A DNA stretch of 31,516 bases from IMG/VR virus record IMGVR_UViG_3300042287_000166, positions 1-31,516 of that record; one strand, 5' to 3'. The notes below the pieces were generated by a model, which saw only the letters and a program-made list of their open reading frames with translations, had not been told where the DNA came from and made no database searches. This document shows positions 1 through 31,516 of the stretch, one piece after another. The DNA is from a virus. The position numbers were made by a program, and so were the translations under genes. The stretch's first letter is position 1; each line of letters starts with the position of its first letter.

Positions 1-2179
1 CATTAACATCTAGCTTGTAACCTGCATCTGTTGTAGTATTTATTAGTACGTTATTTGATTGAGAAAGTGAAATAATACTAGTAGTCCCCCTTCTTATATC
101 CCATCTAACTCCATTTACATCAAAATAATTACTAATTCTTAATCCATTAGTATTATCAGATAATTGAACGTAATCACTAAATCCGTTTAGTGTTTCAGAT
201 TTTGTACTTTTAATTAAATCACTAAACGTAGCACTTGTACCATTTAATGCTCCTGTAAGAGTACCTCCTGTTAAAGGTAAGTAAGCTGATAAATTACTTG
301 TTAAAGCTAATGTTCCATTTGCACTCGGTAGTGTATAAGTATAAGATACACTTTTTAAAAACCCTTGGATTGTAATATCGTCTTGAAAATAAGCACCTCC
401 GCTTTGTACTCTTAATCCATAACCTGTTCCACTATTTTGAATGTTTAATGTTTGCCCAGAACTTGCGCTACTAAATGTTTTAGCTCCTGCAAATGTTTGC
501 GTTCCCGTAGTAACTACACCTCCAAAACTTGCGTCTGCTGGTTGTAAATTTAAAAGACTACCAACTATACTAGCTCCGTTTGCGTTTGGTGTTATACCGA
601 TAGCAGCTAAAGATAAAACTGTGTATTGTGGTATATTTAAAGTATTACTTATAAATGTAGCCGCACCGCTTGTTCCACTCGTGGTTAGCGTGATTGTGTT
701 TTGCTTACTATTAAATGTAGTCCAATTAGCTGAACTCAAAGCACCTCTATTTGTAGCACTTGCAGTTGGTAAATTAAAAGTGTGGGTATCTAAAACACTA
801 GAAATATTAAAATCAGTACCAGTCGTTCCAACCGCAAAGTATTGAGTATTAGCGGTTAATCCATTTAACGCTGCAATACCACCTGCGAAAGTTGTAGTTA
901 CTAAACACAAGGTATTATCCTCGGTATGCAAAGTAACTGTACGACCGCCTGAATTATCTACAATGTAAACTCTTAAAGCTAACCTATCGGTAATTAATAA
1001 AACAGTTTCGGGTACTGCTAAAGACGTGATATATAAATCAGTTGTAGTTCCGCCTGTTATTTCTTCAGGAACTGCAACCGAACTAGCAATACTTGTAAAA
1101 GTCGAACCGTTATATTTTAATAGTTCTACATAAAACTTTTGAGAGCCTCCACTAGAGGAAACATTAAAAAACAATTCAAAGTTCCACGCGCCACCTGGAA
1201 TAAGCAATCTATTAGGGTTACCCGCATCGGTTAAGAATTGAGAAATTAAGCCGTTACCTGTTAAATTAAAATCAGTACCTCCACCAATTACGGCACTGTT
1301 AGCCATCTGCTTATAAGTCGCCACACTTGCAGCAACCGAACCATTTAAATAATAATTAACATTAGCCCCTCCGCTTGAAGTTGAAGGAATAGTTGCTAAA
1401 GTTCCATCGCCACGAATGTATTGAGAAGCCGAACCGATAGCAGTAACCTCTAAAGTCCCTGAGCTTGTTATAGGTGAATTAGCAACGCTAAACGCAACTG
1501 GCATTGTTAAACCAACGCTAGTAACCGAACCAACCCCTGCACCAATATCCGCTAAAACTTCAGCTCCTGTACGGTATTTAACAACTCCATCTTCAGAAAC
1601 TAGAAACTTATCTGTGTCATATAGCGCGTTTTGAATATTAGCTATTTTTAAACGTAAAGCAGTATCTATTCGTAAAGCTTCTGTATTGTTTACTCTTATT
1701 ATAAAGTCGTTGTTTATGGTCGACCCTATATAAGCATCGTTATCTATGCCCGGATTGATAATCCCGAAACTTGCATAGCTTGACGTTCCATCTGTTAAGT
1801 GTATAGCGTTACCGATTTCTTCAAGAATTGAATCACCGACCGCGCCTGTGCTTGTAAACTTTGCAATATTTCCAGTCGTTCCCGAAATACTAGAACTTGA
1901 CGCGCCACCAATATCTGATAAGACTTCGGAAGCGGTTCGATACGAAACGGAATTATCTGCTTTTAGGCTTAGAAATTTTGTAGCTGCTCCTAAGTCTGTA
2001 AGTGCTGAAAGTATTAGCGTTCCATCAATTTCGATATCGGTCGAAGAAAGTTGTAATGGGATTTCATTTCCAAATCCATCTGTGATTCTTTTCTTTACGC
2101 CTGTGATTGTATTGTTATCGGTTACCTTTAAAAGTGAATCGTAGGTTTCCGATATTAATTCGCCTGTAAGTGTAGCCAT
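1..2179 (-). CDS. Tail fibre, N-terminal part (runs off the left edge)
   Basis: The frame starts at an ATG at 2179 (MATLTGELISET) and stays open to base 1, giving 726 complete codons. It is rich in Gly, Ser, Thr and Asn and carries phrases typical of Bacteroidota phage fibres, such as SQYIRGDGTLATIP, SSANWTTFNSKQN and YLPLTGGTLTGAL. No signal peptide or membrane segment is seen. The last codons read GYKLDVN, which is also what the right edge of the window encodes in the same frame. If the molecule is circular, this part joins 29713-31386 to make one protein of about 1,283 residues. The expected role is a long trimeric fibre for host recognition, an inference from composition and repeats. The gene lies just downstream of a 119-residue gene. 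Confidence 0.8.
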   Translation of the reverse strand, partial: MATLTGELISETYDSLLKVTDNNTITGVKKRITDGFGNEIPLQLSSTDIEIDGTLILSALTDLGAATKFLSLKADNSVSYRTASEVLSDIGGASSSSISGTTGNIAKFTSTGAVGDSILEEIGNAIHLTDGTSSYASFGIINPGIDNDAYIGSTINNDFIIRVNNTEALRIDTALRLKIANIQNALYDTDKFLVSEDGVVKYRTGAEVLADIGAGVGSVTSVGLTMPVAFSVANSPITSSGTLEVTAIGSASQYIRGDGTLATIPSTSSGGANVNYYLNGSVAASVATYKQMANSAVIGGGTDFNLTGNGLISQFLTDAGNPNRLLIPGGAWNFELFFNVSSSGGSQKFYVELLKYNGSTFTSIASSVAVPEEITGGTTTDLYITSLAVPETVLLITDRLALRVYIVDNSGGRTVTLHTEDNTLCLVTTTFAGGIAALNGLTANTQYFAVGTTGTDFNISSVLDTHTFNLPTASATNRGALSSANWTTFNSKQNTITLTTSGTSGAATFISNTLNIPQYTVLSLAAIGITPNANGASIVGSLLNLQPADASFGGVVTTGTQTFAGAKTFSSASSGQTLNIQNSGTGYGLRVQSGGAYFQDDITIQGFLKSVSYTYTLPSANGTLALTSNLSAYLPLTGGTLTGALNGTSATFSDLIKSTKSETLNGFSDYVQLSDNTNGLRISNYFDVNGVRWDIRRGTTSIISLSQSNNVLINTTTDAGYKLDVN
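6..131. repeat. Left copy of the 126-bp terminal direct repeat
   Basis: Bases 6-131 are identical to 31391-31516. Bases 1-4 also match, with one mismatch at base 5 (a here, t at 31390), which is synonymous in the fibre frame (GTT versus GTA, both Val). The simplest reading is an assembly overlap from a circular or circularly permuted genome. A physical terminal repeat is less likely because it would cut the fibre gene in half. Confidence 0.9.
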
Positions 2180-2539
2180 TTATTTATATGTTATAAAATC
2201 TTCCGATTGTCCGTTATATTCAGTGAAAGTAAAAGCTTCACCAACTAATTTCATTTTACCGATTTCTAATTGTTTTTTTATTTCTGGTTCTTCTTGAAAT
2301 TCAAAAACTTGATAAGTCCAAAATCCCTCGGTTGCGTTTAAAAAATAATCATTTACGTTTATCTCAAATTCTGAATATCTTTCGATATATAAACTTTCAT
2401 TCAATGCTTCAAAGATAACGATTTCATTTGTAATATCGTTCACAAATTCAAACAAGTAAATAGGTGATTCAATCGTCACCTTTTCAAGCGACAAAACCAA
2501 ATCTTTTACAGTTCCTTTTTCAAAAAGTATCATAATCAT
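2180..2539 (-). CDS. Hypothetical small virion-type protein upstream of the fibre gene
   Basis: 119 residues from an ATG at 2539 (a second ATG two codons on is possible). The sequence is acidic and aromatic with alternating hydrophobic residues, for example SPIYLFEFVND and GFWTYQVFEFQ, which suggests a beta-sandwich. The stop codon ends one base before the fibre ATG at 2179, so the two genes are almost certainly co-transcribed. Small beta proteins of this look are common beside tail-fibre genes in Bacteroidota phages, so a baseplate or fibre-associated role is plausible, but I do not recognise a named family. The first gene after the control region at 2540-2876, it must have a promoter there or be reached by read-through of two terminators. 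Confidence 0.7.
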   Translation of the reverse strand: MIMILFEKGTVKDLVLSLEKVTIESPIYLFEFVNDITNEIVIFEALNESLYIERYSEFEINVNDYFLNATEGFWTYQVFEFQEEPEIKKQLEIGKMKLVGEAFTFTEYNGQSEDFITYK

Positions 2540-2568
2540 AAATATAATTTTTAGACGTAAAAAACACT

Positions 2569-2645
2569 ATATATATTATTTACTTTACTTTACTTTACTT
2601 TGCGAGTGTTACGAACACATTCCGAACGCGTTACATTTTTTACAA
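2569..2645. repeat. Origin-like segment shared with the initiator gene (copy 1)
   Basis: This segment resembles 20489-20564, inside the DUF4373-like gene, at roughly four of five bases in the same orientation, with one 3-base gap. Both copies hold a TATATATATTA tract, a TTTAC/TTTTAC-rich run, GAGTGTTACGAAC, then GCGTTACATTTT with the two GTTAC cores exactly 22 bp apart. An 11-bp phasing is visible in CGAACACATTC followed by CGAACGCGTTA. Here the matching reading frame is broken by TAA, so conservation is unlikely to be for protein. An iteron or initiator-binding site is the favoured reading; a gene relic is the alternative. Confidence 0.5.
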
Positions 2646-2708
2646 TAGTTTAAATATCAATGAGTTATGAGATTATTTTCTTAGTTTTTTTTTGAAAAAC
2701 CTCCAACG

Positions 2709-2729
2709 TTTCACTAAAGTTTAGTGAAA
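2709..2729. promoter_or_regulatory. Perfect 10+1+10 palindrome, operator-like
   Basis: TTTCACTAAA, a central G at 2719, then TTTAGTGAAA form a perfect inverted repeat. There is no T-tract and the stem is AT-rich, so it looks like a dimer-binding operator rather than a terminator. It lies about 120 bp upstream of the plus-strand -7 box and abuts the 14-bp direct repeat. The protein that would bind it is not identified. Confidence 0.55.
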
Positions 2730-2762
2730 GTATCATGAAACCATGGTAAAAGTATCATGAAA
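2727..2762 (+). repeat. Direct repeat AAAGTATCATGAAA, two copies 22 bp apart
   Basis: Copies lie at 2727-2740 and 2749-2762, identical over 14 bp, with starts 22 bp apart, which is two helical turns and so on the same DNA face. The spacer contains CCATGG. The first copy overlaps the right arm of the palindrome by three bases. The arrangement suggests paired binding sites for a regulator or initiator. A partial third match, AAAGTATCAT at 2524-2533, falls in the start of the 2539 gene and may be chance. Confidence 0.6.
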
Positions 2763-2807
2763 ACATAACTAAAAAACACAAATTTAATGTTTAATATTAT
2801 TATATAT

Positions 2808-2853
2808 TATGACAATTCTATGACAATTAAATACAATATTACTTTTACATTTG
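2808..2853 (+). promoter_or_regulatory. Promoter A: tandem TATGACAAT boxes and TAnnTTTG
   Basis: TATGACAAT occurs at 2808-2816 and 2819-2827, 11 bp apart, followed by exactly 18 bp and TACATTTG at 2846-2853, a match to the Bacteroidota -7 consensus TAnnTTTG. Transcription would begin shortly before the ATG at 2877. The same box pair and the same 18-bp spacer occur at 13363-13408 and 23054-23099 on the other strand, which is strong internal evidence for function. Confidence 0.75.
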
Positions 2854-2876
2854 ATTTATAAACTAAACAAAAAAAC

Positions 2877-2996
2877 ATGGAAATTTTAGCTTTTATCTTT
2901 TGCGCAATACCTATTTTATTTGTACTTTTGTTCGCAACGGCAGTTCACTATTTTATGGAAACACTTAAAAAACACGACAATGAGAAATCTATTTGA
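2877..2996 (+). CDS. 39-residue single-span membrane peptide
   Basis: ATG at 2877 is the first start after promoter A, and the frame ends in TGA at 2994. Residues about 3-26 are strongly hydrophobic (ILAFIFCAIPILFVLLFATAV) and are followed by a charged tail, METLKKHDNEKSI, so a single membrane span is likely. It overlaps the start of the next gene (ATG at 2980) by 17 bases. Nothing identifies its function. Position as first gene of a separately controlled operon would suit a membrane-acting early or exclusion peptide, but that is speculation. Confidence 0.6.
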   Translation: MEILAFIFCAIPILFVLLFATAVHYFMETLKKHDNEKSI

Positions 2997-3198
2997 AAGA
3001 CTAAAACCCGAGCATATTGAAAAGCTCAAAGAAGCACAAACTTTATACCCAGCGACAATTCCAAACTTATTTTTGGAATTAGAGTTAAATACTTTTTGGG
3101 CAGACTTGACTTATTCTTGCGTATTTACTTTGGTAAGTTATTTAGACCTTTACGATTATTCACCTTGTGCAATAGAAAACTTATTTGATAATGACTAA
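2980..3198 (+). CDS. Hypothetical 72-residue protein, plus-strand operon
   Basis: The product begins MRNLFERLKPEHIEKLKEAQ and continues as a helical, mildly acidic protein with an aromatic middle (FWADLTYSCVFTLVSYLDLYDY). The ATG at 2980 is preferred over upstream non-ATG starts because it lies inside the tail of the 39-residue gene, as is usual for coupled genes. It ends 8 bases into the next gene (ATG at 3191). No family recognised. It is one of only three genes on the plus strand. Confidence 0.65.
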   Translation: MRNLFERLKPEHIEKLKEAQTLYPATIPNLFLELELNTFWADLTYSCVFTLVSYLDLYDYSPCAIENLFDND

Positions 3199-3472
3199 GC
3201 TAATCGACAAAATAGAAAAGATTTACCTAGATAAATTTTATGCACTACCAGAGTGCGAAATGAAAACTAAAGCTTTACACGCTTTAAATAATGAAACAAG
3301 TTTTGGGTGGTTAGGTGGCGATATAGCCGACTACCTTGAAGATAATTTACTAAGTGAAGAAGAACACCCTTTTATTTTAGACTTGCTTAAAACGTACGAC
3401 AATCGTTCTAGTGGCTCAAGTCTTTGCAATGGTGAAGGTGGTATAAACATAAAAAGTGGGTGGGGTTTATAA
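3191..3472 (+). CDS. Hypothetical 93-residue protein, last gene of plus-strand operon
   Basis: The start is ATG at 3191 (MTKLIDKIEKIYLDKFY), overlapping the end of the previous gene; an in-frame TTG two codons earlier is less likely. The product is a small helical protein with an acidic middle (ADYLEDNLLSEEEHPF) and a Gly/Ser-rich tail. The tail codons for SGWGL run into the stem of the terminator hairpin at 3457-3482, so stop codon and terminator overlap. No family recognised; the tight overlaps with its neighbours support a shared job. Confidence 0.65.
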   Translation: MTKLIDKIEKIYLDKFYALPECEMKTKALHALNNETSFGWLGGDIADYLEDNLLSEEEHPFILDLLKTYDNRSSGSSLCNGEGGINIKSGWGL

Positions 3473-3488
3473 TTCCCACCCATTTCTT
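3451..3488. terminator. Bidirectional terminator between converging genes
   Basis: TGGGTGGG at 3457-3464 pairs with CCCACCCA at 3475-3482 around a 10-base AT-rich loop. Read leftwards, the hairpin is followed by a run of five T (A at 3451-3455), a good intrinsic terminator for the 3491-4003 gene. Read rightwards it is followed by TTTCTT and closes the plus-strand operon. Confidence 0.8.
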
Positions 3489-3490
3489 AT

Positions 3491-4003
3491 TTAATCTATT
3501 AATGCAGCAATAATTGAAGAAGTAACTTCAGGCGAAAGAGCTTTCTCTTGACCACTAAATGTTAATTCGTAACCTGAACGGTCACCAGTTGCAACACCAG
3601 AGGCAGCAGTTCCAGCGGTGATGTCTAATCCACCCGCTTGACCTAGCATCCAATACTTACCGTTCTTATCTTCAGCAATAGCGATAAGGCTATTTTGAGC
3701 TAATAAAAGAATTTCATTTCTAGTGTTAGCTTGAAGCTTGTTAAGAATTACGGTCAATTCCTGAGCGTAAAAGATTGTCCCGTTTTGAACGGAAGCAGTT
3801 ATCGTTTCAGTAAAAGAAGATGTTTCTTTAATCAAATTATACTTATAGAAAAACTTTCCAACCGCTAAGCTAATGGCAGTAACAACACCAGCAACTTCAG
3901 TTGTACTAACTACATTATTTTGCTCTATAAATAAAACTGATTTTAAACCTCCTAGAGAATCTTTACAGTCTAAAACGTAACCTTGGGTTAAGGCACATGA
4001 CAT
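3491..4003 (-). CDS. Probable major tail (tube) protein
   Basis: 170 residues from an ATG at 4003. The sequence shows alternating beta-strand patterns and phrases such as SCALTQGYVLDCKDSLGG at the N-terminus, SVQNGTIFYAQEL in the middle and DRSGYELTFSGQEKALS near the end. This is the look of a conserved single-domain structural protein found next to capsid genes in Bacteroidota phages, where a tail-tube role is usual. It lies just behind the major capsid gene, with its own terminators on both sides, as expected for a product needed in many copies. The tube assignment rests on context and general appearance. It could instead be another abundant virion protein. Confidence 0.55.
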   Translation of the reverse strand: MSCALTQGYVLDCKDSLGGLKSVLFIEQNNVVSTTEVAGVVTAISLAVGKFFYKYNLIKETSSFTETITASVQNGTIFYAQELTVILNKLQANTRNEILLLAQNSLIAIAEDKNGKYWMLGQAGGLDITAGTAASGVATGDRSGYELTFSGQEKALSPEVTSSIIAALID

Positions 4004-4016
4004 ATATTTGAGTATT

Positions 4017-4047
4017 AAAAAAGGGTAGGCAGTTTATCCACCTACCC
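4017..4047 (-). terminator. Intrinsic terminator after the major capsid gene
   Basis: On the minus strand GGGTAGG (from 4041-4047) pairs with CCTACCC (from 4023-4029) across an 11-base loop and is followed by six T (A at 4017-4022). It sits 25 bp after the capsid stop codon and just before the start of the next gene, so it probably reduces rather than fully blocks downstream transcription. Confidence 0.8.
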
Positions 4048-4072
4048 TCTTTGGTTAAAAATTAATTGTTAA

Positions 4073-5026
4073 TTAAGCAACTCCACCTTCTTGCCAGTAC
4101 ACGATTTCAGTTGGGAAAGCATATTGAACTCCCATTTTGAATTCAGCAACGAAACGCATTTCGTCAGCTTCTTTCGCATAGAACAATTCAAATCTTTCTT
4201 CCTCGTTCAACAAATCTACACCTAAGTAAAGGTTTGACATACGAGTGGCGATAAGCTTATCAGTTCCGTTCAAACCATTTACAGCAATTAGCTTTACGCT
4301 AGTTCCCGGTATAACGATTTCAAAGTCAACTGATTCAGCAGCGTAATGGAAAAGATTTGCAGCCTTTAATGCAACTGTGTACATTCTGAAAGCATCCATT
4401 CCAGCGAAGATAATTACATCACCATTTGAAACAATGTCAGCAGGTATCAAAGTGTAAACTTCATCAACAGCAGCGATAATAGTGCTTGTAGACAATGCAG
4501 CTACGTTACCCGGATTTCCGTCAATAACACCCGCAACTGGAACACCAGCAGGAGCGATAAGCTTCAATAGTCCATCAAACTTGTTTAATTGTGCGTTACC
4601 TGAACCAGTATCACCTTGCCACAACCCAACTTCTAGAGCCTCACCGATTACAGCGATTTTCTTAGCGGTGTACTCGTCAGCAAATGGCATATAATCGTAC
4701 ATTGAACCAGCACGTAAAGCCTTTTGTGTGTACTTAGCCTCGAAAGACTTAGGACAAATAGACTCATTTACTTTAATCTTACCGGGAGTTAATGCTCTTT
4801 GTGTGAAAGCAGTCGTACCGCTTGAAGAAAATCCACAAGTTCCACCTGCTTGGAATACAGCATCGGTTTCCATAAGGTTAATTTTTTCAGACGACTTGAT
4901 GCCGACCTGTACGTTTCCAGCTGCTTCGATTAATTTAGCAGTCTTTGGCGCGAATACTAGAGATGTAGCAAGTTGTTGCTCGTTCTCTTTTACATAATTG
5001 GTTAAACCAGTTAAATCTAAAGCCAT
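4073..5026 (-). CDS. Major capsid protein, HK97-fold type
   Basis: 317 residues from ATG at 5026, a normal size for a HK97-fold capsid subunit. The sequence is Ala/Gly-rich and balanced in charge, with a middle section (KKIAVIGEALEVGLWQGD then STSTIIAAVDEVYTLIPADI) that fits a capsid A-domain/P-domain layout, and an acidic, aromatic C-terminus (FKMGVQYAFPTEIVYWQEGG). Evidence from context is strong: the scaffold-like gene lies 5 bp upstream, the protease before that, and a terminator directly follows. I identify it from pattern and neighbourhood, not from a single catalytic motif. N-terminal processing by the neighbouring protease is possible. Confidence 0.75.
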   Translation of the reverse strand: MALDLTGLTNYVKENEQQLATSLVFAPKTAKLIEAAGNVQVGIKSSEKINLMETDAVFQAGGTCGFSSSGTTAFTQRALTPGKIKVNESICPKSFEAKYTQKALRAGSMYDYMPFADEYTAKKIAVIGEALEVGLWQGDTGSGNAQLNKFDGLLKLIAPAGVPVAGVIDGNPGNVAALSTSTIIAAVDEVYTLIPADIVSNGDVIIFAGMDAFRMYTVALKAANLFHYAAESVDFEIVIPGTSVKLIAVNGLNGTDKLIATRMSNLYLGVDLLNEEERFELFYAKEADEMRFVAEFKMGVQYAFPTEIVYWQEGGVA

Positions 5027-5031
5027 GTTTT

Positions 5032-5601
5032 TTAATTTTTAATTGTTTGAAAAATGTTTTGTAATTTTTTAAAGCTATCCGATTTTACGTTTTTGCTTTG
5101 TGCAAGAAATGTATTTTTCGGTGCTTGTGTTTCTGGAGCGGATTCGATTGTCGCAAAAGCTTCCATGAATTCAATTAGCTTTTTAGTAACCTCATTCAAT
5201 GAACTTACTTTTGTTTCAATCTCGGACATCTTAGAATTGAATGAATCGCTAATCTCAAGAAATTTAGCATCGTAATTAAATGCTTCCTCTTTGCTTTGCT
5301 CAACCTCAACCTCAACAGATACCTCTTCCTCTTCTACCATTTTAACTTCGGCAATTACGCCTGGCTCGGATACGATTACTATCGTTCCATCTTCTAGCTC
5401 GTGCTCACCAACTGGTGCTGGAATTTCTCCTTCTTCTGTAACCACTGAAATTAAACCGCCAACTTCTAACTTGTCGAACTTAACGATTGTGCCATCGGCT
5501 AGAACGCCTTCAGCAAATTCAGTTACCACTTCTGGAGTATTCACAACCTCGTCGGAAAACAGTAAGCTTTTGATTTGTTCTAATGCTTCTTTTGCTTTCA
5601 T
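5032..5601 (-). CDS. Scaffold-like capsid assembly protein
   Basis: 189 residues from ATG at 5601. The middle is very acidic (EVKMVEEEEVSVEVEVEQSKEE, about 105-127) and is followed by a coiled-coil-like stretch (about 133-170), then a basic C-terminus with many Lys. A repeated phrase, LADGTIVKFDKLEVGG and LEDGTIVIVSEPG, points to a small barrel-like element between residues 30 and 100. High charge, helices, a basic tail that could dock on capsid subunits, and a position between protease and major capsid gene all suit a scaffolding protein. The exact family is not recognised. A decoration or protease-inhibitor function is less likely. Confidence 0.6.
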   Translation of the reverse strand: MKAKEALEQIKSLLFSDEVVNTPEVVTEFAEGVLADGTIVKFDKLEVGGLISVVTEEGEIPAPVGEHELEDGTIVIVSEPGVIAEVKMVEEEEVSVEVEVEQSKEEAFNYDAKFLEISDSFNSKMSEIETKVSSLNEVTKKLIEFMEAFATIESAPETQAPKNTFLAQSKNVKSDSFKKLQNIFQTIKN

Positions 5602-5650
5602 ACTTTTTGATTAATAATTATAATATATATGTTAATTGATTTTATGCAAC

Positions 5651-6238
5651 TTAAATCTCAGCGATTCGCAATATCTCTTTTATCTTTTCAAGCATTATAT
5701 CTTCTTTCTTTACAATGTCTGAATAGCCAAAAATACCTTCTACGCTAAAGCCTTGAAATTCGCCTGACTTTACTTTTGCCCAAATGTCCGCGTTATCTAC
5801 TTTGTAACTACCAAACCAAGAACCATCCTTTGCATCTTCAAATCCTTTGATAGGCATTTTACCCATCTCTTTGTTTACTAACCATGATTCAAACATCGTC
5901 ACGCCTTGCACCGCCTTATCTGGATTGTGCATCTCGTTTACATTTGATTGATAACCACGCTTAAAGAATTTTTCTGCTATTTGCTGAATAGTTCCTGAAT
6001 CGAAAACTACGTAATGTTCGCCAAATTCTTCATTATTTCTATAAATTGGAACGTCTGCTAACATCAATGCACCAGATAATATTTGTTTATCTTCGCTTAT
6101 GACTTCAAACTTTAAACGCTCATTGAACGCTAAGAAGTTTTTTTGAATAGCGGGTCTATCAACTAGCGCGATGTAGTCTACTTCGCTATCGTCGGACATA
6201 TCCGAATTGATAATAAGTTTGTAAATTGGTAAGTCCAT
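5651..6238 (-). CDS. Prohead protease, XkdF/S78-2-like
   Basis: 195 residues from ATG at 6238. The start DLPIYKLIINSDMSDDSEVDYIALVDRPAIQKNFLAF is the typical opening of XkdF-like phage serine proteases, with the VDRPAI phrase. H106 (NEMHNPD), then WFGSYKV and GEFQGFSVEGIF (Ser in the last phrase) fit the catalytic His and Ser of the HK97/S78-type fold. Function: cutting of scaffold and capsid N-termini during head maturation. It sits between the tape measure and the scaffold, upstream of the capsid gene. Family assignment is by sequence pattern; catalytic residues are proposed, not proven. Confidence 0.7.
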   Translation of the reverse strand: MDLPIYKLIINSDMSDDSEVDYIALVDRPAIQKNFLAFNERLKFEVISEDKQILSGALMLADVPIYRNNEEFGEHYVVFDSGTIQQIAEKFFKRGYQSNVNEMHNPDKAVQGVTMFESWLVNKEMGKMPIKGFEDAKDGSWFGSYKVDNADIWAKVKSGEFQGFSVEGIFGYSDIVKKEDIMLEKIKEILRIAEI

Positions 6239-6251
6239 ATCTTTAAATATA

Positions 6252-8030
6252 TTAAATTGTTGCAGCTGCCTTTATTTTGTTAATTCTATCTTGACTATCT
6301 GTGATGTCTGTTTCAACAACAAAAGCTTTTATAGCTTGTTGATTTTGTAATGTTACATTATTTCCCCCCGGAGTTAATGCCGTTTGTTGTACATTAATAC
6401 CCGCTTGAATAGGTGCAACCGAAGCAGAAGATGAAGCGTTAAAGCTAGGAGTGCCACCGCTGTTTGGTCGTGAAACACCACCACCACCACCACCGCCTTT
6501 CACTTTTGATAATATAGAACGTGCCTTATTAGCTGCTGCCAATACCGCTCCGACTTGAGTAGCATAAAATACTGGAAATGCAAACGCTGCTGCTGGTCCT
6601 GTGGCTTTTGCTGATTCTTGAGCTATTCGTAAACCATTTGCAAAACCAACTCCAGTCTGAATTGCAATCTCGGCTAATCCCGCTGCCTTTGATGCTGCCG
6701 TACCTTCGCCAAACAAAGAACTTAATTGACCAAATACGGATGCCGTAGCTTGTAAGAAAGCTTGTTGTGCAACTAGCCTAGCTTCATAAGCTTTTTTATC
6801 TTCTTCTGTTTCTGTATCTCTGTCTTTTCTTCTTCTTTCAGCTACAAGATTTGCGCGTAATATTTCCGTTTCGCCCCTTGCTTCTTCTTTTTCTAATCTT
6901 AGCTGTTTGTCCGCGTCATCTATTTCCGTTAAGTCTGCAATTATTGAAGCTTCTAAATCTCTTTCGGCTTCAGCGGCAACCTTTTTAGCGTTGCTTTCAT
7001 CTTGTAATTTCTTTACAAAGTCGGCAAACTCTTTTTCTTTACGTGCTTTCTCGGCTGCAATCTCGGCTATTTCTTTATCTCTTGCCGTTTTTCTATCCGC
7101 TTCGCGTTTTTCACCTTCTGCCTTTAGTCTTACCGTTTCTTCAGCTTCAATTATTTTCTTTTGATTTTTTAAATCTTCAAAGTTTTTTAAATCTTCACCT
7201 CTTAATCCCTTTTCTGCTTTGTACTTTGAACGTAAAGTATTTAAATCATTTTCGGCTAATTGCTTTGATAGCTTTGCTATTTCCTTTTCTTGACCACCTT
7301 GAGCGCTTAGTAAATCAATACGCCTTTGTATTGCTTCGTTAGCTGTTTTATTACTCCCTGCTAATTTATCATAAGCACGTGATGCTTCGCTAGTTGCACC
7401 AACAAAATCGGTTACCTGCTCAACTAGTTTACCGATAAATTCACCAACTTTCGCAAGTCCCGGAATGAAATTTAAAACTACTTTTTTAACCGCATCAAAA
7501 TTAGCTATTAATAAACCAATAGCCACAACAGCTGCACCTATTCCAGTAGCTATAATTGCACCCTTTAAGGTAGTGAATGCTGTTATTACATTCTTTTTAA
7601 TTACAACCGCTAAGTTAGTGAAGGCATCCTTTGATTCTAAAACACTATTTAAGCCTTCAGATAATGCCAAAGCACTTTGCACCTTTAGTAATTGCTTTTC
7701 AAGTTCCGCGCTTTCAGTACCGAATAAACCAATAGCACCCTGAACACCTGCAAAACCACCCGCCACACCTTGCAAAGTTTGTGAAAACGCTTTGAATTTA
7801 GCATCTGGATTTAAGGCATCAACTCTATCTTTGAAATCCCCGACTTCATCCCTTAGATTTGCAACCTTTTGTTGTGCTTCGATTGCTTCTTTCGACGTAT
7901 CGCCAAACTTCCTAGATAGATTTAAGGCTTCCTGTGTCGCTTCCCTTAATTCGGTTTTTATAGACTTAACAGCCTTTTCGGTTTGGCTTGTGTCGGTTGT
8001 TATTTTAAACGCTACTTCTTCGGTTGCCAT
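6252..8030 (-). CDS. Tail tape-measure protein
   Basis: 592 residues from ATG at 8030. The N-terminus (VAFKITTDTSQTEKAVKSIKTELREATQEA) is the standard opening of tape measures in Bacteroidota phages, followed by coiled coil. A hydrophobic segment lies at about 150-195 (GAIIATGIGAAVVAIGLLIA), and a long Glu/Lys/Arg/Ala-rich helix at about 280-420. A Gly run of seven near residue 520 precedes a Ser/Asn-rich tail. It would set tail length and occupy the tail lumen. For a tape measure it is rather short, implying a short tail. Unusually it lies downstream of the two large distal tail genes rather than upstream of them. Confidence 0.75.
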   Translation of the reverse strand: MATEEVAFKITTDTSQTEKAVKSIKTELREATQEALNLSRKFGDTSKEAIEAQQKVANLRDEVGDFKDRVDALNPDAKFKAFSQTLQGVAGGFAGVQGAIGLFGTESAELEKQLLKVQSALALSEGLNSVLESKDAFTNLAVVIKKNVITAFTTLKGAIIATGIGAAVVAIGLLIANFDAVKKVVLNFIPGLAKVGEFIGKLVEQVTDFVGATSEASRAYDKLAGSNKTANEAIQRRIDLLSAQGGQEKEIAKLSKQLAENDLNTLRSKYKAEKGLRGEDLKNFEDLKNQKKIIEAEETVRLKAEGEKREADRKTARDKEIAEIAAEKARKEKEFADFVKKLQDESNAKKVAAEAERDLEASIIADLTEIDDADKQLRLEKEEARGETEILRANLVAERRRKDRDTETEEDKKAYEARLVAQQAFLQATASVFGQLSSLFGEGTAASKAAGLAEIAIQTGVGFANGLRIAQESAKATGPAAAFAFPVFYATQVGAVLAAANKARSILSKVKGGGGGGGVSRPNSGGTPSFNASSSASVAPIQAGINVQQTALTPGGNNVTLQNQQAIKAFVVETDITDSQDRINKIKAAATI

Positions 8031-10082
8031 CTATATCTTTTTTAATAATTCTACTTTTGTTAAACTATCCCCTAAAGGATTATACCCATCTATCTTATTT
8101 AGGTAATATAAACCGTTTTGCACTTTGATAGGTTTCTTAAAATCCAAGTCCATAATATCGATAGTATTCAATAAGAAATATAAAGTAATTAGTTTAGCGT
8201 CTTTATTGTCTTGAGCTTCGATAAATTCTTGATAGTATTTAACGAATAAGTTATACGCGGGATAAAAAGCGGTTTGAAAATAAATCTCTTTAGGTGCTTC
8301 AAAAGTCAAGTCGTATAATTCGGTCGTTGTGCTATCAATTAAATAATTGTAGATATGACCGAAATAAGGATATTGCACGTTTGTCCCATCTAGCAAAGTG
8401 TCACCATTGTATATTTCAAAGTTGGTGCAATCTTGTAACCCTCCATAAAATACTAACTTTGGATTAGTTTTAACTTTCTTATACGTGCCATCTGTATTTA
8501 TGTCAAACATCGCAGGTAGTGCCATATCGGTATTGATAAACACGTTAGGAACTAAAGAGAAAATCAATTCAAATGCTTTGTCATCTTTGCTAAACTCGTT
8601 TTGTGTCGTATAGGTTTTATTTCCGTATGCGCTATTATATTTATTAAAGTATAACTTTGAATAATAGTCGTTATCATTCTTGTATTTAAAGCTCAATGTC
8701 TTAGGTAGAAAATCGTTTGAAGATTTAATTGTAAAGCCTTTAGACAAATCCTTCTTATTATCCCAATCGATTACATTGTCATTGTAAAAGTCTGGATAAG
8801 GTATAAACGTGAGTTTAAATTCGTCGTCTTTATCTTGAATGACATATAAGTTTAAAAGGTTAATTATTGACTTCAAGAAATCAGCTTGTTTAATTGCAGT
8901 TGGAACAAATGATTTGCCTTCAAATTGCTTCCCATAAATTGCAGGTACTTTTGCTGAATTATCAAAGTTGGTAATTACTAGATTAGAAGATAATTGAATG
9001 TTTAAAATAGTTGTACTTAAAGCGTCACCTATCTTTGCCCTAAATTCATTCGCTGCGCCCGGTCGTAATACAAAAGTAAATTCGTAATTGAAAGAACCTA
9101 TGCCACCAGAGATAGGATATTCCGAGTAATTCTCAACGCCGGTGAATAAGTCAATCATACCAATAGACATATTTTCCGGTGCAAAGGTATCACGCTCCCA
9201 AACTATCATGCCTGTAAACTTTGCCTTTATTTCAGAAGCTGAATTGTTTACAATGTAGTAATTACCTAAGCCATCGTCTGCGAAATTAAAATAACTAGGT
9301 ACTAAACTTCCGGGGTCTAATTGCAAAGACCGATATAAATTATTGACTTCTTGCGTTTCTAAATCCGCGCTACCTAATGCCGAAATGTAGACCGTGAAAT
9401 CTTCCTCATTATTTAATAGCGTTATCTTATCTAAATTATTAGTATCCCATAACGTAGTATTATAAGTATATCCTGCTTCGCTCATTATCTTGTCGAATAT
9501 TTCACGACAAAACAAAGTAGGTCTAAAATTAGTTACATCTAATTTGCTAGGTGTTGCATCTTTGAACTTACCGTAATTCGCTAAAGCATAAACGTAATCG
9601 TCACGCGACCAACTAGCTTCTATATTTGTTAAGTTATAAACTTGATTGAACTCGCTTAGGTTTAAGTCAGTCAATAGCTTGTCACCTACTGCACTAAAGA
9701 GGTTGTTTAACGAACCGAATAGAGCGCACTCATATATTAGCTCACCGTTCAAATATTTTATCTCTAAGAGCCTTAAAACGCCTACAAATATTTCGATATT
9801 ATCAAGCGTTACTTTTGTAAATGCTTTCTTTAAAGGGTTAAAATTTACACCGATATTGGTTTCTAAACTCGAATAAGGATTCTCGATATTGAAATCAAAG
9901 TAACTACCGAATAAAAAGTTATTATGCGCAGTACCCGGAATGTAAATAGTCTTTGAAAATGTCGTTGTTCGTTTCTCAAAATCCTCAATATCGACAATCG
10001 AATAAGTGAAATCTATATCTACGTTTTTATCCAAGTCTAATGCAACGCCCTCCAAATATATCTGTGTCCTTTGCGTAGCCAT
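8031..10082 (-). CDS. Large tail-tip / tail-associated structural protein
   Basis: 683 residues; ATG at 10082 shares bases with the TAA of the gene before it (TAATG). It starts MATQRTQIYLEGVALDLDKN and has phrases such as SKTIYIPGTAHNNFLFG that recur in Bacteroidota phage baseplate proteins. It is rich in Asn, Asp, Tyr and Phe, with beta-strand alternation throughout, and has no signal peptide or clear enzymatic motif. It is flanked by another large beta-rich tail protein and the tape measure, so a hub or tail-tip role (Tal-like) is the best inference. Its stop at 8031 directly abuts the tape-measure ATG. Confidence 0.6.
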   Translation of the reverse strand: MATQRTQIYLEGVALDLDKNVDIDFTYSIVDIEDFEKRTTTFSKTIYIPGTAHNNFLFGSYFDFNIENPYSSLETNIGVNFNPLKKAFTKVTLDNIEIFVGVLRLLEIKYLNGELIYECALFGSLNNLFSAVGDKLLTDLNLSEFNQVYNLTNIEASWSRDDYVYALANYGKFKDATPSKLDVTNFRPTLFCREIFDKIMSEAGYTYNTTLWDTNNLDKITLLNNEEDFTVYISALGSADLETQEVNNLYRSLQLDPGSLVPSYFNFADDGLGNYYIVNNSASEIKAKFTGMIVWERDTFAPENMSIGMIDLFTGVENYSEYPISGGIGSFNYEFTFVLRPGAANEFRAKIGDALSTTILNIQLSSNLVITNFDNSAKVPAIYGKQFEGKSFVPTAIKQADFLKSIINLLNLYVIQDKDDEFKLTFIPYPDFYNDNVIDWDNKKDLSKGFTIKSSNDFLPKTLSFKYKNDNDYYSKLYFNKYNSAYGNKTYTTQNEFSKDDKAFELIFSLVPNVFINTDMALPAMFDINTDGTYKKVKTNPKLVFYGGLQDCTNFEIYNGDTLLDGTNVQYPYFGHIYNYLIDSTTTELYDLTFEAPKEIYFQTAFYPAYNLFVKYYQEFIEAQDNKDAKLITLYFLLNTIDIMDLDFKKPIKVQNGLYYLNKIDGYNPLGDSLTKVELLKKI

Positions 10083-11323
10083 TATTTTGTAAGTTTAATA
10101 TTATCGTAAGAATATTGAAGCTCTATTTGCACGTTTTGCAATCCATCTACTCGTTGTATTTTAGGCTCGTAGGTAGTCGATTTAATTGTCGCAGGTATAT
10201 AATAGGTAACTCCGTTTATCTTTTCTTCTACGTACAAAGAATGCGCTTTAATAAGTTCCCAAAACCATTCATGCTCTGCATCGTTTAGCAAATCAGAATT
10301 TAAGACTACGCCCTCTGTGTAATTAGTGAAATAGTTTTGATTTGATAAGTTAAACATGTTATTTACATGCTGACTATAACCTGTCGGAGTAAAGTTATAA
10401 GGGTAGTTCTGAATACTCTTTCTTTCAATGTCGTATCGTTTACGTTTCACCATATTAAAAGTATAACTATCAAACCCACCAAGACTGTTCTGCCAGTACA
10501 CATTTGTTTTTGCGTACTTAGAACAGTAGTCATCAAAGGTGAATTTGAATGTTTCACTAACAGCGATATCGTCTGCATCTAATAAAGTAATTTCACACGC
10601 GGTCACAAAAGGATTAATCAAATATCCGCCTACCGTTTCCCAAGTCGAAGCCACCGTTTCCCACGCTTCCGAAACATCTTCCCAATAAACGAAATCAGCA
10701 CCGAATGATTCACGACTAATCGCAATAATACCTGCCAAAGCTGAAAGGTCTGGAATATCAAACTCATAAACACCCGTAGGAATTAAAGCGTTACTTTCAT
10801 ATAACTTTAAAAGTATCTTTGTCGCTGGTGAATCCCCATCAATATAGCTCAAAAAGTTTGTTCTTTCAAAGTCTGTACTTAAAACACGTGGCGAACTTGT
10901 TAAAAACTTTGTAGTTGTGTTGGTAGTTGTGAATTGTGTTTGATTAAATTGCACAAAATCGGTGAAAGAAACTTGACCATTAAAGGCATAGCGCACAGTA
11001 TCATTATAAGAAGTTCCACCGATAGTTTCCACGCACTTAATCTGATAGTTCACGTAATAACTTAAATCGTTTAGAGGCTTCCAAAACACGTCAAACTCGA
11101 AAAACATCTGGTCGTTCTTTGTAAACGATAGTAAGAATTGTTTAACGTCACAATAAGCAAAGTTCCCATCATTGACAACTAATTTAACACGCCCGACTAT
11201 TGTGGATTGCACCCATATCTCAAGGAATAAAAAATCTATGTCGCTATTCGTTTGCACGTAATAAATCATATCATTATTTATCGGTGTCCAAAGCTGTGGT
11301 GTTTGTATGTAGGTTATTGCCAT
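10082..11323 (-). CDS. Distal tail structural protein (Dit-like position)
   Basis: 413 residues from ATG at 11323. The sequence is beta-rich and aromatic (MIYYVQTNSDIDFLFLEIWV near the start; YSYDNIKLTK at the end). A short internal repeat is seen near residues 219-235: YWEDVSEAW, ETVASTW, ETVGG, with Trp residues at 8-residue steps. No enzymatic motif is visible. It sits between the gp10-like gene and the 683-residue tail protein and is joined to the latter by a TAATG overlap. By position it would be the distal tail or baseplate hub component, but the sequence alone does not prove which. Confidence 0.55.
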   Translation of the reverse strand: MAITYIQTPQLWTPINNDMIYYVQTNSDIDFLFLEIWVQSTIVGRVKLVVNDGNFAYCDVKQFLLSFTKNDQMFFEFDVFWKPLNDLSYYVNYQIKCVETIGGTSYNDTVRYAFNGQVSFTDFVQFNQTQFTTTNTTTKFLTSSPRVLSTDFERTNFLSYIDGDSPATKILLKLYESNALIPTGVYEFDIPDLSALAGIIAISRESFGADFVYWEDVSEAWETVASTWETVGGYLINPFVTACEITLLDADDIAVSETFKFTFDDYCSKYAKTNVYWQNSLGGFDSYTFNMVKRKRYDIERKSIQNYPYNFTPTGYSQHVNNMFNLSNQNYFTNYTEGVVLNSDLLNDAEHEWFWELIKAHSLYVEEKINGVTYYIPATIKSTTYEPKIQRVDGLQNVQIELQYSYDNIKLTK

Positions 11324-11324
11324 G

Positions 11325-11984
11325 TTATTTATTTTTATACTTTTCTGCTAATGGATTAAACACCATTATATTATTTCTTATATCTCTTTTTAATGCACCT
11401 GATAATTCTTTGTAAAAGTTCTTTTCAACTGACTTAATAGCATTCGTTAAAAAATAAGTCGGAGGCGTTCCTTTTTTCCCTATGCTTGAAGCTATCTTGT
11501 AAGCTGTCATATCTAAAATTGAAACTTTCTTTTTACCTGAAAGTACTTTCTTTTTTGATTTGCTAATTAAAGTACCGTCACGCTTATAACCATTTTTAGT
11601 AGTTCCCCCATCGTCAAGTCTTAATTGCTTATCTCTTATCCATTTTTTAATATTCTCAATCGGTGGTCTTTTGCTGTTAGGTCTACGCCCTTGGTCTACT
11701 ATCTCGAAGTAATCAAGCATAGTGACCTCGATTGAATAAACCCCGCCCATGAATTTAACAGGTGAAATCTTGATACTTTCTTCTAAGTCACCAGAAGCAT
11801 TCGAACCGCTAGGACTATTTTTTTTAGGTTTGTTTAAATTCTTTGCAGCACGTGACGCAATTAAACCAGCGTATTTAAAAAGGATAAGCTCAAGTTCAGG
11901 AAGTGCCACCTCATTTTTACCCAATATCTTGAAGTCACCTTTGCCACCCCCTAAATTTGCATAAAAACTTTCGTCATCTACCAT
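11325..11984 (-). CDS. HK97 gp10-like tail completion protein
   Basis: 219 residues from ATG at 11984. The pattern LILFKYAGLIASRAAKNL, then DLEESIKISPVKF and later DYFEIVDQGRRPNS matches the HK97 gp10 group, in which a phrase ending in the form YAxxVExG follows a central beta sheet. The rest is basic (KKKVLSGKKK) and ends in a helical region. These proteins act at the head-tail or tail-end junction. Here it lies two bases after the frameshift product and before the distal tail genes. The gp10 call is moderate because I am relying on the central motif and size. Confidence 0.6.
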   Translation of the reverse strand: MVDDESFYANLGGGKGDFKILGKNEVALPELELILFKYAGLIASRAAKNLNKPKKNSPSGSNASGDLEESIKISPVKFMGGVYSIEVTMLDYFEIVDQGRRPNSKRPPIENIKKWIRDKQLRLDDGGTTKNGYKRDGTLISKSKKKVLSGKKKVSILDMTAYKIASSIGKKGTPPTYFLTNAIKSVEKNFYKELSGALKRDIRNNIMVFNPLAEKYKNK

Positions 11985-11985
11985 A

Positions 11986-12264
11986 TTATTTCCTTAACTT
12001 TTCTAATTGCCTACGTTCATTTGCATTCTTATCTTTTAAATACGCCAATGAATTTAACGCCTGTATTATATTTAATTTCCACACCTCATTTAATGCTACT
12101 CGTTCAAACTTTGCGATAAGTTCGGCATTGTAAACCCACCCCCACCGTTTTTCAAAGGTTTCAGAATCGCTCTCAATTTCTCCTTCGTCACTCGTTTGCT
12201 CTTCAAAACCTCCTTGACCGAATAAACCCCTATAACCTTTATTAAGGCGCTTATAAGTTTCAAA
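11986..12264 (-). CDS. Tail assembly chaperone, -1 frame extension (GT-type)
   Basis: This frame is open from 12288 to 11986 but contains no ATG at all; its only possible start is a TTG at 12288. It therefore looks like the downstream half of a -1 frameshift product. After slipping on the T10 run the ribosome would read TTT GAA ACT and add 92 residues, ending KRWGWVYNAELIAKFERV then a helical, basic tail (ANERRQLEKLRK). Joined to codons 1-165 of the overlapping gene this gives about 257 residues. The KRWGW phrase and helical tail look like a genuine protein domain. Alternatively, one base is miscounted in the homopolymer and the two frames are a single ordinary gene. Confidence 0.65.
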   Translation of the reverse strand, partial: FETYKRLNKGYRGLFGQGGFEEQTSDEGEIESDSETFEKRWGWVYNAELIAKFERVALNEVWKLNIIQALNSLAYLKDKNANERRQLEKLRK

Positions 12265-12758
12265 AAAAAAACGCTTGTATGATAGCAATTTGCAAAGTTA
12301 GACTTTAGCATATCGCTTGATACCTTGCTATGCTCAACGCTACCATAAGGCATTACACTTTCTTTGCCATACCAATTAATTTTAACAGGCATTGACAATG
12401 AAGCCATAATTAAGTGCAAGTTTTCAACCATTGCATTCTCACCTGCTAAAAAAGTTGTGATGTCTACATATTGACCATAAGTCAATTTAAAAGCATCTAA
12501 AGACATTACATATTTGGTATCGTTTACTTTCACATACTTTTGAAGCTTACCTTCAATCGTTCCCTTATGTAAAAAATCCAAACTAGGTTTTAAATCTTTG
12601 AACTTATCCAAAGGCATATTATCTAATTCATCTTCTGAAATTTCATTAATTATTGAAATCAATTTAACTTCCTTTTCAAAGTCATTCATGTTAGCATCGT
12701 TTATGATACCATAAATAAGCTGATAATCTTCTATTGTAATTGTATTCCAGTTCTTCAT
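12096..12758 (-). CDS. Tail assembly chaperone, upstream frame (G-type)
   Basis: 220 residues from ATG at 12758, opening MKNWNTITIEDYQLIYGI, a pattern seen at the start of small helical proteins just upstream of tail genes. Residues 1-165 read as a mixed alpha/beta domain. At codons 163-166 (GTT TTT TTT TTG) the frame crosses a run of ten T. Beyond it the zero frame stays open for 54 more codons (KLISALIKVIGVY... GGGGFTMPN). In siphoviruses the gene upstream of the tape measure commonly yields a short G product and a longer frameshifted GT product that chaperone tail-tube assembly on the tape measure; this pair fits that scheme. Confidence 0.65.
   Translation of the reverse strand: MKNWNTITIEDYQLIYGIINDANMNDFEKEVKLISIINEISEDELDNMPLDKFKDLKPSLDFLHKGTIEGKLQKYVKVNDTKYVMSLDAFKLTYGQYVDITTFLAGENAMVENLHLIMASLSMPVKINWYGKESVMPYGSVEHSKVSSDMLKSNFANCYHTSVFFLKLISALIKVIGVYSVKEVLKSKRVTKEKLRAILKPLKNGGGGFTMPNLSQSLNE
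12261..12272 (-). promoter_or_regulatory. T10 slippery site for -1 frameshifting or slippage
   Basis: On the minus strand the sequence is G, ten T, G (complement of 12261-12272). In the zero frame it reads GTT TTT TTT TTG; a -1 shift gives TTT GAA and enters the downstream frame. A homopolymer this long can support ribosomal -1 slippage or RNA polymerase slippage, and is also a place where sequencing errs. Confidence 0.65.
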
Positions 12759-12792
12759 TATTGTTTAAATATAATGTAAATAAAAAAAAGAC

Positions 12793-13002
12793 TTACCGAG
12801 TAGGCAAATCTTTAAAGTCATTAGGGTCGTTATCTTTTCTGAACTTTCGCCAATCTGGTGATATGGTAATTAAACCACCTTCGTCTATGTATTCCTTTAG
12901 ATATTGTTTAAATGCTTCAGGGTCATTCTTTGCTATTTCCTTTATAGCTATTATCTGACCGCTAGGCATTGAATCAAAAAACTCAAAAGCTTTATCTTTC
13001 AT
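12793..13002 (-). CDS. Hypothetical 69-residue protein
   Basis: Starts with ATG at 13002 (MKDKAFEFFDSMPSGQ). Helical first half (IIAIKEIAKNDPEAFKQYLKEYIDEG) followed by a short strand and a polar, basic end. The helix-turn-helix-strand order faintly resembles a winged-helix DNA-binding unit but is too short to claim. It is the third gene after promoter B, ahead of the tail chaperone; 34 bp separate its stop from that gene's start. No family recognised. Confidence 0.6.
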   Translation of the reverse strand: MKDKAFEFFDSMPSGQIIAIKEIAKNDPEAFKQYLKEYIDEGGLITISPDWRKFRKDNDPNDFKDLPTR

Positions 13003-13011
13003 ATCTAATAT

Positions 13012-13155
13012 TTATTTCTTTAGCCATATAAATAAAATTAAATCACAATATTTTTTATCCTTACAAATATCTGTTTGCGTAATTTCACTAATATAATAAG
13101 CCATATCGCTAAGGCTCATTATTTCAAATTCTTCTTTTGTTTTTTTAGTTACCAT
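13012..13155 (-). CDS. Hypothetical 47-residue protein
   Basis: ATG at 13155 lies inside the end of the preceding 65-residue gene (11-base overlap), and TAA is at 13012. The product MVTKKTKEEFEIMSLSDMAY continues as a mostly helical small protein with Cys31, Cys37 and a hydrophobic, basic tail (LILFIWLKK). The overlap upstream and the 9-bp gap to the next gene support a real gene in the operon. Function unknown. Confidence 0.5.
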   Translation of the reverse strand: MVTKKTKEEFEIMSLSDMAYYISEITQTDICKDKKYCDLILFIWLKK

Positions 13156-13342
13156 ATCCTTCAGGAGTTACATCTGTTATAGATGCTGAAAAGTTTGGTT
13201 TTAAATTCCACTTAGGCGCAACCATTTGTACTTTTATTTCCGATTCTAATTCTTTAATTCTTGCTTCATATCTTGCAGTAACTTTTGCAGATTCTTCATT
13301 TGTAAATTTTTGAAACTCTAATAATATCTCTTCGTTTGTCAT
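13145..13342 (-). CDS. Hypothetical 65-residue coiled-coil protein, first after promoter B
   Basis: ATG at 13342. The first 40 residues are a charged helix with heptad-like spacing (MTNEEILLEFQKFTNEES, then ARYEARIKELESEIKV), followed by a short non-helical tail ending GYGN. It is the first gene of the structural transcription unit; promoter B ends 21 bp upstream. No catalytic or binding motif is visible and no family is recognised. A small virion, scaffold or regulatory role cannot be told apart from sequence. Confidence 0.65.
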   Translation of the reverse strand: MTNEEILLEFQKFTNEESAKVTARYEARIKELESEIKVQMVAPKWNLKPNFSASITDVTPEGYGN

Positions 13343-13362
13343 GTCTTTGTTTGTTTGTTAAT

Positions 13363-13408
13363 CAAAGATAATACAAAGAACCTATTCGATTGTCATAGAA
13401 TTGTCATA
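13363..13408 (-). promoter_or_regulatory. Promoter B: tandem TATGACAAT boxes and TAnnTTTG
   Basis: On the minus strand TATGACAAT lies at 13408-13400 and again at 13397-13389, 11 bp apart, followed by exactly 18 bp and TATCTTTG at 13370-13363. This matches promoters A and C in box sequence, box spacing and spacer length. It lies in the gap right after terL and points into the structural genes, so it is probably the late or structural promoter. Confidence 0.75.
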
Positions 13409-13419
13409 AAGTAAATTAT

Positions 13420-14589
13420 TTAAATCAAAGCATATTGCCCAAGTGTACGCCCTTGAATAAATCCGCGCCACGCTAAGGCTAAAGAACAAACCGCGTCATC
13501 GTGCATCCCTTGAGGTGCTGAATACTTTACACCAGTTTTGCTATACACATATTCAAATAAACTTAATTCATCTACGATAGAACCCTCTGGGTATTTAATC
13601 AAGCCTTGCTGAATCGCTATGACTAAACCCTCGATTAATTGCTGTTTTGAAGTGCTTGTAAATTTAAACCCTTCAATCATATAGTCATCACGTTGCAAGT
13701 CTTCTACTATCGGGTCACCAACGCCGGTGGCATCAATTACCTTTGGCACGTTTGCTAGTTGTTTTATCTTATTCTTAGTAGTATTCCAATCAGCTTGAAA
13801 ACGGTCGTAATGACATACACAACCATTACCGTCAAGACCGATAATAACAGTATAATCGTAAGACTTAGCCAAATCAATGCCGTAGCAAATGGGAACGGCA
13901 CTCGATATTTGCGTAATGTTTTGACGAATAAAGTCCATACCAAACGGATTAGCTGCATTCTCCATTGGATTCGCAAGATATTCCTGCTCAAAGACCGCCG
14001 AAGGTAACGAAGCACGAGCATCGTCAATTTCTTGATTATTAATAAATGGATTGTCATAAGTAGTATATTTGAATGATTCAAAATCTTTGTCACCATTACG
14101 CAAATAAAGGCGATAGAAGAAGTCTTTACCTCGCGGAGTAGATATGAATAAGGCGCGACCTTGATAATCGGTAAGCGTTGGTCTTATAGCGTTATTCCAA
14201 GCATCTTCTAAGTGTGGTATATAACAAGCTTCATCTATAATAACATTGTGAAACTTAAGACCACGCAAGTTATCTAATCGCTCACCTGTAAAGAATCTAA
14301 TCTCACCACCCGTGACGAACTTAAAAACCAAATCTGACTTATTAGCGGTTGCGACTTCGTTCGGGATTAGTTTTGCTATTTCATCAAAGAAAACTTTAGC
14401 AAGTGAATACGTCGGAGTTATATAAGCATTGATATTACCTGCAAGTGATTCCGTAATAGTGTACTGTTTACTTATCAAAGATTTGCCCCAACGACGACCA
14501 CACATCAAAACTCTAAAACGTGCCTTTGATTCTAATACGCTACGCTGTCCCTCGTGTGGTTTAGGAAGCTGTATTGCTATCGTCTGCAT
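13420..14589 (-). CDS. terL: Terminase large subunit
   Basis: 389 residues from ATG at 14589, at the short end for TerL. The ATPase half has Walker A CGRRWGKS (30-37) and Walker B VIIDEA (116-121) with the catalytic Glu at 120; ITPTYSLAKVFFDE follows Walker A. The C-terminal RNase H-like nuclease starts at YGIDLAKSYDYT (about 235) and ends with HDDAVCSLALAWRG (363-376), supplying the conserved Asp residues. It packages DNA into proheads through the portal and cuts concatemers. Its start overlaps the terS end by 29 bases. The portal gene, normally next, is instead at 27023-28984. Confidence 0.95.
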   Translation of the reverse strand: MQTIAIQLPKPHEGQRSVLESKARFRVLMCGRRWGKSLISKQYTITESLAGNINAYITPTYSLAKVFFDEIAKLIPNEVATANKSDLVFKFVTGGEIRFFTGERLDNLRGLKFHNVIIDEACYIPHLEDAWNNAIRPTLTDYQGRALFISTPRGKDFFYRLYLRNGDKDFESFKYTTYDNPFINNQEIDDARASLPSAVFEQEYLANPMENAANPFGMDFIRQNITQISSAVPICYGIDLAKSYDYTVIIGLDGNGCVCHYDRFQADWNTTKNKIKQLANVPKVIDATGVGDPIVEDLQRDDYMIEGFKFTSTSKQQLIEGLVIAIQQGLIKYPEGSIVDELSLFEYVYSKTGVKYSAPQGMHDDAVCSLALAWRGFIQGRTLGQYALI

Positions 14590-14938
14590 CTTTATATGTT
14601 ACTTCTATTTTAAACCCGCCAGAAGCGTTTAAATCCATTTGTTCTTTAGGCTTACCATATACACGAGTTAATAAAGTTTCGATTGAATATAAAGAACCTT
14701 TTTCTATTGACTTTCGTATCGCTCCCGCGATTGTCTTTTCTAAAACTGTGGCTTGTGGATTTATATAAACCTCTTTCAGTTCTTCAATAGTCATAGACAT
14801 TAAAACCTGAATTGCATCGTTTACCTCGCTTACCTTGTAGCCTTGTTCACGTAATTCTGATACGTACTTTCTAGGTCTACCAGTCGGATTAGCAACCGCG
14901 CCTTTTTTAAATTGTGTTTCTTTATTTGGAAATGCCAT
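14561..14938 (-). CDS. terS: Terminase small subunit-like protein
   Basis: 125 residues from ATG at 14938. The N-terminus KKGAVANPTGRPRKYVSEL is the GNPxGRP-type opening (DUF5681-like) common in small terminase-type proteins, followed by helical segments (EVNDAIQVLMSMTIEELKEV; AIRKSIEKGSLYSIETLLTRVYGKPKE). It would recognise phage DNA and feed it to TerL. The 29-base overlap with terL and lack of another candidate support the call. No clear separate HTH can be proven by eye. Confidence 0.8.
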   Translation of the reverse strand: MAFPNKETQFKKGAVANPTGRPRKYVSELREQGYKVSEVNDAIQVLMSMTIEELKEVYINPQATVLEKTIAGAIRKSIEKGSLYSIETLLTRVYGKPKEQMDLNASGGFKIEVTYKDADDSNTAS

Positions 14939-14953
14939 ACACCTATTTTATAC

Positions 14954-15160
14954 CTATTTTTTATTTATATCACCGTTAAATATATCCTTTAAGCTATCAT
15001 AAATATAACTTGATTGTTTACCCCAAAAGAACTCACATTCGTCTTCAATATATGGAGGGTCTACAAAGTAGCTTTGATATTCACATGGTATCGCTGTGTA
15101 ACGATAACACTCATTTTTTAAAGGGCAATCTTCACCCTTGCACATTGATATGTCTGGCAT
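14954..15160 (-). CDS. Cys-rich 68-residue protein
   Basis: ATG at 15160 (MPDISMCKGEDCPLKNECYR). Cysteines at 7, 12, 18, 26 and 42, with aromatic residues between (CEYQSYFVDPPYIEDECEFFWGK), suggest a small metal-binding or disulfide-stabilised fold. The CxxxxCPLKxxCYRY phrase recurs in short proteins near terminase genes of Bacteroidota phages. Which metal or partner it binds is unknown. It lies 15 bp before terS and 1 bp after a micro-gene for a membrane peptide. Confidence 0.65.
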   Translation of the reverse strand: MPDISMCKGEDCPLKNECYRYTAIPCEYQSYFVDPPYIEDECEFFWGKQSSYIYDSLKDIFNGDINKK

Positions 15161-15161
15161 C

Positions 15162-15260
15162 TTATAAATAGTTAATTATTCCTATAATTTCTGTTATTAA
15201 ATAATAAAGCATTAACCCAATAAATGAAACGTATAAAACGAGTTCAATTACCTTTTCCAT
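15162..15260 (-). CDS. 32-residue single-span membrane peptide
   Basis: ATG at 15260 lies inside the end of the HNH gene (17-base overlap), and the stop ends one base before the next gene's start. The product starts MEKVIELVLYVSFIGLML and is hydrophobic nearly to its end (YYLITEIIGIINYL), so one transmembrane helix is likely. Tight packing on both sides is the main support. No function can be read; it resembles in style the 39-residue peptide at 2877-2996 but not in sequence. Confidence 0.5.
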   Translation of the reverse strand: MEKVIELVLYVSFIGLMLYYLITEIIGIINYL

Positions 15261-15516
15261 ATAATCTTTGTTGAATTAATAAATTGTGAATATCTTGTAA
15301 ATATTCTTTATGTTGTTTCTTATCTCCAAACTCGATATGACAATCACGACATAAAGCTTGTAAGTTATCGATATGGTCTGCAAGTTTAGAGCCACCCATT
15401 CCACGCGCTTCGATATGATGAATATCTACCGATTGTTTGCCACAAACTTCGCAAGAAATAAAGCTAGATATATCGTAACCAAAGTACGTTAAATATAATT
15501 TAGTATGTTTTTTCAA
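15244..15516 (-). CDS. HNH endonuclease
   Basis: 90 residues. The only available start is TTG at 15516, because the frame is closed by TAA a few codons upstream and the next ATG is deep in the domain. CEVC (Cys22, Cys25) and CRDCH (Cys56, Cys59) form the zinc-binding pairs; DIHHIEARGMGG (31-42) gives the catalytic HH, and DHIDNLQALC supplies the conserved Asn. HNH proteins near terminase genes often assist DNA cleavage during packaging, which is the favoured role here. It overlaps the methyltransferase gene by 17 bases. Confidence 0.85.
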   Translation of the reverse strand: MKKHTKLYLTYFGYDISSFISCEVCGKQSVDIHHIEARGMGGSKLADHIDNLQALCRDCHIEFGDKKQHKEYLQDIHNLLIQQRLYGKGN

Positions 15517-16594
15517 ATGCTTTTCCGTTTAATTTAATTTCAATATTTGGGTCTAATGCTATCATCCTATTTACTATTACATCGCAGTATTTAGGGTCTA
15601 ATTCCATTCCGTAGCATTTTCTTTTAAGTTGGTGTGATGCTAACATTGTAGTTCCAGAACCTAAGAATAAATCTAAAATTGAATTTGACTTTTTAGCTAT
15701 TTCATCTATAATTTGAACTACTAAAGTTATTGGCTTTGGTGTAGGATGATTTCCTTGTTCTTTTCTATTATTTTCTCCTCCAACATTATTTACTGAAAAA
15801 ACTTTTTGTTCGTGTCTTGTTTTATCATTGTGATAACAATACATAGTTTCAAAATGTCCTGCTTGCCAACCATTTGTTTTATGCCATATATGTTTTGATG
15901 TTACTTGTTCCAAAAATGGTGGAAACTCTAAATTATCCCAAAACCATATCATTAAATTATCACAAAATAATCTTGAATTATTAAATGCACCATCTATATT
16001 TTTTATCATATCGTGCATTATTTCGCTATTATTTGGGAATGGCGGGTCTGTAAATACCATATCCGCTTTACTTCCATTCATTAGCTTTGCCACTTGGTCG
16101 CTATCTGTACTATCCCCACAAAGCAAACGATGCTCACCTATCTCATATAAATCACCTAAAACAGTAATCGGTTCTAATGGTGGCGTAGTATCAAAATCAT
16201 CTTCTTCAGCTTCTAAATCTTCAATCGTTTCAAATATTGGTAAATCTAAACCCCACTCTTTTAATTCTTCTTCATCGTATTGGTTTGCTATCATATCCCA
16301 GTCCCATTCACCAAAGCCTACATTATCCTTAATAATAAACTCGGACTGCTGTGCTTCACTTAAATTACTAGCCTTGATAATATACACCTCTTTAAGTCCT
16401 GCTTCCTTACAAGCCTTTAATCTCATGTTACCGCCAAGAGTGACCATATCGTTATTAACTACAATCGGTCTTAACTGTAACATTTCTGGGAATTCATTTA
16501 TAGACTTAACAAGCTTTTTAAACTTATCGTCTTTAATTAATCTCGGATTGTTTGGATTAGCTTTTACTTCTCCTATTTTTACTTTTTCAATCAT
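15500..16594 (-). CDS. ParB-domain DNA methyltransferase fusion
   Basis: 364 residues from ATG at 16594. Residues 1-115 are a ParB/sulfiredoxin-like domain (EVKANPNNPRLI at 9-20; VTLGGNMRLKACKEAG at 51-66). Residues 145-355 form an amino-methyltransferase with DPPF (183-186, motif IV) before LDLFLGSGTT (307-316, SAM-binding motif I), the order of the beta class. HPTPKP (283-288) is also typical. It probably methylates adenine N6 (or cytosine N4) in phage DNA, protecting it from host restriction. No matching restriction enzyme is evident. The HNH gene next door could be a partner but is more likely packaging-related. ATGA overlap with the gene before it. Confidence 0.9.
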   Translation of the reverse strand: MIEKVKIGEVKANPNNPRLIKDDKFKKLVKSINEFPEMLQLRPIVVNNDMVTLGGNMRLKACKEAGLKEVYIIKASNLSEAQQSEFIIKDNVGFGEWDWDMIANQYDEEELKEWGLDLPIFETIEDLEAEEDDFDTTPPLEPITVLGDLYEIGEHRLLCGDSTDSDQVAKLMNGSKADMVFTDPPFPNNSEIMHDMIKNIDGAFNNSRLFCDNLMIWFWDNLEFPPFLEQVTSKHIWHKTNGWQAGHFETMYCYHNDKTRHEQKVFSVNNVGGENNRKEQGNHPTPKPITLVVQIIDEIAKKSNSILDLFLGSGTTMLASHQLKRKCYGMELDPKYCDVIVNRMIALDPNIEIKLNGKAFEKTY

Positions 16595-16758
16595 AACCTA
16601 TCAAGCAAATTATCTATTTTGTTTATAACCTTTATCTTCATTGGTATTGAATTACCTAGCAAATCAATGTCATCTAGTTGCGCGAGTATTTCAAGCATAA
16701 CCATTATCTTATCTAAGTTCTGATTCGTTTCCCTCTCGATTTCGATTTTATTAGACAT
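16591..16758 (-). CDS. Hypothetical 55-residue protein
   Basis: The start chosen is ATG at 16758, within a TAATG junction with the preceding micro-gene; a longer version from a non-ATG start at 16797 would overlap that gene fully. The product (MSNKIEIERETNQNLDKIMV) is helical and acidic, ending DNLLDRL. Its TGA overlaps the ATG of the methyltransferase (ATGA), so translation is likely coupled. Function unknown. Confidence 0.55.
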   Translation of the reverse strand: MSNKIEIERETNQNLDKIMVMLEILAQLDDIDLLGNSIPMKIKVINKIDNLLDRL

Positions 16759-16883
16759 TATTTCTTTTTTGATTCTTTTATTATAATAGCTTCCCAAGCT
16801 TTTTGAGCTTTCTCTTTAGTATCGTAAATACAAGCACCTTGTCCGATACGATATTTTCCGTTTAAACATTGAGTTACTGGCAT
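16758..16883 (-). CDS. Hypothetical 41-residue protein
   Basis: ATG at 16883 shares bases with the TAA of the upstream gene (TAATG), and its own TAA at 16758 shares bases with the next ATG. The product starts MPVTQCLNGKYRIGQGACIY, continues DTKEKAQKAWEAIIIKES and ends in Lys residues. The strand-strand-helix look and the CLNGKYRIGQG phrase fit a compact small domain seen repeatedly in phages of this host group. Function unknown. It is shorter than most gene callers accept but the double overlap argues it is real. Confidence 0.6.
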   Translation of the reverse strand: MPVTQCLNGKYRIGQGACIYDTKEKAQKAWEAIIIKESKKK

Positions 16884-17239
16884 TACTTTCTTGATTTACG
16901 ACCACGCCTTTTTGGCACTTGCTTATTTACATCTTCAGGCTTAAAGTCATTCACAAACGTAGCTTCTACATTAGTAGTGCTTTGTATTGATTCCGCAAAC
17001 ACTTCAATAGGTTCGGTGTAGCTATCGTAATTAACGCTTAGATATATTCTTTGAATCATTTCCGCAACGCATGACATACACCATTTATTCACAAAGAATT
17101 TGTCATCAACTTCCTGCTTGTAAATAGCTTCAAGCTCTAAGATAGTAACCTCGTTTAAGTTCTTGATAAACCCAGCATCTCGTAATGAAACCCAATGCTC
17201 TTTATATTTATCAAGTGTTTTTTTTGTAAGATAGTTCAT
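16883..17239 (-). CDS. Hypothetical 118-residue protein with basic tail
   Basis: ATG at 17239. The first 85 residues are helical and contain two cysteines in CMSCVAEMIQRIY (about 54-66) after KEHWVSLRDAGFIKNL near the start. The C-terminus is strongly basic, KRRGRKSRK, which could contact nucleic acid. The gene is joined to the membrane-protein gene upstream by an ATGA-type overlap and to the 41-residue gene by TAATG. No family with known function is recognised. Confidence 0.65.
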   Translation of the reverse strand: MNYLTKKTLDKYKEHWVSLRDAGFIKNLNEVTILELEAIYKQEVDDKFFVNKWCMSCVAEMIQRIYLSVNYDSYTEPIEVFAESIQSTTNVEATFVNDFKPEDVNKQVPKRRGRKSRK

Positions 17240-17535
17240 ATAAATTTTTTAAATAATACAGCTACAATACTAGCAGCGAAAGCAATCATTAAAGCTACAA
17301 GCATTATATAGTTAAAATATAAAGCTGATAACAAAGCTACCCAGAAGCTCAAGCAATACCCACAATCAAAAGGCTTCAAGCGTAAAGGTGTCTTTATAAA
17401 ATCGTACCCTTTTAACTTGTTACCGATATTAAACCTATCAAACAACCAACGTGAAAACATTTGTGGTATCATTGAAATTTCGGCAAAGCTAAAGCCTAAA
17501 CAAGCACTACCGACAATAAGAAATAATTCATTCAT
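17236..17535 (-). CDS. Small membrane protein with CxxC motif
   Basis: About 99 residues from ATG at 17535 (MNELFLIVGSACLGFSF); an ATG four codons earlier (17547) is equally possible. Hydrophobic spans lie at the N-terminus (LFLIVGSACLGFSFAEI), and toward the end (SFWVALLSALYF; IMLVALMIAFAASIVAVLF), suggesting three membrane helices. FDCGYCLSFW carries a CxxC pair just before the second span, resembling DUF1360-type membrane proteins. The role is unknown; location in the early/middle module argues against holin. It overlaps the sigma-like gene and the next gene. Confidence 0.6.
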   Translation of the reverse strand: MNELFLIVGSACLGFSFAEISMIPQMFSRWLFDRFNIGNKLKGYDFIKTPLRLKPFDCGYCLSFWVALLSALYFNYIMLVALMIAFAASIVAVLFKKFI

Positions 17536-18079
17536 ATTCTTTAACATTTAGTTTAACATTATTTATAGCGTTCTTAACTCCATTAGCGATTGTTCGTATT
17601 GGAATGCCAGTCTTTAAACTTACATTCTTGTACGTGCCTAGTTGTAAATATAACTTTAAGACTTCACATTCAAAGAAGCGAAGTTCTGATATGCTCTTTT
17701 CGACTGCTTGAATCCTAGCTTCTATCTTATCATAAGCGTTATCGTCCTGCAATTCAAATAAATGATTGGCAAATAATATATGGTCACTATTTTCGATTAA
17801 TTCATCGTCTATAATATTGTCGCTTATTCTTTGATTCTTAAAGTTCTGATAATAAAACTTTGAGTTTTTAGACCTGAATTGGTTTAACCCTATTCGCACA
17901 ATAAAGAATTTCAAGCATTTTCTTTCGTGCATATCAATTATTTTAGTCTGGTCGTACTCGCATATCGTTAAAAATACATCTTGACGAAGTTCTTCCCACC
18001 ATTCACCAGCGATATTCTTAAAGAATGTTATTATATCTTTTTGAGTATAATAATCACTTATAACCCTATTATAATTCAT
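17528..18079 (-). CDS. Sigma-70-like transcription factor
   Basis: 183 residues from ATG at 18079. Size and layout match small sigma factors: an N-terminal helical part with EEWWEELRQDVFLTICEYDQT (about 26-46), reminiscent of region 2, and a C-terminal region 4-like helix-turn-helix at about 126-176 (EKSISELRFFECEVLKLYL, then YKNVSLKTGIPIRTIANGVKNAI). Such a factor could redirect host RNA polymerase to phage promoters, and the conserved promoters A, B and C are candidate targets. Region 2 is weakly conserved, so a sigma-like regulator is a safer name than a true sigma. The start overlaps the VRR-NUC gene by 11 bases. Confidence 0.65.
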   Translation of the reverse strand: MNYNRVISDYYTQKDIITFFKNIAGEWWEELRQDVFLTICEYDQTKIIDMHERKCLKFFIVRIGLNQFRSKNSKFYYQNFKNQRISDNIIDDELIENSDHILFANHLFELQDDNAYDKIEARIQAVEKSISELRFFECEVLKLYLQLGTYKNVSLKTGIPIRTIANGVKNAINNVKLNVKEYE

Positions 18080-18455
18080 TATGCATATAATTATCTATTA
18101 TTGAGATTGAGTTCGTTACACCTACGCCAAATGAAGCGTAAGCACCCTCTCTATTTAGGTAGTCAAGATAATTCTTTTGTTTAATTAAATGCTCATTAGT
18201 TTTCAACATACCATTTAGCTTGAAAGGACTTTCGACTTTTAACTCTAAAACTAGCATTGAATATTTACCGTTATTGTGAAATATAAATAAATCTGGTGTC
18301 CCTTGCCCTGCTTGTCCAAGCATCTTTGCTTTACGTGCTAAGTAAATCGGAAGCCTTGCACCTGATAAATAATTAGCCATAAACCTTACTTGTGGATATT
18401 GCATCTTCAAATAATTTATTACGCTTAACTGAATTAAATCTTCTTTGTTTTTCAT
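18069..18455 (-). CDS. VRR-NUC domain nuclease
   Basis: 128 residues from ATG at 18455. The domain fills the protein: EDLIQLSVINYLKMQYPQV (5-23) at the start, then GTPDLF (52-57, catalytic Asp55), LVLELKVE (68-75, Glu71 and Lys73) and Q93 in IKQKNYLDYL. These are the PD-(D/E)xK residues of the VRR-NUC family, which are Holliday-junction or flap-type nucleases. In a phage it would resolve replication or recombination intermediates before packaging. It sits in the replication module downstream of the helicase. Confidence 0.85.
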   Translation of the reverse strand: MKNKEDLIQLSVINYLKMQYPQVRFMANYLSGARLPIYLARKAKMLGQAGQGTPDLFIFHNNGKYSMLVLELKVESPFKLNGMLKTNEHLIKQKNYLDYLNREGAYASFGVGVTNSISIIDNYMHNEL

Positions 18456-18457
18456 AA

Positions 18458-18718
18458 CTATTTATTTATCAATTCATTCCAATTATTATCGAGTTGTTCT
18501 TCAAAATCATTCTCAAGAAGTTCTTTATTTTCGATATTACGCTCCATCGTTCCCATAGCTTTACGATGCGCATTGATTAGTTTTTCAAACTTATGCTGTA
18601 ACTTCCCTGCATCTTGATTATTCAATACTGATAATTCATGAACTGCAACTTCTAAATTCTTAATCGACATTTTAGAATGAAGATAAGATAATATTAATGA
18701 GTTTTCTAGTGGTGTCAT
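18458..18718 (-). CDS. Hypothetical 86-residue helical protein
   Basis: ATG at 18718 (MTPLENSLILSYLHSKM) overlaps the stop of the gene before it by four bases (ATGA). The protein is helical with a basic middle (KFEKLINAHRKAMGTMERN) and an acidic end (ENDFEEQLDNNWNELINK). No known domain seen. It is part of a run of three small genes between the ATPase and the VRR-NUC gene, suggesting a replication or recombination accessory. Confidence 0.6.
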   Translation of the reverse strand: MTPLENSLILSYLHSKMSIKNLEVAVHELSVLNNQDAGKLQHKFEKLINAHRKAMGTMERNIENKELLENDFEEQLDNNWNELINK

Positions 18719-19038
18719 ATACTTGAATTTAATTTTTTAACTTCCTTTTCTAAATCATTTACGTACAAAAGCAAAGTTCCTATTTGCATTCGCATCGTTT
18801 CTAATTCAATCGCTGCGAGTTCGTACTTTGCAAACATCTTGCTATATTCATTCATGGCCTGTTCGACATATATCTGTGCTTCGTTAATCTCGTTATCAAA
18901 ACCTTTCAAATCTGTTAAGGCTCGATTAATAATCTGCAAGTCTAAAGCTACTTTTAAAAGGCTTAGCCTTTCTTCGTCGAAGAACTTGTAAGCGTTTAGC
19001 TTATTTTGTAAGTCGTTTATTAATTCTTTGTAATTCAT
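18715..19038 (-). CDS. Hypothetical 107-residue coiled-coil protein
   Basis: ATG at 19038 (MNYKELINDLQNKLNAYKF) shares a base with the TAA of the previous gene (TAATG). Almost the whole sequence is predicted by eye to be helical with heptad patterning, strongest at about 60-105 (AAIELETMRMQIGTLLLYV, DLEKEVKKLNSSI). No catalytic motif. Likely an oligomeric accessory of the replication module; the family is not recognised. Confidence 0.6.
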   Translation of the reverse strand: MNYKELINDLQNKLNAYKFFDEERLSLLKVALDLQIINRALTDLKGFDNEINEAQIYVEQAMNEYSKMFAKYELAAIELETMRMQIGTLLLYVNDLEKEVKKLNSSI

Positions 19039-19253
19039 TATATTTTTTCAATTATTTGTTTAACATCTTGCCAATATTTATAAGCCCCACTTTCAGAATC
19101 ATAATGATATTGATATAAAGTATCTAATATTTCATCTATTGAAATTATAATACATTGTTTTGCTTCAAATTTTTCTAAATATTTACCATTTTTATGCTCA
19201 AATAAAAATATATATTTATTTACTAACTCTTTTGCTTTTTCTTTAGGTGTCAT
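19038..19253 (-). CDS. Hypothetical 71-residue protein
   Basis: ATG at 19253 (MTPKEKAKELVNKYIFLF), three bases after the ATPase stop. Small and helical, with KQCIIISIDEILDTLYQY in the middle and YWQDVKQIIEKI at the end. Short proteins with this KAKELVxKY opening and SIDEIL middle are very common in Bacteroidota phages and prophages but have no known role. Translationally linked to the next gene by TAATG. Confidence 0.65.
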   Translation of the reverse strand: MTPKEKAKELVNKYIFLFEHKNGKYLEKFEAKQCIIISIDEILDTLYQYHYDSESGAYKYWQDVKQIIEKI

Positions 19254-19256
19254 AAT

Positions 19257-20246
19257 TTAAAAATCAAAGTCTTTTCCAAATGTACTACTTAAAACGGATA
19301 TATTGCCCGGCTCTTTATTTAATTTCTCTTTAGCTTCATATTCAAGACCAAAGTAAATCACGCCTTCGATTTCTTCATAAAATCTATTCTTTTTCCAATC
19401 CCAGAATAGTTTGCACATTCCTAGCTTTGCCGAACCTTTAGGCTTAGCCTTTGCGATAATCACGTGTGTTTCATTTTCTTTATATGGTTGTCCATCTTTA
19501 TCATTGAAACCAAATGGAGGTCGCCACAAGATTATAAACGCCATTGCCTTACGGAAGAATGATTGACCACCAGCGGATTGTCTAGGATGCGGGGGTGGAT
19601 AATAAGTCACACCGTTTTCGGTAATCGGTTGTTGGTCTTGTGGGTGCATACAAATAAAGATATGCTTTTCTTCTTTCTTTGCGTAACGTCTAAGCTTCCC
19701 GACTGCATCTTCGATATATAAGTCTTGACGACTGCCAAACTCGCTCATATTGTGTTTGATTTCGTTGTAAGGGTCAAACAAAATATTATCAATCTTGATT
19801 CTATTTTCAGCTTCTAAGATTTTAACCTGACTTATAATATCATCAAAGCTAAATGAATTTTCGTCGTTATCTACAATAAAAAACTTATCACTTAAAAAAG
19901 CAATAGCGTTGTAAATTTCTGATTCGCTACAAGCATTCACGTCACTTGCGAAGAATGGTTTACGAATGTATTTAGATATAAGCTCTTTTGCTAAGTCTTT
20001 ATAATCTCCTGTTTCTGGACTAAATATAACGTGCTTTTCGTTGTGCTTAATTGATAAGTTTAAAAGTATTTCAAGATTAAATTCTGTTTTTCCCGAGTGT
20101 GGTGATGCAAGAATAAAAGTCATTGAACCTTTTTTCTTTGTGTATAAAGCATCTAAAGATTTAAAGCCTACGTATTGCCCTCGTTGTATTCCCGACTTGT
20201 GAAAGTCTAGGATTTCGTTTTCAAATTGGATTAAGTTTTTTATCAT
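19257..20246 (-). CDS. RecA/DnaB-like replicative ATPase (helicase)
   Basis: 329 residues from ATG at 20246. The core is a RecA-type ATPase: Walker A ASPHSGKT (47-54), a conserved ETGDY patch (78-82) and Walker B NILFDPY (154-160), then HIFICMHPQDQQ (195-206). GQSFFRKAMAFIILWRPP fits the C-terminal core of DnaB-like enzymes, where sensor Gln/His residues contact nucleotide. It lacks an N-terminal primase-binding domain, so it is a single-domain helicase or loader of the phage replisome. It lies immediately downstream of the initiator-like gene, as in many phages. Confidence 0.8.
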   Translation of the reverse strand: MIKNLIQFENEILDFHKSGIQRGQYVGFKSLDALYTKKKGSMTFILASPHSGKTEFNLEILLNLSIKHNEKHVIFSPETGDYKDLAKELISKYIRKPFFASDVNACSESEIYNAIAFLSDKFFIVDNDENSFSFDDIISQVKILEAENRIKIDNILFDPYNEIKHNMSEFGSRQDLYIEDAVGKLRRYAKKEEKHIFICMHPQDQQPITENGVTYYPPPHPRQSAGGQSFFRKAMAFIILWRPPFGFNDKDGQPYKENETHVIIAKAKPKGSAKLGMCKLFWDWKKNRFYEEIEGVIYFGLEYEAKEKLNKEPGNISVLSSTFGKDFDF

Positions 20247-20262
20247 GTCGTTTGTCGTTTGT

Positions 20263-20270
20263 CAAATGTA
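20263..20270 (-). promoter_or_regulatory. Possible weak promoter upstream of the ATPase
   Basis: TACATTTG on the minus strand fits the Bacteroidota -7 consensus TAnnTTTG and lies 17 bp before the ATPase ATG. No TATGACAAT box precedes it, and an eight-base match with two free positions is easily found by chance in AT-rich DNA. Three TTTG/TTTGTC-like repeats follow on the plus strand (20247-20266), of unknown meaning. Confidence 0.3.
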
Positions 20271-20271
20271 A

Positions 20272-20898
20272 CTAATTAACTGGTATATTAAAACTTAAAG
20301 TATTATTTGTGTTAATTTTATTTTCATCTCTAAACCATACGCCCCTCATTTTTTGTTTCCAGTTTAAAACCTTCTTACCATTGCTATCAACCCAACCGCT
20401 TTCATTGTAATATTTATAAGCATTCTTTGCAGCATCGGCTTTAAATCCATTCTCAAGAAAGTACTTAATAACTTCGTCAATATCGGGCATATATATATTA
20501 CTTTTACTTTTCTTTACTTTAGGAGTGTTACGAACGTTTTCTGAATGCGTTACATTTTCTGTAACTACTTGTTTTTCACGCCATTGTGAAATTCTTTTCG
20601 CGTTCTTTTCTTTTTTTATCTGGTACTTTTGTGCAAAGTTTAGCAATTGTTTGTTGAAAGTTTCCCCATTATTCGAGGAAATCAAGTCTATTTCTTCCAT
20701 AAAATCCCAGCACTTTTCAAGTCTTTTACCAACTTTGCATTGATGTTTCAAGACGTTGGTTTTGATAGGTTTTTCTTGTCGTGCCATTTTTTCAATCAAG
20801 GTATAGAACAAACCTAGACCTTCATATCCAAAATTTATAAATAGCTCCGAGATTTTTTCATCTTCAAAACTTGCTGTGTCGTGTAGGAAATATTTCAT
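20272..20898 (-). CDS. DUF4373/Lin1244-like replication initiator
   Basis: 208 residues from ATG at 20898. The N-terminus (MKYFLHDTASFEDEKISELF, then GYEGLGLFYTLIEKMAR) is the opening of the Lin1244/Lin1753 (DUF4373) domain, a winged-helix unit found in phage replisome organisers. A polar linker at about 111-136 (VVTENVTHSENVRNTPKVKK) is followed by a C-terminal helical part (NAYKYYNESGWVDSNGKK). It probably binds the origin and recruits the helicase encoded next. The linker DNA resembles the intergenic segment at 2569-2645, so the origin may lie partly within this gene, as in lambda O. Confidence 0.75.
   Translation of the reverse strand: MKYFLHDTASFEDEKISELFINFGYEGLGLFYTLIEKMARQEKPIKTNVLKHQCKVGKRLEKCWDFMEEIDLISSNNGETFNKQLLNFAQKYQIKKEKNAKRISQWREKQVVTENVTHSENVRNTPKVKKSKSNIYMPDIDEVIKYFLENGFKADAAKNAYKYYNESGWVDSNGKKVLNWKQKMRGVWFRDENKINTNNTLSFNIPVN
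20489..20564. repeat. Origin-like segment shared with the control region (copy 2)
   Basis: Located in the linker coding region of the DUF4373-like gene. It matches 2569-2645 in order and spacing: TATATATATTA, TTTAC/TTTTAC repeats, GAGTGTTACGAAC at about 20523-20535 and GCGTTACATTTT at about 20547-20558, with GTTAC cores 22 bp apart in both copies. Low-complexity Lys/Ser/Asn codons in the linker would tolerate such a DNA signal. Proposed role: initiator-binding iterons. Confidence 0.5.
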
Positions 20899-20899
20899 T

Positions 20900-21454
20900 T
20901 TAATAGTCGATTTTTTGAATTACAAATCTAGACAATTTTACTTGAGGTTTTCTAGTTGCGTTAAGCGTTTCTTTATTCAAGCTATAAAGATAAAATTTAA
21001 CCGCTCCTTTAGTCTTGCTTAATATATCCGCGTAATAACTTACCGAGAAATCATTTAATAAGTTTGCTTTTATAAAGTCTTTGTCATCTTCTGATAAGAT
21101 ACCTTTAGAAATAGGTCTGTCGCGCGTTACGGTGCGCTGTACGCCATTAATTATATCGACCATGAAGTCATGCCTATATTTCATTCTTTTGTCGGTACGT
21201 AAGCTATAAAAGACTTTGTCGATTTGATAAATTATTGAGCTATGATTTTGTAGTTTAAATTCTTTAGCGATTTGCACCATTGTCATTTTGTAATGGTTAT
21301 ACAAAAAATATGATACTAGTTGTCTTGCTTTTGTAACTTCGCCAATACGTCTGTTAGTGGTCGTTAATAATTGATAAATATCGTTTGAACTAAGCTTCTT
21401 AGATTCGTAAAGTTCTGATGCGTAATAGCATAATTTTAAAGTGTCTTGATTCAT
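20900..21454 (-). CDS. DnaA domain IV-like DNA-binding protein
   Basis: 184 residues from ATG at 21454. Residues 36-85 resemble the DNA-binding domain IV of DnaA: RRIGEVTKARQLVSYFLYN followed by MTMVQIAKEFKLQNHSSIIYQIDKV, where LQNHSSIIY corresponds to the DnaA-box-reading GRDHSTVxx signature. There is no AAA+ ATPase domain, so this is a stand-alone box-binding protein. Residues 120-180 are a second helical, HTH-like part (SEDDKDFIKANLLNDFSVSYYADIL) ending in a basic tail. It may bind origin sites with the DUF4373-like protein or compete with host DnaA. It ends one base before that gene. Confidence 0.75.
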   Translation of the reverse strand: MNQDTLKLCYYASELYESKKLSSNDIYQLLTTTNRRIGEVTKARQLVSYFLYNHYKMTMVQIAKEFKLQNHSSIIYQIDKVFYSLRTDKRMKYRHDFMVDIINGVQRTVTRDRPISKGILSEDDKDFIKANLLNDFSVSYYADILSKTKGAVKFYLYSLNKETLNATRKPQVKLSRFVIQKIDY

Positions 21455-21465
21455 GTTGTTTGTAT

Positions 21466-21493
21466 AAAAAAAGGGAGGTTTTTACGCTCCCTT
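21466..21493 (-). terminator. Intrinsic terminator inside the early module
   Basis: On the minus strand AAGGGAG (21493-21487) pairs with CTCCCTT (21477-21471) and is followed by a T-run (A at 21465-21470). It lies between the 65-residue gene and the DnaA-like gene, so it would dampen transcription from the recombination genes into the replication genes. Confidence 0.75.
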
Positions 21494-21500
21494 ATTTGGT

Positions 21501-21698
21501 TTAAAATGCGTCCTCTGTGTTTACAGGCTTTAACTTTTTAGTTTTGCCTGTGTCATCACTTGCAATTTCTTCCTCCTTTGGCGTGAAAGTATCGATTGCT
21601 TCCTTTACTAAAACGCTTTCTTCTAACTTAAGAGCGCCTACTGATTGAGCCTTTAAGGCTACCTGAACAAGTATGTTCAATGCTTCGTTTTCTGTCAT
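21501..21698 (-). CDS. Hypothetical 65-residue protein
   Basis: ATG at 21698 (MTENEALNILVQVALKAQSV). The first half is an amphipathic helix with LNILVQVALKAQ, a phrase common in small phage proteins near recombination genes; the second half is acidic and polar and ends KLKPVNTEDAF. It lies 3 bp after the SSB-like gene and before the terminator. The acidic C-terminus ending in Phe is faintly like that of SSB proteins. Function unknown. Confidence 0.6.
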   Translation of the reverse strand: MTENEALNILVQVALKAQSVGALKLEESVLVKEAIDTFTPKEEEIASDDTGKTKKLKPVNTEDAF

Positions 21699-21701
21699 GG
21701 T

Positions 21702-21917
21702 TTAAAATGGTAAATCTGTTTTTACTTCTGTTAATTGTTCTGTTACTGGTGCTACGTAATCATTTACGTAGATATTAAAATCTGGTTGCTTCTCTTCTTT
21801 CTTGTAGCCATTTGCCCACATCGAATAGCGAGTGCCATTAATTGCAAAGTTAATTACTTCGCCTTTTGCAGTCTGTCGCTTCCACGCTCCAAAACTGATT
21901 TTTTTTTCGTCTGTCAT
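21702..21917 (-). CDS. Small protein with SSB-like DLPF tail
   Basis: 71 residues from ATG at 21917 (MTDEKKISFGAWKRQT); the longer frame begins with TTG and is not preferred. The body reads as short strands (GEVINFAINGTRYSMWANG, then DFNIYVNDYV), and the end, TEVKTDLPF, mimics the acidic C-terminal tip of single-stranded-DNA-binding proteins (D-x-P-F). It directly follows the ERF annealing gene. A compact ssDNA-binding or partner-docking protein is plausible. It is far shorter than a normal SSB (about 150-170 residues) and a full OB fold is not obvious. Confidence 0.6.
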   Translation of the reverse strand: MTDEKKISFGAWKRQTAKGEVINFAINGTRYSMWANGYKKEEKQPDFNIYVNDYVAPVTEQLTEVKTDLPF

Positions 21918-21937
21918 AGTTTTCAAATTTATATAAT

Positions 21938-22522
21938 TTATTTGTTAAATTCAAGCTTTTTATTATTTATCAATTCTTTAAAGGTTGTGTTTGTGTGAAA
22001 CATTGGATAAGATGCCCAAATTGCTTTTAAACTATTTACATTATCACACACATTTGTTTCGGCAATAGCGATGTTAAGCAAATTACTTAATTGAACTGCT
22101 TCACCAGCTGAAATCTTTACAGGCTCTTTATCGTTGCTATTCGTTGCGTCACTATCTTTAGTGTCATCAATAGCAAACATTCCATTTAAAGCGTATTTAC
22201 GTGCGTAACTAGAACACGCTCCAGTCACTTGCGAAGCGTCCATCCCTTTTTTATTTTCTTCCTCCCTTGCAAATCCATCTACCAAATATTTGTCTATTCC
22301 ATCCGTAATGTTTACCGAAGCTTTGATGTAATACCTATCTCCGATATTTACAAGTTCATCTGTGATTGATAAAAACAAACCATGCTTTAATAGATGTGGT
22401 TTAACTGCTTCAAGTATATCTTCGCATGAGCGGTACTTATATTTACCGAAGTTATTAGTTTGCCCTTTAGGTGCTTTTAATTCGCTTTGAATTGTGACTA
22501 GCTTTTTAATTAGTTTTTCCAT
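21938..22522 (-). CDS. ERF-family single-strand annealing protein
   Basis: 194 residues from ATG at 22522. The ERF hallmarks are visible: KYKYRSCEDILEAVKPHLLKHGL (about 27-49), then ITDGIDKYLVDGFAREEENK and GACSSYARKYALNGMFAI (about 105-122), the conserved SYARRY-type motif. It would anneal single strands and promote recombination and genome circularisation, a need for a phage with permuted or repeated ends. It starts 3 bp after the 57-residue gene and is the first clearly recognisable early gene. No companion exonuclease is visible nearby. Confidence 0.9.
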   Translation of the reverse strand: MEKLIKKLVTIQSELKAPKGQTNNFGKYKYRSCEDILEAVKPHLLKHGLFLSITDELVNIGDRYYIKASVNITDGIDKYLVDGFAREEENKKGMDASQVTGACSSYARKYALNGMFAIDDTKDSDATNSNDKEPVKISAGEAVQLSNLLNIAIAETNVCDNVNSLKAIWASYPMFHTNTTFKELINNKKLEFNK

Positions 22523-22525
22523 GTC

Positions 22526-22699
22526 TTATAAAATTACAAATTCTTTGTTTTCAAAATACCATTCTTCAGGTTCGTTAAATTCATTGGTAAATTCAATAAG
22601 CGAAAACTTAAACCATCGTTTTAGAATGATACCTGTTTTTCCTGTGGTTTGCACGTCAATCCCTTGCGGATTAGTCAATAATTTTACTTTATTATCCAT
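22526..22699 (-). CDS. Hypothetical 57-residue protein
   Basis: ATG at 22699 (MDNKVKLLTNPQGIDVQTTG), TAA at 22526, 3 bp before the ERF gene. Beta-rich, with KRWFKFSLIEFTNEFNEPEE and an end of NKEFVIL, like a small barrel. It overlaps the preceding 42-residue gene by 16 bases. The good fit between two neighbours and natural composition support it. No function recognised. Confidence 0.6.
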   Translation of the reverse strand: MDNKVKLLTNPQGIDVQTTGKTGIILKRWFKFSLIEFTNEFNEPEEWYFENKEFVIL

Positions 22700-22812
22700 A
22701 ATATTAATTTTTTAAAAGTTGTTTGTTTGTTTTGATTTGATTTAAAGATTATTTGTTCTTCATAAAGCCTAATATAATTAAGCTTTGATTTTTCGAGTGG
22801 TGTTAATTCCAT
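22684..22812 (-). CDS. Hypothetical 42-residue protein
   Basis: ATG at 22812 follows the stop of the first early gene by one base; TAA at 22684 lies inside the next gene. The product (MELTPLEKSKLNYIRLYEEQ) is helical and basic toward its end (TTFKKLILWIIK). Its LTPLEKxK opening resembles small phage proteins of unknown role. Overlap with the next gene suggests coupled translation. Confidence 0.5.
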   Translation of the reverse strand: MELTPLEKSKLNYIRLYEEQIIFKSNQNKQTTFKKLILWIIK

Positions 22813-22813
22813 T

Positions 22814-23029
22814 TTATTTTGTAATATATTTACTCCAGTAATTTACAGCGTTATTTATGTCTAGTTCTGAATTAGTGAAATATCTTCTTTTCACTATTAA
22901 ATTGTTTTCCGATGAACTAGTTTCAACCTCTATTGCAAATTTCCATCCTAATTCTAAAGCTTTTTTATTGCTTAAAACAAAATACTTTCTTGTAGTTGTG
23001 TCAATTTGAAATGTTTTAAATAGTTTCAT
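22814..23029 (-). CDS. Hypothetical 71-residue protein, first early gene
   Basis: ATG at 23029, the first start after promoter C (25 bp downstream of its -7 box). Mixed strand/helix sequence: KYFVLSNKKALELGWKFAIEV, then KRRYFTNSELDINNAVNYWSKYI. No motif of a known regulator or inhibitor is visible. Being first in the unit, it is a candidate for an early host-takeover protein, but nothing in the sequence shows that. Confidence 0.65.
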   Translation of the reverse strand: MKLFKTFQIDTTTRKYFVLSNKKALELGWKFAIEVETSSSENNLIVKRRYFTNSELDINNAVNYWSKYITK

Positions 23030-23053
23030 AATTATTTCTTTTTATTGTTGAAA

Positions 23054-23099
23054 CAAATATAAGGTCATTGCACAAAAGAATTGTCATAGAAATGTCATA
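23054..23099 (-). promoter_or_regulatory. Promoter C: tandem TATGACA-boxes and TAnnTTTG, early genes
   Basis: On the minus strand TATGACATT (23099-23091) and TATGACAAT (23088-23080) are 11 bp apart, followed by exactly 18 bp and TATATTTG at 23061-23054. It shares its design with promoters A and B, with one base changed in the distal box. It lies between the terminator of the lysis genes and the first early gene. Confidence 0.75.
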
Positions 23100-23102
23100 A
23101 AT

Positions 23103-23134
23103 AAAAAAAGGCAGTCAAATTAATGACCACCTTT
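23103..23134 (-). terminator. Intrinsic terminator after the lysis cassette
   Basis: On the minus strand AAAGGTGGTCA (23134-23124) pairs with TGACTGCCTTT (23117-23107) through eleven positions including two G-T wobbles, around a six-base loop, and is followed by a T-run (A at 23103-23109). It closes the portal-to-spanin unit and insulates promoter C, which begins four bases further on. Confidence 0.8.
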
Positions 23135-23155
23135 AAACAAACAACAATGAAAAAC

Positions 23156-23545
23156 TTAATTAAAGCGTTTTACAGCTACATAAGCACCGACAAACAAAAG
23201 TAATAAATAAAATGAATACTTGTAAAAAGAGTTTTTAACAATGACTTCCTTTGTCTTTGTGATTGTTTTCGTGATAGGAACGATAATCTCTTTAGGTTTG
23301 CAAATCCCTTGCACTCTTATATACTTATCTCTGAATTTTTGAATAGTGATTACCATTTGACCACTAGTATCTTGAATAGTCACGATTGAATCCTTAAACA
23401 ATACCAAAGTATCAAGCTGAATCTTTGCAGGAACTATAATAGTGTCCTTAATTGTAATCGTTTCCGTAAATCGTTTACTTGCGCATGACGCAATTACAAG
23501 CGATATAAGCAACGATAATAATAAAGCCTTATAATTTGTCATCAT
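23156..23545 (-). CDS. One-piece (u-)spanin lipoprotein
   Basis: 129 residues from ATG at 23545 (or the next codon, 23542). The N-terminus is a lipoprotein signal, LLLSLLISLVIASC, with lipobox IASC and Cys21 as the lipidation site. The middle is a beta/coil periplasmic part (TETITIKDTIIVPAKIQLDT). Residues about 110-125 are a transmembrane helix (YSFYLLLLFVGAYVAV) with a short KRFN end. A protein anchored by lipid in the outer membrane and by a C-terminal helix in the inner membrane is the plan of unimolecular spanins such as T1 gp11. It lies beside a holin-like gene. Function: outer membrane disruption at lysis. Confidence 0.8.
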   Translation of the reverse strand: MMTNYKALLLSLLISLVIASCASKRFTETITIKDTIIVPAKIQLDTLVLFKDSIVTIQDTSGQMVITIQKFRDKYIRVQGICKPKEIIVPITKTITKTKEVIVKNSFYKYSFYLLLLFVGAYVAVKRFN

Positions 23546-23735
23546 CTGTGCTAAAGTTTGTTAGGAACTTCCCTATGACCCCGGAAACGATAGCAACGAT
23601 TGCCACCCATTCAAAACCTGCATAAATTGAATAACTAGCTACCATTGTAGAACAAGCAAGTAGTGTGTCCCCTATTTTACGAAAGGTCTTTGGCGTTGGT
23701 TTCCAGTATCTGTTTTTAAGTTTGCTCACAATCAT
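23529..23735 (-). CDS. Holin-like small membrane protein
   Basis: 68 residues from ATG at 23735. Basic N-terminus (MIVSKLKNRYWKPTPKTFRK), two hydrophobic segments at about 22-39 (GDTLLACSTMVASYSIYA) and 43-60 (WVAIVAIVSGVIGKFLTN), and an acidic tail (STDDDKL). The charge pattern and two-span topology are those of class II holins. It lies between the DUF5675 gene and the spanin, overlapping the latter by 17 bases, making a compact lysis cassette. Holin is inferred from topology and context. Confidence 0.65.
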   Translation of the reverse strand: MIVSKLKNRYWKPTPKTFRKIGDTLLACSTMVASYSIYAGFEWVAIVAIVSGVIGKFLTNFSTDDDKL

Positions 23736-23745
23736 AAATATAAAA

Positions 23746-24198
23746 TTAATAAACGATTTGCAATTCTACCTTTTCATTGTTTTGTATAGCTTTGTTAATC
23801 TCTTTTATAAGCTTGACCTCGGTGCTACCTTGAATCCAATTTAAGACTTTGCCAAATGGTTTATTAATGTGCTTTGTATTTGCGACTAGAATACAGCCTT
23901 CCGTATTTTCATGAGTATTGCCACCATGAATTCTGATTCCAGAAAATCCTTTGACTTTCAAAACTTCTGGCATTACACGTTTAAAACGATTACTTAGTGT
24001 TAATATTACTCGATAAGTTCCAGAAGGTATAGCTGTAACACCAAATTTCTTTTGAGTTTTTATTTCAGATTCGATTTGCAACTGGTGTATCATTCTGTCT
24101 TTGTCCTCAAGCGTATAGCAAAAGAACTTATCGTTTATAAACATTGACCCGATAGTTTCGGTATCTGTAAAAAATTCCCTTTTAACTGTTATTTTCAT
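23746..24198 (-). CDS. DUF5675 protein, probable cell-wall enzyme
   Basis: 150 residues from ATG at 24198. The middle carries the DUF5675 signature: IPSGTYRVILTLSNRFKR (57-74), then FSGIRIHGGNTHENTEGCIL (85-104), with His91 and Cys102. The H-G...T-x-G-C arrangement is that of L,D-transpeptidase/YkuD-like active sites, so a peptidoglycan-acting role is likely. Its place upstream of the holin-like and spanin genes, and the absence of any other endolysin candidate, make it the best guess for the lytic enzyme. This last step is inference; DUF5675 chemistry is not settled to my knowledge. It overlaps the DUF5664 gene by 17 bases. Confidence 0.75.
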   Translation of the reverse strand: MKITVKREFFTDTETIGSMFINDKFFCYTLEDKDRMIHQLQIESEIKTQKKFGVTAIPSGTYRVILTLSNRFKRVMPEVLKVKGFSGIRIHGGNTHENTEGCILVANTKHINKPFGKVLNWIQGSTEVKLIKEINKAIQNNEKVELQIVY

Positions 24199-24592
24199 GC
24201 TCTTTATAATAATGGTCTATTGCTATTCCTTCCTTTTGTTCGTTCTTCATTATCAATTGAATGCCAAACATAATACAAGCTAAATGGTCTTCACTTCTAT
24301 CACCTAATTCATACTTAGCTAAATGCCTGTGTAAACTTTCAAGTGACGATTCATCTGGTTGACCCTTTTGCCAGTTGTTTTTTTCGTACTTATTAGCACC
24401 CATTCGCAATAGATAGCCAAATCTTAGTCTAACGTAAGCATCTAAATGATTTACTAATGGTTTATTTGTGTCATCGTCGCGCTGACTTCCGCTTTCGAAC
24501 ACTCTTTTATTTGCATTTTTTACATATTCCGCGATAGGATTGTCTTTCTTTTCTTCAATATACTCATAATGTACGCCCGGTATTCTTTTCAT
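24182..24592 (-). CDS. DUF5664-type dATP/dGTP diphosphohydrolase-like protein
   Basis: 136 residues from ATG at 24592. Residues about 42-110 match the DUF5664/MazG-like pattern: PLVNHLDAYVRLRFGYLLRMGANKYEKNNWQKG, then ESLHRHLAKYELGDRSEDHLACIMFGIQLIM, which supplies metal-binding Glu, His and Asp. Members hydrolyse dNTPs (the MazZ relatives act on dATP/dGTP). No PurZ-like gene occurs in the window, so a 2-aminoadenine genome is not supported; nucleotide-pool control is the more modest reading. It is oddly placed between connector and lysis genes. ATGA overlap with the micro-gene before it. Confidence 0.7.
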   Translation of the reverse strand: MKRIPGVHYEYIEEKKDNPIAEYVKNANKRVFESGSQRDDDTNKPLVNHLDAYVRLRFGYLLRMGANKYEKNNWQKGQPDESSLESLHRHLAKYELGDRSEDHLACIMFGIQLIMKNEQKEGIAIDHYYKEHENNS

Positions 24593-24723
24593 TTTTGTAT
24601 TAATTTTCTTAATGCCATAACTATTTCTTGAAGTTCCGCTTCTTTCAAAGCTTTGAGCTTCATTAATCCCTTTATCTTTTTATTCTCGATTGCCTTTTCC
24701 TCTAATATTTGCATGTAACTCAT
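24589..24723 (-). CDS. Hypothetical 44-residue coiled-coil peptide
   Basis: ATG at 24723, TGA overlapping the next ATG (ATGA). The product (MSYMQILEEKAIENKKIKGL) is a single charged amphipathic helix ending ALRKLIQK. Coupled junction and clean composition support a real gene. Upstream of it, 24724-24847 (124 bp) is very AT-rich and I see no gene or clear promoter in it. Confidence 0.55.
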   Translation of the reverse strand: MSYMQILEEKAIENKKIKGLMKLKALKEAELQEIVMALRKLIQK

Positions 24724-24847
24724 AAAAAAATTGTTAATACTGATTTGTTAAAATAAATAAATAAACCTCCAATTTTTAAATAATTACCTTTATATTTTTG
24801 AAAAAATATTTTAAACTTTCTTTCTGATTGTTTAAAATTATATAGTT

Positions 24848-25591
24848 TTATAACCATTCTATTTTGCTTCCTAAATTCATTGGAATAAATATAGCCGTTT
24901 TACCATCGATAACTATTCCACAACCTAAAGTAGGCTTCTTTGCGTACACTTTGCCATAAGCCATAGCGTATGACCTAACATCAATTCCACACCCGACATT
25001 CATTCCGAAAATCATATCTCTGTCCGATGCTGAATAGTTTACACCGCCGAAAGAATGAATATGACCTATCACCGTGGATTGTCTATTATCCCTTGCGCGA
25101 TTAATTGCACCTTGCGCACCACTTGACCCCGTGCCATGGATATATAATGTATTATCTATTTCATGACTATAAGCCCATTTCCACCCTTCGGGATAACCTA
25201 GCATTTCATTATAAGTTTTAAACATAGACTTAGGAAGTCCAGCAGTTTGAAGTTTTCTAGTTGGTAGGCTTGAATGATTACCTATACAACCATAAACATT
25301 CGGGAAGGCTTCATGCCATTTAACGTGGTCTTTACGTGCTAGTTCTAATTCATTACCCGCGCTTTCACCATCGGGGTCTGATTCGTGGTAACTAATCGCA
25401 TGAAAATCGGTATCGTCACCAATATCCACAACTGTTGAAACTTGAAACTTATTAAACACTTCGTACACAAACTCAAAGTAATCTGGATGCGTGAATGGAG
25501 CGTGTCTATCGCCTATAATACCAACTACGTTTGAATTGCGAAATGATTTAATCAAGTCGTATTCATTTGAATTTAATCTCGGTCTATACAT
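24848..25591 (-). CDS. Calcineurin-like metallophosphoesterase
   Basis: 247 residues from ATG at 25591. The full metal-binding set is present: GDRH (27-30, the DxH motif), GDD (58-60), GNH (104-106), IHG (151-153) and GHIH (176-179). Phage versions act on nucleic acid ends, cyclic nucleotides or phosphoproteins; the substrate here cannot be told. No accessory domain is fused. A possible promoter lies just upstream and a 124-bp AT-rich gap follows, so it may be expressed somewhat apart from its neighbours, a coiled-coil membrane protein and nucleotide hydrolase. Confidence 0.85.
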   Translation of the reverse strand: MYRPRLNSNEYDLIKSFRNSNVVGIIGDRHAPFTHPDYFEFVYEVFNKFQVSTVVDIGDDTDFHAISYHESDPDGESAGNELELARKDHVKWHEAFPNVYGCIGNHSSLPTRKLQTAGLPKSMFKTYNEMLGYPEGWKWAYSHEIDNTLYIHGTGSSGAQGAINRARDNRQSTVIGHIHSFGGVNYSASDRDMIFGMNVGCGIDVRSYAMAYGKVYAKKPTLGCGIVIDGKTAIFIPMNLGSKIEWL

Positions 25592-25608
25592 TGTTTGTTT
25601 TTTTTAAA

Positions 25609-25616
25609 CAAAGATA
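25609..25616 (-). promoter_or_regulatory. Possible promoter for the metallophosphoesterase gene
   Basis: TATCTTTG on the minus strand, identical to the -7 box of promoter B, lies 17 bp before the ATG in a 62-bp gap between genes. It lacks the TATGACAAT boxes and no clear -33 element is seen, so it would be a host-type or weak promoter. Confidence 0.4.
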
Positions 25617-25653
25617 ATGAAATTATGAAAGATTTTTTGAATGTTGAAAAGTG

Positions 25654-25920
25654 CTAAAACAAAGCGGGGAATATCTTTTTAATTAATTCCGTTATTTGCC
25701 ATCCGCCCGTGATTCCTACACCGATAAGTGTATAATAAACATATTTAAACTTGTTTTGAATTGATGCTATTTCTTCAGTGTTTTTTTTAGTTTGAAGTTT
25801 CAAGCCTTCGCCGAAATATTCACTTCCTAGAATAGCGTCCTCAATCGTTTGGACTTTATGCGATAGGTTGCGTAATTCTTCGAATACCTTTTCTAAAGTA
25901 GCACTTTCTTTTTGTGTCAT
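25654..25920 (-). CDS. Coiled coil plus single-span membrane protein (XhlA-like layout)
   Basis: 88 residues from ATG at 25920 (ATGA overlap with the gene before it). Residues 5-60 are a charged coiled coil (ATLEKVFEELRNLSHKVQTI; TKKNTEEIASIQNKFK), and about 61-77 are hydrophobic (YVYYTLIGVGITGGW) before a short basic end (KKIFPALF). This coil-then-span layout is that of haemolysin XhlA-type proteins, which assist holins in some phages. It is distant from the main lysis cassette by three genes, so it might instead be a virion-associated or superinfection protein. Confidence 0.6.
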   Translation of the reverse strand: MTQKESATLEKVFEELRNLSHKVQTIEDAILGSEYFGEGLKLQTKKNTEEIASIQNKFKYVYYTLIGVGITGGWQITELIKKIFPALF

Positions 25921-26369
25921 TGCCCTGCATCAATCAAAGGGTAATCGGAAGGCACAGCGCATCTATCAGCTACGTAAGGAATAGCAAGTGAGATTGAAGC
26001 CTGAACACCTGCTACAAGGTCTGACAATCGTTCTGTAAAGAAATTAATATTAACCGAGTTACCTAGTGTAAATTCGAAAGTATCGCTTCGAAGTTGTGCA
26101 ATAATATCTTGACATACTAACATTTGGTCACTAATAACGTCATCTTCGTTCTTTTCGTCTGCAAATACTAAATCAGCAAAGATAATAGACAAAGAAAGAT
26201 TAAATATTGAACCGCTTACGTTTGAACTTTCGATTGTGCAATACATGAGCGGATAAGTAATTGACTTGCTTTCACCTAATTCCCAAACATCGCCCCAACC
26301 AAAGTCATTGATTTGCTTGTGGTCGATTGCTAAATTATTTAGTAGACTTTTTACTTCCTTTATTGTCAT
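25917..26369 (-). CDS. Probable head-tail connector / tail terminator protein
   Basis: 150 residues from ATG at 26369. Beta-rich centre (GDVWELGESKSITYPLMYCT; SGSIFNLSLSIIFADLVF) with a helix (VISDQMLVCQDIIAQLRSDTF), and an end of ADRCAVPSDYPL. The YPL phrase followed by strands and a long helix is a pattern seen in tail terminators and connectors that follow the adaptor gene. It is placed directly downstream of the connector-like 196-residue gene and the portal. Assigned by position and fold style. Confidence 0.55.
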   Translation of the reverse strand: MTIKEVKSLLNNLAIDHKQINDFGWGDVWELGESKSITYPLMYCTIESSNVSGSIFNLSLSIIFADLVFADEKNEDDVISDQMLVCQDIIAQLRSDTFEFTLGNSVNINFFTERLSDLVAGVQASISLAIPYVADRCAVPSDYPLIDAGQ

Positions 26370-26433
26370 TTTTTACAGTGCTTAAATAAGTCTTTAACTT
26401 AACTACGTTCTTATTTGAATAATCCTTTGCCAT
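26335..26433 (-). CDS. Possible 32-residue basic peptide
   Basis: ATG at 26433 forms a TAATG junction with the connector gene stop, and the frame ends inside the next gene (35-base overlap). The product (MAKDYSNKNVVKLKTYLSTV) is short and Lys-rich (GSKKSTK at the end). It fills the 63-bp gap between the two connector genes. The coupled start favours it; the size and overlap count against it. Confidence 0.4.
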   Translation of the reverse strand: MAKDYSNKNVVKLKTYLSTVKNDNKGSKKSTK

Positions 26434-27023
26434 TAATCTCTATAATCTTTACCTAATGCACCGAATTGTGATTGGTACATTTCTGAATAGTCTTTGTAAT
26501 CTCTTTCAACACCACCAAGAAACATTCCTGTGCTATAACTAGACCCATTTGGGTGTATAATATCCGAACCGCTGCCGGGATTGTTATACAAAGGATAATC
26601 GATTATGTTTTCACAAAGATAATTTGTAATTCTTTGCGCGTACCATTCAGCTTTATTCTTATAGTAACTCATTAAGTCGAATAATTCAGACAAACTAGCT
26701 TCGTTTGAATTTTCACTATTTTTTCTAAGCACGTTTTTATTGGTCATCTTAAAACCTAATGACATAACCATTTCACTTGCGACATACCAGCAAATACAAT
26801 CGGTGACGTATAAGTCAAGAAGCTTTTTATTTAAAACAGTCAAGCTATTATCTTCTATTTGAGTTTGCAATTCTTGATATAAACCAGTCCCTAAAATAGG
26901 CTCGATATACATATCCTGAGATTGCTTGATAGTTGGTCTTATAAGTTTAGGGTCTACATTGTCCTGCAATAGTGACCTATCTTTTAGCGTTGTTTCGCTT
27001 ATAAATAAAATATTCGCGCTCAT
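26433..27023 (-). CDS. Head-tail adaptor, DUF6712-like
   Basis: 196 residues from ATG at 27023. The helical sequence opens MSANILFISETTLKDRSLLQ, followed by DNVDPKLIRPTIKQSQDMYI and EPILGTGLYQELQTQI, the usual look of the connector (gp6-like, DUF6712) in Bacteroidota phages. TDCICWYVASEMVM and a Gly/Ser/Asn-rich tail follow. It joins the portal vertex to the tail. The single-base overlap with the portal gene (TAATG-type) shows coupled expression. Confidence is good because start motif, length and neighbour agree. Confidence 0.7.
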   Translation of the reverse strand: MSANILFISETTLKDRSLLQDNVDPKLIRPTIKQSQDMYIEPILGTGLYQELQTQIEDNSLTVLNKKLLDLYVTDCICWYVASEMVMSLGFKMTNKNVLRKNSENSNEASLSELFDLMSYYKNKAEWYAQRITNYLCENIIDYPLYNNPGSGSDIIHPNGSSYSTGMFLGGVERDYKDYSEMYQSQFGALGKDYRD

Positions 27024-28984
27024 TATCTTCTTTTAATTACAACTTGTTCGACCCATCTATGACGACAATATGGTGTTGTGACTTGTGTTCTCGGATTAGT
27101 GTAAAAACCTCCGCGTCTTTGCCAAACTGAATATCCTAACCTTTGACTTATTGCTTGTATTTCGGCACGTGAATAAATCTTGTCTAAATTAATTAAATTT
27201 TCGCAAAACCTCCTAGTAGTTGGAATAATCGGTGCGCCAAGTCCGGGAGTTACCTCGTATGAATATCTTATCTGTATGTCCGCTATGGGTTTACGCGCTG
27301 ACTTTTGTTTTTTACCTTCGTCTGTAATCTCGCGAGATATAACTTCGCTTCCATTATCATTAAAAGGTTTTACATTTATTAGCTTGTTATTTTCTAAAGT
27401 AGACAAAGACCCGATAATGACCTGCTTATCTACTTTCAAAGCGATTGCCATATCGTCCACCGTAGTTAAAGGATTCTTTTGCAATAAATCTAAAATCCCG
27501 CTTTGCACGTTTGTGATTATAATATCAATGTCCGCAAATTCTTGATGTGGTATAGGCTCGAAATTGTCATCAAATTGAACACGTCTTGATTTTATAATAT
27601 CGTACTCACTTCGAGCATCTCCAAAGTCAGCGAATACACTCACCGCAAAATCGTCGTCTTGTTCGCTAAACGCTTGACTTGAAACTTCTTGTATTGCTTG
27701 ACCTTCTTGTTTTGGAATTAATCCTATCAAAGCACGAATTTCGTTTGGTGTCATTGATTCAAGAACCTTGTTAGCAACCAAAGGACTTAATGAATTGATT
27801 CCATTAATAATATCTTGCTGTGAGCTTTCGGTCTTTGATTCTAAAAGAGGCAATCCCAGCTTTTCGCGGATTTCTTCTTGTGTCATATTAGCCGAAATAA
27901 TCGCTTCGCTAAATTCAAAGCCTAAAGGTTCGGTATGTTTAATATGAAACTCGGCTGTAATTCCAAACAATGGTAAAATATAACCTAACCATCTTTCAAT
28001 GAATTGCTGCTTACCGCTTACATAAGTGTTTTGGAATATCTCGTAAGCGTCACGCATTTCAGTCCTGCCACCTAATGCGCCTTCTTGAGCGATACCAAAC
28101 AATGAAGCTGATGTAATCCTATGACCAGAGAAAATCTCTTGTTGTATAGTCTTATTTAGCATATCAAACTGCTTATCCAAATCAGAAGCGGATAAGTCAA
28201 TTACGGTCGGAGCTTTTGCAGGGTCGTTATTAAAGTTAATAATAAATTTACCAGCGTTCTTTTCACCACTAAATTTGTCTTTTACTTGACGTTCTATTTT
28301 ACGTTGCTCTTCTTCAGTCGGGATACCATTGTTAAATGATAGCATTTTTGAAGGCATCATACCGTTATGAATAGCGTTCAAATGAAATTCAGAAACAGCG
28401 ACATCTAACTCGATGTAATTTAAAGCACCCTGATAAGTTGGTAAAGTGTACGTATTAACTCCCGGGCGATACTCTTTTAAGTAAATTAGTTGCTTACCTA
28501 CTTTATTGTCGGGATTAAATGCTGAAATTGATTCAATATCGTTTGGTTTTGCTTTAACATCCCACTCATTCGAAATATAGAAATAAGTATTATCAGGATT
28601 AGACCTAACTTTTGCATAATCGATATGGTATAAAGAAACCGCATCGCCAAAATGATTGTAAATAATTTCAAGATAGCAACCACCGAAGGTTTCAATATCT
28701 AAAGTGATTTTATCTAGTATATCGTTTATGTTTTCTTTTGACCGATTGATAGGTTTTTCAACTAAATACTGATTCGCTTCGTCGTCAAATACAATACCAC
28801 CACCCGCGATGTAATTAGCCTTACCGTTTACGATAGCGTTATGCTTTGCCGAAGTGTTAAGCAATGAAAGCAAATGCAAAGGGAACTTATTATCTTCGCC
28901 ATAAGATACCCAATCCTGATTTTTCTTTTCAGTGAACTTTGGCTGTGAATATTCGCTAAAATTTATCGCTATTAAATTATTCAT
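27023..28984 (-). CDS. Portal protein with C-terminal winged-helix and Cys/His extension
   Basis: 653 residues from ATG at 28984, long for a portal (usually 400-550). Residues 1-400 are portal-like: DWVSYGEDNKFPLHLLSLLN near the start, AKHNAIVNGKANYIAGGG, and HRITSASLFGIAQEGALGGR (about 293-312). Residues about 491-560 look like a winged helix (TTVDDMAIALKVDKQVIIGSLSTLENNKLI). Residues 568-653 form a third part with PYCRHRW (638-644). The first domain forms the dodecameric DNA gate; the others are extras that may act in ejection or bind DNA. The gene lies far from terL, an unusual arrangement. Overlaps the next gene by one base. Confidence 0.85.
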   Translation of the reverse strand: MNNLIAINFSEYSQPKFTEKKNQDWVSYGEDNKFPLHLLSLLNTSAKHNAIVNGKANYIAGGGIVFDDEANQYLVEKPINRSKENINDILDKITLDIETFGGCYLEIIYNHFGDAVSLYHIDYAKVRSNPDNTYFYISNEWDVKAKPNDIESISAFNPDNKVGKQLIYLKEYRPGVNTYTLPTYQGALNYIELDVAVSEFHLNAIHNGMMPSKMLSFNNGIPTEEEQRKIERQVKDKFSGEKNAGKFIINFNNDPAKAPTVIDLSASDLDKQFDMLNKTIQQEIFSGHRITSASLFGIAQEGALGGRTEMRDAYEIFQNTYVSGKQQFIERWLGYILPLFGITAEFHIKHTEPLGFEFSEAIISANMTQEEIREKLGLPLLESKTESSQQDIINGINSLSPLVANKVLESMTPNEIRALIGLIPKQEGQAIQEVSSQAFSEQDDDFAVSVFADFGDARSEYDIIKSRRVQFDDNFEPIPHQEFADIDIIITNVQSGILDLLQKNPLTTVDDMAIALKVDKQVIIGSLSTLENNKLINVKPFNDNGSEVISREITDEGKKQKSARKPIADIQIRYSYEVTPGLGAPIIPTTRRFCENLINLDKIYSRAEIQAISQRLGYSVWQRRGGFYTNPRTQVTTPYCRHRWVEQVVIKRR

Positions 28985-29274
28985 TTTTTAATATTTTTAT
29001 TTCCCTGCTCTTCGGTTGTGTATTTCTTTAATCCTAATCGTATTAACAACTCATTAACTATAAAGTTGTCATCTTTGCCCCACTTGTCAAGCGTTTCTTT
29101 TTTTATAAATATAACTTCTTCAAAACAAATACAATTATTAGCGTCGCATATTTGACAAATGATATTTATGCCCTCACAAAACAAGTCATATCTAAAAGAA
29201 AGGATATTTACCGAATTAATTTTTCGTGAAATATTCCCGACTTTTAGCTCGGTGTCTAAAACTTTAATTTTCAA
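28981..29274 (-). CDS. Hypothetical 97-residue Cys-containing protein
   Basis: The only start is TTG at 29274 (no in-frame ATG in the frame), giving KIKVLDTELKVGNISRK. Cysteines at 33, 40, 43, 48 and 50 (CEGINIICQICDANNCICF) could bind metal. It then has a helical part (ETLDKWGKDDNFIVNELLIR) and a basic end. The frame overlaps the preceding gene by 11 bases and the portal gene by 4 (ATGA). The WGKDDNFI phrase echoes EWGNDDEYAY in the previous gene, suggesting related partners. Confidence 0.6.
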   Translation of the reverse strand: MKIKVLDTELKVGNISRKINSVNILSFRYDLFCEGINIICQICDANNCICFEEVIFIKKETLDKWGKDDNFIVNELLIRLGLKKYTTEEQGNKNIKK

Positions 29275-29635
29275 CTGTCAAGTTATCCTGTACAGTTGGC
29301 TCATCAGCAATTGGCTCAGCAACCTCATTTAAAGTATCTACAATTGGCTCATTGCTTGATGCAATCACTGGAGCTACATATTCCCCTATAATAACTAAAT
29401 TAAGCTCACCAGCTCCCCAGTTATACGCATACTCATCATCATTACCCCATTCGTTATAACTTTCGCCTGACATCGTTAAATTGCCTTCTGCGACCATAAC
29501 TAAGTCACTATCTAATAAAGCATAGTAAAAACTTGCACTTTGGAATAATTCGCCACCAATTGGACGTAAATTAAAAATGGTTGCAGTTACTGCTTGACCT
29601 TTTACCCATGTAGGGATTGATTGAATTGTTTTCAT
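29264..29635 (-). CDS. Hypothetical 123-residue protein, possible fibre partner
   Basis: ATG at 29635 (MKTIQSIPTWVKGQAVTATI). A beta-rich domain of about 85 residues (FNLRPIGGELFQSASFYYAL; EWGNDDEYAYNWGAGELNLV) is followed by an acidic, low-complexity tail (about 86-123, many Glu, Asp, Pro, Val). The domain looks virion-like; compact beta domains with this TWVKGQ and EWGxDDxY pattern are frequent beside fibre genes. It lies downstream of the fibre and before the portal genes. Specific function unknown. Confidence 0.65.
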   Translation of the reverse strand: MKTIQSIPTWVKGQAVTATIFNLRPIGGELFQSASFYYALLDSDLVMVAEGNLTMSGESYNEWGNDDEYAYNWGAGELNLVIIGEYVAPVIASSNEPIVDTLNEVAEPIADEPTVQDNLTVEN

Positions 29636-29637
29636 GA

Positions 29638-29703
29638 TTATTTGTTGTTATATATTCCGATTAAATTTCCGTTATGAGTTATTAGTTTTATTGTAAGTTT
29701 CAT
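29638..29703 (-). CDS. Possible 21-residue leader peptide
   Basis: ATG at 29703 and TAA at 29638 enclose MKLTIKLITHNGNLIGIYNN plus one Lys. The stop lies 2 bp before the next gene's ATG, so this could be a leader controlling that gene or simply a chance frame in the 77-bp gap between the fibre and the 123-residue gene. Nothing else is seen in the gap. Confidence 0.3.
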   Translation of the reverse strand: MKLTIKLITHNGNLIGIYNNK

Positions 29704-29712
29704 ATTTATAAT

Positions 29713-31516
29713 TTAAAATGCTGTCCCGATTGAGCAAGGTATAAAGTACCTAACTCCATTTATCTCTACTTCTAATTGATTTACGCTTGTTGGTACGCCC
29801 GTTGTAATAGCACCAACTTTGAATGCCTGAGCAGTTGTGCCACTTGCTAAATTGCCAGTTTTTATATCTCCGTTTACGGAAAGTTTTACCCCTGCATCTG
29901 TTGTAGTGCCTATTAGTATGTTACCACCTGAGGTGATTTTTAATGATGGTGTATTAGTACCTGTATGCCACGTATGAGTTATGTTATTGCTAGTATCTAC
30001 GCTAATTAAATAGCCATTACTAACTCCACTTATTGCAGCTATAAGTGTATCACCACCAACTCCTGATGTTAATACCGTTCTCATATCTCCATTAACATGA
30101 AGTTTGGAATTTGGATTTGTTGTGCCTATACCTACGTTACCGCCTGAGGTGATGCGCATACGTTCTGCGTTAGATGTACCAAAAATCACTGGTCCTGCTT
30201 CGTAATTATAAAGATAAGCGTCTAATCCTGCCATAATAAGCTCAAACCCATCCGTAGCACCTGTACCTGCAGTAGCGTTACTTATCTTTATTCTACTAGC
30301 TCCATCATTATATACTACTAATCCACCACCATTACTGAATGTTGTAGTTGCTGTTCCTATACCTACGTTACCTCCTGAGGTGATGCGCATACGTTCGCCC
30401 CAACTTGAACCATTATAAGTCCAAAAAGCTAAAGGTTGCCCTGTTGATTGAGTTGCTGCTGCTATAACACCTGCCCCCGCAGTATCATAACCTAATATTA
30501 TACCAGGTCTATCAGCATTTTCAGCAATTGTTGAATTAATATTTACAGACCTTTTTGCCGTTCCTGCTAAAGTTCCAGCAGATGCAGTAATTTGTAATAC
30601 ACCATCAGTTCCACTTGGCGTTACTCCAATTCCAACATTCCCAGAGAATGTAGCTGCACCTGTGGAGGCTATGGTTAATAAATCAGTAGATGTGCTAAAG
30701 TTCCTTATACTCATTGAAGCTGCACCACTTGGCGTATATAATGAAAAATATCTTACATTCCCATCTCCAAATATTATGTTGTGAGCGCCTCCGTTTTTTG
30801 CAAATAAAACTCCATCACTTACAGCGTCTATTGCTCTACCTCCTGTATTATTAAAAGTATTATTTCCGCTTGTTGTTAGTGTTGTAAACCTCCCAGTCCC
30901 ACTAACATCTAGCTTGTAACCTGCATCTGTTGTAGTGCCTATTAGTACGTTACCGCCTGATGGAGCTAATGCAAGATTACCAAAAGCAGTTTCTCCACCA
31001 ATTAAAACATCAATATATCCATAAGTATTACCTGTACTAGCTCCGAGATTTGCTCTTAAATATGTACCTGAACTCCCAACTACAAAATCTGTTGTTGTTG
31101 TTCTTATAAAACCTTTAGCCGTCACACTACTAGAGAATGTAGCTGCACCTGTGGAGGCATCAATAGATAATAGAATACTTGAGCTAACACTAGAAGCTGC
31201 TCCTGTAAAATTAAAAAGTCCGCTACTCCTATCTAATCCAATACTAAAATCTCGGCTACTTTGTGTACTAAAATATAAAAGAGCATCATCGTTTGTATTT
31301 GTACCTGTGTTTTTAATTGTTTGTATAACAGAAGCATTTCCTCCATTTTTTTCAATCGTCAAATTCCCACTAAACCTACCAGTACCATTTACATCTAGCT
31401 TGTAACCTGCATCTGTTGTAGTATTTATTAGTACGTTATTTGATTGAGAAAGTGAAATAATACTAGTAGTCCCCCTTCTTATATCCCATCTAACTCCATT
31501 TACATCAAAATAATTA
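29713..31516 (-). CDS. Tail fibre, C-terminal part (enters from the right edge)
   Basis: The frame is open from the right edge to a TAA at 29713; the first internal ATG is at 31362 but the true start is at 2179 across the join. The 558 codons from 31386 (including the stop) hold repeated modules: GNVLIGTTTDAGYKLDVSG, MRITSGGNVGIGT (three times, one diverged) and GNILIGTTTDAGVKLSVNG, each followed by short beta segments. The end, VEINGVRYFIPCSIGTAF, has no S74 intramolecular chaperone. The fibre presumably folds as a trimeric beta-helix and binds the host surface. Repeats are conserved at DNA level as well, so the gene could lose or gain modules by recombination. Confidence 0.85.
   Translation of the reverse strand, partial: NYFDVNGVRWDIRRGTTSIISLSQSNNVLINTTTDAGYKLDVNGTGRFSGNLTIEKNGGNASVIQTIKNTGTNTNDDALLYFSTQSSRDFSIGLDRSSGLFNFTGAASSVSSSILLSIDASTGAATFSSSVTAKGFIRTTTTDFVVGSSGTYLRANLGASTGNTYGYIDVLIGGETAFGNLALAPSGGNVLIGTTTDAGYKLDVSGTGRFTTLTTSGNNTFNNTGGRAIDAVSDGVLFAKNGGAHNIIFGDGNVRYFSLYTPSGAASMSIRNFSTSTDLLTIASTGAATFSGNVGIGVTPSGTDGVLQITASAGTLAGTAKRSVNINSTIAENADRPGIILGYDTAGAGVIAAATQSTGQPLAFWTYNGSSWGERMRITSGGNVGIGTATTTFSNGGGLVVYNDGASRIKISNATAGTGATDGFELIMAGLDAYLYNYEAGPVIFGTSNAERMRITSGGNVGIGTTNPNSKLHVNGDMRTVLTSGVGGDTLIAAISGVSNGYLISVDTSNNITHTWHTGTNTPSLKITSGGNILIGTTTDAGVKLSVNGDIKTGNLASGTTAQAFKVGAITTGVPTSVNQLEVEINGVRYFIPCSIGTAF
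30131..30165 (-). repeat. 35-bp fibre-gene DNA repeat (copy 1; copy 2 at 30362-30396)
   Basis: 30131-30165 and 30362-30396 differ at one base and encode the ERMRITSGGNVGIG module in the same frame. A looser third copy lies at about 29912-29942. Near-identity at the DNA level suggests recent duplication or ongoing recombination between modules. Confidence 0.75.
30643..30669 (-). repeat. 27-bp fibre-gene DNA repeat (copy 1; copy 2 at 31132-31158)
   Basis: The sequence AGAGAATGTAGCTGCACC continuing to GTGGAGGC is identical in both places. It encodes ASTGAATFS, a short link used between beta segments in the fibre. A diverged third copy can be read near 30620-30680 flanks only, so two clear copies are claimed. 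Confidence 0.7.
30905..30959 (-). repeat. Fibre repeat related to the terminal repeat
   Basis: The first 32 bp (ACATCTAGCTTGTAACCTGC and onward to TGTAGT) are identical to 31391-31422 and to 6-37; the remaining part is partly similar. It encodes the TTDAGYKLDVSG module. Because this stretch is nearly repeated at the contig ends, an assembler would find this region hard to cross, which may explain why the circle was opened here. Confidence 0.8.
31391..31516. repeat. Right copy of the 126-bp terminal direct repeat
   Basis: Identical to 6-131. The fibre reading frame continues through both copies in the same phase (codon boundary at 31389 equals the one at 4), which supports joining the ends rather than two separate fibre genes. 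Removing one copy gives a circle of about 31,390 bp. Confidence 0.9.

Follow-up and report, generated by a model that had tools for sequence, protein, structure and literature searches.

According to PMC11426443, phosphorylated HemR, a regulator of the OmpR/PhoB-like type, binds the hem-box TGACA[N6]TGACA upstream of hemA in Leptospira. The same article presents HemKR as a spirochaete system, a two-component system of Leptospira biflexa (citing Morero et al. 2014, doi 10.1111/mmi.12763), and proposes HemR as an activator of hemA and a repressor of hmuO from a hem-box. No description of HemKR in Bacteroidota was found in the literature searched, and nothing was found on TATGACA in flavobacteria. 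Leptospira HemKR is switched off by 5-aminolevulinic acid. Use of host two-component regulators by phages is known from cyanophages, in which promoters of pstS and other genes are under host PhoBR control (PMC10976474). In Bacteroidota, sigma-A promoters carry a -33 TTTG and a -7 TAnnTTTG; in Flavobacterium johnsoniae, positions -12 to -5 hold the -7 element, with consensus TAHHTTTG, and transcription starts 4-5 nt beyond (PMC6847099).

Here, we analysed a stretch of viral DNA of 31,516 nucleotides (hereafter the window) with three tandem-box promoters, termed sites A, B, and C. Their motif is identical to the Leptospira hem-box. In both Leptospira and Bacteroidota, the bacterial sites lie upstream of hemA, and an OmpR/PhoB-type regulator is accompanied by a histidine kinase as its apparent partner; in the window, the motif instead belongs to promoters of phage genes and is separated by 20 bp from a -7 box of the Bacteroidota type. 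As in the cyanophages, phage genes appear to be wired to a host two-component response regulator of the OmpR/PhoB family. There, however, single auxiliary and replication genes answer to a phosphate signal through degenerate boxes, whereas here three units of one small genome, and also a microvirus, carry near-identical boxes at a fixed spacing for a putative regulator of haem biosynthesis. Within the literature searched, novelty lies in the regulator, in the scope, and in how strict the architecture is.

Three tandem-box promoters and their units

The promoters at 2808-2853 (plus strand), 13363-13408 (minus strand), and 23054-23099 (minus strand) all read TATGACAnTTCTATGACAAT-N18-TAnnTTTG. 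These coordinates and strands, the box pair 11 bp apart, and the exact 18-bp gap before the -7 box had been given in a preliminary description of the window and were confirmed at all three sites. The 11 bp between box starts corresponds to TATGACA-N4-TATGACA, and the first box of site C is TATGACATT. The gap measures 18 bp if counting begins after the 9-mer TATGACAAT and 20 bp if it begins after TATGACA. Each site was also said to lie in a gap at the head of a transcription unit; in agreement with this, all three are intergenic, with an ATG 20-24 bp downstream. One element is common to the early, structural, and small rightward units (Table 1), which supports the suggested co-ordination of the three.

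Table 1. Promoter elements, transcription units, and selected genes of the window, with the element found in sister phages
Feature	Position	Strand	Remark
Site A tandem box, TATGACA-N4-TATGACA	2808-2825	+	Hem-box core TGACA-N6-TGACA at 2810-2825
Site A -7 element, TACATTTG	2846-2853	+	20 bp downstream of hem-box
Site B tandem box	13391-13408	-	Hem-box core at 13391-13406
Site B -7 element, TATCTTTG	13363-13370	-	
Site C tandem box	23082-23099	-	Hem-box core at 23082-23097
Site C -7 element, TATATTTG	23054-23061	-	
Rightward small-gene unit, site A	2877-3472	+	ORF 2877-2996 (39-aa hydrophobic protein), ORF 3185-3472
Structural unit, site B	3491-13342	-	From 13145-13342 to 3491-4003; directly after the large terminase gene
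Early/replication unit, site C	13420-23029	-	ERF annealing protein, DnaA-domain-IV-like protein, DnaB-like helicase, sigma-like protein, DNA methylase, terminase
Sigma-factor-like protein	17528-18079	-	
DnaA domain IV-like DNA-binding protein	20900-21454	-	
TTGATnATCAnnCAnTTA in place of the hem-box	L301:539-556, L303:2516-2533, L304:3979-3996, L311:2792-2809, L315:4403-4420		Upstream of the orthologous early promoter

The -7 elements TACATTTG, TATCTTTG, and TATATTTG all fit the consensus TAHHTTTG (PMC6847099), and the earlier assignment to the Bacteroidota -7 box was upheld. The -33 TTTG is absent from the phage sites: the proximal TGACA repeat lies there, and its place is taken by TATGACAAT, so that the -33 area is unusual in the way described before. 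This absence suggested that the phage promoters depend on an activator. On the F. johnsoniae scale, the proximal TATGACA spans -39 to -33 and the distal one -50 to -44, which puts the centre of the pair near -41.5, the usual position of activators overlapping the promoter upstream element. These features support sites A-C as putative promoters with a Bacteroidota -7 box.

Comparison with shuffled sequence, in which equal numbers of such sites had been named earlier as a refutation, gave no match to the composite pattern in 100 dinucleotide shuffles against three in the window. For TGACA-N6-TGACA-N20-TAnnTTTG, the mononucleotide expectation was about 4e-5 per window, and 200 simulations under a third-order Markov model contained no match; the mean for TGACA-N6-TGACA alone was 0.045. 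The whole window holds exactly three exact copies of TGACA-N6-TGACA, namely sites A, B, and C, and TAnnTTTG follows exactly 20 bp on in each.

On the minus strand, TAAATTTG occurs at window 2779-2786, 21 bp from the box pair of site A, which could accordingly serve divergent promoters. The diverged relative L064 showed no minus-strand box of this kind at the corresponding position. The two ends of the window, 1-131 and 31386-31516, lie inside the tail-fibre gene and agree over 131 bp except for one mismatch, and L027 seems to bridge them. Taken together, these observations suggest that the genome is complete and closes into a circle, or else that the tail-fibre gene contains a repeat.

The hem-box at bacterial hemA and a candidate regulator

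The core of the phage box pair is the published HemR hem-box, exact at all three sites. The element had been taken as phage-specific, a view that was not borne out: across one Bacteroidota order, hemA promoters have this core at an identical distance from the -7 element. When 257 Gb of bacterial genomes were scanned, just 22 matches emerged, four of them in Bacteroidota upstream of hemA. As 21 of the 22 were intergenic, chance was dropped as their explanation. The full pattern with at most one mismatch was then sought in 399 genomes of one order, a sample centred on a record titled Flavobacteriales, from whose title the order was named. It yielded 53 matches in 52 genomes, and the reversed control yielded none. 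At 28 of the 30 loci read among these matches, hemA, the first gene of haem biosynthesis, lay directly downstream. The hemA upstream regions carried an exact TGACA-N6-TGACA in 39 of 43 genomes and a copy with one mismatch in two more. As in the phage sites, the -7 element stands 20 bp downstream of the core, and TTTG was located exactly 24 bp past the second TGACA in 19 of 20 hemA regions measured. Searching 395 genomes of the class Bacteroidia returned 31 matches from 27 of them, compared with 0 for the control. Most of these matches belong to hemA, one belongs to hemB, and three lie at a bacilliredoxin-type gene. The hem-box has its haem-gene context in the bacteria (hemA, hemB), whereas the genes that follow it in the phage are the phage's own. 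Judged by sequence, the phage sites are hem-boxes; judged by gene content, they are not members of a haem regulon.

Three related genomes (L175, L177, and L178) carry hem-box promoters before a bacilliredoxin-type gene (PF06491), possibly a redox link of the haem regulon. In many hemA promoters (L113, L126, and L184-L191), a Fur/PerR-like inverted repeat, e.g., ATTTATAATCATTCTAAAT, lies just upstream of the hem-box; it was not seen at the phage sites. The Bacteroidota MAG G005 (L093-L103) contains about ten copies of AATTGTCATAGAATTGTCAT near genes, mostly in the orientation opposite to the hemA and phage element, which looks like another OmpR/PhoB-type regulon.

A candidate regulator is encoded at L233:8765-9472 and consists of a receiver domain (PF00072) and Trans_reg_C (PF00486), the OmpR/PhoB arrangement. 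The gene order hemA-hemC/D-hemB-hemL-HK-RR-TPR-hemE in L233, L280, L281, and L282 places a histidine kinase and the regulator between hemL and hemE, and HK-RR-TPR-hemE was observed in L279 and L283. In those Flavobacteriales genomes that were inspected, hemA and the gene for the regulator are at separate places. Orthologues in other lineages have a distinctive recognition helix, SRTIDN[FY]ILxFRK. Among 60 genomes of the order, a HemR-like regulator was present in 40 of the 43 with hemA versus 6 of the 17 without (p 9e-6, uncorrected for kinship), and the two genomes with a box-less hemA also lacked the regulator. Orthology to Leptospira HemR is presumed from domain type, gene neighbourhood, and co-occurrence. 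A HemKR system with a hem-box regulon is probable in Bacteroidota.

Possible reading of the sites by a host regulator

We consider it likely that sites A-C are hem-box promoters at which a HemR-like regulator of the host activates the phage units. In the proposed mechanism, this OmpR/PhoB-type protein, partner of a haem-biosynthesis histidine kinase, would become phosphorylated and bind the two direct repeats of TGACA-N6-TGACA near -41.5. Once bound, the regulator would substitute for the missing -33 contact and bring the host's sigma-A RNA polymerase to TAnnTTTG. All three units (early, structural, and small rightward) would then start from the activator module of a host-type hemA promoter, in a phage version without the Fur/PerR-like box that adjoins many hemA promoters. 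We infer that such a regulator is present in the phage's actual host, that it binds the sites, and that it activates rather than represses. No OmpR-type DNA-binding domain is encoded in the window or in the five other phage records tested. On the other hand, published work cautions that not every response-regulator box predicted in a phage is functional (PMC10976474), which counts against reading by a host HemR.

The sites may alternatively be operators at which HemR or another host factor represses in some haem state, or decoys that titrate HemR. Repression has a precedent in the hem-box from which Leptospira HemR is proposed to repress hmuO (PMC11426443). The spacing to the -7 box, however, is the same as in hemA promoters, and it is hemA that HemR is proposed to activate in Leptospira, according to the same article. 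The activator dependence suggested by the lack of the -33 TTTG also speaks against repression, and three sites are few for titration. We regard this alternative, which may overlap with the one that follows, as unlikely.

Reading by a host protein other than a HemR-like one, such as another OmpR/PhoB regulator (Bacteroidota PhoB or RprY) or an unrelated protein, appears decidedly improbable. In its favour, sites of the OmpR/PhoB family are generally direct repeats about 11 bp apart; each genome has several paralogues of this family, which PDB comparisons of the candidate regulators did not separate, and the reverse complement of the element resembles a Pho box. Nevertheless, the bacterial sites are at hemA, hemB, and bacilliredoxin genes, not at phosphate genes, the linked two-component pair sits in the hem operon, the presence of the regulator tracks that of the box, and the motif is the published HemR site. 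Host PhoB acting through a Pho box was rejected, as the likeness is on the reverse strand only and the host sites lie at haem genes.

The element across phages

A search of related phages for the box pair with the fixed gap and TAnnTTTG had been suggested, and it was successful. An IMG/VR scan allowing 33 spacings detected 64 DNA stretches, in which 51 of 70 matches (window included) had the exact (4,20) spacing; with a refined pattern and five spacings allowed, all 44 matches were at spacing 20. The refined matches comprised the window's own group and a diverged group (L012, L025, L029, L063, and L064). Groups sharing few or no proteins with the window were L008/L014/L024/L036/L040/L065, L197/L198/L200/L202, L199, L052, and L010. 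At the three orthologous sites of the diverged group, 14 of 14 box bases were kept and the 20-bp spacer was just 35-60% identical. L010 is a complete microvirus of 5,842 bases with a 123-bp end repeat, a Phage_F capsid, and a Rep protein; it carries the hem-box element, and no recognisable regulator was found in it. A DNA search of the phage collection gave no near relative of the window. A DUF5675 protein is encoded near the hem-box in both L010 (2421-2795) and the window (23746-24198).

These distributions bear on the possibility that the boxes are recognised by a phage factor, either the sigma-like or the DnaA-domain-IV-like product, which would thereby co-ordinate a regulon of the phage. 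Both genes are present in the window and in the box-bearing close relatives that cover the region. Sister phages with the same gene order, however, retain the sigma-like protein (64-70% identical, 91% in L301) as well as the DnaA-IV-like protein, and no hem-box promoter within one mismatch was present in the stretches examined. The bacterial hemA promoters carry the same element, L010 carries it with neither gene, and TAnnTTTG is already the box of the host sigma-A. A regulon of the sigma-like factor would show the element where the factor is conserved and not elsewhere, and this is not the pattern found. The sigma-like protein, which had been put forward as a reader, was therefore rejected on account of its orthologues in box-less phages and of the microvirus; the DnaA-IV-like protein was rejected likewise, its orthologues also persisting in box-less phages. 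Reading TTATGACAA as a DnaA box (TTATnCACA) failed, as its 3' half misfits and phages with the DnaA-IV-like gene lack the box. Reading by a phage factor is thus highly improbable. Chance repeats in AT-rich intergenic DNA, for which the AT-rich genome and the shortness of the boxes might speak, were ruled out by the shuffles and simulations, none of which gave a match, and the element is conserved among phage relatives.

At the orthologous early promoter, the sister phages keep TATATTTG or TATCTTTG, and a different common element, TTGATnATCAnnCAnTTA, lies about 50 bp upstream; this is possibly a site for a different host factor. The replacement of the hem-box by TTGATnATCAnnCAnTTA indicated that the upstream module changes while the phage genes stay. 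Tentatively, we propose that several mutually unrelated phages of Bacteroidota, among them tailed phages and a microvirus, may have independently made their main units depend on the haem-biosynthesis two-component system of the host, and that related phages swap the host-factor module at the same promoter. If this is true, host tetrapyrrole status would gate the progress of infection. Reading by a host regulator provides a concrete and testable explanation of the way in which certain small Bacteroidota phages begin transcription with no regulator of their own. The element also offers a sequence signature for searching phages that lack known hosts, and the sister phages are a readable example of how promoter modules for different factors are plugged into one gene order.

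In the hem-box phage L040, several consecutive short proteins encoded at 6415-9193 resemble DnaA domain IV by eye.
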